Made by a program: the position numbers and the translations under genes
In this document: positions 1-64,000 of the stretch, piece by piece
How the letters are laid out: each line of letters starts with the position of its first letter
How positions within the stretch are numbered: the stretch's first letter is position 1
Source: Prorocentrum cordatum
Taxonomy: Eukaryota; Sar; Dinophyceae; Prorocentrales; Prorocentraceae
NCBI GenBank assembly: GCA_963575745.1
Contig: CAUYUJ010015304.1
Location: 278,050-342,049 of the forward strand
Reading direction: 5' to 3'
Length of the DNA: 64,000 nt
The notes under the pieces: generated by a model
Told to the model about the DNA's origin: nothing
Database searches by the model: none
The model's input: the letters and a program-made list of their open reading frames with translations, nothing else

Positions 1-39
1 GCAATTCCGCCCCCCACCCTTCCCAATCCACGCCCTCAC

Positions 40-164
40 CTGCAACAGCTTCTTTGTGCCGGCCATATCGCTTTCGATGTATGGCTTCCTATCGAACGAC
101 CAAGAATAACAGTACAGTGTCTCGCTCTCGCACACGCGTGATGGCAACGCAACTTGATATCCAA
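40..164 (-). CDS. Candidate internal exon, unrecognised protein
   Basis: Read on the minus strand, this stretch is an open frame of about 40 codons with balanced composition; it includes the segments RVCESETLYCYSWSFDRKPY and DMAGTKKLLQ. It ends at a good splice donor (TTGCAG followed by GTGAGGG at 39 downward) and is preceded by an AG at 165-166 that could be the acceptor. It is outside the longest open frame here, which runs in another phase. It may belong to the same gene as the exon at 689-1291, which lies upstream in the transcription direction. No family is recognised. The splice sites are visible; that they are used is inference. Confidence 0.3.
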
Positions 165-395
165 CTCACGCCGCGCCCTGTCTCAAGGTCTGCGATGGCT
201 GCTCCCTTGTTCGTGCTGGTGCGGCGCGCGTTGCTACTGCCGACGACGGTACGATCATGAACTAAGTGCGTTCGACATTCATCACCGCATGCTTCCAATA
301 CCCGTCCATAAACCACAGAAGCCCCGGAGGCCCCAATACAAATGTAGGGGTCGGCGAATGTGGCGCAAGCATATAAAATCAATCCACTGCGTGGG

Positions 396-655
396 CCCCA
401 AAACGGCCCAAAGACGCCCCCAAAACGGTTTTCGACGCCCCCAAGACGACCCAAGGGGACCCCCAGAGAGCCCGAAAGTGGCCGCGAGAGGCCCACAGGA
501 GGGCCTCCCGAGGGGCCAAAGCGCGCAAGAGCGCCTCAAGACGGCCCAAACGGCCCCAAGAGGTCCCAAAGCAGCCCCCAAGAACTCCAAAGAGGCCCCA
601 ACGGGCCTCCAAGAGGCCCCGAAGAGGCTCCTACCAGGCCCCGCAACGACTGGAT
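396..655. repeat. GC-rich CCCCAAGA/GGCCC short-period repeat
   Basis: The plus strand is a degenerate run of CCCCAAGACGGCCC-like words, which on the minus strand reads as repetitive Gly-Pro-Leu-Arg-Trp-Ser 'protein' in several frames. The same word family recurs at 2270-2800. It is flanked by near-identical words ATCAATCCACTGCG (about 379) and ATCAATCCACTCCG (about 695), so it looks like an insertion or intron filling inside the minus-strand gene. It should not be translated as coding sequence. Confidence 0.6.
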
Positions 656-688
656 TGCACGTGCTCCGGACGTGCACCCCGCGAAGCG

Positions 689-1291
689 AGAGGAATCAAT
701 CCACTCCGTCAAGTACACGTCTTCGGAACTTTTATACATACCGACTTCTACAAAAGCTGTCAAGAAATGGTTCCGGTGCACAACTTGGCTAGCAGTTCGG
801 TCGTTTCGCACGTTGTGCGCTCCAACAGTGAATGGTGGATGTTCTTCAAGAAAATCACCACGCAGTAAAACGGGACTGACACTAGCTGTACCATTCCATG
901 CGTATGCTGAAGGATAGTACGATGCAGACGGGATGCTCACGCCAAACGGCAAATGATAACGCTTCACTCGTTCAGCAAAACTCAAATTATCAAGGGCTTT
1001 AATCTCGGGAAGGAAGCGTTGTATTCTCGTCGGTGCAGGACACTTGTTTAGCTCTTCATCCCTGGCACGAAAGGCATCAACCGACAAGTTCCGACGTGAC
1101 ATATACTCTCCCTCACTTCGCGTGGCCAAATGATAAAGCTCGATCTCGTTTGGCACCCACAGCGAGAGCAATGCACACCTGCGCCGATCCCTGCCCAGCG
1201 GGCATTCACGCAAGAAGCGACAGCGAGATAGCAGTGTTGTAAGAACGAAAAACCATACGCCCAGAATACCAGCAGCACGCCATATTCGCAT
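689..1291 (-). CDS. Probable 5' exon of an unrecognised type II membrane or secreted protein
   Basis: Starting at an ATG at 1291, about 201 codons read through sequence with normal composition before the frame enters the GC-rich repeat and stops being protein-like; I therefore end the exon near 689 although the frame stays open to 536. Residues about 5-21 (AAGILGVWFFVLTTLL) are a hydrophobic stretch preceded by basic residues, fitting a signal anchor or signal peptide. Potential N-glycosylation sequons follow (NLS twice, NGT). The region after the anchor is Arg-, Tyr- and Ser-rich with scattered cysteines, as expected of a lumenal or extracellular domain. No family is recognised. The donor site was not located with confidence. 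This is the best candidate for a non-transposon gene in the window. Confidence 0.45.
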
Positions 1292-1880
1292 ATCGCGTGT
1301 AAGCCAAAATGACTACGGAGGCCGTCTTGAAGCAGTGTTGCGCTGCTTCGGGCGCCCTGACGGCCCCAGAGCAGGTGTGCTAAACGAGTGCCGGTCGTAA
1401 GCGCTCCCGGGGCTCGTCTTTGGGCCCCCTTTGCGCCTGTCTTTCGAAGAACACGAAGCGGCAAAACACACAAACGTTTGACGGTCGGCGCAGGTTCGTT
1501 TGATCTCCGTCGGACCCTCCTTGGTGCGCGGAGCGCGCCAGGGGCGGTGCCGGGGCGCCGCCGTCGACATCTTGTGCTGATGCAGTTGTTACCTCTTCGA
1601 GTCTTGGGAGCCTTTCTGGCAGCCGCTGTTGGCCGTCTTGGGCCGTCGAGCTGTGTTTGGTTTTTGGGGGGGCCTTTTGCCATGCACTCGTGCCCTCTGT
1701 GGTCTTCCAGGTGCCATCTGGAGACACCACCCCAGGGGCTGCCATGGGCGGCTGGGGAGGGGCCGAAGAGGCTGCGGACGGGTGGTGGCCAGATACGAAG
1801 TTACTTCCCATCCGTGACTGTGCTTAGTGCACAAAAGTAAATCCCCGGGCTGGAAGTTATTTCTTTCTGAACTAAATATG
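1292..1880. other. Unassigned stretch with a weak minus-strand reading frame
   Basis: A 143-codon minus-strand frame (1380-1811) is Pro/Ser/Arg-rich with a few cysteines (VCVFCRFVFF) and could be an upstream exon of the neighbouring minus-strand gene. An overlapping frame in another phase is equally long, so coding status cannot be decided. No domain is recognised. Confidence 0.2.
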
Positions 1881-1889
1881 TGAGAACAC

Positions 1890-2140
1890 CAGTGGATCCG
1901 ATTGGAGTCTCTTTTCGGGTGTGCGACAAAGTCGTGGATCTTATTTTTTGTTTTCCGCGGATCCACCTTCCCGCGTGTACAAAACCAATGGATCCATTTA
2001 TTTCCCGGGAATGAATATACAATACGGGTGTGCGACAGCGTCGTGTCTTATATGTCTGTCTTCGTCGGATCCAAATTTCCGTGCGTGGAAAAAAAACCTG
2101 GATCCATTCATGTTCCCCGAATACATAGATAATCCGCCGA
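1890..2140. repeat. Two partial GGATCC-rich repeat copies
   Basis: Two diverged copies, about 110 bp apart, of a block beginning GTGTGCGACA(A/G)..GTCGTG, continuing through GGATCC words and ending in TTCCCGGAATACATAGAT-like sequence. The same block reappears at about 3345 and 3890 within the 545-bp tandem repeat. Confidence 0.6.
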
Positions 2141-2164
2141 CCCCTTGCGAGTCCCTAGGCGTGT

Positions 2165-2974
2165 GAGATAGTTCCCCCCTATAATCCCCCCCCGGGACCC
2201 CAAACCGGCAACTCGACCCCCCCACCCGGGGCCCGGCACGACCCTGGACAATGCGCTCCACGGGGGGGTCCCAAATAAGCCAGGAAGGCACCAAGACGCC
2301 CCACAGACGGCCCAAGAGGGCCACGGGTCGCCGAAATATCGCTCATTGACGCCCACGATGCCCTCCAGACGGCCTCCGAAGCTGACGAGACGCCCCAAAA
2401 AGCCCCCAAGATGCCTCAATAAGCAAAAATCGCCCCGTTCCCTTGGAAAATAAAGCATTCTTCGCATACTCGCCTATTCGGCTTTCACACCGTCCTAGAG
2501 GTGCAAGGAAACCTTCAATATCGCCCCCAGACGGCCGAAGGGGCCACCAAAAGGGGTCGAAGAGGGCCCTGAAGCCCCCAAGACAGCCCAAGAGGACCCC
2601 CAGACGGCTCCAAGAGGGAGTCCACATGGAACATTTTCGAGCCTTCGGCCCAAGACGCCAGTCTGCCCCAAGAACACCCCAAAAAGCCCTGGGGGACCCC
2701 CATAAGAACCTCACAGGCCACCAAAACGCCCCCACGAAGCCCCCAAAAGGCACAAAAACTTTGCCCAAGATGCCTCGAGGCAGCCGGACATGGCCTGCAG
2801 ACAGGCAAGATGCAACCAAAGAACCACAAATAAGCACCAAAAGGTACGATAACAGCAACGAAGAAACGGGAACGATGTCGAGCGCCGTGTCATGATTCGG
2901 ACAAACCTCGTGAATGCAGTCCTGGAGGCGCAATAGTTTTATATGGGGACGGCGGATGTGGCGTAAGTCTATAG
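2165..2974. repeat. Second GC-rich CCCAAGA/GGCCC repeat block, no gene seen
   Basis: Same composition and word family as 396-655, in the same orientation. The motif near 2945-2970, read on the minus strand as CTTACGCCACATCCGCCGTC, is a diverged match to CTTGCGCCACATTCGCCGAC near 345-370, so both blocks belong to one composite repeat family. Long frames on either strand are compositional artefacts. Confidence 0.5.
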
Positions 2975-4290
2975 AATAATATGTAACATCCAAGACCCAC
3001 GGGAAATGGGACCCGCGGGGCACCGCACGTCAAGCATCATGCTACCCACGGAACTGTGGATCTGCTGACCAGCATTGCGACTCTACGGGGGAAGGGGGGT
3101 CTTCCTAGGACGGAAAGGAGAATAATGAGGGAGGAGGCACGAAGCCGAACGGAGCGCTACATGTATCCGTTCACCTGAACGGCACGTCGCTTCCGGCACT
3201 TGGGTGACAAAGGAAAAATCTCTCGGCCTGCGTAAGCGGGATTTCGAACTGCGTTTCTCCCACCAGAACTTTCGTACATGTTCGGCGCGGGGTGCCAGAT
3301 CCTTCTTCCCCAGGCCGAAAATTCGTCCTCTTGGAATAAATTATAAGAACATCGATGGATTCAATTGGATCATTTTCGGGGGTGCGACAGTGTCGTGGAT
3401 CCTATTGATGCCTGGCGCGGATCCAACTCTCCACGTGTGGAAAACCAATGGATCAATGTATGATATACTCAATGTTTGGAGGAAAAATGGATCCCCTTAA
3501 GCTCCGAGAGTACATCGATGATCAGATATAATATCCCAGACCCACGGGAAATGGGAACCGCGCGGCACCGCACGTGAAGCATCATGCTACCCACGGAACT
3601 GTGGACCTGCTGACCAAAGCTATGACTCTACGGGTAAAGGGGGGTCCTCCTAGGACGGAGAGGGGAACAAGGAGGGAGGAGGCACGAAGCCGAACGGAAC
3701 GCTACATGTATCCGCTCACCTGAACGACACGTCGTTTCCGACATTTGGGGTTCAAACGGAAAATGATTTTCCCTGCGCAAGCGGGATTTCAAACTGCGTC
3801 CTTCCCACTAACAGTTTCGCACATGTTCGGCGCGGGGTGCCGGATCCTTCCTCCCCAAGCCCAGAAGTTATCCTCTTGGACTAAAATTATGAAAATACCG
3901 ATGGATCCAATTTAATTGTTTGGGGTGTGCGACAGTGTCGTGGATCTTAACTGTTTTTGTTTTGCGCGGATTCAGTTTCCAATGTGTGAAGAAGCAACGG
4001 ATCCGTGTATGTTCCCGGAATACCTAAATTATGATACACATGTAGCATCCCTGACCCAGGGGAAATGGCACCCGCGGGGCGCCGTGAAGCATCATGCTAC
4101 CCAGGGAAATGTGGATATGTTGACCAGCACTACGACTCTACGGGGGGAGGGGGGTGCTCCTAGGACGGAGAAAGGAAGGAAAAGGAGGACACACGAAGCC
4201 GAACGGAGCGCTACATGTATCCGCTCACCTGAACGGCACGTCTCTTCAGACATTTAGGGCTCAAGAGGCAATCCGCTCGGCCTGCATAAA
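2975..4290. repeat. Tandem repeat, about 545-bp period, roughly 2.4 copies
   Basis: Each unit contains CCACGGGAAATGGGACCCGCG, GAAGCATCATGCTACCCA, CTACATGTATCCG and then the GGATCC-rich block with GTGCGACAGTGTCGTGGATC. The last word starts near 3382 and again near 3927, which sets the period. Copies differ by substitutions and small indels. No protein-like frame spans a unit. Function is unknown; the units resemble satellite or intergenic spacer DNA. Confidence 0.75.
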
Positions 4291-4439
4291 TGTGTTTACT
4301 GGCCTGTTTAATTCAAGTGCGCGTTCGCCATGGACCCTCCTCTTCCAGGTAATCGGATACGGAAGTGGGCGAACCAATAACACTAACGATAAAACCACAG
4401 TATGTCAGCCAGCGCGGAACCCCAAATATTAAGTTGCAC

Positions 4440-4700
4440 CGTGGAACTGTAAGCTATGCGGCGTGAGCTATGTGGAGTGGGCTCTGCACTTCAAGTTGTA
4501 AGGTGCACGCTGCGGCGTGCACGATGTGCGGTGTGAACACGTTGGGAGCTGCGCGGTACAAGCCACGTGGTGCACGCCAGGTTGCGTCCCGTGTCGGCCG
4601 TGCAGGTGTGGCCTGCGTGGCGCGAACGACGCGGCGTGATGTATGCAGTGTGAGCTGCGTGGTGCGAGCGACGCAACACGAGCGAAACGTAGCCACGAAG
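4440..4700. repeat. Degenerate GTGCGxGC tandem words
   Basis: A loosely repeated motif of the form GAGCTGCGTGGTGCGAGCGACGC/GTGCACGCTGCGGCGTGCAC, with several local inverted repeats. Both strands give long frames because stop codons are rare in this composition. No gene is supported. Confidence 0.4.
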
Positions 4701-4991
4701 CGCCCCACGCGTAGGGCCGCAGGCGAAGCCCCGGCATGCCTCCGTATGCCCCCCAGCGCGCGGCACCCCCGAAGCGCCCGCGGGCGGGCGCCAGGCGAAA
4801 CCTTGGCAGACCCCCCCAGCGCGGGGCGCCCACGGGGGGCCCGCGGGCGCCCGCCAACGGGGCACCAACCGAAACCCCAGCATGCGGGCCCAACTCCTGC
4901 CAGGAAAAAATAGGAACACGTGATGGCCAGCACTGCGTGGGCGAGAAAAAGATGATCGGGGGCGAAAAGGTGGTGGGGGCTACGGAAGGCA

Positions 4992-5075
4992 ATGGGAGAA
5001 GGAGGAGGAGGAGGAGGACGAAGAAGAAAAGGAGGAAGACGAAGAGGAGGAGGAAGCGGAGGAAGAGGTTGTTTT
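4992..5075 (+). repeat. Purine trinucleotide microsatellite (GGA/GAA type)
   Basis: Almost uninterrupted AGG/AAG trinucleotides with all purines on the plus strand. It produces artificial poly-Ser and poly-Leu frames on the minus strand. Confidence 0.85.
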
Positions 5076-5899
5076 CCACCGCAAGCGCACACGCAGCTCT
5101 GTATTCTTAATCCGCGTTCCATGGCCGCGAGACTCTGCGTAGCGGGCGCGCCTGGCCACCGTGCAAAGGTGAAGGAAAAACAGTCGCAGAAGAAGCAGCA
5201 GCAAGAGGAAGGATGACGAGGGTTGGCGGACGAACGTCAGCACCAGCTCAAGTTTCGCCCTCCGCACAAAGACACCGTGGCACCACACGCGCGCGGGCAT
5301 CGCCACGTGGCCGACCGCCAACGGAGGCGGCGAGAGGCCACGACCGCGGGCGGGGGGATACGCTCAACCGAAGGGGAGGACAAAGTCCATGCCCCGCAAG
5401 GGATGGCGCGCGCGCTCGCCGCCCCCGCCCGCGTCTGGGGTGGGATACCCACGGGGAGCCCCGACTGCATCGCAGACCCAAGCCTCCCATCCAGAGAGGC
5501 ACACAGGGCACTTCAGCGACGGGCGCGGGGTGGGCGCGGCGGCGGGAAACGGGGGGGCGGCCGCGGTCTCTTGCGCGCGCCGCCGCTCGCCCCCTCGCCT
5601 TCCCACGATCAAAACAGAAGGCCCCGACCCGGCGCCTCCGAGCGGCGGGCGGCGGCAGCGGCGCCTCGGAGCAGCAGCAGAGGGGCGCGCAGAAGGGGGC
5701 GCGCAGCAACAGCGCCAGCGACGAGCAGCACGAGCAGCAGGGGAGCAACACAAGGCACACAAAAGCGAATACAAATACGCGCCCCCAAACACAGCCCCGC
5801 CCCGCAGGCGAGACAGGCAGCAGCAGGGGCAGGGATGGAGAAGGACTGCAAGGGAAGGGATTCAGGAACCATAAAACCATGAGACATCAACTCACGGAG
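5076..5899. other. GC-rich stretch, no gene supported
   Basis: A forward frame from 5213 to 6409 (398 codons) stays open, but its product is Arg/Gln/Gly/Pro-rich without any domain, its composition follows the local base bias, and its second half lies antisense to a decayed LINE. I treat it as chance. Confidence 0.4.
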
Positions 5900-6345
5900 C
5901 TCAATACGCCCAGGAAACTAACTCAAATGAACCAGACACAACGACGCACCGAAGGAGGATTGAACGTGGGCCACGCGGCCCAGGCCACTGAACAAGGGAC
6001 CGATGCAAGGACCCGCGGAGAAGTAAGGAGCACGACGCAAGGGCACCGCGGGAAAGCCAGAACAAGACAACAGGATATGGGCCGCCGCCAAGAGCCAGGG
6101 ACGCAACATACACTGTGCAAGCACCTAAGGACGGTGGGCAGACAGGACGGCCGCTGCTGCACTCGCTCTTTCCAGGGCACGCGCAAGCCGCGGCACGCCC
6201 GGCGCATCACCCCCATGGCGAGAGGGCGTCAGAGACTCCAGGAAAACAGCCGACTTCGAGAAGCATACACAGCAAACCCATGGATCCACGCAGAAGAAAA
6301 AGACCCTGGGCCCCATAAATCAGGAGCGATCACGGAAAACAGAGG

Positions 6346-6822
6346 CTACCTTCTCATACCGCCTGGCAAGAAGCCACATCCGCGCATGGCATACCTGGGA
6401 AGGAGGTAGCAGCGCCGACGACGGCGGCAGGCATGGGTCGTCAGAAATGCGTCGAGCACGGCGCCGGCGGCGACATCGCGACCCAGCCCCCGCGTAGGTC
6501 CCAGGATAAATAAGGCGGGGAAACACGACTCATCATCACGCGGGAGAGCATCCCATCGCCATGGCAGGTTCTGAATGAACGGGGCCAAAGGGAGGGCTAG
6601 AGACACGAATGCTGAATAGCACGCGTAATTGCGCGCGTCGACAGGGCCCACAACGGAAACAGCAACCCCTGTCCGCGCAACGAAAGCCTGGCCGAAGTTC
6701 ACTTCCCCCGGGGAAGATCCAGAGAACGCCGCGGGGAAGGCGCACACGCGCAGCCTCTCCCACGGGCCCCTGGCCGCGACCGAAGACGATGCAAGACAGG
6801 CATCTCCACTCCCACGAGCCAT
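6346..6822 (-). pseudogene. LINE C-terminal (post-RT) fragment
   Basis: An open frame of 158 codons. Its middle (ARNYACYSAFVSLALPLAPF then FPALFILGP) follows the pattern 'A..Y...V.P.L.Y.AQ......L......L..LF..P' seen downstream of the RT palm in many LINE proteins of this type. The frame is broken on both sides. It sits about 0.6 kb past the RT remnant in transcription order, the expected distance. No activity is expected. Confidence 0.45.
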
Positions 6823-7351
6823 CGACTGATATGAACCTACAGGTGGATCGACGGAGCCATCGGGGCCCGAAGCCCTCGTTGATGCTCGCGCACCCCACGC
6901 TGAGCCCCGCCAGCCCGCTCAACGGCGGGGGCGAGAGTATCCGCGGCAGCCATACTCCTGCATCTAATCATCGAGATGTTCACCCACGGCGAGCGCAGCC
7001 GAAACATACTGACCTCATCATCATGAATGCATGCAATTAGTGGGCTGCTCAAGGTCATGGTACGCCAGGTCGGCCCCATAGACTAAGACTGATTTTTCGA
7101 CGCCTTTGACGCCAACTACAAGTCCACAGATGCATCAAGATCTGCACTGCCCCCCGATATTTCCCAGCAAACTCCAGTGCGGCCCGAACGATTTAAGGCC
7201 GATATTGGAGCACCCACGGCCCCTCGAATGGAACAGCCGAAACAAAGACCGGAGCAGCCGCGCCCTCTGCCAGAACGCAATGAAGGCTTACCGCCGCGCC
7301 GCAGCGCGAGCCCAACCGAAATCCCGAAGTATAACGTGCGAGTCCCAAGTT

Positions 7352-8289
7352 TCACAGGGTGCAACCGAACCCCTTTCTTCCTCGCGCGCTCCGAGGCGCT
7401 CGCACGACAACACCCCGCAAGCAAGCGCGCAAAATTCGCCGATGTTCAGCTAGAGACCGACGACAGAGAATGGGATGTCCAGCAAAAACAGAAAAAGGTA
7501 TCATATATTCCGGGATATTCTGCAGACCGAAGCAATAAACATCAGCACGCGCCAGCTCCAGATCCAGCCGAGATGCGCGCTCGTAGTTGATCCATCCGAA
7601 AACTGGGTCTAATGCAAGAGAGACAAGAGCCATCGATGGCGGATCCCCCTGCCCCGCGCCTCGCACGACGGGGGATCCGACCTCCGCTGCCCCAGCGAAA
7701 TTGACCACTGCTATGTTATTCACATGAAGATATAGGAACCAAGAACAGCCTACGGGGCACCCATGGCCATGAGAGCCCGGAAAAACCACGCCGAAGGAAT
7801 CGATGGGAAACCGCCCGAAAATCCGCGAATACGAGACGGGCTCCATCAAATATCACCATATGATGCAAAAGCCCCCCCCTGTCCATCTCAACCACGCGCT
7901 CCAGGACACCGCGGCCCTCGACGCCCCCGCGCAGCTGCTCCGCGACCGCCCCCGGGGCCACCCCACTCAGACCACCGCATGCCGGTCCAGAGAGAATCTC
8001 AGCGCCCGCGTTGAGAAATAACAGTGGGCGGGCAATTAGGACCAGGCGGCCTCGAAAAGCGAACACCCCGATCAGCCGGCCCCCCCCCGCCCGGCAGGAA
8101 AGCCACCCCGCTGCCCCCGCGGCCCCCGGGAAGAGCAACACTTTCGCTATCGCAAGCCGCATCGTCAACGTCAAACAGAACGTCGGCAGCTCCAAGAAAC
8201 GCCCAGCGTCCATCCTTGATGCAGTCGGGGCCAGGGGCGGAGCGCCGCTTGAATCTCAGTCGTTTTTCCAACTCTGGCCCAGACACCAC
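7352..8289 (-). pseudogene. Frameshifted LINE reverse transcriptase remnant
   Basis: Three overlapping frames together give a recognisable RT. Read in transcription order: SAPGPDCIKDGRW (canonical 'APGPDGI' motif preceding the palm), RPLLFLNAGAEIL with a following ER-VVEMDRG stretch (canonical 'RPLSL.N.D.KI' and 'G.I..N..E.D'), then VVRGAGQGDPPSMALVSLAL (canonical 'GVRQGDPLSPLLF.L' motif B). Motif C (normally F/YxDD) is not readable in any intact frame. At least two frameshifts separate these blocks. The match to LINE RTs is firm from the motif order; the element cannot be functional. Confidence 0.7.
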
Positions 8290-8691
8290 ATCGGTTTGCG
8301 GGGTAGCTGGCCAATCGGTTGAACGCGGGAAGGGATCACAGGCAAGCGCCGTTCATTGCGGGGGGGATGGGTGAATGCTCTTCCCCCGCGGGTGGCCAGC
8401 GCACGGGCCGCGCCGCGGGGGTTCGAGCGGCGGGCGCCGCTCTCGCCCAGCACCCTTCAGTCCAGCGCGACGCCTCGTCGGCGACCAACATCTTTGAGGA
8501 TCTAGGAACGCTTTTCCTCCCTGCCCATCACCTCCTCAGCCCCCCTCACAAGACCTCAGGCACTTCGAGCTTTAAGACAACAATCAGCGAATACAATGAC
8601 CCCCCCAAAAAAAGACGCGCGAATGACTGGGCGCCACTGCTGCCCCCCCCCCCCCCGACCTCGGAACGCCATGAAAGCGAAATGGAGAAAT

Positions 8692-9920
8692 TCAGGCGCT
8701 CAGCATCGCTCGATGCCTGCGGGGTCTTGAGAGACTACCGAGAGTCGGTCGCCACTGCGCCCCGAAAAGCCGACACGTTCCGAATGCGCTACGGCAAGGA
8801 CTCTGGAAGCGCGAGCAAACTCGGCTGTTCCGAAGCCATCCTCCTAAACAAAGCATGCTGGATATTCCACTTCGGGGCAGACAGGGGGGGGGGCCAGGCT
8901 CGGGGCGGGCGAAAGTCACGGCGACGGGGGCGCGGTCCGATGGCACCACTCTGTCGGTCAGGGCCCCAACAGCACAAGCAGTGACATCCAGATCGCCGGC
9001 GATTCCAACGGGTAGAACGGCCTGAACCTCGCCCGCATAGCCGGCGCCGCGCCGCCGCGCGGGGCCAGGCTGAAAACACCCACACCAGGAGCTACAGCGG
9101 CCATGGAAGGCGCGTCGCTGCGACCGATCCCCAAGGCCAAACTCCCCTCCTGCTAGAAACCCCCCATCCTCCACAGGAACGCAACTCCAGCCGACTGCCA
9201 CGAGTGCCACACTCTGGGCCTGCGAGGGGTAGCCTTTCCATGAATTTCTTCCGATTATATGATCATATGGATACATGTTGACGCGATGATCAATGCGTCG
9301 GGCATCTGAACACCCACAGTCGCGAGATCCCTAACATGCCCCGAGCAACGCAGATGGAAGACCCCCGCTTCCACCACCTCGATGGGAACCACATGCGGGA
9401 ACGAACCAGCAAGAGCATCCGGGACGAATGTGGCCACCCAACTGGCCGCCCCCTCCCCCATGCAACTGCAACGCAACGTGCCCGCGCGCATCTCGTCAGC
9501 TACCATGGCCAAGTCGGTCCTGGAACCATGGTTTTCCTGTAAACATGCCATCTGATACCGCTCCAACAACCTCTTCGCCCACTGGAACCTTGAACTCGCT
9601 CTGAAAGAAAGGGATGGGATGGATGCAAAGAGAGCGCGGTGTTCCACGCGCAGGGCGCGAGCGGGGTAAAAGGGCGATTTACTCAACCAGCAACCCCAGC
9701 CAGCGGAGGAACAAATTAACGCTGCGCCACTTGCATTACAACGAGCGCTGCTCTCAGGATACGGGCGCCCAGCTGCGCTCGCAGATGCCGATGCCTCAGA
9801 ACTACCCCCGTCAAGCCCCCTGTCTTCCAGACTGCTGCTGCACTCGCGTAACGGGACGGATTTACGAGAAACGAACCTGCAGGCATGGCACATGCGCCAC
9901 CACTGCAACAGAAAGATCAC
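8692..9920 (-). pseudogene. LINE APE-type endonuclease remnant
   Basis: The clearest piece is the end of the domain: DRVVPSDRAPVAVTFARPEP, which fits the 'SDHxPV.....' motif that closes LINE endonuclease domains (His replaced by Arg here). Upstream frames carry the hydrophobic-strand and loop patterns of the fold but no readable catalytic Glu or Asp motif. It lies directly upstream of the RT remnant, as in intact LINEs. Decayed. Confidence 0.45.
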
Positions 9921-10400
9921 CCCTAGTCACATAAGCCATTCCCCCAAGCAACGTGGACCCAATACGTTCCTGGCCGAAGATCTGTGCCACTGCTTGCCTC
10001 GCGTTCCCGAAATACTAAAGCAACTTGCGAGACGTCTGCGGGAGGTCCCGGCGGACCCGAAACTCGAGGCCCATTCCACCCTGAAGGCACAGACAAGCAA
10101 TCGGCCCCTCCGACATACACTTCGCGCGACATGTGGAGGCCCTCTGAATGTTCGGGTGATCAAACAAACAACTTCTTACTGCAGTTGAACGCCTCATTCT
10201 GGATAGAAAGGGCCGTCACTAAACATTCACGATCGCGCTGCAGCCTTGCAAGAAAATGTTTCGAAGCGGTCGTCGGACTCCCAGGGCCACAAGACAAATC
10301 GGGGTGCCACCGCCTCTTAGCTCGACCCGCGGACGAACCTAACGAGCGCATTGGTCACCATCATCAGGCGTTGCTGTGCCACCAATAACGGCTGCTGCGC

Positions 10401-10990
10401 CTCCAATCTGACGATCCCTCAACGCTGCTAGCTCCTCCTTCATCGTGGTAGTGACCCCCTCTCGCCTCCTCACTCGTTTCATTCTCAGCAATCTTGCAAA
10501 CCTGAATGGCCTGGAGAACGGCCTGCTCTTAGATGGAAAAAATATGTGCGAAATTGCCCATCGACTGCTTCGCGAGATCTGCAGGCACTGCCTGCAACCT
10601 CTGGACCTTTCTTCCCGTTTGCAACAGATGACCTTGGATACCTGAAAATATGGTGATTCACCTCCTTTCTACTCCGATCCAACTGCTGGGTGAGAGAATC
10701 AAAACTGCACGAGAAGACGATGAATAGGTTTGGTGTCCGTCGTGCTTGAACCTGGGGACCGTGGGCTATCGGAGCGGCCCCCGCTAACCTCGCTCCCTAC
10801 AGGGGAAGTCGGAGCAGGAATCCTGCAAGGCCACGGCCTGGCCTGGCGCAGAGCTTCCGTGGCGGAAAGGGGACAGGGACTGCATGGCCGAGGAGAACGG
10901 CCGCCGAAGGCCAGAGGGCGCGGCCGCGCCCGCGCGTGCCTGGCCACCAGGCGTTTCTAGAGGGGGTGGGAAGTTAAGGAGCATGAGGCA
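10401..10990. other. Unassigned; perhaps the 5' part of the decayed LINE
   Basis: A minus-strand frame at 10485-10682 could be from a gag-like region of the adjacent decayed LINE, but no motif confirms it. Nothing else is recognisable. Confidence 0.2.
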
Positions 10991-10997
10991 AAATGGC

Positions 10998-11064
10998 TAC
11001 AAGAGGAGGAGGAGGAGGAGGAGGAGGAGGAGGAGGAGGAGGAGGAGGAGGAGGAGAAGGAGGA
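10998..11064 (+). repeat. (AGG)n microsatellite
   Basis: About 22 almost perfect AGG trinucleotides with purines on the plus strand; the source of artificial poly-Arg, poly-Glu and poly-Ser frames around it. Confidence 0.95.
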
Positions 11065-12228
11065 CTGACGAGCTGAAGCAGCAGGACGGTGGGTGGTATA
11101 GGAGTACGAGGGCTGGCCGGCGCAGGAGAAGAGGAGGACGACGAAAGCGAGGGAGGGACCAGAGAGAGAGGACGAGGAGAAGGAGGAAGCAGGCACGCAG
11201 GATGGAGGAGGGAGAGTGGCTGCAGGATGATGTGGGCGATGACCCAGCAGACATCGGCCGTCTCAGTTGTTTCGAGGCACGGGCTCCTGGCCGCTCGACC
11301 ACGTCCCCAGGAAGAGCTCTCCGTCCCGGGGTCGTTTTGTTGACGGCCCCGAGGCCCAGGGAGGGCCCCGAGAGGCCGAGAGCTAATCACAAAGAACCTC
11401 CGTCTCGATGTTTTCAAGCTGCAGGTTGTCTCGGGAGGCAGGTGGAGGAGACGGGGCTTTTTCCGGTCCTGTATTGAAATTTGCACTGGAGAGCGGATCC
11501 TGGTGTATTCGGGACCCTTTTGTATACATTCTTTGTTGTTTCCCCAGGACATCGGGGACAAAGTATACACCACACCACCCCAGCGTCGTCCCCGACCCTC
11601 AAGAAGTCCTGGGAGTGAAAAGCAACCCGCCACTGGTAATGCATGTGCTCCAGCTTCCGAGCAGAGGCCACGGCCGAGCACAGCCGCAGCGGGGCGAGGC
11701 GGGAGCGCGGCCGCGTCCTGGACGCGGAGCTCCTCCCTCGCGGGGCTGCTGCCGCCGCTCGCGCTCCTCGGGACCGCCCGCATGCTCTGGAACTGCAGAC
11801 TCGCCGAGCCGCGCGCACGATCGAGCTGGTCGAACTCGACGGCGAGCGAGGGGGGAAGTGCCGAGGAGGAGGCCTTCTCGGCAGGCGGCGGGGCTTCTCA
11901 GAAGCCCTCTGGCCTTCTGGGAAGTTTTCGGCATCTTCGGGGAAGGCTCAGGAAAATTCTCAGAAGGCCACGGGTCTTCTGAGCCTTCTGAAAAGGCCCC
12001 CCCCATGTGAGTTCCCCCCGGGCTCGCCGCCGACGAACCGAATCCCATCCAAGGGAGGCGAGCCTTACTCGGGGAGCGCGCGAGTGGTGTTCGAATCAAT
12101 CGATGCCTCGTACGAGGACGCAACGCCGCATCGATCGAGTCGCATACTCTAACCTGGGCAGGTTACAGCGTTCCGCTCGCAGCCGCGCAGTGCACCACCA
12201 TCGTCAGGTCCAAGGTCCCCTATCAACG
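11065..12228. other. Unassigned GC-rich stretch with local inverted repeats
   Basis: A forward frame at 11643-12152 includes a protein-like patch (ELQTRRAARTIELVELDGE) but overlaps equally open frames, so no CDS is called. Around 11880-12000 the words CTTCTGAGAAGG and their complements repeat; GGCTTCTCAGAAGCC near 11893 is a perfect hairpin with a one-base centre. Confidence 0.3.
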
Positions 12229-12286
12229 GGGGCATAGCTCAGCAGAGGGCGTAGGTTTTCCCGTACGCCCCTGTTTACCATGCCCC
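12229..12286 (+). other. tRNA-like double stem-loop, not a complete tRNA
   Basis: GGGGCAT at the start pairs with ATGCCCC at the end (7 bp). The interior holds TAGCTCAGCAGAGG, which resembles a tRNA A box, and a second hairpin GGGCGTA/TACGCCC with a 10-base loop. At 58 nt it is too short for a normal tRNA and no separate anticodon and T arms can be drawn. It may be a tRNA-derived SINE head, a degenerate tRNA or chance. Confidence 0.25.
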
Positions 12287-12849
12287 TTCTACGGAGCCTA
12301 AAATCAAGTCACGTCAGGTCGAGGGGGCCTATGGAGACGACTCGCTATGCAAGCGGAACCGGATGGCGTGGGACACTATAACAGAACGCGCATGCAATTG
12401 AATGGTAGTGGCCAGGGCATCGTTAAAGCATACATGATAAAGTGCATCGGGCCGTCTTCATGACATCTAGAAAATGCTTCTCCACCCGCTGCCAAGGGAA
12501 AGGCTATCCGACTATCCAGAGCCCGGGACCCCCTGAACAGAGGCAAAGCTAAACATGGAAAGCGGCGCTCCCCGGCCTAGGGTAACTACCTCTGCGCTTG
12601 CCGCTCGGCGAAGCGCGATTATCTTCGCGCTTTCGCACCGCTCCCCCCCGAACAGGGTGAGGGACTCGCGCCTCGCTCTGAAATCGCCCAGACCGCGAAG
12701 CGCACACTCGTGCAATCGGCACTCCCCGTGGGGAAACCAAAAGGTACCGATACCGCTACTCCCCGGACTTCTTCCTGGGTGCCCTCGGACTGCTGATCAG
12801 GATTTCGAGGCCAATCCAGCGGTGGCGACGAGGGCCTCCCAAGAGACCC
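12287..12849. other. Unassigned
   Basis: A forward frame at 12555-12938 ends inside the macrorepeat and is not convincing. The word GCGATTATCTTCGCGC near 12620 recurs in variant form near 19140 (CACGATTATCTTCGCGC), showing a small dispersed repeat. Confidence 0.25.
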
Positions 12850-13798
12850 AATTATCCCGGCAAAGCAACCTAACAGCGATGTGTAGGAGCATATCTGGAA
12901 GCATTCCCCTTAAGATTCAGATGAGAATCCAGTTGTAGAATTCTGCTGTTCTCGCAGTCGTAGTCGCATTCGCGATGACAGTCGCAGTGGCAACGGCAGT
13001 CACAGTCACAGCCTCAGCCTCAGCCTGCCTCAGCCTCAGCCTCAGCCTGCCTCAGCCTCAGCCTGCCTCAGCCTCAGCCTCAGCCTGCTTCAGCCTCAGC
13101 CTCAGTCTGCCTTCAGCCTCGGCCTCAGCCTCAGGCTGCCTCAGCCTCAGCCTGCATCAGCCTCAGCCTCAGCCTCAGCCTGCCTCAGCATCAGCCTGCC
13201 TCAGCCTCAGCCTCAGCCTGCCTCAGCCTCAGCCTCAGCCTGCTTCAGCCTCAGCCTCAGTCTGCCTTCAGCCTCGGCCTCAGCCTCAGCCTGCCTCAGC
13301 CTCAGCCTGCCTCAGCCTCAGCATCAGCCTGCCTCAGCATTCAAAATGTGGCCCGGGAATGGAGTTCTGGGAACTCGAAGAACACGAAGTGGCCTACAGT
13401 TGGCTCCGGGCATTCAAAATCATGCCCAGGAATGGAGTTCTGGGAACTCGAAGACCACGAAGTGGCCTACAGTTGGCTCCGGGCATTCAAAATGTGGCCC
13501 GGGAATGGAGTTCTGGGAACTCGAAGAGCACGAAGTGGCCTACAGTTGGCTCCGGGCATCCAAAATGTGGCCCGGGAATGGAGTTCTGGGAACTCGAAGA
13601 GCACGAAGTGGCCTACAGTTGGCTCCGGTTATTCAAAATGTGGCCCGGGAATGGAGTTCTGGGAGGTCGAAGAGCACGAAGTGTGTGACTGTTGGCTTAA
13701 AACGAGCCCGGCTCTGTTCCCGGTTCTTTTCCCCGGCACCCGCCCAGACCCCCCTGTGGAGTCATTAGATGCTCTCTTTTGAGTCCACTAGAAACCTA
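12850..13798 (+). repeat. Macrorepeat copy 1
   Basis: Begins ATTATCCCGGCAAAGCAACC, runs through a unique-looking leader, then a CAG/CTCAGC minisatellite (about 13005-13340), then five 73-bp units (about 13343-13690), and ends with a tail containing TTAAAACGAGCCCGGCTCTG and TCTTTTGAGTCCACTAG. Copies 2 and 3 repeat the same order with high identity. Confidence 0.85.
13343..13690 (+). repeat. 73-bp tandem repeat array 1 (about 5 units)
   Basis: The unit runs from AAAATGTGGCCCGGGAATGG through GGAACTCGAAGAGCACGAAG to GGCTCCGGGCATTC, and counts to 73 bp. Because 73 is not a multiple of three, each forward frame reads the unit in all three phases in turn, and all three are open. See the finding on frame cycling. 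Confidence 0.85.
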
Positions 13799-14822
13799 TT
13801 ATCCCGGCAAAGCAACCTAACAGCGATGTGTAGGAGCATATCTGGAAGCATTCCCCTTAAGATTCAGATGAGAATCCAGTTGTAGAATTCTGTTGTTCTC
13901 GCAGTCGTAGTCGCATTCGCGATGACAGTCGCAGCGGCAACGGCAGTCGCAGTCACAGCCTCAGCCTCAGCCTGCCTCAGCCTCAGCCTCAGCCTGCCTC
14001 AGCCTCAGCCTGCCTCAGCCTCAGCCTCGGCCTGCTTCAGCCTCAGCCTCAGTCTGCCTTCAGCCTCGGCCTCAGCCTCAGCCTGCCTCAGCCTCAGCCT
14101 GCATCAGCCTCAGCCTCAGCCTCAGCCTGCCTCAGCATCAGCCTGCTTCAGCCTCAGCCTCAGCCTGCCTCAGCCTCAGCCTCAGTCTGCTTCAGCCTCA
14201 GCCTCAGTCTGCCTTCAGCCTCGGCCTCAGCCTCAGCCTGCCTCAGCCTCAGCCTGCCTCGGCCGCAGCATCAGCCTGCCTCAGCATTCAAAATGTGGCC
14301 CAGGAATGGAGTTCTGGGAACTAGAAGAACACGAAGTGGCCTACAGTTGGCTCCGGGCATTCAAAATCATGCCCAGGAATGGAATACTGGGAACTCGAAG
14401 AGCACGAAGTGGCCTACAGTTGGCTCCGGGCATTCAAAATGCGGCCCGGGAATGGAGTTTTGGGAACTCGAAGACCACGAAGTGGCCTACGATTGCCTCC
14501 GGGCATCCAGAATCATGCCCAGGAATGGAGTTCTGGGAAGTCGAAGAACACAAAGTGGCCTACAGTTGGCTCCGGGCATCCAAAATGTGGCCCGGGAATG
14601 GAGTTCTGGGAACTCGAAGAGCACGAAGTGTGTGACTGTTGGCTCCGGTTATTCAAAATGTGGCCCGGGAATGGAGTTCTGGGAGGTCGAAGAGCACGAA
14701 GTGTGTGACTGTTGGCTTAAAACGAGCCCGGCTCTGTTCCCGGTTCTTTTCCCTGGCACCCGCCCAGACCCCCCTGTGGAGTCATCAGATGCTCTCTTTT
14801 GAGTCCACTAGAAACCTATCAG
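13799..14822 (+). repeat. Macrorepeat copy 2
   Basis: Starts with the same ATTATCCCGGCAAAGCAACC leader; minisatellite about 13950-14286, 73-bp array about 14288-14710 (six units), and the same tail. Followed by a short duplicated word ATCAGCAAAAGCTGTTAGGT. Confidence 0.85.
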
Positions 14823-15112
14823 CAAAAGCTGTTAGGTCATCAGCAAAAGCTGTTAGGTAAAAAGGGGAAAACGAGGAAAGGTAGCGGTATGGGTACCAAT
14901 TTCCTCCTCTGACGAAGACAGATCGGAGCTCCCCTCAGCGAAAAGTAAAGGTGGGGATCGGGTGGGCAGGAGGTGGGTTTGGGAGGCAAACACCTCTCGG
15001 GACAAGCGCCCCTATGCGAACCATTGATCTCAGGTCGGGCATGTCCTCCTGCAGTTTTTGATCTGCGGGCATGTCCTCCTACAGGCGTTGGTTTACCAAC
15101 AACAAAGACAAA
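14823..15112. other. Spacer between macrorepeat copies 2 and 3
   Basis: Not part of the macrorepeat. It contains two copies of GGGCATGTCCTCCT about 35 bp apart and no protein-like frame. Confidence 0.4.
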
Positions 15113-16145
15113 ATTATCCCGGCAAAGCAACCTAACAGCGATGTGTAGGAGCATATCTGGAAGCATTCCCCTTAAGATTCAGATGAGAATACACTTGTAG
15201 AATTATGTTGTTCTCGCAGTCGTAGTCGCATTCGCGATGACAGTCGCAGCGGCAACGGCAGTCGCAGTCACAGCCTCAGCCTCAGCCTGCCTCAGCCTCA
15301 GCCTCAGCCTGCCTCAGCCTCAGCCTGCCTCAGCCTCAGCTTCCTCAGCCTCAGTCTGCCTTCAGCCTCGGCCTCAGCCTCAGCCTGCCTCAGCCTCAGC
15401 CTGCTCAGCCTCAGCCTCAGCCTCAGCCTCTCAGCATCAGCCTGCCTCAGCCTCAGCCTCAGCCTCAGCCTCAGCCTCAGCCTCAGCCTCAGCCTGCTTC
15501 AGCCTCAGCCTCAGTCTGCCTTCAGCCTCGGCCTCAGCCTCAGCCTGCCTCAGCCTCAGCCTGCCTCGGCCGCAGCATCAGCCTGCCTCAGCATTCAAAA
15601 TGTGGCCCAGGAATGGAATTCTGGGAACTAGAAGAACACGAAGTGGCCTACAGTTGGCTCCGGGCATTCAAAATCATGCCCAGGAATGGAATTCTGGGAA
15701 CTCGAAGAGCACGAAGTGGCCTACAGTTGGCTCCGGGCATTCAAAATGTGGCCCGGGAATAAAGTTTGGGAACTCGAAGAGCACGAAGTGGCCTACAGTT
15801 GGCTCCGGGTATCCAAAATCATGCCCAGGAATGGAGTTCTGGGAAGTCGAAGAACACGAAGTGGCCTACAGTTGGCTCCAGGCATCCAAAATGTGGCCCG
15901 GGAATGGAGTTCTGGGAACTCGAAGAGCACGAAGTGTGTGACTGTTGGCTCCGGTTATTCAAAATGTGGCCCGGGAATGGAGTTCTGGGAGGTCGAAGAG
16001 CACGAAGCGTATGACTGTTGGCTTAAAACGAGCCCGGCTCTGTTCCCGGTTCTTTTCCCCGGCACCCGCCCAGACCCCCCTGTGGAGTCATCAGATGCTC
16101 TCTTTTGAGTCCACTAGAAACCTATCAGCAAAAGCTGTTAGGTAA
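15113..16145 (+). repeat. Macrorepeat copy 3
   Basis: Same leader, a rearranged minisatellite (about 15268-15594, with a longer pure CTCAGC run), a 73-bp array at about 15597-16020, and the same tail and AGCAAAAGCTGTTAGGT word at the end. Confidence 0.85.
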
Positions 16146-16960
16146 ATATGTTGGCTGACTCTGTTCGTACCTTCCTCCTGCAGAGGGCCAGGGCCCCCCT
16201 CTGCGGCCCCCTCGTCCCCCGTGCCCCCCTTCTCGGGAGCGGCCAAGAGGGGGGTAGCGGCCAAGAGGGGGGTGCCCAAGAGGAGGGGGTGCAAATCATG
16301 ACCGGCGGCATGTGCGCGGCCGAGCGGGGGGGCCAGGGACGTAATGAAATAAGAAGAGGCGCCATAAAGTCTGGGGAAATATCACGGCCCCGCCATGATA
16401 TCCACCCCCCCCCTAGTCATCACCCCCCTCTTTGCCGCCCCCGACCTTCGCTGCAACTCCGCCTCCGGCGCCCTGCCCGGGCTCTCCTCCGCGCCGCCGC
16501 CCCCCCCCCTCCGGAACCGCGGCCGCGCTGCGCCCCGCGCGCCCGACTCCTCGAGCAGAAGGCCCCCCGGGGCCCCGGCCGCCCGAGCAGGGCGCGCACG
16601 GCCAGGACGGAACGCAGAAACGGGGGCCACGACCAACGAGAGGAGGAGGAGGAGGAGGGGGAGGGGGAGGAGGAGGAGGAGCAGGAGGAGGAGGAGGAGG
16701 GTGAGGAGGAGGAGGAGGAGGAGGAGCAGCAGGAGGAGCAGCAGGAGGAGGAGGAGGCCCCCCCCGACATACCCACACAGGAGGGGATATACGATCCAGG
16801 GTCTGCCCCCCCTCCCTCGTGCCCAGGACCAAGAAGACGGGGGAGAAGACGGGGAAACGGAGACCAAGACCAAGACCATGACGAAGAAAAGGAGGGAGAC
16901 CATGACCACAACCAAGACCATGACCATGACCGAGAAGACTGGGGACAGGGACCATGACCA
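16146..16960. repeat. Low-complexity block with (GGA)n and GACCAAGAC tracts
   Basis: 16225-16290 has three GCCCAAGAGGGGG-type words; 16637-16757 is an AGG/CAGG purine microsatellite; 16855-16960 is a GACCAAGAC/GACCATGAC hexamer-nonamer run. A 269-codon forward frame spans the block but consists of poly-Pro, poly-Glu and Asp-His repeats and carries no domain, so no CDS is called. Confidence 0.6.
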
Positions 16961-18470
16961 GGGGAGGGGAAGGAAACGGGGACCATGGCCAAGACTGCGC
17001 GCGGAAACGTCGTTAGAATAAGAAGAAGAGCCATGAACATAAACTTTTGGTGCTCCGAGCGGATTTCTTGGATCTGCGAAATTCGCGCGGACTTCTGAGT
17101 TTTTATCTTTGTCTCATTGTTCGTTCCCCGAGGGAAGCAGATGCAGCTGGAGGGGGAGAAAACGGAGACAATGAGCAAGACCGAACACGGAAACGTCGTG
17201 CCGATCTTGGTCAACGTTAGTAATGGTCGGCGTCAACTCGTGGATCACCCTCGCGAAAAGGCAACGGCCGACATAGGCCGTGACCAGGATCGGCAGGGAG
17301 AAAATCCCGCGGCGTCTTGGTCATGCTCGGTGCGTTTCTATTCCCACGAGCAGCAGCGGGAGCGCGAGGTGCGGTCACCTTCGCGCCCCAGCGGGCTGGG
17401 TCCACGACCAGTTCACGCAACGGCGGTGCCGGCGCTGGTCTCCGACACCGCGTCGTGCACCGCTCGGAGCGGTGTTCGGACTGCGCGTGCACTTCGCGGC
17501 TGCACGTAAGAGTGGCCCTTGGCAGGACTGAAGCGCGCAGGGCCGCTGTCATCGCATCAACCTCGGCCATCTGAGGACCCCGCTGTACCCGCACCAAAGG
17601 TCACTCCGGCGAAAGGTCACTCTCGCGTATAGCCGACGTTCGATGCCCGCCGATTTTGGGCCAACAGCGGCGCCAGACCCCACCGTGCCCGGGGATGTTT
17701 CGGGCGGTTTGCCCGTATAGTGTCTTGGACTCGGGAGCGCTCAGAGCAGAATGTGAGGATGTCTCGAGCGAGGCGCTGGTTTCAGCACCCCCAGGAGGAG
17801 CCGCCAGGGGTAGGACATGTGCCCACTCGCGCCCAGATTGTGGGCATGTCTCAGGCACTCAGCCTCAAGCGCACGCGCTGGGGTGGCCGCCGCGCCAGAG
17901 CGGCGCGAGTCTGCTGCAGCAATGGGCAATGATAGGGGCGACCAGCTCAGAAGATGAAGCGTCGAGCTGGAATCGGCGATGCATCGCAGATGGATCAACG
18001 CTAGGCTCCCGATAGCGAACCCGCACGTTCCTGGGTGGAAAGGGCTATCGGGCCCCCATCAGCGACGACTTGGCGATTGGGGGACGATGCATCCCCCCCT
18101 AGGCCTACCCCCGTCCCCGGTGGTTTTCGGGTCACAACTCGGCTCTCCGACGGCCGTTCGGGGCGATCTGGGCACCTCCGGGACTCCTCTCGGCGAGGAG
18201 CAGCCGCTGGAGGGAACCCTGAAGCTTAAGACTGCGGGAACCCCACGGAAACGCTCGAAAACCTGAAACCTCCACCCCGCAGAGACTTGCCCCCCCATGG
18301 GCCTCTCACCCCATAATCGCTGCCCGTCTGCAGAGCATCGGGCCGCTCGAGCCGCGGGCGACGACCTCCGACGAGCGCGCAGGCGGCTCCGGTTCCGAGG
18401 GGCTGGCGCGGGCGGTTTGGTTCCGAGGGGTAGGAGTGTTATTGAAGGGGACCCAGGACACACAAATAAA
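16961..18470. other. No gene recognised
   Basis: Several frames of 85-126 codons occur on both strands between 17117 and 18015 without recognisable motifs. The stretch is GC-rich and shows no long repeat shared with the rest of the window. Confidence 0.3.
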
Positions 18471-18479
18471 TACAATAGA

Positions 18480-18556
18480 GGATTCCCCATATTTCCCCAT
18501 ATTTTCTGGATTTTCGGGTTCCCCCCACTTCCCATATTTTCCCATATTTTCCTGGG
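18480..18556 (+). repeat. Short CCCATATTTTC tandem words
   Basis: Five imperfect copies of CCCCATATTTTC/CCCATATTTTCC in an AT-rich island, ending before CTGGGAATAG. Sharply different in composition from its GC-rich surroundings. Confidence 0.6.
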
Positions 18557-19560
18557 AATAGACGATAAATTGTGTTTGTGTGTTTTTTTCCCCTCCTGAG
18601 TTATGCCCGGGGCGGAGATTTATCCGTCACCGCCGCTCGGGGGATTGATTTTCGGGGCCCTCGGCAGGGGCGAACGTGGATACACTTGGCCCTTACAGGG
18701 CCCCAGCATATTGTCTTAACCGACAGACAGGGTGCACGATCAAGATGCAGGGACCTTGGACGCCCGTGCCGAGGCTGTTCGAGCGGGGCGGGCCCTCGAA
18801 GATGGTTGAGGATGGACCGAAGATAACGGAAGAGGCAAGGATGCAAGGGCTTGCAGTGTCGATCATCCTTACTCTCAGCGAAGAACGTATCCATACCCAG
18901 CACATGCCGAAGTACCCGAAGACCGAACCCACAGGCGGTGGTGATGGATTGACCGTCGCCTCGGAGGCCGGCATCGAAGTCGCTGAGCGGAGCGGTAGGT
19001 TCAACCACCCTTTCGGCTAGGTAACCTAACTTCGCGCATCCCGGCCCACGATGCGCGATACGTGGTTTTCTTCGCGCCATCGCACCCCCTCCCCCACTGG
19101 AGAAGGACAACCACTCTGGCCAAGACCGCGGCGCGCGATCCACGATTATCTTCGCGCCCCTGCTCGTGGCGGAGGTCCTTGAAGAGTTTCCCATCCTGAC
19201 CGCACACTGGGCCTGGCCCTGGAAAGGCAAGGCGAAAGCCGTCGACCTGAACTTGTTACCCCTATCAGCTAAAGTCAAAATCCGCGTTCGGCTGGGCCCC
19301 AGGATCGTTGCGGGGCCAATGTCCGAAACCTCGACCTGGACAGGGAACGCGGGGAGACCATCATTGAAGCCGGGGGGGGGGGGGGCCAACTCGGAGCAGC
19401 GCCTCATACGCCGTAGACAACAAGCGCTGCACCGTGGTGCCTCCGCCCCGCCGCCCACTCTACGGGATTCCATCTCGGCCCGCCAGGGAGTCCTCGCTGT
19501 TCATTGTGCTCCGACACCTGTAACTCCCAGTGTAAATATGTGGAAATCTCTTGAAAGTCA
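18557..19560. other. Unassigned stretch with competing frames
   Basis: A forward frame at 18676-19020 (114 codons) has balanced composition, with VEDGPKITEEARMQGLAVS and a His/Met-containing middle, and could be an exon. A minus-strand frame of 290 codons (18601-19473) covers the same ground and might belong to the decayed LINE beyond it. I cannot choose. Confidence 0.25.
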
Positions 19561-19573
19561 CGAGCAAGATCAG

Positions 19574-20511
19574 CTAGAAGACGCGGGTCTTGAGGGAGGG
19601 CGTGCTCGGGCCGCCGATACACCTCGCCCCAGCACTCCGCCAGGTTCGCTTCCTTGCAAGCTGAGCAATAGAAGGAGAGAGAGAGAGAGAGAAGGAAAAA
19701 GAAAGAGAGAGAGAGAGAGACAGAGATAGAGAGAGAGAGACCATAGAGGTGTCAGGAGCGCCCCTACACCTCCAGCCTTGCGCCTGGCATGTGGAAAAAA
19801 CAATGTCGTCGTCAAGCGTCGGCCCAGCGTCTACGCCGTCCGCCTCGCTTTCTCGCAGCTGGCGCCCTATGCCACGGCGCCCAGTTGAGCGCTCTCTCAC
19901 TCCACCGGCTGTCTGCGCAGACGGAGATCTTGTCGGCCAGGGCCTTTTGCGCCTTCCTGAAGAGCGCGGCCCAATCCTCCACTCCGAACATGGCGGCAAG
20001 CCCCTTGCTGATGTGAGCGGCCCGCTTGATGCGGGAAACCCACGACGCATCTGCATGGCGTCCAACGCGCGACATTTTGCGCAGCATGCTGCGCTGCGTC
20101 GTGCGAAGCTTCTTCTCTTGGCCCACGGTCAGGAGTCCCATATCCAGCGGCATACAACGCGCTTGGAGTGACGCAAGCATGGAACAAACGCATGCGATGC
20201 CGGAGAGGTAGACGTTGCTGGCACAGGATTTCCTTCAATCGGGAGAATGCTGCCGATCCAGCAGAAATTCGATGCGTGAGCACTGTCTCGGGGCAAGTTT
20301 CCAAACTGAACTTCCTGCCCAAGTATCTCTCTGACTCACCCTGCTGGAGGGCACGAGCGTCGCGCCCCATGCAGCTCGCGGCGAAGGGTCGCGGAACAGA
20401 TTTTACGAATATAATAGTCTTCCCCATGTGCACTTTCAAACCACCTTTTTTCGCCTCAGTCTCCAGGTCGACGATCATACTGGTCACGCCCCGCTTGTTT
20501 GTGCAAGGCAA
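19574..20511 (-). pseudogene. LINE RT C-terminal region, frameshifted
   Basis: The first frame (20511 down) reads KKGGLKVHMGKTIIFV, then GESERYLGRKFSLET and LPLRHRMRLFHACVTPSALY. These fit the 'GL.I...KT.....', 'YLG..LS', and 'LPLR.R..LF...V.P.LLYG' pattern that follows the catalytic motif in one group of LINE RTs. After a frameshift near 20150 the second frame continues with EKKLRTTQRSMLRKMSRV, 'DWAALFRKAQKALADKI' and 'RWSERALNWAPW', the usual continuation. A third frame then carries RRRRWADA/LDDDI. The protein is therefore collinear with an intact relative but split into three frames. Inactive. Confidence 0.7.
19674..19742 (+). repeat. (GA)n microsatellite
   Basis: Mostly pure GA dinucleotides with a GGAAAAAGAAA interruption, purines on the plus strand, located within the 3' part of the decayed LINE. 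Confidence 0.9.
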
Positions 20512-21750
20512 GACAACGTTTCAGGGTCGAGAAGGTCGCCAACAGCAAAAAAGGACAGCTTGCGTTTCTTACCGGCCAGGACCTCAACAGAGCTTGCACA
20601 CATGCTCGCCGCGCTGCATATGCGTGCCCACTAGCCGTCGCACAGAAATGTTGTAACATGTGTGATGCTAGGCGATGCGATGCACATTCTGAATGGAACA
20701 TGTCGTGGACGCCACGCTATTTCTTCAGAAGCGATAGAGCACGGGGGCAAGAACGTGAAGGAGCAGGTCTATGTGCACGCGCATCGCGCATGAGCCCCAG
20801 ACAAACATACGTTTGGTCTTCCACCCACCGGCCCTCGACGGTAAAGCTGACGAGTATGAGCGCCCTTGGCCGCGAACATCGCAGCGTTGCACTCCATGAA
20901 GCATTCGTAAGGACCATCGCTGATTTCGCACTCACTCAAGACACTCCCCACCAAACCAGGATGCTCTGGACGAATGGTGACCCGCGTCGAGGGGGGGGCA
21001 GGATCAGCCCCCGGAGCGACATGCCCAAAAACTGGAACATGATCAAATCATCCGCGTCTGTCGTGAGCGAGCCCCATCACAGACGGGCGTGCGCGCCAGC
21101 CTAGCACATCCGCCGTCGGAGGTGACCAGTAAACGCGGCCGAGGCGGCAGAGACATGAGACAATCCCACGTCTGGAGGTCCTGTGAGCAGGTTCCTGTGC
21201 GCGGATCCCTACGAGCTCGCAACGCGCGCCTGCATCCCTCGAAAAAGTGATGCTATCTTCGAAAGGAACGCCGATGCTGTCGCCCATTGCTTGCCCAGTC
21301 CGGTCAGTTCCTGGGAGATTCCAATCGCCGCCGAGGCAAGTGAGACAAACCTTTGGCGCGACCAGGCACACTGAGACTAAGCCGATGGAGAAGGCGGTGA
21401 ACAGCGCCAGCAGACAGACGGATCCACGCGCGCCTTCCCAACTACGAGTTGCCCCTGGGAGTCCTAAAGCCGAGCAAGAAGGACCCGACCTCTCACAACT
21501 TCACAACGCCTATCTGCGGGCAACCTCTGGACGAGGCCTGAAAAATATTGCACCGCCAGCATTCGGGGCACTGCTGAATTACCAATGCGGAAGTGGCAAG
21601 GGAAGTCGCGTCCCAAAGACTCCAGCTCATCAAACGTACCATGCGTCTCCTCGGCGAATGCAACACTGAATAGCTCGGCGATGTTTCGGAACCTAATGTA
21701 CTTACGGCACTGACGCTGACGATCGACCTTGATACCTCCTAACAACGCCT

Positions 21751-22460
21751 GCGAATTTCAAAACAAAAACCCAAAACTAAACCAGCCGAAAAGGGAACAC
21801 CCACGAACTCAAAAAATGACCTGTCTTAAGCCAGGCAACTACCGAGCGCATATTACGGCGCGCGACGCCAAGGAGGAGGGGGGGAAGAAGACGATAAGGA
21901 CGAGGCGAGATAGGAAGGAGGAGGCCCGCAAAGGCGCGCATTCAGTGCACGTCTTCCCCGTCGTGGACCACAACGCGGACGAGCAGTAGTAGAGCGCTGA
22001 CCCGACGAGCGCGCCAAGAAAATTGCTCTGGTTCGCCCCCAGGACGACGGTTTCCTAGCGTTGCTTCGCGACGAGCGTCGAGACGCGCTCAGCAAGTGCA
22101 TCTATGAAACCCTGCTCGAAGCCAACCGTTGCCACGTCGGCCTGCGGGGGGGCGTCGCCAGCGCCCCCCTCGCGCTCAGATCCTAGCGAGGCATCGCTGA
22201 GTTGGACGGGTGGAGGAAGCCAGCAAACAGGTTCGAGCCGAGCTTCACGCGTGGAGCCTAAAGGCCCTTAGTCTTCACCTCCGCGCTGGCATTCTGCCAG
22301 CAAGGACACAGGGCGCAAGAGCGATCCCTGATCGGCAGCGGCTGATCCCACCCAGCCCTCAAAGGCACCACCTCGGCACTGCGCGGATACGCCGACGTCG
22401 GGTGAGCGGTGTCACTGCGAGTAGAAGCATGAAACGGTTGACCGTCATCCTCGTTCTCAC
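21751..22460 (+). other. Two short protein-like frames, unassigned
   Basis: 21729-21989 ends with the protein-like HSVHVFPVVDHNADEQ. A second frame without an ATG (22001-22183, stop at 22184) reads DERAKKIALVRPQDDGF and DALSKCIYETLLEANRCHV, which looks like real coding sequence, possibly an exon or gene remnant. No family is recognised. ATG at 22430 opens a short hydrophobic stretch, discussed under rejected items. Confidence 0.25.
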
Positions 22461-22717
22461 ACTGGCCGCGTCTGCCAGTGCAATTCTCAGGTCCGTAGCT
22501 GCAGTATTACTGTCAAAACACTTGGGGGAACCGAATTTGGATGGAAACCGAAAAATGTGTTTTTTCGATTCGTTTCAGCTCACGCTTGAGAAAGCTTCTT
22601 CCATGTGTTCCGAGCAGCACCGTGCGAGAAAAGAGCTCTACGAGGCTCCCGGCGGTAACCTGGTTGACGGTTTACCGACAGCTCGCAGTCCTGGCGCGCT
22701 GGGGGGGTAGTTGGAGA
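22461..22717 (+). repeat. Satellite-2 partial unit with hairpin module
   Basis: Begins at the satellite-2 word CGCGTCTGCCAGTGCAATTCTCAGGTCCGTAG and ends with a hairpin module (22633-22680: GAGCTCTACGAGG, CCGGCGGTAACC, GGTTGACGGTTTACCG) whose last arm is mutated (GACAG instead of CCGG). First copy of the satellite mosaic that fills the next 29 kb. Confidence 0.7.
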
Positions 22718-22718
22718 G

Positions 22719-22793
<75 letters not shown>
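22719..22793 (+). repeat. Uninterrupted A75 tract
   Basis: Seventy-five consecutive A residues. The corresponding position in sister copies has only A7 (CTAGTTGGC followed by AAAAAAATCTCGACGG near 24486), so this is an expansion of a short run in the satellite rather than a cDNA tail. Confidence 0.9.
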
Positions 22794-22794
<1 letters not shown>

Positions 22795-24063
22795 GACGGA
22801 AGTGTTGCATACTTTGGCTCGGTTTAAATTCGATTTCTCGAAAGTCAACAATTCGCTTGAGCTCTAGTATTTTGCTCCACCCACATTCGATCTTAATGCC
22901 GCTCGCCATCTTAATCTCAGCTCGATCGGGTACCTACTACTGGCAAAAAGCATGTGGGCGGGATCGGCTGTTCGAGTCATTTTGAAAAGTGCTGTCGGTT
23001 TTCTGAACTTAAATCGAGCTGTAGGACCACTACAAAGCTGGCATGCACACCTAATCGATCCAGAATCATCAGGCGCGTTCGTCTCCAGCATCTAGAGGTC
23101 TGAACTCTGTCTGCTACCAGAGCTAGGTCCGCACAACTATTTGTGCTCCACCGATTTTGAGATGATGATGAGTTTCTTCACTTAACTCGAGCTGCAGATG
23201 AGCTAGAGACCTCTTTGGCACAGCAATCGGAAGGAACTCATCAGGCGCGATAGTCTGAAGTATCTAGACGCCTGAATTCGGCCTGCTATCAGCGCAAAAG
23301 CCGAACAACTATTCGTACTCTGCTTTTTTTTAGATGGCATTGGTTTTCTTGACTCAACTCGAGCTGCAGATGAGCTACAGAGCTCTTCGGCACAGCAATC
23401 GAAGGGAAATGGTCCGGCGCGCTAGTTCAAATATTCTAGACGACTGAAATCAGTCTGCTATCAGCGCTCGGGCTGCAAAACTATTTGTACTCTGCTAATT
23501 CCTTGGAGATGGTGATGGTTTACTTGACTTGACTGGCGCTGCAGATGCGCTACAGAGCTGCTCAGCACAGCAATCGGAAGGGAATCATCAGGGGCGCTAG
23601 TTGAAAGTATCTAGACGCCTGATCTCGGTCTGCTATCAGCGCTGGGGCCGAAAAAACTATTCGTGCTCTGTGAATTATTTGGAGATGGCATTGGTTTTCA
23701 TGACTTAACTCATAAGTTATAGAGCTGCTCGTCGCAGCAATCGAACGGAAATAATCAGACGCGCTAGTTTAAAGTATCTAGACGCCTGAACTCGGTCTGC
23801 TATCAGCGCTGGGACCGAAAAACTATTCGTACTTTGCTTTTCTTTTTTAGAGATGGTGATGGCTTTTTTTACGCTCTTCGGCACAGCCATCGGAAGGAAA
23901 TCAACAGGCGCGCCAGTTTACAGTGCCCAGCCTGGGTCTGGCATGTCAATTATTTGTTCCAGAGATGCTTTTCCCTCACTCCTTCTTCTTCTCCACGCCC
24001 TCCTTCATGAGACCGCGCCCTCGCGCGCGCAATGCGAGATTGCCGCGCCCACATTGCACGAGG
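22794..24063 (+). repeat. Satellite-1 array, plus orientation, block 1
   Basis: Starts with a junction sequence (TTCGATCTTAATGCCGCTCG, GGTACCTACTACTGGCAAAAAGC), then tandem units of about 175 bp. The diagnostic word TCTGCTATCAGCGCT recurs near 23457, 23629 and 23800; other constant words are GAGCTACAGAGCTG and GTATCTAGACGCCTGA. Ends with a CTCC-rich stretch and GCGCAATGCGAGATTGCCGC before a hairpin module. No coding capacity. Confidence 0.85.
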
Positions 24064-24470
24064 AAGCTCTACGAGTTCCCGGCGGTAACCAAGGTTGACG
24101 GTCTACCGCCGGCTCCCAGTTGGCCAACCCGGCCCGGGCGGACAATGTGATCACCTGGGGTCGGGTTTTCGAACATTGCGTGTTATTTTGAAAGTCGCTT
24201 TGAGAACTCAAATTCTTATTCTCTGCAGTCGATCATGGCGAGTTTGGTGGTGCAATTATCAGGGCTCTAGCTCTATGATTCCGATCAAAAGACTAGGAGG
24301 AACCGACGTTCTGTAAAGCCCGGAGAAAAAAACATTTCTTCAGTTTCCAAGCTCATATTCACAAACTTGCTTCTCCTGCTATCTGGGAAATGATTCGGTC
24401 TCTGCAGAGCTCTACGAGGGTCCCGGCGGTAACCTGGTTGACGGTTTACCGCCGGCTTCCATTCCACAGC
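24064..24470 (+). repeat. Two hairpin modules around a satellite-2 fragment
   Basis: Intact modules at 24064-24120 (one arm carries a substitution, GTCTACC) and 24407-24470, both in the orientation GAGCTCTACGAG..GGTTGACGG. Between them is a diverged satellite-2 fragment. Confidence 0.7.
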
Positions 24471-26820
24471 GCTGGAGGGCTAGTTGGCAAAAAAATCTCG
24501 ACGGACCTTCTGGTGACTTTTGCTCGGTTGAAAATTATGCTCTCGAATTTCAAAAATTCGTTAGACCTCTAATATTTCTTCTCGTGAGATTCGATCTTAT
24601 TCCCGCTCGCCGTCTTAATCTCCGCTCGATCGGGTACATACTACTGCCAAAAAGCACTCCGGCGGGATCGGCTGTTTCGAGTCATCTTGACAGATGCTGT
24701 CGGTTTTCTGTACTTAACTCAAGCTGTAGGATAGCTACAGAGCTGGTACGCACACCTAATCGATTCAGAAGGATCAGACGCGTTCGTCTGAAGCATCTAG
24801 AGGTCTGAACTCGGTCTGCTACTCGAGCTAGGTCCGCGAAACTATTCGTACTCTACTATTTGTTGTTTGAAATGATGATGAGCTTCTTGACTTAACTCGA
24901 GCCTCAGATGAGCTAAAGGGATCTTCGGCACAGCAATCGGAAGGCAATGATCAGGCGCGCTAGTCTAAAGTATCTAGACGCCCGAACTCGGTCTGCTATC
25001 AGCACTGGAGCCGAAAAACTATTCGTACTCTCCGATTTTTCTGGAGCTGGTGATGGTTTGCTTGACTTAACTCGAGCTGCAGATGAGCTACAGAGCTGTT
25101 CGGCTCAGCAATCGGAAGGGAATCATCAGGCGCGATAGGTCTAAGTATCTAGACGCCTGAACTCGTTATGCTATCAGCGATGGGGCTGAAGAGCTATCCG
25201 TACTCTGTTATTAACTCGAGCTGCAGATGAGCTACAGAGCTGGTCGGCACAGCAATCGGAAGGCAATCAGCAGGCGCGCTACTCGACACCTGGACTCGGT
25301 CTGCTATCAGCGCTGAAGCCGAAAAACTATTCGTACTCTGGTTTTTTTTGAGGTGGTGATGATTTTCTGGACCTTGAACGAGCTGCAGATGAGCTACAGA
25401 TCTGTTCGGCACAGCAAACGGAGCAAATTATCTTCAGGCGCACTAGTTTGAAGTAACTCGTAGAGCTTCCCTTAGCTAGTTGTTGGAAGCGTAAGAGAAA
25501 GTCCACAGCGCTGGGGGGCTAGTTCGCTCGAAAAATCTCGACGGACCTTTTGGTGACTTTTGCTCGGTTGAAAATTATGTTCTCGAAATTCAGCAAATCG
25601 CTAGAACTCTAATATTGTTTCCAATGATATTCGATTGTATTCCCGCTCGCCGTCTTAATCTCAGGTCGATCGGGTACCTACTACTGCCAAAAAGCACTCC
25701 GACGGGATCGGCTGTCTCGAATCATCTTGACAGGTGCTGTCGGTTTTCTGCACTTTACCCGAGCTGTAGGAGCGCTACAGAGCTGGTATGCACACCTAAT
25801 CGATCTAGAACCGTCAGGCGTGTTCGTCTGGAGTATCCAGATGTCTGAACTCGGTCTGCTATCAGCGCTAGGTCCACGAAACTATTCGTACTCTATGATC
25901 TTTTTGGAGATAATGCTAAGCGTCTTGACTTAACTCGAGCTGCAGATGAGCTACAGAGCTCTTTGGCACAGAAATCGGAAGGGAATCATCAGGGGCGTCA
26001 GTTGAAAGTATCTAGACGCCTGATCTCGGTCTGCTATCAGCGCTGGGGCCGAAAAACTATTCGTACTCTGCTAATGTTCTGAAGATGGTAACGGTTTTAT
26101 TGCCTTATCTCGAGCTGCAGATGAGCTACAGAGCTGTTCGGCAAACAATCGGGAGGAAAGCATAAGACGCGCTAGGTTAAAGTATCTAGGCGCCTGAACT
26201 CTGTCTGCTATCAGTGCTGGGGTCGAAACGCTATTTGTACTATGCTAATTTTCTGAGATGGTGATGGTTTTCTTGACTTACCTCGAGCTGCAGATGAGCT
26301 ACAGAGCTGTTCGGCACAGCAATCGGAAGGCAATCCGCAGGCGCGCTACTAGACACCTGGACTCGGTCTGATATCAGCGCTGAAGCCGAAAAACTATTCG
26401 TGCGCTGCTATTTTTTGGAGATGGTGATGATTGTCTGGACTTTCATCGAGCTGCAGATGAGCTACAGAGCTGTTCGGCACAGCAATCGGAAAAAATAAAC
26501 TCAGGCGCACTAGTTTAAAGTATCTAGACGCCTGAACTCTGTCTGCTATCAGCGCTGGGACCCAAGAATTATTCGTACTCTGCTAATTTTTTCGAGATGG
26601 CAATGGTTTGCTTCACGCTGTTCGGCGCAGCAATCGGAAGGAAATCAACAGGTGCGCCAGCTCAAAGTGTCCAGACGCCTGAACTCGTTCTGGTATGACT
26701 CTAATTGTTTATCCAGAGATGCTTTCCTCTCACTCCTTCTCCTCCTCCACGTCCTCCCCCATGAGACCGCGCCAACTCGCGCGCGCAATGCGAGATTGCC
26801 GCGCTCGCATTGCACGAGGA
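24471..26820 (+). repeat. Satellite-1 arrays, plus orientation, blocks 2 and 3
   Basis: Two composite units, each beginning with TTGCTCGGTTGAAAATTATG, then TTCCCGCTCGCCGTCTTAATC, then a variable number of 175-bp satellite-1 units. Block 2 ends near 25460; block 3 ends in the CTCCTTCTCCTCCTCCACG and GCGCAATGCGAGATTGCC terminal words before a hairpin module. Confidence 0.85.
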
Positions 26821-27034
26821 AGCTCTACGAGTTCCCGGCGGCAACCAAGGTTCACGGTTTACCGCGGGCCCCCAGTTCCACAGCACTGGAGGGCTAGTTG
26901 GCTCGAAAAATCTCGACGGACCTTTTCGTGACTTTTGCTCGGCTGAGGTTGAAAATTATGTTCTCGAAATTCAACAACTGGGAGCCGGCGGTAAACCGTC
27001 AACCTCGGTTACCGCCAGGAACTCGTAGAGCTTC
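26821..27034. repeat. Inversion point: two facing hairpin modules
   Basis: A plus-oriented module (26821-26876) and a minus-oriented module (26979-27034) face each other across a 100-bp spacer. Satellite-1 runs outward in opposite orientations on either side, giving a large inverted repeat of which this is the centre. Confidence 0.8.
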
Positions 27035-28470
27035 CACGTGCAATGCGGGCGCGGCAATCTCGCATTGCGCGCGCGGGGGCGCGGTCTCATGGAGGAGGAC
27101 GTGGAGGAGTAGAAAGGGCGAGGGAAAAGCATCTCTGGAAAAAATGGACATACCAGGCAGAGTTCAGGCGTCTGGACACTTTCAGCTAGCGCGCCTGTTG
27201 ATTCCTTCCGATTGCTGCGCCGAGCAGCTTACGGAAAACCATTACCGTCTCTGGAAGAATTAGCAGAATACAAATTGTTTGTCGGCCCCAGCGCTGATAA
27301 CAGAACGAGTTCAGGCGTCTAGATACTTTTACCGAGCGCCCCTCATGATTCCCTTCCGATTTCTGTGCCAAACAGCTCTGTAGCTAATCTGCAGAGCGAG
27401 TGAAGCCAAGAAAATCATTATCATCTGCCGAAAAATTAGCATAGTGCGACTAGGCCGTTCACCCCAAGCGCTGATAGCAGACCGAGTTCAGGCGTCTAGA
27501 TACTTCATACTATCGCGCCTGATGATTTCCGTCCCATTGCTGTGCCGAACAGCTCTGTAGCTCATCTGCAGCTCGAGTTAAGTCAAGAAAAGTATCACCA
27601 TCTTGAACAAAATAGCAGAATACGAATAGTGTTCCAGCCCCAGCGCTGGTAACAGACTGATTTCAGGCGTCTAGATACTTTAACTAGCGCGCCAGATGAT
27701 TTCCTTCCGATTTCTGTTCAACAGCTCTGTAGCTCTGCAGCTCGACGTATGTCAAAAAAAAAACAGCACCATCTGCAAGAAATTAGCAGAGTATGAATAG
27801 GTGTTCAGGCCCAACGCTGATAGCAGACTGATTTCAGGCGTCTAGATACTTGTAACTAGCGCGCCTGATGATTTCCGGCTGATTGCTGGGCTGAATTGCT
27901 CTGTAGCTCTTCTGCAGCCGGAGTTAATTCAAGAAAACTATCACCAACTCGAAGAAAGGCCGAGTACGAATAGTTTTGCGACTCCAGCGCTGATAACAGA
28001 CCGATTCCGGGTGTCTAGATACGTCAGACTATTGCGCCTGGTGGTTTTTTTGACTGCTATACCAAAGAGCTCTGTAGCTGGTCTGCAGCTCGATTGAATT
28101 CCAGAAAATCATCATCATTTCCAGAAAATGTACGAATAATTTCGCGAATGTAGCTCGAGTAGCAGACCGAGTTCAGAGCTCTGGATGCTTGAGACGAACG
28201 CGCCTGATGATTCTACATCGATTAGGTGTGCATACCTGCTCTGTAGCTATTCTACAGCTCGAGTTAAGTACAGAAAACCGACAGCACCTGTCACAATGAC
28301 CCAAAACAGCCGATCCCGCCGGAGTGCTTTTTGGCAGTAGTAGGTACCCGATCGACGTGAGATTAAGACGGCGAGCGGGAATAAGATCGAAGATGGGGGA
28401 AAGAACACTAGAGCTAAAACGACTTGTTGAATTATGGAGGAGGAAGCGGAAAAACAAATTTGAAAAAAAA
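27035..28470 (-). repeat. Satellite-1 array, minus orientation
   Basis: Reverse complement of the 22.8-26.8 kb arrays, in the expected reversed order: terminal GCATTGCGCGCGCG word first, then about seven units with GAGTTCAGGCGTCTAGATACTT, then the GATTAAGACGGCGAGCGGGAATAAGATCGA junction. Confidence 0.85.
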
Positions 28471-28502
28471 TGGGAGCCGGCGGTAAACCGTCAACCTTGG
28501 TT
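28471..28502 (-). repeat. Left half of a hairpin module occupied by LINE-A and LINE-B
   Basis: GCCGGCGGTAAACCG followed by TCAACCTTGGTT (28491-28502), then LINE sequence. The other half of the same module is at 34845-34882. TCAACCTTGGTT occurs three times: here, at 29046-29057 and at 34845-34856. Confidence 0.85.
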
Positions 28503-29045
28503 TTTGAGTATGAGTCAGGGCGCGGACAGCTGTGACAGCTGAGCCCTAAGACTCCCAAAAGGAGCACAGGGTAGCTAGAGAAGGCATCTCTTATCATCAC
28601 ACTGCTCAGCCACTGAGGCATAGGCATCGGAAAAGGATGCAGGAACAAGGAAAAGGATGCAGCACGACATGTGAAATTGCAAAGGTGTAGGAACAGGTTA
28701 GAGATGAAAGATGCTACCCAAAACGTGCACCACGGACATACAGAGCCGTTGCGCTGCAAACATCACACAGAACATGACAGAAGCAGAGGCATCAAGCGAG
28801 AAAGCTTCCTCCGCCACCAACAGCCACGCCCCGTGCACACACAAATCTAAACACCATTCTGCAGCACATCCCTCCACAGAGCGACCTCCGTCGAAGAATC
28901 CACGGAGGCCGTCTAGTTTTGTTTTGCTCGCATGTTCAATAAGAAAAGTATGGAATACAACGTAACAATTTCTGGTTCTGGTCAACCATGTCAGCCTATG
29001 TGCAATCACTAAATCAATCAATCAATTGGGCATCCCGCCTTGGCC
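28503..29045 (-). mobile_element. 5'-truncated LINE-A
   Basis: A 543-bp insertion whose 3' end (lower coordinate) abuts TCAACCTTGGTT and whose 5' end abuts a second copy of it. The minus-strand frame 28698-29021 holds the last part of a LINE protein, starting just upstream of RGFFDGGRSVEG, the RNase H Asp motif. Its 3' untranslated sequence differs from that of LINE-B, so it is a separate family using the same site. Confidence 0.7.
28698..29021 (-). pseudogene. LINE-A RNase H C-terminal fragment
   Basis: About 107 codons. RGFFDGGRSVEG matches the first strand of RNase H (catalytic Asp plus Gly turn), followed by a Ser/Ala/Cys-rich segment where the Glu-bearing helix should be. It corresponds to the last quarter of the LINE-B and LINE-C proteins, where this strand also lies at the C-terminus. 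The rest of the element was lost by 5' truncation. Confidence 0.55.
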
Positions 29046-29132
29046 TCAACCTTGGTTTTTTTTGCGGTTTGCGGTCCGCCACTAGAATCCGAATCCGAAT
29101 CGGCGGAGCAGTGCAACTGAGCCCCCACCATC

Positions 29133-32100
29133 TTAGGTAGGTCGCAGCAGAGCGCACGCCACCTTAGCAGCAGCTCTCGTCAGGGCAGCGCAGGCAGCTA
29201 GTTCACAGCAGGTTACCGCGCTACCTGGAGGCAAGCTCATCGCCTCCTCGGCCACATCGTGCCAATGGAAGCTGTGCGAGCTGGTGCAGGAGGAAGAGGA
29301 GGAGGAGGAGGAGGAGGAGATGGGAAAATCAACCTGCACGCTGGAACCCCTACCTACAACGCCAATCTGAAGCCACCACCCACCTCCACATCCTTCATTA
29401 CTGACACCCCCATCGAATGCACCACGGAGAGCAGTCTTACGAGTACTGAGGAACTGATCATATGCAAACCAGCGAGTAATAGTTTGGCCACCTCTGGCCT
29501 CCCACGACAATCTATCCGCACGTTCATTACCCTCACGAAAGAAATGCTTATACAGATTCTGTCCCGATGCAGGTGAGGTCAGTCCCCATCCAGACAGCAT
29601 CGATACCGTATTTTGTAGTGTTCCCACCAGTCGTACATACTGCTTGCTGCGAATCTGCCACTCACCACACATCCAGTTAACAACCGTCTTACTATCTCCC
29701 AAGATCTCCATCCCAAGACGCTCAATATTCTCACACCTCCACTCCGTTTCATTCTCATAATTAGCGGCAATACGTTCGCTAAGCCTCTCACTCATCTCTC
29801 TCTCCTCCTCCTCCTCCGCCTTCACGTGCCTCACACAAGGTGGCCTGCGTAAAACAAACAAGTCGAACAAGTGTTGCATGCCGATCACAGTCAGCAAATG
29901 TTTGCAATATTTCTCTCGGGACCCAGCGGAGCTGTCGAACGAGAGGTACCACTCACAACCAAAGAGATCGCGCAAACACCAGTCCCACACAGTATGTCCA
30001 CGGGCAGGCGCGCCCATGCTCATGCGTGCGAGATGCTTCCTATCTTTTGCAGGCAACGCTAGAATACATGTGTCCCGATGTTCCGTCCACTTCCCTCTTC
30101 CATGTAGCATGGCCGGCCTAGATATCATCCATTCACGTGACATGTCCGACTCCTCAGGTATGGCAGGCTGATCATCCGTTGTCCGCCGACGACCGCCACT
30201 CGACATCTGTGAGATCTGAGATACATGAGATGCATGAGAGGCCGCCGACACCGCCATCGCCCGAGTTTTCCTCTGACGCCGATGTGGTACCGTCTCCCCC
30301 TCCTCCTCCACTATGTGTGTTGTGTATCTCCTCACACGAATACTTGCAGCAACTGAGACATCCTTGGCCCAATCCCAACAACGAAATATCCATATCTGCA
30401 CCGCACTTCGGAATCCAAGCTCAACAAAACTCTGCCGTCCAACTTTGTATCGCCTACGTTGAAACTCAGACCAGCCTTCAGTGCTCCGCTTGCGTAGACC
30501 TGACATTAACGCCAGGCATCTACCTTCAAAAGAGTGAACAGCAGCAATGGTGGAATAGTCGGGCGTTCTGCCCTCACAGTTGAATAATAATGCAGCAATC
30601 ACTTTAGCTTGATAACGAGTAAATCTCTCAGCCAAATCAATACCAGAGCAGCGATAATAAGCGATTTCCCCAAAGAACATCTTCTGGGCTTTCTGGAGCA
30701 TGGCCTCTGAATCCGAGTGGTCCTTCCAGGTCTCCTCCAGAGTGGCACCCAGGATCTCAAACGACTGAACACGCGGCAGGACCACTTCTCGGGCCCCAAG
30801 AGCAGCGTCACAAGACGGCACCAGCACACGGATATCCTGCTCGGGGGACGGCGGGATGCCAGGCGGCGCACCAAAGTAAATATACATCAAGGATTTCGGC
30901 TTCCAGGTCATTCCTGCATTCATCAGCGGGATACTCATGTCACGCACCAGCAACTCGAGGTCAGTGCGGGTCTTCGCATACAACAGAAGATTATATGCCC
31001 AGGAATTGTGGGTCGTACGCTCACCGTTGAACATGCGCTCAAAATTTTCCAATGTGATACCGTACTGCGTATCCTGCCTCCACCTGTCAACCACATCTCT
31101 CCAGAGTACAATAGAAACTGCTAGAAAAATCATCGGCCCCTCCACTCCTCCCGTTCGAATAGCTTTGTCCCAATAGACCGCTGAAGATGCCTCGATGCCC
31201 TCGAAGCTGGCCACGCACTGATTATCCATCATGGGTTCAATCAACGCCACAATGGCTGGTATGTCAAGAGCACGAAGACAGCGCATGGCGAGGCACGGAG
31301 TGACACTATCGAATGCTGGTAAAATACCGAGGTTGGCAAGCCACAAACTGTCTCCTTTGCCCCAGACAGCGGAGTGCTGGCTGAGCCTCTTGGCAACGCT
31401 GGTGATTCCCGATGTTTTTCGTCCCGATCTGAATCCGTACAGGCATACATAGTGTCGGTGCTCCTCAATCCTCTTCTCAATCATCATCACAATACATGTC
31501 ATGTACCATTTCATAAGACACGACTGTAGACATAGTACACGTGTATATGTCAAATGTTGTATGTCCATTTCTTTAGGCATGAGCGTGGCAGCTAGTTGAC
31601 GCCAACTGTCGGGGCAACATAACCTGCGGGAATACACACCTTGGAATCTCACCAGAACACGTCGAACAGATGCCCACGAGAGCTGTTTCAACATCGTGAC
31701 AGTCACGTTGTCGGGACCTGGGGCCTTTCCCGTGGACAGCATCGCCCTCGCCCGCAGCAGGAGCGACATCGAGAACACCTCTGGGGATCCGCTTCCCGAA
31801 CATAGACCACGCAGCGACTGTAGCTCACCAAGGGTCACCTCCCTGGCCTCGGGGTCCTCCACCTTAGACTTCATGTGCCCCAATATCTCGTCCCCCCACT
31901 CCTCGCGGTTCTGGGACTCCATCCCGTTGGCAAGGATCAACGTATCCGTCTTGGCCCTCCTCCTCCTCCTCGTGTTCATTTCCGTCCTCCACCTCTGTAC
32001 TCTTGCCTCCAGCCTCCTCCTTTCTCTCCTCTTTATTTTTGAGCACCGTTTGGCCTCCTCTCTATCCCCACGACGAAGTGCTTCGCGTTTACTTTCCTGG

Positions 32101-33272
32101 GCGGCCCAGTGGATCTCGGATTTCGTTGGCACATTATTCCTGGGATTGGTATCTTTCTGGGGGGTCTCCTCGGCGGCCTTTATGAGGTCAGGTCCCAGCA
32201 TATCCAACATCTCCTGGCGATCCTCTGGGTCAGCATTTTCCTGGCACAATGCACGGTAACGACTGCCCCGATCGTCCCTGTTCTTCGCAAACTCAAGCTG
32301 CGACACCGGTTGCAAGTAGATGAATTTGCGAGCAGGCTGGGTCCGTCTCTTCGCAGACGGTGCACAAGACAAGCGAACAACTATGCAAGCGTGGTCAGAC
32401 AGCGCACGCTCGTATCTGCTGCATGGGTGCTCCGTCCAGGCGTGGCCCACTTCCGCAGGCAGCATCCAGCCTACAGTGATCTCCTGCCTGTGTAAACGAC
32501 GGCTGACACCAACATAGTCGAGTACCTTCTCCACCCCCGTACTTGATTTGAAAGTAACCCCCCTCTGCCCAAATGTGTGCTCCATCCTTATGCCCCAGAG
32601 CCCGCAGAAGTCCAGTAGGGCCCTCCTCATAGATTGCAGCCTAGACGCCCGTCGAGTTTCGAAGCCCGAGACAACCCTATGAGGTCTTGTTTTACGTGCA
32701 CCACGTTTTGTTTGAGTCATATACGGGTTGCCGTCATCCGATCCTTCCTCCATCCCAGTATCAATCTCCGTAGAATCCCCAGCAATCCCAGACGCCTCCA
32801 GAAGCCCTGATCCAGTAACTCTAAAGCCGTTGACCTCCGAATCTGGCTCGAGTTCGACGTTAGCATCTGTCAAGAAGACCAGGTCCTGCGGCTGCTTCGG
32901 GAACTTAGACCTATGTGTGCGAAGCACTTGGGATATATCAAACAATATCTGCTCATACACAGCATGTTCATGCTGTTCTTCCGTAAGGGTACGAATACTC
33001 TCATGCGGCATATATGCAACAATAACAGTAACACTAGAATAACTACAAATCACAAAACCTTTGCCACGATATGTGGCCCTGAGCGAGTCTCTCCAAGACT
33101 TAGACATGATCACCGCAGCCTTCCGACAAGTACTCCGAAAAATTGTGTAACCTCGCATGCTGAGATCACGAACTGAAAGGAACTGACACTCGCACAACCC
33201 CGCGAGTCCCACATCTAAGCGACGTAGTGAATTAATTATGTCATGGCCGTTCTCTGCACCTGCCCGACGCAC
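29133..33272 (-). CDS. LINE-B pol: APE endonuclease, reverse transcriptase, permuted RNase H
   Basis: An uninterrupted 1379-codon frame. Residues about 1-305: APE-type endonuclease, with ASWSVRR just upstream of the first Met, TDANVELE, and LSDHACIV near the end. Residues about 510-800: reverse transcriptase, with GKAPGPDNVTV, a motif A region reading LANLGILPAFDSV where the catalytic Asp is replaced by Gly, RTGGVEGPMIF (motif B), and WAYNLLLYAK where F/YxDD is expected. Residues about 1190-1379: RNase H motifs in the order GDSKTVV, HFFREGNERAD, GAFDGG, CCELAACAA, which is a circular permutation of the usual order. A poly-Ser run comes from a CTCCTC microsatellite. The frame is intact but the polymerase looks dead. 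It makes the cDNA copy at the nicked target in active relatives. Confidence 0.85.
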   Translation of the reverse strand: MRRAGAENGHDIINSLRRLDVGLAGLCECQFLSVRDLSMRGYTIFRSTCRKAAVIMSKSWRDSLRATYRGKGFVICSYSSVTVIVAYMPHESIRTLTEEQHEHAVYEQILFDISQVLRTHRSKFPKQPQDLVFLTDANVELEPDSEVNGFRVTGSGLLEASGIAGDSTEIDTGMEEGSDDGNPYMTQTKRGARKTRPHRVVSGFETRRASRLQSMRRALLDFCGLWGIRMEHTFGQRGVTFKSSTGVEKVLDYVGVSRRLHRQEITVGWMLPAEVGHAWTEHPCSRYERALSDHACIVVRLSCAPSAKRRTQPARKFIYLQPVSQLEFAKNRDDRGSRYRALCQENADPEDRQEMLDMLGPDLIKAAEETPQKDTNPRNNVPTKSEIHWAAQESKREALRRGDREEAKRCSKIKRRERRRLEARVQRWRTEMNTRRRRRAKTDTLILANGMESQNREEWGDEILGHMKSKVEDPEAREVTLGELQSLRGLCSGSGSPEVFSMSLLLRARAMLSTGKAPGPDNVTVTMLKQLSWASVRRVLVRFQGVYSRRLCCPDSWRQLAATLMPKEMDIQHLTYTRVLCLQSCLMKWYMTCIVMMIEKRIEEHRHYVCLYGFRSGRKTSGITSVAKRLSQHSAVWGKGDSLWLANLGILPAFDSVTPCLAMRCLRALDIPAIVALIEPMMDNQCVASFEGIEASSAVYWDKAIRTGGVEGPMIFLAVSIVLWRDVVDRWRQDTQYGITLENFERMFNGERTTHNSWAYNLLLYAKTRTDLELLVRDMSIPLMNAGMTWKPKSLMYIYFGAPPGIPPSPEQDIRVLVPSCDAALGAREVVLPRVQSFEILGATLEETWKDHSDSEAMLQKAQKMFFGEIAYYRCSGIDLAERFTRYQAKVIAALLFNCEGRTPDYSTIAAVHSFEGRCLALMSGLRKRSTEGWSEFQRRRYKVGRQSFVELGFRSAVQIWIFRCWDWAKDVSVAASIRVRRYTTHIVEEEGETVPHRRQRKTRAMAVSAASHASHVSQISQMSSGGRRRTTDDQPAIPEESDMSREWMISRPAMLHGRGKWTEHRDTCILALPAKDRKHLARMSMGAPARGHTVWDWCLRDLFGCEWYLSFDSSAGSREKYCKHLLTVIGMQHLFDLFVLRRPPCVRHVKAEEEEEREMSERLSERIAANYENETEWRCENIERLGMEILGDSKTVVNWMCGEWQIRSKQYVRLVGTLQNTVSMLSGWGLTSPASGQNLYKHFFREGNERADRLSWEARGGQTITRWFAYDQFLSTRKTALRGAFDGGVSNEGCGGGWWLQIGVVGRGSSVQVDFPISSSSSSSSSSCTSSHSFHWHDVAEEAMSLPPGSAVTCCELAACAALTRAAAKVACALLRPT

Positions 33273-33302
33273 ACTCCATGACGCAATGGTGTCGTGGCAC
33301 CT

Positions 33303-34829
33303 CTAGTTCGTACTGGAAATCCTCGCTCGCAACTCATCAATGTTGATCCCTGGCTCAAGCTGATTCATTGCACGAGTAATCTCCCAGCCATTCTGCAGAG
33401 AGAACTTGGCCACAATCTTCCCTGGAGGTGGTAAGTGGTCACTGGAGCCCCACATGAACGTAATTGGTGGTCCCGTCTCAGCCCTGAGATTTGAATGATG
33501 CTTCTTGAAGCTCTTGAACTTTGCCTGAAATATCCCAGCGGCATCCAGATGGGGCTTCTTCCAGGGGGGGGGGGGGGCCTCCACGTGGACCTTGAGGACC
33601 CTGGGAGCGTGCTGGAGTTTGTTGTCGGCAATCGAGGCGACGAGTCGACGACGGAGATCCCACAGCTGGTCACTGGTAACCCCATTCTGGAAATAGAGCC
33701 GAGCACGCGAATAACCCCATGCCTCTCGACCTGTGTTGAACCTCTTGGATTGGTTCAGGTCCAGAAACTCCTTGACACCACTGAACCATTCTCCAGCCAG
33801 GACCTCATTCAGTAGTGAATTTAACGCCTGCTGTGATAACATATCCTCCTGACGCTTCTCTGCATCCCGCCAGTCAGTCACCCATCCCTTGAGCTCGACG
33901 AACGACGGAGTGAAATTCTGCATGGACTGCCGAGCTTCCGCCGAGGGCGCCGTCGTAGAGGTGCCTGCTCTGGGGGGCCCACCTGCATGAGCCTGCTGGA
34001 GCTGGATAATCTGGAGCCTCTGATCCTCCACCTTCTTAGTAATAGCATCTATGTCCGTCATCGCCTGCTGTACATTTTTCTCTACCGAATCAACACGAGC
34101 ATTGAGTTGGGTGCCGAGATCCGTGATGTTCCGATGAGTTGACTGGAAGCCCTCAGTCATCTTACCTCCCAGAGATGCAACAAGCGTCGTGATCTTGTCC
34201 ATACCCTTAGTCATGGCCTCCTCGAGGCCTTCAACCGTCTGAACTTTGACACGTTTTCCCTCTGGGACCTCCTCCTCCTTGGCTCCTGGAACGGGCATAT
34301 CAGTGGCATCCATGGCGAAAATCTCGGGGACCGCAGCAGCCGATGAGGCAGCCACCTTGCCGTCTGAGATGTTACAAGGGATATTCCACTTCTCACAGAA
34401 CGATCGATCTTCTCGGGTACGTTTGAGATGCGCACGTAACTGATGAAAGTTATATGGGGCAACAGGATTGTGAGGTAAAGTGGGAGAGAGATCAGGTGGT
34501 CCAGATGGTATGTCAACTAGAGAATCTTTATCGTCGTGACAAGATCTACCAACCTGTCTGGCAATATACTCCCACTCCCAGTGTCCGAAGTTGGATCCCC
34601 AGCGGTCCAGATCGATCGATTGACTCTGGCTCGTCCCGTCCAGCTTGATGCAGCAAAATGCCGCGCAACAGTGCACACAAACAAATACAAACAAATGGCA
34701 GGCGGCCTGCTTACCTCGGACTCGCCGAAGTCGCCGAAGATGCCGAGTGGCCCGATCGCCACGCGCCCCCGCGCGGCGGGCCAGGCCAGGGGCAGGCTGC
34801 CTGACTGCACAATGCAGCTCGAGCCGCAC
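33303..34829 (-). CDS. LINE-B gag-like ORF1
   Basis: Open for up to 508 codons; the first codons are non-ATG, so a more likely start is internal, for example the Met of MDATDMPVPG near 34315. Residues about 215-285 form a probable coiled coil (MTKGMDKITTLVASLGGKM, then VDSVEKNVQQAMTDIDAITK), which in LINE ORF1 proteins drives trimerisation. After a Pro/Ala linker, residues about 310-500 are a mixed alpha-beta region (GREAWGYSRARLYFQNG, PITFMWGSSDHLPPPGKIV) occupying the position of an RRM-like RNA-binding domain. It ends with UAG at 33303-33305. The same frame continues without another stop into pol, so gag and pol are one frame split by one codon. RNA chaperone and packaging role inferred from position. 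Confidence 0.75.
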   Translation of the reverse strand: MRLELHCAVRQPAPGLARRAGARGDRATRHLRRLRRVRGKQAACHLFVFVCVHCCAAFCCIKLDGTSQSQSIDLDRWGSNFGHWEWEYIARQVGRSCHDDKDSLVDIPSGPPDLSPTLPHNPVAPYNFHQLRAHLKRTREDRSFCEKWNIPCNISDGKVAASSAAAVPEIFAMDATDMPVPGAKEEEVPEGKRVKVQTVEGLEEAMTKGMDKITTLVASLGGKMTEGFQSTHRNITDLGTQLNARVDSVEKNVQQAMTDIDAITKKVEDQRLQIIQLQQAHAGGPPRAGTSTTAPSAEARQSMQNFTPSFVELKGWVTDWRDAEKRQEDMLSQQALNSLLNEVLAGEWFSGVKEFLDLNQSKRFNTGREAWGYSRARLYFQNGVTSDQLWDLRRRLVASIADNKLQHAPRVLKVHVEAPPPPWKKPHLDAAGIFQAKFKSFKKHHSNLRAETGPPITFMWGSSDHLPPPGKIVAKFSLQNGWEITRAMNQLEPGINIDELRARISSTN

Positions 34830-34844
34830 GACGAGAGCTCGAGC

Positions 34845-34882
34845 TCAACCTTGGTTACCGCCGGGAACTCGTAGAGCTTCCT
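34845..34882 (-). repeat. Right half of the occupied hairpin module
   Basis: TCAACCTTGGTT then ACCGCCGGGAACTCGTAGAGCTTCC; rejoining this to 28471-28490 restores a normal module. Confidence 0.85.
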
Positions 34883-36350
34883 CGTGCAATGCGGGCGCGG
34901 CAATCTCGCATTGCGCGCGCGAGGCGCGGCCTCATGGAGGAGGACTTGGAGGAGAAGAAGGAGCGAGGGAAAAGCAGATCTGGAAAAAAAATAGACATAC
35001 CAGACCGAGTTCAGGCGTCTGGACACTTTGAGCTAGCGCGCCTGTTGATTTCCTTCCGATTTCTGTGCCGAACAGCGTAGAGAAAACCATCACCGTCTCT
35101 AAAAAGTTAGCAGAATACGAATAGCTGTTCAGCCCCAGCGCTCATAGCAGACCGAATTCAGGCGTCTAGATACTTTGAAATAGCGCGCCAAATTATTTCC
35201 TTCCGATTGCCGTGCCGAACAGCTCTGTACCTCATCTGCAGCTCAAGTTAAATCAAGAAAACCAATATCATCTTCAAACAAAAGCAGAGTACGAATAGTT
35301 GTTCAGTCCCAGCGCTGATAGCAAACCGAGTTCAGGCGTCTAGATACTTCAGACTATCGCGCCTGATGGTGTCCTTGCCATTGCTGTGCCGAACAGCTCT
35401 GTAGCTCATCTGCAGCTCGATTCAAGGCGAGAAAAGCATCACCATCTCGGAAAAATTAGCAGAGCACGAATAGTGCTTCAGCCCCAGCGCTGATAGCGGA
35501 CGGAGATCAGGCGTCTGGATATTTTGAACTAGGGCGCCTGATGACTTCATTCCGATTTATGTGCTGAACAGCTCTGTAGCTCATCTGCAGCTCGAGTTAA
35601 GTCAAGAAAACCAACACCATCTCAAAGAAATTAGCAGAGTACGAGTAGATTTTCAGCCCCAGCGCTGATAGCAGACTGCTGTGAAGCGTCTAGATACGTC
35701 GGACTATCGCGCCTGATAATTTCCTTCCGATTGCTGTGCCAAAGAGCTCTGTAGCTGATCTGCAGCTCGAGTAGACTCAAGAAACTCGTCATCACCGTTC
35801 AAAAAATAATAGAGTACAAATAGTTTCGCGGACGTAGCTCGAGTAGCAGACCGAGTTCAGAGCTCTAGATGCTTGAGACGAACGCGCCTGATGATTCTAC
35901 ATAGGTGTGCATACCAGCTCTGTAGCGGTCCTACAGCTCGAGTTATGTTCAGAAAACCGACAGCACTTGTCAAAATGACTCGAACAGCTGATCCCGCCTG
36001 AGTGCTTTTGGGCAGTAATAGGTACCCAATCGAGCTGAGATTGAGACGGCGAGCGGGAATAAGATCGAGTATGAGGAGGAAAATACTAGCGCTCGAATGA
36101 ATGGTTGAATTTCGCGACATCGAATTTAAACCGAGCAAAATTATGCAAAATTTCCGAAATTTTGTTTGCCAGCTAGCCCCTTAGCGCGCCAGAATTACTC
36201 TTCTAGCTTCGCCGCTAACGCTCTTAGGGAAGCTCTACGAGTCACAAGTCAAAAATTCCCAAAACTTTCGTCGAGATTTTTTTGCCAACTAGCCCCCTAG
36301 CGCGCCGGAGTTACTCTTCTACTACGAGTGATTCGTTAGAGCTCTCATAC
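34883..36350 (-). repeat. Satellite-1 array, minus orientation, with terminal spacer
   Basis: Begins with GCAATGCGGGCGCGGCAATC, continues with about six 175-bp units, then the GGCGAGCGGGAATAAGATCGA junction (about 36050). 36165-36350 has two copies of AACTAGCCCC(C/T)TAGCGCGCC and GCTCTTAGGGAAGCTCTACGAGTC. Confidence 0.85.
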
Positions 36351-36760
36351 TGAGAGCCGGCGGTAAGCCGTCAACCAGGTCACCGCCGGAAGCCTCGTAG
36401 AGCTCTGTTCTCGCGCGGCGCTGCTCGGAACACGTCACGGAAGCTTTCTACAGCGTGATCTCAAAAACTGGAAAAACACGATTTTCTGTTTTAATACAGA
36501 GTCGGCTCCTTCAAGTGATTCCATAGTAGTACTACAGCTACAGATCTGAGAATTTAACTAGCAAGCGCGCCATAACCCCCTACATGTGCGAAAAATACCG
36601 GCTCTTCAAACGAATTCTCGGATCTCTCACAATGTTTGTCCAAGCGACCCCAGGTCATCACATTGTCCGCCCGGGGCGGGCTGACCAACTAGCTGCACCC
36701 CGCGCCGGAATTCCTCTAGCTGATCGATGCCGAAGAGCTCTACGAGGTATTCTTTTCCGT
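36351..36760 (-). repeat. Hairpin module plus satellite-2 unit
   Basis: Module at 36351-36404 (CCGGCGGTAA, substituted second arm), followed by one satellite-2 unit with CATTGTCCGCCCGGGGCGGG and CGCCGGAATTCCTCTAGC. Empty, no LINE. Confidence 0.75.
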
Positions 36761-36888
36761 GATATTCGATATTATTCCCGCTCGCCGTCTTAATCTCAGC
36801 TCGATCGGGTACCTATTACTGCCAAAAAGCACTCCGGCAGGATCGGCTGTTTCGAGTCATCTTGACAGATACTGTCGGTTGTCTGCAC

Positions 36889-36944
36889 TGGGCGCCGGCG
36901 GTAAACCGTCAACCTTGGTTACCGCCGGGAGACTCGTAGAGCTT
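36889..36944 (-). repeat. Intact empty hairpin module (reference empty site)
   Basis: Perfect 10-bp arms CCGGCGGTAA (36895-36904) and TTACCGCCGG (36919-36928) around a 14-nt loop ACCGTCAACCTTGG. Its flank GGGAGACTCGTAGAGCTTCC is the same as on the right side of the LINE-B insertion at 50522, so it serves as the pre-insertion state. Confidence 0.9.
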
Positions 36945-38009
36945 CCTTGCCATATATAACCTCCAAATAATTAGCAGAGAACGAATAATTGTTCAGCACG
37001 AGCGCTGATAGCAGACTAATTTCAGGCGTCTAGATACATCTTACTAGCGCCCCTGACGATTCCCTTCCCATTGCTGTGCTGAACAGCTCTGCAGCTCATC
37101 CGCAGCACGAGTAAAACCAAGAAACCTAATACCATCTCCAAGACACTAGCAGAGTACGAATAGTTGTTCAGTCCGAGCGCTGAGAGCAGTGTGAGTTCAG
37201 GTGTCTACATACTTAGCGCGCCTGATGATTATCTTCCGAGTGCTGTGCCTAAGAGCTCTGAAGCTGATCTGCACCTCGAGTTCAGTCAAGAAACCAATTC
37301 CATCAACCGAAAATAACAGAGAATGACTAGTTGTTCGGCTTATGCGCTCCTAACAGACCCAAGCCAAGCGTCTAGATACTTCAGACTAGCGCACCTGATG
37401 ATTTCCTTCCGATTGCTGTGCCGAAGAGCTTTCAAGCTCATCTTCAGCTCGAGTGAAGTGAAGAAACTCACCATCATCTCGAAAAAATCTGTAGAATACG
37501 GATAGCGCTGCGGACCTAGCTCGAGAAGCAGACCGAGTTCAGACCTCTACATGCTTCAAACGAACGCGCCTGATAATTCTGAATCGATTACGTGTGCGTG
37601 CCAGCTCTGTAGCTCTCCGAGTTAAGTACAGAAAACCGACGGCACCTGTGAAGATGACTTGAAGAAAACGAATAGTCTCGCGGACCTAGCTCGAGTAGCA
37701 GACCGAGTTCAGACCTCTGGATGCTTCAGACAAACGCGCCTCATGATTCTGAATCGATTACGTGTGCGTACCAGCTCTGTAGCTTTCCTACAGCCGGAGT
37801 TAAATACAGAAAACCGACAGCAGCTGTCAAGATGACTCGAAGCAGCCGATCCCGTCGCGACGCTTTTTGGCAGTAATAGGTACCCGATCGAGCTGAGATT
37901 AAGACGGCGAGCGGGGATAAGATCGAATATCACGGGAAAAATACTAGAGCTCTAACGAAATGTTGAATTTTGAGAACATAAATTTCAACCGAGCAAAAGT
38001 CACAAAAAT
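36945..38009 (-). repeat. Satellite-1 array, minus orientation
   Basis: About five units, the last two shortened and near-duplicates of each other (around 37500 and 37690), then the GATTAAGACGGCGAGCGGGG junction. Confidence 0.8.
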
Positions 38010-38040
38010 GGGAGCCGGCGGTAAACCGTCAACCTTGGTT
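38010..38040 (-). repeat. Left half of a hairpin module holding a chimeric insert
   Basis: GCCGGCGGTAAACCG then TCAACCTTGGTT (38029-38040), then the LINE-B 3' end. The right side resumes at about 39534 as GGTACCCCCGGGAACTCGTAG, with the duplicated target word not preserved. Confidence 0.75.
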
Positions 38041-38475
38041 TTTTTTTGCGGTTTGCGGTCCGCCACAAGAATCCGAATCTGAATCGGCGGAACAGTGCAA
38101 CTGAGCACCCATCACCTTAGATGGGTTGCAGCAGAGCGCACGTCACCTTAGCAGCAGTCCTCATCAAGGCAGCGCACGCGGCAAGTTCACAGCAGGTCAC
38201 CCTGCTTCCTGGAGGTAAGCTCATCGCCTCCTCGGCCACATCGCGCCAATGGAAGCGTTGCAAGAAGAAGGAGGAGAAGAAGAGAAGGAGGAGGAGGGGG
38301 GAAACAACCTGCACACTGGAACTACAACCTACGACACCAATCAGAAGCCACCACCGGCTCCACATCCTTCACTGCTGACACCTCCATCGAATGCACCACG
38401 GAGAACAGTCTTACGAGTACTGAGAAAATGGCGATACACAAAACCATCGAGTAATTGCATGGCCACCTCTGGCCA
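38041..38475 (-). mobile_element. LINE-B 3' fragment
   Basis: Homologous to 29058-29500 from the 3' end (TTTTTTTTGCGGTTTGCGG) into the RNase H region; the minus frame contains GAFDGGVSSEG and CCELAACAA, with scattered substitutions. Homology stops near 38475 at CACATGCAGTGACCAC, where unrelated sequence begins. Confidence 0.8.
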
Positions 38476-38729
38476 CATGCAGTGACCACATATAGCGATC
38501 ACCGTCTCCGCACCACTGAGAAGCCACGCACGCGGAACACTGATACCGAAATGCAAAAACAACACGAATTGACTGCAACACGAACTGCACGGCCTGTAAT
38601 TCTCATGAGTCCAGCCAGCGGGGAGCCAAAGGGAGAGCAAGCGGGGAGCAGGGAAGCCCAAAGAGCCAAAGCGAGCCCAGGGGCAGAAACAGCGGGGGAG
38701 AGCAAGGGAGAAACACAACAGAAGCATGT

Positions 38730-39533
38730 TCAAATAATTCCATCAAGGTCTCCGCTGGTCTTCAATTCAAATAATTCCATAAAGTTGTCATGAAGGTGTT
38801 TCGCATCTTTCACCAGAGCAGACGGCTGGGAAGCACTGTCCACAACCTGCCGAACGTCATGTAAGACGGCTCCGATTGAATCCTGATCCCAGAACGTTTG
38901 GAACGCATCCCAAATCCAACAGTCCCGTCCGCCCTCATCGCAGGCTCGAAATTCAGAGAGGAAATCTGGCACATGCACCGTTGACACGACGTCGTCCGTA
39001 GCAATCGCCCGTACAAATCTGAATTTTCTGATACGAAGATTTAGCGCCTTCTCCAGGTACACGCGAGTGCTCTCGCTACTATCGCTATCAGCCAGGGAAA
39101 CTGCATGAACAAAATCCTCCTCAGCCACCTCCTCCTGCTCCATCTTAGCAACTGCCGTGGAACTCTGCACAGCCATGGGCTCCGGAGCGACACAGTCACA
39201 AGCAGAAACGCCGGGGGGCACAAGCACGTCTGGGGGCACATTCACATCCCAACCCTCTGGGGGTACGATCCCATCCAAACCTATAGGTACAATCACATCC
39301 AAACCTGGAAGTACAGCACCTTCTCCATCAGAACGCTTGGAATCAGAATCTGCCAAAGAACCGCTTGAGCTGGGTACATCACACTTATGATCCACAGAAA
39401 CTGCCAGAGAAACTTCATGAACATGATCCTCCTCAGCCTCCCCCTCCTGCTCCATCTCCGCAACTGCCGTGGAAGGCTGCACGACCATGGGCTCCGAAAC
39501 GACACCGTCACAAGCAGAAACGCCTGAAGGTAC
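38730..39533 (-). pseudogene. Foreign reading frame with internal duplication, unrecognised
   Basis: A minus-strand frame of about 265 codons with no ATG at its 5' end, which stops being its own sequence at the hairpin module (39534). It contains two copies of an approximately 90-residue acidic segment: GVSACDGVVSEPMVVQ..STAVAEMEQEGEAEEDHVHE and GVSACDCVAPEPMAVQ..STAVAKMEQEEVAEEDFVHA. The C-terminal part is a more globular region with RVYLEKALNLRIRKFRFV, VPDFLSEFRACDEGGRDCW and VLHDVRQVVDSA. No family is recognised and it resembles none of the LINE proteins here. Being fused to a LINE-B tail inside a target site, it looks like a 5'-truncated gene transcript captured during retrotransposition. 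That origin is inference. Confidence 0.45.
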
Positions 39534-40384
39534 CCCCGGGAACTCGTAGAGCTTCCTCGTGCAATGCGGGCGCGGCAATCTCGCATTGCCCGCGAGGGCG
39601 CGGTCTCATAAAGGAGGACGTGGAAGAAGGAGGAGCGAGGGAAAAGCACCACTGCAAAGTTATGATAGACATACCAGACCGAGTTCAGGCGTCTGGACAC
39701 TTCATCACCGTCTCTGAAAAATTAACAGAGTACGAATAGTTTCTTTTCGGCCCCAGCGCTGATAGTAGACTGATTTCAGGTCTCTAGATACTTTCAACTA
39801 CCGCGCCTGATTATTTGTTTCCCATTGCTGTGCTGAACAGCTCTGTAGATCATCTGCAGCTCGAGTGAAATCAAGAAAAGCAGGAACATCTCCCAATAAA
39901 TTAGCAGAGTACAAGTAGGTGTTCAGCCGATCCCGCCTGAGTGCTTGTGGGCAGTGATAGGTACCCGATCGAGCTGAGATTAAAATGGTTGGCGGGACTT
40001 TTTATATTTTTCAACAAAAAAAATCTCGATATTCTTTTGCCAACTAGCCCCCCAACGCGCCGGAATTGCTCTTCTAGCTTCGCCGCTAACGCTCTTAGGG
40101 AAGCTCTACGAGTCAAGTCCGTCGAGATTTTTCTTACCAACTAGCTCTCCAGCGCGCCGGACTTACTCTTAAGCCTCCAGCAACTGGCTAAGGGAAGCCC
40201 TACGAGCTACCTAACTCTAACTCAAGCTGTAGGATAGCTACAGAGCTGGTACGCACACCTGATCGATTCAGAATGATCAGACGCGTTCGTCTGAATGAAG
40301 CACTTGGTAGCGTCCAAAACCCGGAGAGCAAAGAAGCACTTGGTAGCGTCCAAAAACCGGAGAGCAAGGAGGCACTCACACCGG
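39534..40384 (-). repeat. Satellite-1 remnant and junction spacers
   Basis: Terminal word GCAATGCGGGCGCGGCAATC, about two satellite-1 units, the GGTACCCGATCGAGCTGAG junction (about 39958), then two AACTAGC/GCGCGCCGGA spacers. Near 40298-40372 AAGCACTTGGTAGCGTCCAA is duplicated with a 32-bp offset. Confidence 0.75.
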
Positions 40385-40416
40385 ACTGGCGCCGGCGGTG
40401 AACCGCCAACCTGGTC
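40385..40416 (-). repeat. Left half of hairpin module occupied by the non-autonomous element
   Basis: GCCGGCGGTGAACCGC then CAACCTGGTC (40407-40416). CAACCTGGTC recurs at 41732-41741, followed by ACCGCCAGGAACCTCGTAG. Confidence 0.85.
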
Positions 40417-41731
40417 TGCGATGTCTGCGTTGGCCGATTCGAGCTCCCGAGGGGGCAGGCCAGGACACAGAGAACCTAAACGGCGAAGCTGCAAAGATTA
40501 AAGCAGAGATGCATCAAACAGCGAAGCTGTACAGAAATGCACAAGACTGCAAGTACACGAGAAAACAACTAACAAAATAATGAGTGAAGCAATGCAGGCC
40601 ATAGATATGGAAGCAAAGCTAGAAGCAGTGAAAGACCATGCAGTAACCACTGGTTTATACAGCGATTACCGTCTCAACACCACTGAGACAAACACGAAAC
40701 TAAGAGAACTAAACTAGCGAGTGCGCTTCAAAGCAATGCGAGACCATGCAGTAACCACATATAGCGATTACCGTCTCAGCACCACTGGAAGACCATGCAC
40801 GTGAAACACAACGTCGAAATGTGGACTAGATAACGAATTAAACGCGCAACATACAGAGTGAGCCAAGACACCCACCACTACTTAGAGCGAATGCGGGCTC
40901 TTATCCGAACAAAGTGAAGATCAGGCGAAGCTCTTATTCGACACACGTGCACGCACGACAACACACACAGGCATGAATAAAGGCAACTTAATGACAAATC
41001 ACAATAATTCTAACTCGAAGTATGTGGAAATCAAATGCAATGAGTTCTGAACTCCACTCGAGGCGACGTATGACCTCAATATCAAAGACCTCAATAACAA
41101 GTACAATGAATTCTGAACTTCACTCGAGGCGAAATATGAAATCGGATGCCCAAAGACCTCAATATCAAGATACTCCGATGTCACAAAACTGTCAAAGTAC
41201 TGAAGAAACTCGAACTGCAACTCGAACTGCAACTTCTAACTCACGAAAGAAACGACTCCAACCACCCCTCGAAGATTCCCACTGCGTTGTGAATAAGAAT
41301 ACTCAGACTGCGACCAAAGTCAAAATTGGATACGTGCTGAGAGCAACTCGTACTAGATAACAAATGCGGCAAGCACAATCACAAGCGGCCTGGATGTACA
41401 AGCAGACAATGCAACAAGTACAAAACAAGCGGCCTGGAAGTACAAGATAACAAATGCAACGAGTACGATCAAAGCAAGCGGCCTATGCACCTGCTCCAAT
41501 AGGAGCTGTCTCACTTGACACAACAGAGAACCTGGCACCTATCGTCTGTAGGCCCACGGAGAGGAGGTCGTCGCAGCCGACGAAGTACCCGAAGATATGG
41601 GACGGCCCGTACACGAGATGCACAGTGGAATACGATACGTGTGTGCACAGAAAACCTGTCCGCACAATGCGGCTCGAGGGGGCCACCGACGGGCCAGGTC
41701 GCCGCTGAGCTCCCCGAGGAGGGACAGCAGC
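40417..41731 (-). mobile_element. Non-autonomous LINE-C derivative (1.3 kb)
   Basis: Flanked by CAACCTGGTC direct repeats. Its 3' end (lower coordinate) resembles the LINE-C 3' UTR (TCTGCG.., CGATTCGAGC..GAGGGGGCAGG), and its 5' end matches the LINE-C 5' end (GCAGCCGACGAAGTAC, CGACGGGCCAGG, CCCCGAGGAGGGACAGC). The interior has no LINE coding sequence. It holds tandem words: two CACATATAGCGATTACCGTC-type blocks (about 40650 and 40755), a duplicated TTCTGAACTCCACTCGAGGCG region (41045, 41112), and three CAAGCGGCCTGGAAGTACAA-type words (41380-41480). It probably moves using LINE-C proteins. Confidence 0.75.
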
Positions 41732-41741
41732 AACCTGGTCA

Positions 41742-42689
41742 CCGCCAGGAACCTCGTAGAGCTCCTTGCACGCGTAAGAGTGCTCTGAATTAAAGCAGAG
41801 AACTTCAGAGAAAATTTTCTTTCAATCTTAATTTTTGCATTTTTCGATTTCAATATGAGGTCAGTTCCCGGAAATCAACCGATAGTAGAACCCCCTCGGT
41901 AGAGCTGAGCTGCTCTCAGAATTAAGCTCACATGCAAATGCTTAGCGTAAAAATCTGCTTTCTCGAAATGAGAGCCGGCGGTAAACCGTCAACCAGGTTA
42001 CCGCCGGGAGCCTCGTAGAGCTCTTTTCTCGCACGGCGCTACTCGGAACACATCGGGAAACCTCCCTTAAGCGTGAGCTGAAAAACTAGAAAAATCACGT
42101 TTTTGGGGTTTTCACCCAAAGCTGGTTCCCCAAGTGTTTTGATAGTCATATTGCAGCTACCAACCTGAAAATTTCACAGGCACACGCGGCACAACCCACT
42201 ACAGGTGTGAAAAATACCGGTTCCCAAAACGAATGTTCAAATCACTCACAATGTTCGACCAACCGACCCAAAGTTCCCACATTGTCCAACCCGGGCCGGG
42301 TGGGTCAACTAGCTGCACCCCGCGCCGGAATTCCTCTAGCTCATCGATGCCGAATAGCTCTACGAGGTATAGAGATCTTATGATACTAGAATCTCGTATG
42401 TAGCTCACTGCACTCGTAATAGTGCTCAGAAATGAATCAGGAAGCTTCTCAACGTATTCTCTTAAAATGATAAGGTTTTATATTTTTAAGTATCAACATG
42501 AAGTCGGTTCCGGGAAATGAACTAATACTGAAACTGCCTCTAGAGAGCTGAGATGCTGTGAGAACGAAGCTTATATGCGTATGCTTAACGTAAACATCTG
42601 ATTTCTCAGAATGAATGGTAAAATATCTTTTAAATCTTAGCAAAACCGAAACAAAGTTGCCACATTGTCCGCTCGGGTCGGGTCGACCA
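41742..42689 (-). repeat. Satellite-2 units, minus orientation, with one intact module
   Basis: About two and a half units of about 350 bp containing GCCGCAACCC/CACTACAGGTGTGAAAAATACC, CCGGAATTCCTCTAGCTCATCG and CATTGTCCAACCCGGG-type words. An empty hairpin module lies at 41969-42024. Confidence 0.8.
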
Positions 42690-42720
42690 ACTGGGCGCCG
42701 GCGGTAAACCGTCAACCTTG
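42690..42720 (-). repeat. Left half of hairpin module occupied by LINE-D
   Basis: GCGCCGGCGGTAAACC then GTCAACCTTG, followed by TTTTGTTTTGCG. The right half of the module is missing. Confidence 0.75.
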
Positions 42721-42984
42721 TTTTGTTTTGCGTCTCTGCTGGGACCATCTTGGCCACTGAGGCCAGACCCAACGAAGTCTCATGCGAATCAGAGCCTCTT
42801 ATTCGTCACGCAAGCAGCCAGCTCATATTTCACATCAGCGAAGCTGTTGGAATACAGAGAATCAGAAGCATGCAATGACACAATCAATCGCAAAGCACAC
42901 AGAAGAACATACAAAGATCAAACAATACAGCGAAGCTGTTAGAATATACAAAAATATGAGTGATATGAAGATAAGTGCGACTTA

Positions 42985-43317
42985 TCAATGCGAATGATCA
43001 AAGAAGTTCTGCACAACCTGTGGGAGCACATCACATACACGCTCCGCCGCTGATAACTCTGTATCTGTCACCGTGGCACTTGGTGGTAAGCACCAAGCTG
43101 CAAGATACACATCCTTGAAAGCGATGTCGGTCCGCGAGAAGATGTACTTGTTACGCAGACCGATCTGCATCCACACGCCACAGGCGCTTCCGCGGCTGCA
43201 AACAATCCCATTAAAGCCAGCTTTGATAAGGCAAGGAGTAAAACACTGAGATTCGAAGCCACTGAGGTAAAAGATATCGGCGTACACTTGGCCCTGGCGG
43301 GCCTGATGAGTCAGCAA
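42985..43317 (-). pseudogene. LINE-D RNase H, second half
   Basis: The frame, read from slightly upstream, gives REWNQSADLLTHQARQG (the late 'RE.N..AD' helix motif), then GFNGIVCSRGSACGVWMQIG (first strand, Asp replaced by Asn) and TVTDTELSAAERVCDV (Glu helix). This is the same permuted order as in LINE-B and LINE-C. A frameshift near 43350-43390 separates it from the preceding part. Confidence 0.6.
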
Positions 43318-43387
43318 GTCAGCACTTTGGTTCCATTCCCGAATAGAAAGAAAAGAAATTTCGGCCAGCCTCTGGAGGCCTCACCGA

Positions 43388-43885
43388 CTACATACTCTGC
43401 ATCTCGTCCAGCTTATTGATAAGAATGTTTACCCTTCTCTGATATACCTGAGATAACACTTTCCATTTCCCACAAAGCCAGTTGATCACTAGCAGTGAGT
43501 CCCCCTGGATGTCCAATGGCATCCCACCCGCTTCGGGGTCCCATTGTGTACAACGCATGTTATGCAACGCAATACGTCTGCTAAGTCGTTCCCTAGATGC
43601 AGGTGTGTCCTCCCGATCCTGTCCGATATGAACTCCCCCATCCTCATCAGTATTCAGGAACACAGGTACCCCCGAGGACGCCAAGCCTTTGCATTTCTTC
43701 TGGAAATACTTCAACGTACTATTAGAACAAACATGCGCGGCAAAATCCATAAAATGTTCAAAGCTCCCAACAAAGGACTCCCACCAGGATAAACCATAAA
43801 ACGATTCAAAAGAATAACACCACGAACGAAGGCCTACACTCTCCTGTCCCCCACGATGTCGTTTCAGTGAGCTGGCCTCCTTCAA
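43388..43885 (-). pseudogene. LINE-D post-RT region and RNase H first motif
   Basis: 165 codons. A Trp/Phe-rich segment (SWCYSFESFYGLSWWESF) corresponds to the poorly conserved linker between RT and RNase H. It ends with PLDIQGDSLLVINWLCGKWK, the 'GDSxxVVxW' RNase H strand with its catalytic Asp, then an alpha-helical region. The frame stops at 43388; homology continues in the next frame. Confidence 0.6.
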
Positions 43886-44005
43886 TTCCCCCCAACATCT
43901 GAGAGCCTCGCTTGAATCTGTTCTCGTTCAACCCCAGAGCCGCCCAAACGCCAGGCATGAGAAACGAGAATCCCTCCAAGCTCTTGTCGAATGTGTCTCC
44001 AGGGC

Positions 44006-46220
44006 TTCTGCGTCTCAATACGAGCTTTCTAGGCGCACATTTACTATCAAAACACTTGGCGCAATCAACTTCATCTCGACATGAAAAAAAAAATGAAATT
44101 TTCTAGAAATGCCTCCAGAAGCTCTCTCTTCCGACTCCGAGCACTCTCACGCGTGGAAGGAGCTCTACGAGGTTCCCGGCGGTGACCAGGTTGACGGTTC
44201 ACCGCCGGTGCCAGTTGGACCACCCGGCCCGGGCGGACAAAGTGTTAACCTTCGGTCGGTTTTGCAAAGATGTCAGAGATATTGACCATTCATTTTGAGA
44301 AAGCAGATTTTTCGCACCTGTAGTGGGTTAAGGCGCGTCTGCCATTAAAATTTTCAGGTCCGTAGCTGCAGTATGACTATCAAAACACTTGGAGGAACCG
44401 ACGTTGGACAAAAACAAAAGAACGTGATTGTTCGAGTTTCTCAGGTCTTGCTTCAGACGCTTTCTTCATGCTTACCGAGGATCGCCGTGTGAAGAAAGAG
44501 CTCTACGAGGGCCCCGGCGGTAACCTGGTTGACGGTTTACCGCCAGTTCCCAGTTGGCCGACCCGACCAGAAGAGACAATGTGACAACTTTGGGTTTTGC
44601 AAAGATTTCAAGGAGATTTGACAGTTCATTTGAAGAAAGCAAATTTTTCGCACCTGTAAACGACTATGGTGGCCCCTGCGTCTCAATATGAGCTCTATAG
44701 GCGCACATGTACTATCAAAACACTTGGAGCAACTAACTTCATCTTGACACCAAAAAAATATGTTTAATTTTTCGAGAAATGCCTCCAGAAGCTCTCTCTT
44801 CCGACTCTGAGCATTCTCACGCGTGGGAGAAGCTCTACGAGTTTCTCGGCGGTGACCAGGTTGACGGTTCACCACCGGCGCCAGTACCTCCTAGAGCTCT
44901 TCGGCATCGATCAGCAAGAGGAATACCTCGAGGAATTACTCGAGGAATTCCGGCGCGAGATTGAGCTGGTTGGACCCAACCAGCAAAGTGGCAACTTTTG
45001 GGTGGTTTTACAAATATTCGATCTAGTGGGTTATGCCGCGTCTGCCAGTTAAATTTTCAGGTTCGTAGGCACAGTACTACTCGCAAAACACTTGGCGGAA
45101 CCGACTTTGCATCAAAACCAAAAATCGTGATTTTCCGAGTTTTTCGGCTCTCCCTTCAGAAGCTTCCTTCACGTGTTCAGAGAAGCGCTGCGAGAAAAGA
45201 GCTCTCCCCGAGGTGTCCGGCGGTAACCTGGTTGACGGTTTACCGCCGGCTCCCCGTTCAGCATCGATGAGCTAGAGAAATTCGGGCGCAGGGTGGAGCT
45301 AGTTGGCCGACCCAGCCCCGACGGAGAATCTGCGAACCTTGGGTCGGTTGAACGAACTGTATGGGAGATTTGAACATTCGTTTTAAGAACCGGTATTTTT
45401 CGCACCTGTAGTGGGTTCTGTCGCGTCTTTTTATGAATTCTTACGTCCGTAGCTGCAGTTTCTGTATCAAAACACTTGGCGGAACCGTCGTGCGGTGACA
45501 ACTAAAAAGAATTACTTGTTCGAGTTTTCATCTCGCGTATCAGAAAAGCTTCTGCCGCATATTCTAAGCAGCGCCGTGCGACAAAAGAGGCTCGCGACGG
45601 TAACCTGGTTGACGGTTTTCCGCCGGCCCCCAGTACCTCGCAATGCTCTTCGTCGTCGATGAGCTAGAGGAATTCCGGCGCGGGGCGGAGCTAGTTGGTC
45701 GACCCGACCAGAAAAGACAATGTGGCAACTTTTCGGTGATTTTGCTAATATTTCAAAGATATTTGACCATTTATTTTGAGAAAGCAAATTCTTCGCACCT
45801 GTAGTGGGTTATGCCGCGTCTGCCTGTCAAATTCTCAGGTCCGCAAGTGCAGTATTACTATCAATAGACTTGGAGCAACCGACGTTGGATAAAACAGAAG
45901 AACGTGATTTTTCCAGTTTTTCGTTTCTCGCCCCAGAAGCTTTCTTCATGTGTTCCGAGATCGCCAAGCAAGGAAAGAGCTCTACGAGGTTCCCGGCGGT
46001 AACCAGGTTGACGGTTCACCGCCGGTTCCCAGTGCATTCTCTTTGCTCTCCGGGTTTTTCCCGGAGAGCTCTCTGACAGCTAAAGGGCTCAGATTAGCAG
46101 CCGGACGGTGGTGGTGCCTGCCAGACGCCCATCTTCGCTGCCCTAGAATCCCCGCAGCAAATCGTACCTCGTAGAGCTCTTCGGCATCGATGAGTTAGAG
46201 AATTCCGGCGCAGGGTGGAG
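44006..46220 (+). repeat. Satellite-2 array, plus orientation, with six hairpin modules
   Basis: About six units of 340-400 bp. Constant words: TACTATCAAAACACTTGG, TTTTCGCACCTGTAGTGGGTT, CTCTTCGGCATCGATGAG, GGAATTCCGGCGCGGG. Modules at about 44160-44215, 44498-44554, 44830-44885, 45199-45256, 45588-45634 and 45977-46033, all in the orientation GAGCTCTACGAG..GGTTGACGGTT(T/C)ACCGCC and all empty. No coding capacity. Confidence 0.85.
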
Positions 46221-46399
46221 CTAGTTGATCGACCCGGCTGGACAGGACAATGCGATAACTTTAGGTTGGTTTTCCCGGGGAGCTCTCTGAGAGCTATAGG
46301 GTTTCAGATTAGGGTGGTGGTGCCCGCCAGCAGCGCATCTTCGCCGGTCCAGAATTCTCGCAGCAGTTCGTTTGAGGTCGCAGCGGGTCCGGAAGAGTT

Positions 46400-46555
46400 T
46401 CCGGCACGCGTCCACGCGTGCCTGCACGCAGCGGGCACGCATGGAGGCATACCTGGCAGCGCTTTCGAAGCGCTTGAGGCGCGCCTGCACGCGCGCAGGC
46501 ACGCATGGCGGCGTCCCTGGCAGCGCTTTCGAAGCGCTTCAGGGGGGCACCCCAC
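46400..46555 (+). repeat. CpG-rich palindromic repeat
   Basis: Two copies, about 60 bp apart, of GCACGCATGG.GGC.T.CCTGGCAGCGC followed by the palindrome AGCGCTTTCGAAGCGCTT (7-bp arms, 3-nt loop). Upstream variants of CACGCGTCCACGCGTGCC add further self-complementary words. Confidence 0.65.
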
Positions 46556-46579
46556 GGAGGCTCTGGAGTCAACCGTTTC

Positions 46580-47023
46580 AAAAGAGCGGCGGAGATGGAG
46601 GTACTTCGGGCCCACATTTGCTCTGAACTACATGTGAACGAGCACCCATATTTGGACGCTAAGATTGACTCCGCTCGAAGGGCCTTCTGGGGTCAGGCTT
46701 CTTTCTTCCGCTCCACGGCCATTCCGTTGAAAGGTAAGTATGTGAGATACGCACAGAGGGTTCAGAGTATCGTGCTTTACGCTGCAGAAGGTTGTACGGT
46801 TGATTCTTATTCTTTGAATGCCCTGCATATCTTTGAAGGCAAATGCCTGGCTGTCATGTGTCGTTGTGTACGGAGGGAGGAGGAGAGTTATGAGGAGTGG
46901 AATACGAGGAGGTATGAACGGGCAAGGCAGATATTTCATGATGCATTCTGTGCGAGTATTGTACAGAAATTCCTCCGAGTGCATTGGATGTGGGCAACCG
47001 ATGTGAATGAGTTTGCTCGATGA
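46580..47023 (+). pseudogene. Plus-strand LINE fragment, post-RT region
   Basis: The only hairpin-LINE coding piece on the plus strand. KIDSARRAFWGQASFFRS, KGKYVRYAQRVQSIVLYAAE, SYSLNALHIFEGKCLAVM and EEWNTRRYERARQIFHDA align along their length with the region after the RT palm in LINE-B and LINE-C (for example SFEGRCLALMSGL and RRRYKVGRQSF in LINE-B). No RT catalytic motifs or RNase H remain. It lies beside plus-oriented satellite-2, consistent with the fixed orientation of LINEs to the module. Stop at 47021-47023. Confidence 0.65.
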
Positions 47024-47029
47024 CTCGAA

Positions 47030-47914
47030 CCATACAAATAGTTTGGCAAACCTAGCTCGAGTATCAGACCGAGTTCAAACCTCTGAATGCAACAGACGGA
47101 CCCGTCTGATATATCCTAATCGATTCCTGTGATTACCAGCCCTGCAGCCCCCCTACAGCCCGAGTTAAGTGCAGAAAAGCAACAGCACCTCTCAGGACTC
47201 GAACAATACGAATAGTTTAGCGGACCTAGTTCAGGCAGCAGACCAAGTTCCGAGCTCTCGATTCGACAGGCGAACGCGCCTCATGTCTCCAAATCGATTG
47301 CTGTGACTACCAGCACTGTAGCCCCCCTAGAGCCTGAGTTAAACAGAAAACCCGCAGCACATCTCAAGATGACTCGAAGAATACGAGTAGTTTCGCGAAT
47401 TTAGATCGGGCAGCAGACCGAGTTCAGAGCTCTGGATTCAACAGACGAACGCGACTCATGACTCTGAATCGGTGTCTGTAAGTATCAGCTCTGTAGTAGC
47501 TCAAGATAAGTACAGAAAACCGAGAGCGCCTGTCAAGGTGACTCGAATAATACGAATAGGTGTGCGAAACAAGCTCAGCTAGGAGACCGAGTTCAGACCT
47601 CTGGATCCAACAGACGAACGCGCCTGATCATTCTGAATCCATAAGCTGTGCTTACCAGCTCTGTAGCTGTCCTGTATCTCGAGTTAAGTCCAATATACCG
47701 AGAGCGCGTAAGATGACTCGAAACGGCCAATTCCCGCCGCAGAGCTTCTTGGCAGTAAAAGGTACCCGATCGAGCTGAGATCAAGATTACGAGCGGGAAT
47801 GAGATCGAATATCACGGGAACAAATACTAGAGCTCTAACGAATAGTTGAATTTCTAGAAAAAAAATCAACCGACCAAAAGTCAGCAAAAGGTCCGTCGAG
47901 ATTGTTCTTGCCAA
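47030..47914 (-). repeat. Satellite-1 variant array, minus orientation
   Basis: Diverged units of about 170 bp with CCTAGCTCGAG.AGCAGACCGAGTTC, CAGACGAACGCG and CGAGTTAAGT.CAGAAAACCG, ending in a GGTACCCGATCGAGCTGAG junction (about 47760). Confidence 0.8.
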
Positions 47915-48880
47915 CTGGGAACCGGCGGTAAACCGTCAACCAGGCTACAGCCGGATCCCTTGTAGAGCTCCTTTCTCGCACGGCGCTTCTCGATGCACGT
48001 GCAGGAAGAGTCTGGAGCAAGACCCAACAAACTCGAACATATTTGATGCTTTTATCGAAAGACGGTTCCGCCAAGTGTTTTGACAGCAATACTGAACCTA
48101 CAGATCTGAGAATTCCACTGATTAACGCGAAAAACCCACTACAGGTACGAAAACTTGCGCCGGCGGTGAACCGTCAACCTGGTCACCGCCGGGAACCTCG
48201 TAGAGCTCCCTTCACGGGTGAGAGTGCTTAGAATCAACAGAGAGAGCTTATGAAATTGGTTCCGCCAAGCTTTTTGATAGTAAATGTGCGCCTACAGAGC
48301 TCATATTAAGACGCAGAGGCCCTCATAATCGTTCACAGGTGCGAAAAATCTGCTTTTTCAAAATGAATTGTCAAATATCTTTCAAATCTTAGCAAAACTG
48401 ACCAAAAGTTGTCACAGTGTCTCTTCTGGTCGGGTCGGCCAACTAGCTCCACCCCGCGCCGGAATTCCTGAATTCCTCTAGCTCATCGATGCCGAAGAGC
48501 TCTACGAGGTACTACCGCTTCTCAAAACGAATGCTCAAATCTCTCACAAAGTTTGTCCGACCGAGCCAAAGTCTGCACATTCTCCGTCGGGGCCGGCTCG
48601 GCCAACTGGCGCCGGCGGTGAACCGTCAACCTGGTCACCGCCGGGAACCTCGTAGAGCTCTTTCCACGCGTGAGAGAGCTCAGAGTCGAAAGACAAACTT
48701 CAGGAGGCATGTCTCGAAAAATGAAACATTTATTTTTTGTCATCCACCCCGCGCCGGAATTCTTTAGCTCATCGATGCCGAAGAGCTCTACCAGGTACGA
48801 GCTCTCCAGCGCGCCGGAATTACTGGGCGCTGGCGGTAAACCGTCAACCTTTCTTACCGCCGGGGGACTCGTAGAGCTCC
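47915..48880 (-). repeat. Satellite-2 units with four empty hairpin modules
   Basis: Minus-oriented modules at 47915-47970 (right arm decayed), 48156-48208, 48606-48660 (perfect CCGGCGGTGA/TCACCGCCGG arms) and 48824-48880. The 48606 module is the natural empty-site comparison for the LINE-C-type insertions, since it has the CAACCTGGTC loop. Confidence 0.8.
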
Positions 48881-49975
48881 CTGACAACATATAACGTCGA
48901 CAAAAATGCAGAGAACGGATAGTTTTTCAGCCCAAGCGATTTCAGACCTCTCGATGCAACAGCCGAACGCCCCCGATGCTTCTCGATTGTCTTCTGTACG
49001 AGCTCTGTGGCTCTCCTACAGCCCGAGTTACGTGCGTGAATCGACAGCACCTCTCAAGATGAACAATATGAATAGTTGGGCATACCTAGCTCGAGGATCA
49101 GACCGAGTTCAGCCCTCTGAATGCGACAGGCGGACGCGTCTGATGTCTCCGAATCGATTCCTGTGATTACCAGCCCTGCAGCCACCCCACAGCCCAAGTT
49201 GAGTAGAAAACCGACAGCATTTCAGGATGACTCGAAGAATAGAAATAGTTTCGCGGACCTAGTTCGGGTAGCAGACCGAGTTCCGAGCTCTGGACTCGAC
49301 AGGCCGACGCGCCTGATGTCTTCAAATCGATTCCTGTGACTACCAGCACTGTATCGTCCCCACAACCCGAGTTAAGTACAGAAAACCGACAGCACCCCCC
49401 AAGATGACTCGAACAATACGAATAGTTTTGCAATTCTAGAGCGGGCAGCAGACTGAGTTCAGAGCTCTGGATTCAACGGACCAACGCGAATAACCACTCT
49501 GAATCGGATTCTGTGAGTATCATCTCTAGAGCTGTCGTACAGCTCCAGTTGAATACAGAAAACCGAGAGCGACTGTCAAGATATCTCGAATAATACGAAC
49601 AGGTTTGCGGGCCTAGCTTGGCTAGAACGGGTTCAGACCTCTGGATGCAAGAGACCAACGCGCCTGATCATTCAGAATCGGTTGGCTGTGCTTACCAGCT
49701 CTGTAGCTGTCCTGAAGCTCGAGTTAAATCCAATATACCCACAGCGCGTATCAAGATGGCTCGAAACGGCCGATCCCGCCTGGACGCTTTTTAACAGTAC
49801 AAGGTACCCGATCGAGCTGAGATCGAGATGGCGAGCGGGAATAAGATCGAAAACCACGGGGTAAAATAATAGAGCTCTAACGAAAATGTCCGTCGAGATT
49901 TTTCTTGTCAACTAGCTCTCCAGCGCGCCCGAATTACTCTTAAGTTTCCAGCATCGGGCGCGCGATGGAGCAAGT
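48881..49975 (-). repeat. Satellite-1 variant array, minus orientation
   Basis: About five diverged units like those at 47.0-47.9 kb, ending in the GGTACCCGATCGAGCTGAG junction (about 49803) and a GTCAACTAGCTCTCCAGCGCGCC spacer. Confidence 0.75.
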
Positions 49976-50050
49976 TGACTGACCCGGCTCCGACGCGCAA
50001 GGTTCCCAGAGAGTTCTCTGAGCTAAAGGCTTTACGGTGGAAGCCAGACT

Positions 50051-50544
50051 AGGCGCCGGCGGTAAGCCGTCAACCTTGGTTTTTTTGCGGTTTGCGGTCC
50101 GCCACTAGAATCCGAATCCGAATCGGCGGAGCAGTGCAACTGAGCCCCCACCATCTTAGGTAGGTCGTAGAGGAACTTATCATATGCAAACCAGCGAGTA
50201 ATAGTTTGGCCACCTCTGGCCTCCCACGACAATTTATCCGCACGCTCATTACCCTCACGAAAGAAATGCTTATACAGATTCTGTCCCGATGCAGGTGAGG
50301 TCAGTCCCCATCCAGACAGCATCGATACCGTATTTTGTAGTGTTCCCACCAGTCGTACATACTGCTTGTTGCGAATCTGCCACTCACCACACATCCAGTT
50401 TACAACAGTCTTACTATCTCCCAAGATCTCCATCCCAAGACGCTCAATATTCTCACACCTCCACTCCGTTTCATTCTCAAAATTTGCGGCAATACGTTTG
50501 CTCATCCTCTCAACCTTGGTTACCGCCGGGAGACTCGTAGAGCT
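50051..50544 (-). repeat. Hairpin module split by a truncated LINE-B
   Basis: Left half 50051-50081 and right half 50510-50544. TCAACCTTGGTT appears at 50070-50081 and 50510-50521. Removing 50082-50521 restores a module almost identical to the empty one at 36889-36944. Confidence 0.9.
50082..50509 (-). mobile_element. 5'-truncated LINE-B with internal deletion
   Basis: Matches LINE-B from its 3' end to about 29150, then jumps to about 29450 and continues to about 29775, where it is 5' truncated. The minus frame keeps EILGDSKTVVNWMCGEWQ and HFFREGNERAD but the deletion removed the following GAFDGG strand and Glu helix. Nearly identical to LINE-B elsewhere, so a young insertion. Confidence 0.85.
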
Positions 50545-51857
50545 TCCTTGCCGCCTGCTGTGCCTGAAAGCTCTGTAGCTTGCCTACAGCTCGAGTTAAG
50601 CTGAAAAAACCGAGAGCACCTACCAACATCCCGACTCATAGTGAATAAGTTGTTCCATCGATTCTCGAATTCTAACTCACTCGCGGACCCGCCTGATGTC
50701 TCCAAATCGATTCCTGCGATTACTAACCCTGCAGACCCCTTAGAGCCCGAGTTAAGTGCAGAAAACCGAGAGCACCTCTGAAGACAACTCGAACAATACG
50801 AATAGTTTCGCGTATCTAGCTTGGGCAGCAGATCGAGTTCAGAGCTCTGAATGCGACAGGCGGACGCGACTGATGTCTCCGAATCGATCCCAGTGATTAC
50901 CAGCCCCGCAGCCCACTCACAGCTCGAGTTAAGTGCAGAAAAGGGACAGCACCTCTCAAGATGACTCGAAGAACACGAATAGTTTTGCGGACATTGCTCG
51001 CGCAGCACACCGAGTTCTGAGCTCTGGATTTGGCAGGCGGACGCGCCTGATGTCTCCGAATTGACTCCTGTGAGTACGAGCCCTGTAGCCCCCCTACAGC
51101 CCGAGTTTAGTGCAGAAAACTGACAGCACCTCTCAAGATGACTCGAATAGTTTCGCGAACCTAGCTCGTGCAGCAGACCGAGTTCAGACCTCTGGATGGA
51201 ACAGACGAACGCGTCTGATGATTCGCAATCGATCTCTGTGATAATGAGCTCTGTAGCTGTCCTGTATCTCGACTTAAGTCCAATATACCGACAGCGCGTA
51301 TTAAGATGACTCGAAACGGCCGATCCCGCCACAGTGCTTTTCGATAGTAATATTCACCCGATCGAGCTAAGATCAAGATGGCGAGCGGGAATAAGATCGA
51401 ATATCACGGGAAAAATTACTAGAGCTCAAACGAATGTTCAAATTTTGAAAACAAAACTGGAAACCGGCGGTAAACCGTCAACCAGGTTACCGCCGGGCAC
51501 CTCGTAGAGCTCTCTTGTTGCACAGCGCTCCTCAGAACACATGAAGGAAGCTTCTGAAGCGAGAGCCAAAAAACCTGAAAAATCACGATTTTTCGGCTTC
51601 TATCCAAAATCGGTTCCTGCAAGTCTTTCGATAGAAATATTGCAGCTACGGACCTGAAAATTTTACTGGCAAACGCGGCATAACCCAGTACACGTGAAAA
51701 AAATCTGGTTCCTCAAAATGAATTGTCAAATATCTTTCAAATCTCAGCAAAACCGACCCAAAGTCACAACTTTGTCTCTTATGGCCGGGTCGGCCAACTA
51801 GCTCCACCCCGCGCCGGAATTCCTCTAGCTCATCGATGCCGAAGAGCTCTACGAGGC
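50545..51857 (-). repeat. Satellite-1 variants followed by a satellite-2 unit
   Basis: Satellite-1 variant units to about 51450 with a GATCAAGATGGCGAGCGGGAATAAG junction, an empty hairpin module at 51458-51512, then one satellite-2 unit to about 51857. Confidence 0.75.
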
Positions 51858-51889
51858 ACTGGCACCGGCGGTGAACCGTCAACCTGGTC
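51858..51889 (-). repeat. Left half of hairpin module occupied by the LINE-C pair
   Basis: GCACCGGCGGTGAACCGT then CAACCTGGTC (51880-51889), followed at once by the LINE-C 3' end. Confidence 0.85.
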
Positions 51890-51913
51890 TGCGGTCTGCG
51901 GGGCCCGATTCGA

Positions 51914-51928
51914 GCCCCCTTAGGGGGC
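51914..51928 (-). promoter_or_regulatory. LINE-C 3' UTR stem-loop
   Basis: GCCCCCTTAGGGGGC, six base pairs and a three-base loop, preceded by GGGGCCCGATTCGAG. Identical in copy 2 (58048-58062) and decayed in the non-autonomous element. 3' stem-loops of stringent LINEs are read by their own RT; that role is inferred here. Confidence 0.5.
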
Positions 51929-52120
51929 AGGGCCAGCGGTAGGATTACCTACAGGCAACCTAAGCACTAACAGCGGAGCTGTGCGAATATACAAGTCAGC
52001 GTAGCTGTGCAGATATGATACAACAGCGTAGCTGCACCGGAATATACACACATCAAAGAAACAGCGGGGGTAAGCATGTATCTTACAACAGCGGAGCTGT
52101 GCAGATATAGTACACAACAA

Positions 52121-55100
52121 TCACCGACCAAGCTGTACGTGTATACACATCTCGGCAATGCCATTGAGAAGCGAATGTGCAGCTGCCAACTCAGCCTGTG
52201 TGATCGTGCAGTGGCTAGGGATCATGAAACCTCTGCGGCCAACTCCAGGGTGCCATCCGCCCTGCACAAGTCCAGGGGGAAGCTGGTGAGGAGGAAGAGA
52301 GGGAACAAGATAAGCATCCAGAACCCAGCCACACGAAGTGCCACGCTCACACCGCCCACCATCGAAAGCTCCTGTAAGTGCACGAACAATATAATGACCC
52401 GATCTAATATGATAAAGAGTGTTATGATTCCAACGAACATCAGAAGTTACTTTACCCTCACGTGCAAGATGTGTCTCATGGTCCGCCTCATCGTTGCCCT
52501 CCCTGTACACCCATTTCCACATATCCCTTCCCACTTCAGCCGTGACAAGATGATGGTCCTCACTCATTCTGTGAAGGCGGTTCTGCATACCCTTGATCGT
52601 GCGGCGATATACTTCATTGTGACAGCGATATCGCCCATTAAGCCAGCGCACAACACACTGGCTATCCCCACGGAGCTCCAAGCCATATCCTCCCCCTTCC
52701 CCACGCCAAGTGGTTTCATCATCATTTATCGCGGCCAGTCGTTTCGCCACCCGTTCATTTTCACGTCGTTGCTGCTCCTCTGACTTCTCCTCCCCCTCCT
52801 CCTCCTGCTTGAACTCACCCGTGAAAGGATCCCGAAGAAGGCAGAAATCGAAGAGATCATCCAAGTCCAGGGCGGCCAGGGTACCCACCAGGAAAGAACG
52901 CCAGCCAGTTTCATTCCAGACCATCGTGCGATCCCAATGAACCCCTTGCGTGTGCTCGAAGACTTCGTACCAAGGCCTAAGTCCCGTCAAGACTCGATGA
53001 CGACAAGCTCTAGTAAACCGTCGGCCCCCAGGGAGAGCTCTAACATGCACGTCACGCTGCTCAGTCCACTCCCCCGACGCGTGCATCATCGTCAAGGCGC
53101 TCTGCCTACTGGCAGTGGGCAATCCTCCTTCCTCCTCCCGTGCATAGGTATGGCGTACCCGCTTACGAACAGGCTCATGTACATGTTGTGAATCATGATG
53201 CTCATGTGCCGTGTTCTCCGATATACGTCTGCGAACTGACCTATTCTCCAAGGAAGATGCGCTCTGTGCCTTTCTCCTACACGAACTGTTAAGCTGTCTG
53301 GCATTCGGGGTAGGCGAGGGAAACGATAACTCCAAGGAGCGCTGCGAACCACCAAAAATATCAGGATCTCGTGGCTCATGATAAAGAATGCCCTGACTGA
53401 GTGCGTCCTCATCCACCCGACTATGCTCCTCATGGATCGTGCTCACAACATGTTTGGCGAAGAGCCACTGGCGATGAAGGGCGAGCTGGACCATCGAAGG
53501 CTTACGGGCCCACTTCAATAAGCGACGACCACCTTTAATCCTCCTGCCCCAGTACTCTCCCCAGGACTCCGTGATCTTCTTTTTGAGACGTCTCATGGTG
53601 GACAAGAAGTTGCCTTCAGCTGCATGTATCTGTTGGAGACTACCCGAATCCAAAGTCGTACCCTCCAAACCGTACAGAAAGCAACTTCTGACCCTGCTAT
53701 CATAACGCTGAAACTTACAACGAAGCGGAACCACGGGCGACGAGTAAAAAGAAATCTCACTCATAAAGACCCGCCGTGCCTTCTCCAGTCGGTGCTTAAT
53801 GTCTTCATGATCCTGAAATCGTACGTCCAATAGCGTGCCAAGAACCTCCATCCTCTCCACCTGCCTCACTATCATCTCCTCCGAAGGGCCTGCGGCGCTC
53901 TGGGAAGCCCCACGAGAACGCTTCCTACCCACCTCAGCAGGCAGGAGCCCCGGCACAGGCAGGCGGATATCCTGCAATGGACCTTGGACGCCACAAGCCA
54001 AGAACTCCATCGAAGATGCTTTCCAGTTGAAACCGAAGCGGTGGAGGACCCCAGTCAAGTCCTCGAGCATATGGGTCAATTCTCGCCTGGAAGCTGCTGC
54101 CAGCAAAATATTGTCTGCCCACAACCAGTGGTTGACCAAGAGATTGGATGCCTCATCAGTGAGCCTGACGCCGTATCCAGACTGCCTCCAACCTGCCGTC
54201 ACTGGTGCAAGCACACGAAGGGTCTGGGCAACAAATAGCAAAGGCGCCTCCAAGGAACCTGTACGAATGCAAGTATCCCACGAGATAGTCGTAGAACACT
54301 GTTGGAAGCTGATCTCTGCCGCGTTACAAGCATAACTCTCAAAGACAGCATACACAAGGGCAGGATGGACATGATGGAATAAAAGCGCCTCTGCTGCACA
54401 TCTAACCGTGAAAGTATCAAACGCCTTTTCAATATCAGCACTTGCAAGGTAAAGACTCTCCTCCTTCCCCCACACAACGCCGTGTTGAGCAAGACGTTTG
54501 AGGGGGGCCGTGACCTCATAACATTTGTGACCCGCGATAAAGCCATATAAGTTGCAACCTGGCGGTGCAGCCTGCCGAACGCGGTGTTCTAGAAGTATAC
54601 ATAGACAACTGCTATACCACTTACCAAAATGAGAAAGAAGTGAAAGGGCAGGCGTTTCTTCAAAATCACGAGCCTTGGGAATCTTAGGCATCAAGCATAC
54701 CAAGATCTCTCTCCAGGACTTCGGTGAAACATGTTTCTGATCATACAGCAAACGGAATAAGGTAAGTATGTGTCGGAGGGCTTCCCATGGCAATGCTTTG
54801 AGCACCGATGACGACACCCCGTCTGCACCTGTTGCCCGTCCTTCCCTGAGTCTAGACCGTGCCTCCAGCAAGAGACCCATGTTGATCGGGCTGCGGTGGG
54901 GCTCTCCGGAGTCTCGCAGGGCCTTACACTGGTTCTTAAGCTCATCCAAGCACACGTTGGTGTCCTGTCGGTGGGGATCGCTAGAGTACCTCAGGAGCCC
55001 ATGACGCCGAAGGCCCTCAATCCACTTCTCCTGGTCACGCGTGAGGACCCCGTCCACATACATGTGCGTAATGACAGGCCTACGACGGACACCGTCACGA

Positions 55101-56179
55101 ATACGATAAAGCTCACATGCACGATCATGACGCTTACGAACTCGACGCCACCGCTTAGCTGTCCCCTTATACTCCTCCTGGACTCTCTCGTACTCCTCCT
55201 GCCCCACGTTAGCCCCGCCATCTCGTGCCACCCTCCACCTCTTCCTGACCTTAAAGAACTCCTCCTTAATCAGTAAATCCTCCTCCGAATATCTGGGATA
55301 ATCTGAAACAGGCTGACCATGAGAACGGGAGATATCCAAAGTCTCACTGGCACCTTCAAGTATACTCTGTGTCATGACCTCAAAACCTACGTCCGTGTGG
55401 ATCTGATTCACGAGCTCGGGCTGGCAGATCGCTCTCTCCAAGCCGGCTGTCTGCTGGAGCTCGAACCCTGGCTGAAGCTTCCAGGTCTTGAGCTGAGGCC
55501 GACGTCGATACCTCAACTGAGCATGCTGGGCGGGCATCTCGGCACACAAGAGCTTGTGATCGCTAAACGTCCTTTCCGTCGCCTCCGACCGTGGGACCTG
55601 GGACGGCACAACCCAAGAACAAGTCACCTCTGGAGTCATCCAAGAAGCTGGGACCGCAAGATAATCATAGACGTGCTCGTATGTGCTCGAATTGTGTCTC
55701 CAAGTAGGCTGACGATTCCCAAAAGTGTTGGCTAGCTGCAACTTGAGGGCCCCCATGGTCTTCAGAAAGGCCCCCGAGTACATCTCCCTCATCCTGTTGG
55801 CTCTACTTTCGTCACCTCCACTAGACCTCCCCCTCTTACGTATAGGCCCATTCACCGCCTCCCCCGTAACCTCCACCCCATTGATCCTGTGGTGCGGGAA
55901 AACCTCCACGTTGGCGTCAGCCGAAATAACAACCTCCTCAATGTGAAATCGCTTTTTGGCCGCAGAGACATGTGCAACAAGATCCGATAACACGTCCGTA
56001 TAGAGCTTGAAACTAGCGAGAAACCCTTCAGGAGAACGGCGTGCTTCACCCTGTGCACCCCGCTCAGACTCCTTATGAGGGAGATAGACCGAAACGAAGA
56101 TGAGCTTGCGAAAGATCGCAATGACCCAGCGACGACCACACACCACATCGATAGCAGATGTCTCCATACACCTCGGCAC
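52121..56179 (-). CDS. LINE-C pol: endonuclease C-half, RT, permuted RNase H
   Basis: 1352 uninterrupted codons; the frame opens at a GTG, and the first ATG is four codons in. Residues 1-230: most of the APE endonuclease, with LIFVSVYLPHKES, VVISADANVEVF, YDYLAVPASW and TERTFSDHKLLCAEM. Residues about 440-760: RT with GRATGADGVSSSV, ASADIEKAFDTF (motif A Asp present), RTGSLEAPLLF, and WADNILLAAASRREL in place of F/YxDD, so the second Asp is Asn. Residues about 1165-1352: RNase H motifs ordered LRGDSQCVVRWL, WVYREGNDEADHE, GAFDGGRCERG, ITQAELAAAHSLL, a circular permutation. The first strands of the endonuclease lie in another frame upstream (finding). This is the best-preserved pol in the window. 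Confidence 0.85.
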   Translation of the reverse strand: MPRCMETSAIDVVCGRRWVIAIFRKLIFVSVYLPHKESERGAQGEARRSPEGFLASFKLYTDVLSDLVAHVSAAKKRFHIEEVVISADANVEVFPHHRINGVEVTGEAVNGPIRKRGRSSGGDESRANRMREMYSGAFLKTMGALKLQLANTFGNRQPTWRHNSSTYEHVYDYLAVPASWMTPEVTCSWVVPSQVPRSEATERTFSDHKLLCAEMPAQHAQLRYRRRPQLKTWKLQPGFELQQTAGLERAICQPELVNQIHTDVGFEVMTQSILEGASETLDISRSHGQPVSDYPRYSEEDLLIKEEFFKVRKRWRVARDGGANVGQEEYERVQEEYKGTAKRWRRVRKRHDRACELYRIRDGVRRRPVITHMYVDGVLTRDQEKWIEGLRRHGLLRYSSDPHRQDTNVCLDELKNQCKALRDSGEPHRSPINMGLLLEARSRLREGRATGADGVSSSVLKALPWEALRHILTLFRLLYDQKHVSPKSWREILVCLMPKIPKARDFEETPALSLLSHFGKWYSSCLCILLEHRVRQAAPPGCNLYGFIAGHKCYEVTAPLKRLAQHGVVWGKEESLYLASADIEKAFDTFTVRCAAEALLFHHVHPALVYAVFESYACNAAEISFQQCSTTISWDTCIRTGSLEAPLLFVAQTLRVLAPVTAGWRQSGYGVRLTDEASNLLVNHWLWADNILLAAASRRELTHMLEDLTGVLHRFGFNWKASSMEFLACGVQGPLQDIRLPVPGLLPAEVGRKRSRGASQSAAGPSEEMIVRQVERMEVLGTLLDVRFQDHEDIKHRLEKARRVFMSEISFYSSPVVPLRCKFQRYDSRVRSCFLYGLEGTTLDSGSLQQIHAAEGNFLSTMRRLKKKITESWGEYWGRRIKGGRRLLKWARKPSMVQLALHRQWLFAKHVVSTIHEEHSRVDEDALSQGILYHEPRDPDIFGGSQRSLELSFPSPTPNARQLNSSCRRKAQSASSLENRSVRRRISENTAHEHHDSQHVHEPVRKRVRHTYAREEEGGLPTASRQSALTMMHASGEWTEQRDVHVRALPGGRRFTRACRHRVLTGLRPWYEVFEHTQGVHWDRTMVWNETGWRSFLVGTLAALDLDDLFDFCLLRDPFTGEFKQEEEGEEKSEEQQRRENERVAKRLAAINDDETTWRGEGGGYGLELRGDSQCVVRWLNGRYRCHNEVYRRTIKGMQNRLHRMSEDHHLVTAEVGRDMWKWVYREGNDEADHETHLAREGKVTSDVRWNHNTLYHIRSGHYIVRALTGAFDGGRCERGTSCGWVLDAYLVPSLPPHQLPPGLVQGGWHPGVGRRGFMIPSHCTITQAELAAAHSLLNGIAEMCIHVQLGR

Positions 56180-57242
56180 AAGATGGCAGCCCGTCCCCCC
56201 ACGTTCTCCCCCTCATCTGCCGAGCGATGTATATCCCAACCCGCATCTGCAAGATCCAAGTCGTGTAAGAACTGGCTCTCTTGGACCCCGACGATGGAAA
56301 TCTTTAATTCGGCAATGTGATTCATGCACTCGGAGGTGTATCTTCCCAACCTCCGAACGTTCCAACCTCCAACAGAAGCTGGGCACCGCCACGAGCTGCT
56401 TTTCACCTGCCTCTCCCAAGTCTTGCAGTCCAGACCTGAATCGATGTGCTGGACCCGCTCGGCCACGAACTTCCATCCCACGGTATCCGTCCACGTACCT
56501 ACACACACTTTATCACTCTGACTATCCTTCTGCAGGTATGCCCAAGCCTTCGCAGGCCCTTCAGGCTCAAAAGTGATGAGAGCGGTGGCAACAGTCTTGA
56601 GCTTATGAAAGATCGCAGTCGCCTTGCGAGTCTCCCCAACTCGACGTCGGTCCTGTGGTGCCGGTTGGACAAACCAACCGAGGTGTCGATCTTTGTATGG
56701 TCCAAAACTGTTCTGGCAACCGACCAGATCAGGGCAAGAACTGGACCAGGCTGAGGCCCACTCGTTGCGCACTTCCCAGACCGTCTCTTTCGAAGTCCCT
56801 GGCATGAAGTATATGCGAAACTTGGTCACACCAAATCGATTGGAAGCGATATCCCCGTCCGTCCTACCCCTGTCGAAGATCTTAGTAACGTCACTATCCC
56901 GTGCTTGCGATAGTGTGTACAACTTACCTATCATGTTCCTAACCGTGGCGACCTGGATCTTGGCCTTATCTCGAGTTTCTACCTTTCGGGGGTCCTCTTG
57001 CGCGAAGCCGCTCACCTGGATCCAAGGCGGGACATGTGGTACAAAGGGCCTCTGGAAGTCAGCCGTACGAGAGTCACGAGTAGACGCACCTCCCAGAGAT
57101 GATGAATCTGCCCAGGGATCCCTAGAGTTCATCTGAGCCTGAAGTGCTTTGATCTCTTTCGCCTGGGCCTCCTGAGCTGAACGAATCTCCTGCACCGACG
57201 AAGCAATAGGGGCAACCTGCTCTGATACCCTCGTTTGAATCT
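55852..57242 (-). CDS. LINE-C gag-like C-part fused to endonuclease N-terminus
   Basis: Continuous frame downstream of the UAG at 57244-57246. It starts with a coiled-coil end (IRSAQEAQAKEIKALQAQM), then a globular RNA-binding-like region (VTKFRIYFMPGTSKETVWEV, FHKLKTVATALITFEPEG), then the first strands of the endonuclease: VGGWNVRRLGRY, AELKISIVGVQESQF (with the catalytic Glu of 'xQE') and GRAAILC near 56195. After that the frame is no longer protein-like although it stays open to 55852; homology continues in the pol frame. In copy 2 the equivalent region is split again by a stop and a 1-base deletion. Confidence 0.7.
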
Positions 57243-57243
57243 G

Positions 57244-57924
57244 CTATTTGATGTCAACAGAGTTCTGCATGAGCATCCTCTGCATATCTTCACGCATGGC
57301 ATCGAACTGTGCACGGAGCATAGTGGCCAGATCTCCTGCTTCACCTCCTCCTCCTCCACTACTACCACTTCCATTCCCACTACCTGCCCCTCCTCCACCA
57401 CCCTCGGCATCACCAAGAAGATGTCTATCTTCCAAGAGCTTCCTCTGTCGCTTCTCTCCGTTGCCCTCGATTCCCATATCATCATCAGAAGTCGGAACCA
57501 TCTTTCTCTTAAGATCACACTGCCAACAACTGGAAGTAGAATACCGATAAGCTCGACAAGTAGGGCACCTACTAGCCTCCAGATCACGATAGTGTTCGTC
57601 CTCGAGTTCTTCAAGAAACTTATCCCAAACCCGTGAAGGTGAATGTCGGTGCGTGATGAGATCTGCTGCAACAAAAACGGTCAAAGTGTCCTTCTCAACT
57701 GCCAGAGCAAAACTGGTAAGTGCTGGGCCCCCAAGAGTATCGCAAGCAAACAGCAAAGATACAAGTGCAACCAGTAGCGGCCTTGCGCCTCCAGCGGCAC
57801 GTGTGGGCTCACCCACTAACACAAGCAGAGAACAAATGCAGCGACCTATGCGCAGCACGTCCAGGAGGTTGCAGCCGACGAAGTACACGAACTTATGGGC
57901 CAGCGCGCACCCACGCGCGCCCAC
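57244..57924 (-). pseudogene. LINE-C gag-like N-part ending at a premature UAG
   Basis: No ATG at the open end, so the real start is uncertain. Contains CPTC-x10-CWQC, a four-cysteine zinc-binding pattern, then KRKMVPTSDDDMG, a glycine-rich linker and a coiled coil (MLRAQFDAMREDMQRMLMQ). In copy 2 the same frame continues through EQIQTRVSEQVAPIASSV; here GAG has become TAG at 57244-57246 by a single substitution. The region probably binds element RNA and oligomerises. Confidence 0.65.
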
Positions 57925-58252
57925 GGCCGCCCAGGGGGCAGCCTGAGGAGACAGGCTTGAGGAGGCCCCCGACGGGCCAGGCCACCGCTGAGATCCCCGA
58001 GGAGGGACAGCGGCAACCTGGTCTGCGGTCTGCGGGGCCCGATTCGAGCCCCCTTAGGGGGCAGGGCCAGCGGTAGGATTACCTACAGGCAACCTAAGCA
58101 CTAACAGCGGAGCTGTGCGATATACAGGTCAGCGTAGCTGTGCATATATGATACAACAGCGTAGCTGCACAGGAATATACACACATCAAGAAACAGTGGG
58201 CTCAGCATGTATCTTACAACAGCGGAGCTGTGCAGATATTATACACAAACAA

Positions 58253-61200
58253 TCACCTGCCAAGTTGTACGTGTATACACATCTCGGCAATGCCATTGAG
58301 AAGAGAATGTGCAGCTGCCAACTCAGCCTGTGTGATCGTGCAGTGGCTAGGGATCATGAAACCTCTGCGGCCAACTCCAGGGTGCCATCCACCCTGCACA
58401 AGTCCAGGGGGAAGCTGGTGAGGAGGAAGAGAGGGAACAAGATAAACATCAATAACCCAGCCACACGAGGTGCCACGCTCACACCGCCCACCGTCAAAAG
58501 CTCCTCTAAGTGCACGAACAATATAATGACCCGATCTAATATGATAAAGAGTGTTATGATTCCAACGAACATCAGAAGTTACTTTACCCTCACGTGCAAG
58601 ATGTGTCTCATAGTCCGCCTCATCGTTGCCCTCCCTATACACCCATTTCCACATATCCCTTCCCACTTCAGCCGTGACAAGATGATGGTCCTCACTCATT
58701 ATGTGGAGGCGGTTCTGCGGTTCCCTTGATCGTGCGGCGGTATACTTCATTATGACAGCGATATCTTCCATTAAGCCAGCGCACAACACACTGGCTATCC
58801 CCACGGAGCTCCAAGCCATATCCACCCCCTTCCCCACGCCAAGTGGTTTCATCATCATTTATCGCGGCCAGTCGTTTCGCCACCCGTTCATTTTCCCGTC
58901 GTTGCTGCTCCTCAGACTTCTCCTCCCCCTCCTCCTCCTGCTTGAACTCACCCGTGAAGGGATCCCGAAGAAGGCAGAACTCGAGAAGATCATCCAAGTC
59001 CAGGGCGGCCAGGGTACCCACCAGGAAAGAACGCCAGCCAGTTTCATTCCAGACCATCGTGCGATCCCAATGAACCCCGTGCGTGTGCTCGAAGACCTCG
59101 AACCAAGGCCTGAGTCCCGTCAAGACTCGATGACGACAGGCTCTAGTAAACCTTCGGCCCCCAGGGAGAGCTCTAACATGTACGTCACGCTGCTCAGTCC
59201 ACTCCCCCGACGCGTGCATCATCGTCAAGGCGCTCTGCATACTGGCAGTGGGCAATCCTCCTTCCTCCTCCCGTGCATAGGTATGGCGTACCCGCTTACG
59301 AACAGGCTCATGTACATGTTGTGAATCATGATGCTCATATGCCGTGTTCTCCGATATACGTCTGCGAACTGATCTACTTTCCAAGGAAGATGCGCTCTGT
59401 GCCTTTCTCCTACACGAACTGTTGAGCTGTCTGGCATTCGGGGTAGGCGAGGGAACCGATAACTCCAAGAAACGCTGCGAACCACCAAAAATATCAGGAT
59501 CTCGTGGCTCATGATAAAGAATGCCCTGACTGAGTGCGTCCTCATCCACCCGACTATGTTCCTCATGGATTGTGCTCACAACATGTTTGGCGAAGAGCCA
59601 CTGGCGATGAAGGGCGAGCTGGACCATCGAAGGCTTACGGGCCCACTTCAATAAGCGACGGCCACCCTTAATCCTCCTGCCCCAGTACTCTCCCCAGGAC
59701 TCCGTGATCTTCTTTTTGAGACGTCTCATGGTGGACAAGAAGTTGCCTTCAGCTGCATGTATCTGTTGGAGACTACTCGAATCCAGAGTCGTACCCTCCA
59801 AGCCGTACAGAAAGCAACTTCTGACCCTGCTATCATAACGCTGAAACTTACAACGAAGCGGAACCACGGGCGACGAGTAAAGAAATCTCACTCATGAAGA
59901 CCCTCCGTGCCTTCTCCAGTCGGTGCTTAATTTCGTCATGATCCTGAAATCGTACATCCAATAGCGTGCCGAGAACCTCCATCCTCTCCACCTGCCTCAC
60001 TATCATCTCCTCCGAAGGGCCTGCGGCGCTCTGGGAAGCCCCACGAGAACGCTTCCTACCCATCTCAGCAGGCAGGAGCCCCGGTACAGGCAGGCGGATA
60101 TCCTGCAATGGACCTTGGACGCCACAAGCCAAGAACTCCATCGAAGATGCTTTCCAGTTGAAACCGAAGCGGTGGAGGACCCCAGTCAAGTCCTCGAGCA
60201 TATGAGTCAGTTCTCGCCTGGAAGCTGCTGCCAGCAAAATATTGTCTGCCCACAACCAGTGGTTGACCAAGAGATTGGATGCCTCATCAGTGAGCCTGAC
60301 GCCGTATCCAGACTGCCTCCAACCTGCCGTCACTGGTGCAAGCATACGAAGTGTCTGGGCAACAAACAGCAAAGGCGCCTCCAAGGAGCCTGTACGTATG
60401 CAAGTATCCCACGAGATGGTCGTAGAACACTGTTGGAAGCTGATCTCTGCCGTATTACAAGCATAACTCTCAAAGACAGCATACACAAGGGCAGGATGGA
60501 CATGATGGAATAAAAGCGCCTCTGCTGCACATCTCACCGTGAAATTATCAAACGCCTTTTCAATGTCAGCACTTGCAAGATAAAGACCCTCCTCCTTCCC
60601 CCACACAACGCCGTGTTGAGCAAGACGTTTGAGGGGGGCCGTGACCTCATAACATTTGTGCCCCGCAATAAAGCCATATAAGTTGCAACCTGGCGGTGCA
60701 GCCTGCCGAACGCGGTGCTCTAGAAGTACACATAGACAACTGCTATACCACTTACCAAAATGAGAAAGAAGTGAGAGGGCCCGCGTTTCTTCAAAATCAC
60801 GAGCCTTGGGATTCTTAGGCATCAAGCATACCAAGATCTCTCTCCAGGACTTCGGTGAAACATGTTTCTGATCGTACAGCAAACGGAATAAGGTAAGTAT
60901 GTGTCGGAGGGCTTCCCATGGCAATGCTTTGAGCACCGATGACGTCACCCCGTCTGCACCTGTTGCCCGTCCTTCCCTGAGTCTAGACCGTGCCTCCAGC
61001 AAGAGACCCATGTTGATCGGGTTGCGGTGGGGCTCTCCAGAGTCTCGCAGGGCCTTACACTGGTTCTTAAGCTCATCCAAGCACGCGTTGGTGTCCTGTC
61101 GGTGGGGATCGCTGGAGTACCTCAGGAGCCCATGCCGCCGAAGGCCCTCAATCCACTTCTCCTGGTCACGCGTGAGGACCCCGTCAACATACATGTGCGT

Positions 61201-62310
61201 AATAACAGGCCTACGACGGACACCATCACGAATACGGTAAAGCTCACATGCACGATCATGACGCTTACGTACTCGACGCCACCTCCTTGCTGTCCCCTTG
61301 TACTCCTCCTGGACTCTCTCGTACTCCTCCTGTCCCACGTTAGCCCCGCCATATCGTGCCACCCTCCACCTCTTCCTGACCTTAAAGAACTCCTCCTTTA
61401 TCAGTAAATCCTCCTCCGAATATCTGGGATAGTCTGAAACAGGCTGACCACGGGAACGGGAGATATCCAAGGTCTCACTGGCACCCTCAAGTATACTCTG
61501 TGTCATGACCTCAAAACCTACATCCGTGTGGATCTGATTCACGAGCTCGGGCTGGCAAATCGCTCTCTCCAAGCCGGCTGTCTGCTGGAGCTCGAACCCT
61601 GGCTGAAGCTTCCAGGTCTTGAGCTGAGGCCGACGTCGATACCTCAACTGAGCATGCTGGGCGGGCATCTCGGCACACAAGAGCTTGTGATCGCTAAACG
61701 TCCTTTCCGTCGCCTCCGACCGTGGGACCTGGGACGGCACAACCCAAGAACAAGTCACCTCTGGAGTCATCCAAGAAGCTGGGACCGCAAGATAATCATA
61801 GACGTGCTCGTATGTGCTTGAATTGTGTCTCCAAGTAGGCTGACGATTCCCAAAAGTGTTGGCTAGCTGCAACTTGAGGGCCCCCATGGTCTTCAGAAAG
61901 GCCCCCGAGTACATCTCCCGCATCCTGTTGGCTCTACTTTCGTCACCTCCACTAGACCTCCCCCTCTTACGTATAGGCCCATTCACCGCCTCCCCCGTAA
62001 CCTCCACCCCATTGATCCTGTGGTGCGGGAAAACCTCCACGTTGGCGTCAGCCGAGATAACAACCTCCTCAATGTGAAATCGCTTTTTGGCCGCAGAGAC
62101 ATGTGCAACAAGATCCGATAACACGTCCGTATAGAGCTTGAAACTAGCGAGAAACCCTTCAGGAGAACGGCGTGCTTCACCCTGTGCACCCCGCTCAGAC
62201 TCCTTATGAGGGAGATAGACCGAAACGAAGATGAGCTTGCGAAAGATCGCAATGACCCAGCGACGACCACACACCACATCGATAACAGATGTCTCCATAC
62301 ACCTCGGCAC
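58253..62310 (-). pseudogene. LINE-C copy 2 pol, broken by two frameshifts
   Basis: Collinear with the copy 1 pol. Frame breaks: a 2-base deletion near 59880 (GAGTAAAGAAATC against GAGTAAAAAGAAATC in copy 1) and a 1-base net insertion near 58715 (CTGCGGTTCCC against CTGCATACCC). The pieces are 59848-62310 (endonuclease and RT, with DIEKAFDNF and WADNILL), 58692-59891 (post-RT to GDSQCVV) and 58253-58858 (REGNDEAD, GAFDGG, AELAAA). The substitutions that separate the copies are scattered. Not able to make a full protein as it stands. Confidence 0.8.
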
Positions 62311-62636
62311 AAGATGGCAGCCCGTCTCCCCACGTTCTCCCCCTCATCTGCCGAGCGATGTATATCCCAACCCGCATCTGCAAGATCCAAGTCGTGTAAG
62401 AACTGGCTCTCTTGGACCCCGACGACGGAAATCTTTAATTCGGCAATGTGATTCATGCACTCGGAGGTGCATCTTCCCAACCTCCGAACGTTCCAACCTC
62501 CAACAGAAGCTGGCACCGTCACGAGCTGCTGTTCACCTGCCTCTCCCAAGTCTTGCAGTCCAGACCTGAATCGATGTGCTGGACCCGCTCGGCCACGAAC
62601 TTCCATCCCACGGTATCCGCCCACGTACCTACACAC
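61983..62636 (-). pseudogene. LINE-C copy 2 endonuclease N-half
   Basis: Carries VGGWNVRRLGRC, VVGVQESQFLHDL and GRRAAILC, and shares with copy 1 the switch to another frame shortly after AAILC. Separated from the gag-like frame by a TGA and a missing G near 62510-62525 (GCTGGCACC against GCTGGGCACC). Confidence 0.7.
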
Positions 62637-63988
62637 ACTTTATCACTCTGACTATCCTTCTGCAGGTATGCCCAAGCCTTCGCAGGCCCTTCAGGCTCAA
62701 AAGTGATGAGAGCGGTGGCAACAGTCTTGAGCTTATGAAAGATCGCAGTCGCCTTGCGAGTCTCCCCAACTCGACGTCGGTCCTGTGGTGCAGGTTGGAC
62801 AAACCAACCGAGGTGTCGATCTTTGCATGGTCCAAAACTGTTCTGGCAACCGACCAGATCAGGGCAAGAACTGGACCAGGCTGAGGCCCACTCGTTGCGT
62901 ACTTCCCAGACCGTCTCTTTCGAAGTCCCCGGCATGAAGTATATGCGAAACTTGGTCACACCAAATCGATTGGAAGCGATATCCCCGTCCGTCCTACCCC
63001 TGTCGAAGATCTTAGTAACGTCACTCTCCCGTGCTTGCGATAGTGTGTACAACTTACCTATCATGTTCCTAACCGTGGCGACCTGGATCTTGGCCTTATC
63101 TCGAGTTTCAACCTTTCGGGGGTCCTCTTGCGCGAAGCCGCTCACCTGGATCCAAGTCGGAACATGTGGTACAAAGGGCCTCTGGAAGTCAGCAGTACGA
63201 GAATCACGAGTAGACGCACCTCCCAGAGATGATGAATCTGCCCAGGGATCCCTAGAGTTCATCTGAGACTGAAGTGCTTTGATCTCTTTCGCCTGGGCCT
63301 CCTGAGCTGAACGAATCTCCTGCACCGACGAAGCAATAGGGGCAACCTGCTCTGATACCCTCGTTTGAATCTGCTCTTTGATGTCAACAGAGTTCTGCAT
63401 AAGCATCCTCTGCATATCTTCACGCATGGCATCGAACTGTGCACGGAGCATAGTGGCCAGATCTCCAGCATCACCTCCTCCTCCTCCACTACTACCACTT
63501 CCATTCCCACTACCTGCCCCTCCTCCACCACCCTCGGCATCACCAAGAAGATGTCTATCTTCCAAGAGCTTCCTCTGTCGCTTCTCTCCGTTGCCCCCGG
63601 TTCCCATATCATCATCAGAAGTCGGAACCATCTTTCTCTTAAGATCACACTGCCAACAACTGGAAGTAGAATACCGATAAGCTCGACAAGTAGGGCACCT
63701 ACTAGCCTCCAGATCACGATAGTGTTCGTCCTCGAGTTCTTCAAGAAACTTATCCCAACCCCGTGAAGGTGAATGTCGGTGCGTGATGAGATCTGCTGCA
63801 ACAAAAACGGTCAAAGTGTCCTTCTCAACTGCCAGAGCAAAACTGGTAAGTGCTGGGCCCCCAAGAGTATCGCAAGCAAACAGCAAAGATACAAGTGCAA
63901 CCAGTAGCGGCCTTGCGCCTCCAGCGGCACGTGTGGGCTCACCCACTAACACAAGCAGAGAACAAATGCAGCGACCTATGCGCTGCAC
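62519..63988 (-). CDS. LINE-C copy 2 gag-like ORF
   Basis: 489 codons, open at the right edge without an ATG (first listed codon is GTG), so start unresolved. Order: hydrophobic N-part (PLLVALVSLLFACDTLGG), acidic stretch, CPTC-x10-CWQC zinc-like motif at about residues 98-115, Gly-rich linker (about 155-172), coiled coil (about 175-250, uninterrupted here, unlike copy 1), then a mixed alpha-beta region with FGVTKFRIYFMPGTS and ALITFEPEGPAKAWAYL. Ends at a TGA where copy 1 has TGG, so separation from the endonuclease is a lesion of this copy. Probable RNA-binding, multimerising role. Confidence 0.7.
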   Translation of the reverse strand: MQRIGRCICSLLVLVGEPTRAAGGARPLLVALVSLLFACDTLGGPALTSFALAVEKDTLTVFVAADLITHRHSPSRGWDKFLEELEDEHYRDLEASRCPTCRAYRYSTSSCWQCDLKRKMVPTSDDDMGTGGNGEKRQRKLLEDRHLLGDAEGGGGGAGSGNGSGSSGGGGGDAGDLATMLRAQFDAMREDMQRMLMQNSVDIKEQIQTRVSEQVAPIASSVQEIRSAQEAQAKEIKALQSQMNSRDPWADSSSLGGASTRDSRTADFQRPFVPHVPTWIQVSGFAQEDPRKVETRDKAKIQVATVRNMIGKLYTLSQARESDVTKIFDRGRTDGDIASNRFGVTKFRIYFMPGTSKETVWEVRNEWASAWSSSCPDLVGCQNSFGPCKDRHLGWFVQPAPQDRRRVGETRKATAIFHKLKTVATALITFEPEGPAKAWAYLQKDSQSDKVCVGTWADTVGWKFVAERVQHIDSGLDCKTWERQVNSSS

Positions 63989-64000
63989 GTCCAGGAGGTT

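Follow-up and report, generated by a model that had tools for sequence, protein, structure and literature searches.

In a window of 64,000 nucleotides of Prorocentrum cordatum DNA (the whole stretch analysed, positions 278,050 to 342,049 of contig CAUYUJ010015304.1), the C-terminal domain of the LINE ORF2 proteins is, with a probability of about 85%, a type 1 RNase H of the archaeal type that has been circularly permuted in nature. Along the chain, the domain would begin with the old b4, continue to the old C-terminal helix, pass through a linker joining the old ends, and finish with the old N-terminal b1-b2-b3-aA. An ordinary RNase H runs b1-b2-b3-aA-b4-...-b5-aE, with a core topology given as bbbababa in the available text of PMC1079889. 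Because the sequential order is swapped, the domain is regarded as a circularly permuted relative of the archaeal-type family and not as an ordinary member of it.

The arrangement was most complete in the element termed LINE-C, whose ORF2 (52121..56179, 1352 aa) lies on the minus strand, as do all the named LINE open frames, and comprises an endonuclease-like N-terminus, a probable reverse transcriptase, and the permuted RNase H at the C-terminus. The first half of the domain (52391..52720, minus strand) holds b4 (GDSQ, Asp1172), aB, aD, b5, aE (YREGNDEAD, with Arg1226 and Asp1233) and the linker, and the second half (52124..52390, minus strand) holds b1 (FDGG, Asp1273), b2, b3 and aA (AELAAA, with Glu1330 in the AEL motif). 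The motif strings follow one another as GDSQCVVRW, YREGNDEAD, GAFDGG and TQAELAAA, with GDSQ starting at residue 1171, RE.N..AD at 1226, FDGG at 1272 and AEL at 1329. The permuted order announced in the preliminary description was thus present at the places claimed, on the minus strand, and the D-E-D-R-D set of an archaeal-like RNase H is made up of Asp1273, Glu1330, Asp1172, Arg1226 and Asp1233.

The same order was observed in the permuted domain of a tandem copy, C2 (58256..58853, minus strand), with one frameshift inside the first half. The complete C2 ORF2 (58256-62343, minus strand) consists of three frame pieces separated by two frameshifts. The two copies of element C, at 51877-57870 and 58011-64000, form a head-to-tail pair with about 140 bases between them; the second reaches the window end, and the two are 97.4% identical over 5,996 columns.

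LINE-B represents a diverged lineage, with 31% identity to LINE-C in the domain. Its ORF2 (29133..33272, minus strand, 1379 aa) carries GDSKTVV, FREGNERAD, GAFDGG and TCCELAA in that order within one open frame, as had been predicted for this element, the first half (b4-aE) occupying 29436..29753 and the second half (b1-aA) 29136..29435, both on the minus strand. The active-site positions are Asp1193, Asp1253, Asp1287 and Glu1357, with CEL replacing AEL. In the second half of LINE-B, the b2-b3 loop carries an inserted serine-rich segment in the form of a serine run; the corresponding position of the LINE-A remnant is occupied by a stretch rich in leucine, serine and phenylalanine. A further copy, B2 (50035-50583, minus strand), retained the first half only (50170..50475, minus strand), with 97% identity to LINE-B over 343 nt of that half; the match to LINE-B resumed for 102 nt behind a gap of about 300 nt, in which nearly the whole second half is missing. 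Since B2 has lost nearly all of that half, the permuted order is absent from some copies.

Two more degraded elements were included. In the degenerate LINE-D, which was 28% identical to LINE-C in alignment A1, the b4 part of the first half (43391..43549, minus strand) lies in a separate frame, followed by aE and then b1-b2-b3-aA in one open frame of 131 aa (42988..43380, minus strand). The latter contains REWNQSAD, GFNG (the first Asp being changed to Asn) and TDTELSAAE, so that the expected permuted order could also be followed in this lineage. LINE-A had been described as keeping the FDGG strand at its extreme C-terminus; the strand is retained, and the remnant in fact comprises more than that, namely a second half (38120..38409, minus strand) split by a frameshift. 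The stretch 38474-38029 of LINE-A was 84.6% identical to LINE-B DNA over 456 columns. Downstream of LINE-B, the family profile (E 1.2e-6) and tblastn (E 2.9e-5) detected an older second-half relic (28722..28907, minus strand). This LINE family is also represented by a fragment on the plus strand at 46478-47020, which matches positions 698-855 of the family profile with E 4e-36.

Relatives outside the window were obtained with LINE-C residues 1130-1352 as query, which gave four proteins (P0001 to P0004) at E <= 0.01 from 821 candidates. Three showed 59-61% identity to the query at 97-98% coverage, and P0004 showed 39% at 92%. Because the domains of P0002 and P0003 are identical, the four represent three distinct domain sequences; all four carried the permuted order. 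From residue 415 on, P0003 agrees with P0002 at 984 of 985 positions, and residues 1-414 of P0003 differ and by eye appear unrelated. With the LINE-B domain as query, no protein was found at E 0.01 among 1,022 candidates. The D-E-D-R-D residues were invariant in all five rows of alignment A2, from which the degenerate LINE-D was left out. Retention of the swap in relatives suggests a real, maintained rearrangement.

An assembly error, a misread frame or a chimeric copy could produce a similar picture, and frameshifts do break several of the copies. However, the order is shared by three diverged lineages within the window and by proteins encoded on other contigs, and LINE-C, LINE-B and the outside proteins carry it in open frames, which makes such an origin extremely improbable and bears out the earlier statement that the order is not an assembly accident.

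Homology of the first half was established by several profile comparisons. The NCBIfam ribonuclease HI model NF041175 matched the LINE-C domain with E 4.8e-6 over model positions 72-134 of 143, under its cut-off, and the LINE-B domain with E 0.0011. Among PDB entries, the domain profile matched the RNase HI of Sulfolobus tokodaii with E 0.0011 over b4 to aE. A canonical reference set of archaeal-type RNase HI was assembled from 63 retrieved loci, of which 62 proteins were retained. By hhalign against this set, the native domain (five members) gave E 5.5e-13, covering the C-terminal half only, and the first half alone gave E 7.6e-14. Pfam RVT_3 gave a weak match to the LINE-C domain taken by itself (E 0.018) and stayed under its cut-off in the excised domains, and no Pfam RNase H match appeared in the whole LINE-C, LINE-B and P0001-P0004 proteins at E values up to 1. 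Judged by sequence, the first half clearly corresponds to the C-terminal half of archaeal-type RNase HI.

The identity of the second half was approached by a larger number of comparisons. Against RNase H, nothing significant was obtained for this half with Pfam, the PDB profile, the canonical HMM or a plain gapped scan. By hhalign, short matches with P 0.03-0.06 were found at the corresponding canonical positions, the FDGG region being placed on b1-b2 with the native profile and the AEL region on aA with the half-2 profile. A two-block scan was then considered, in which canonical b1-b2 and b3-aA were joined by a loop of freely variable length, up to 45 columns, a setting chosen after the insertion had been seen. 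The scan covered those 1,289 columns of the five-member family alignment in which three or more members are represented. With this post hoc loop, the sole strong peak scored 12.95 bits and had its end at LINE-C residue 1344. The same region gave a shoulder of 3.21 bits, with its end at residue 1326, and no place elsewhere scored above 1.10 bits. The observed score was not attained in any of 400 column shuffles (shuffle mean 1.16, largest 10.42).

A paired FDGG..AEL expression, written after the motifs had been seen, was applied to six proteins. It occurred once in each of five, always after GDS and RE.N..AD; LINE-B escapes it because CEL stands in place of AEL. The expression was found in 2 of 12,000 shuffled 90-residue windows and in just 31 of the 62 canonical RNases H. 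No second FDGG-AEL pair was found upstream of GDS, either by the expression in the six proteins or by the profile scan across the 1,289 family columns. With at most one pair per protein and a lone strong profile peak in the second half, these results speak against a double domain with losses, in line with the earlier reading.

It could be argued that the FDGG-AEL segment represents a bbba domain of other origin, with RNase H-like motifs arising by chance, given that database sequence searches miss it, the plain scan is not significant and the structural matches are weak. This appears very unlikely, as the canonical N-half peak is significant there only, RNase H N-halves recur among the structural matches of the segment, and the first half has no N-half elsewhere in the protein.

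In the AlphaFold model of the domain (293 residues, the first about 100 of low confidence, pTM 0.69), strands and helices follow the order b4-aB-aD-b5-aE-linker-b1-b2-b3-aA. When the second half was modelled alone, the best of five models had a pLDDT of 88.1. In VIA comparisons, all with weak Z, RNase H N-halves recurred among the rows for the second half: it aligned with residues 3-69 of 4h8k (65 aligned, 2.5 A), 1-70 of 3aly (62 aligned, 2.5 A), 1-69 of 3u3g (67 aligned, 2.8 A) and 0-67 of 3hst (64 aligned, 2.6 A). Foldseek aligned the whole model with 3aly over 86 columns (probability 0.99, E 0.013). The best structural matches of the whole model were unrelated folds, also weak, and RNases H did not stand above these unrelated rows. 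The expectation that a predicted structure would superpose on an ordinary RNase H was thus upheld in part: the permuted order was reproduced and the second half aligned to N-halves, but the top rows for the whole model did not belong to RNases H. The four acidic residues would be expected to converge, judging from the fold and their positions in it.

Taken together, the motif order, the homology of the first half and the predicted fold order agree with the proposal that a circular permutation joined the old ends and opened a new N-terminus between the Glu helix and the GDS strand. In the LINE-C model, the linker would be some 22 residues long, and the new C-terminus would lie just behind aA. 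The D-E-D-R-D residues may then meet in one ordinary two-metal active site.

A domain-swapped dimer, in which the first half of one ORF2 and the second half of another form two ordinary active sites, would display the same chain order as single-chain folding. The spacing between the last and the first Asp is 40 residues in LINE-C, 38-40 in P0001-P0004 and 34 in LINE-B, and the shorter aE-b1 stretch of LINE-B is in keeping with swapping. The single chain was nevertheless predicted with fair confidence, though a monomer prediction is compatible with swapping, and the dimer was considered an improbable arrangement.

Codon differences between C and C2 were counted over aligned codons. Before the domain, 62 were synonymous and 27 nonsynonymous. 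Each half of the domain showed 8 synonymous and 3 nonsynonymous codons, with P 0.0005-0.0022 for the first half and 0.0016-0.004 for the second, under a null of 22-30% synonymous changes expected. In this one copy pair, of which one copy is broken, the comparison points to purifying selection in both halves.

The selection result also bears on the view that the domain consists of two decayed tandem RNases H, the first without its N-half and the second without its C-half, kept as a non-catalytic structural or RNA-binding remnant. According to the available text of PMC5348765, the second RNase H of retroviral and Tat-type elements lacks catalytic residues, and LINE reverse transcriptases can displace RNA and dispense with RNase H, as stated in the accessible part of PMC5603734. 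In contrast, the five active-site positions are retained in all five aligned members here, and both halves are under purifying selection between C and C2, so that a decayed tandem seems unlikely. The permuted RNase H is probably active.

Pfam RVT_1 matched LINE-C with E 2.6e-6 and 27.7 bits, under the curated cut-off of 29.6; P0001-P0003 gave matches under the cut-off, and LINE-B and P0004 gave no RVT_1 match. The usual reverse transcriptase motif C is F/YADD. LINE-C and P0001-P0004 have WADN, so the second Asp of motif C is replaced by Asn in all five. In LINE-B, motif A (LGILPAFD) seems to have lost its first Asp and motif C (WAYN) its Asp, for which reason its reverse transcriptase looks dead; despite this, its frame of 1379 codons is intact and its RNase H active-site set complete. 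An SDH motif, which may point to an APE-type endonuclease N-terminal to the reverse transcriptase, was present in LINE-C, LINE-B and P0004, and no Pfam endonuclease match was found at the ORF2 N-terminus of LINE-C and LINE-B.

RNase H in LINEs is thought to clear template RNA from the cDNA hybrid, and many LINEs depend on host RNase H, according to the text of PMC5348765 as available. The permuted domain may likewise degrade the template RNA of the cDNA hybrid during reverse transcription. The simplest route to it would be a tandem duplication of RNase H, after which the N-half of the first copy and the C-half of the last were lost, and fixation of the permutant in the LINE lineage through such a duplication and loss of the outer halves is the most likely course. 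No intermediate of this route was found among the copies and relatives examined. That a whole LINE lineage carries a naturally permuted and catalytically active RNase H, which duplication and truncation have fixed, is considered rather likely.

The preliminary description knew of no such domain in LINEs, and no earlier account of a permuted RNase H appeared among the matches listed in the open-access literature. The string "permut" is absent from the main text, as available, of PMC3985635 (a survey of the RNase H superfamily), PMC5603734 and PMC5348765, and the accessible portions of PMC3578095, PMC2706323 and PMC4168480 describe no RNase H permutant. In PMC1079889, the sole mention of permutation in the available text concerns kinase families of one fold group that may be circular-permutation relatives.

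The RNase H fold is very common, and the enzyme serves as a marker when retroelements are classified. Linear profiles see half the domain only, so permuted LINEs would be prone to be scored as lacking RNase H and may be miscounted in surveys based on such profiles. In E. coli RNase H, the region between aA and b4 belongs to the folding core. If the permutation is true, the new chain ends fall within that core; a natural permutant would show that, under selection, the RNase H fold can accommodate a break in the chain between aA and b4, and would offer a natural test of the hold of topology on folding and catalysis.

Circular permutants of RNase H have been made in the laboratory. The chain rearrangement is of the same kind, and the LINE one is natural and common to diverged elements. 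Among the closest known systems is the archaeal-type RNase HI (Sulfolobus tokodaii ST0753, PDB 2ehg/3aly; NF041175), which the LINE domain resembles by sequence from b4 to aE and in the Arg of D-E-D-R-D, and to whose residues 1-70 in 3aly the second half of LINE-C aligns. It differs from this enzyme in its swapped halves, a longer b2-b3 loop, a new aE-b1 linker and its fusion behind a reverse transcriptase. In the available text of PMC4640811 and PMC5348765, this Arg marks archaeal-like RNases H, and plant and oomycete L1 and Utopia LINEs are reported to carry such an archaeal-like aRNH. Compared by description, the plant and oomycete L1 elements have the archaeal-like RNase H at the C-terminus of ORF2, as observed here. 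Dual RNase H is described in the available text of PMC5348765 for the Tat, Archon and Chronos LTR elements and for retroviruses; these tandem domains are the type of intermediate needed for duplication and truncation, whereas in the LINE domain a single full set of strands and helices is present instead of two.
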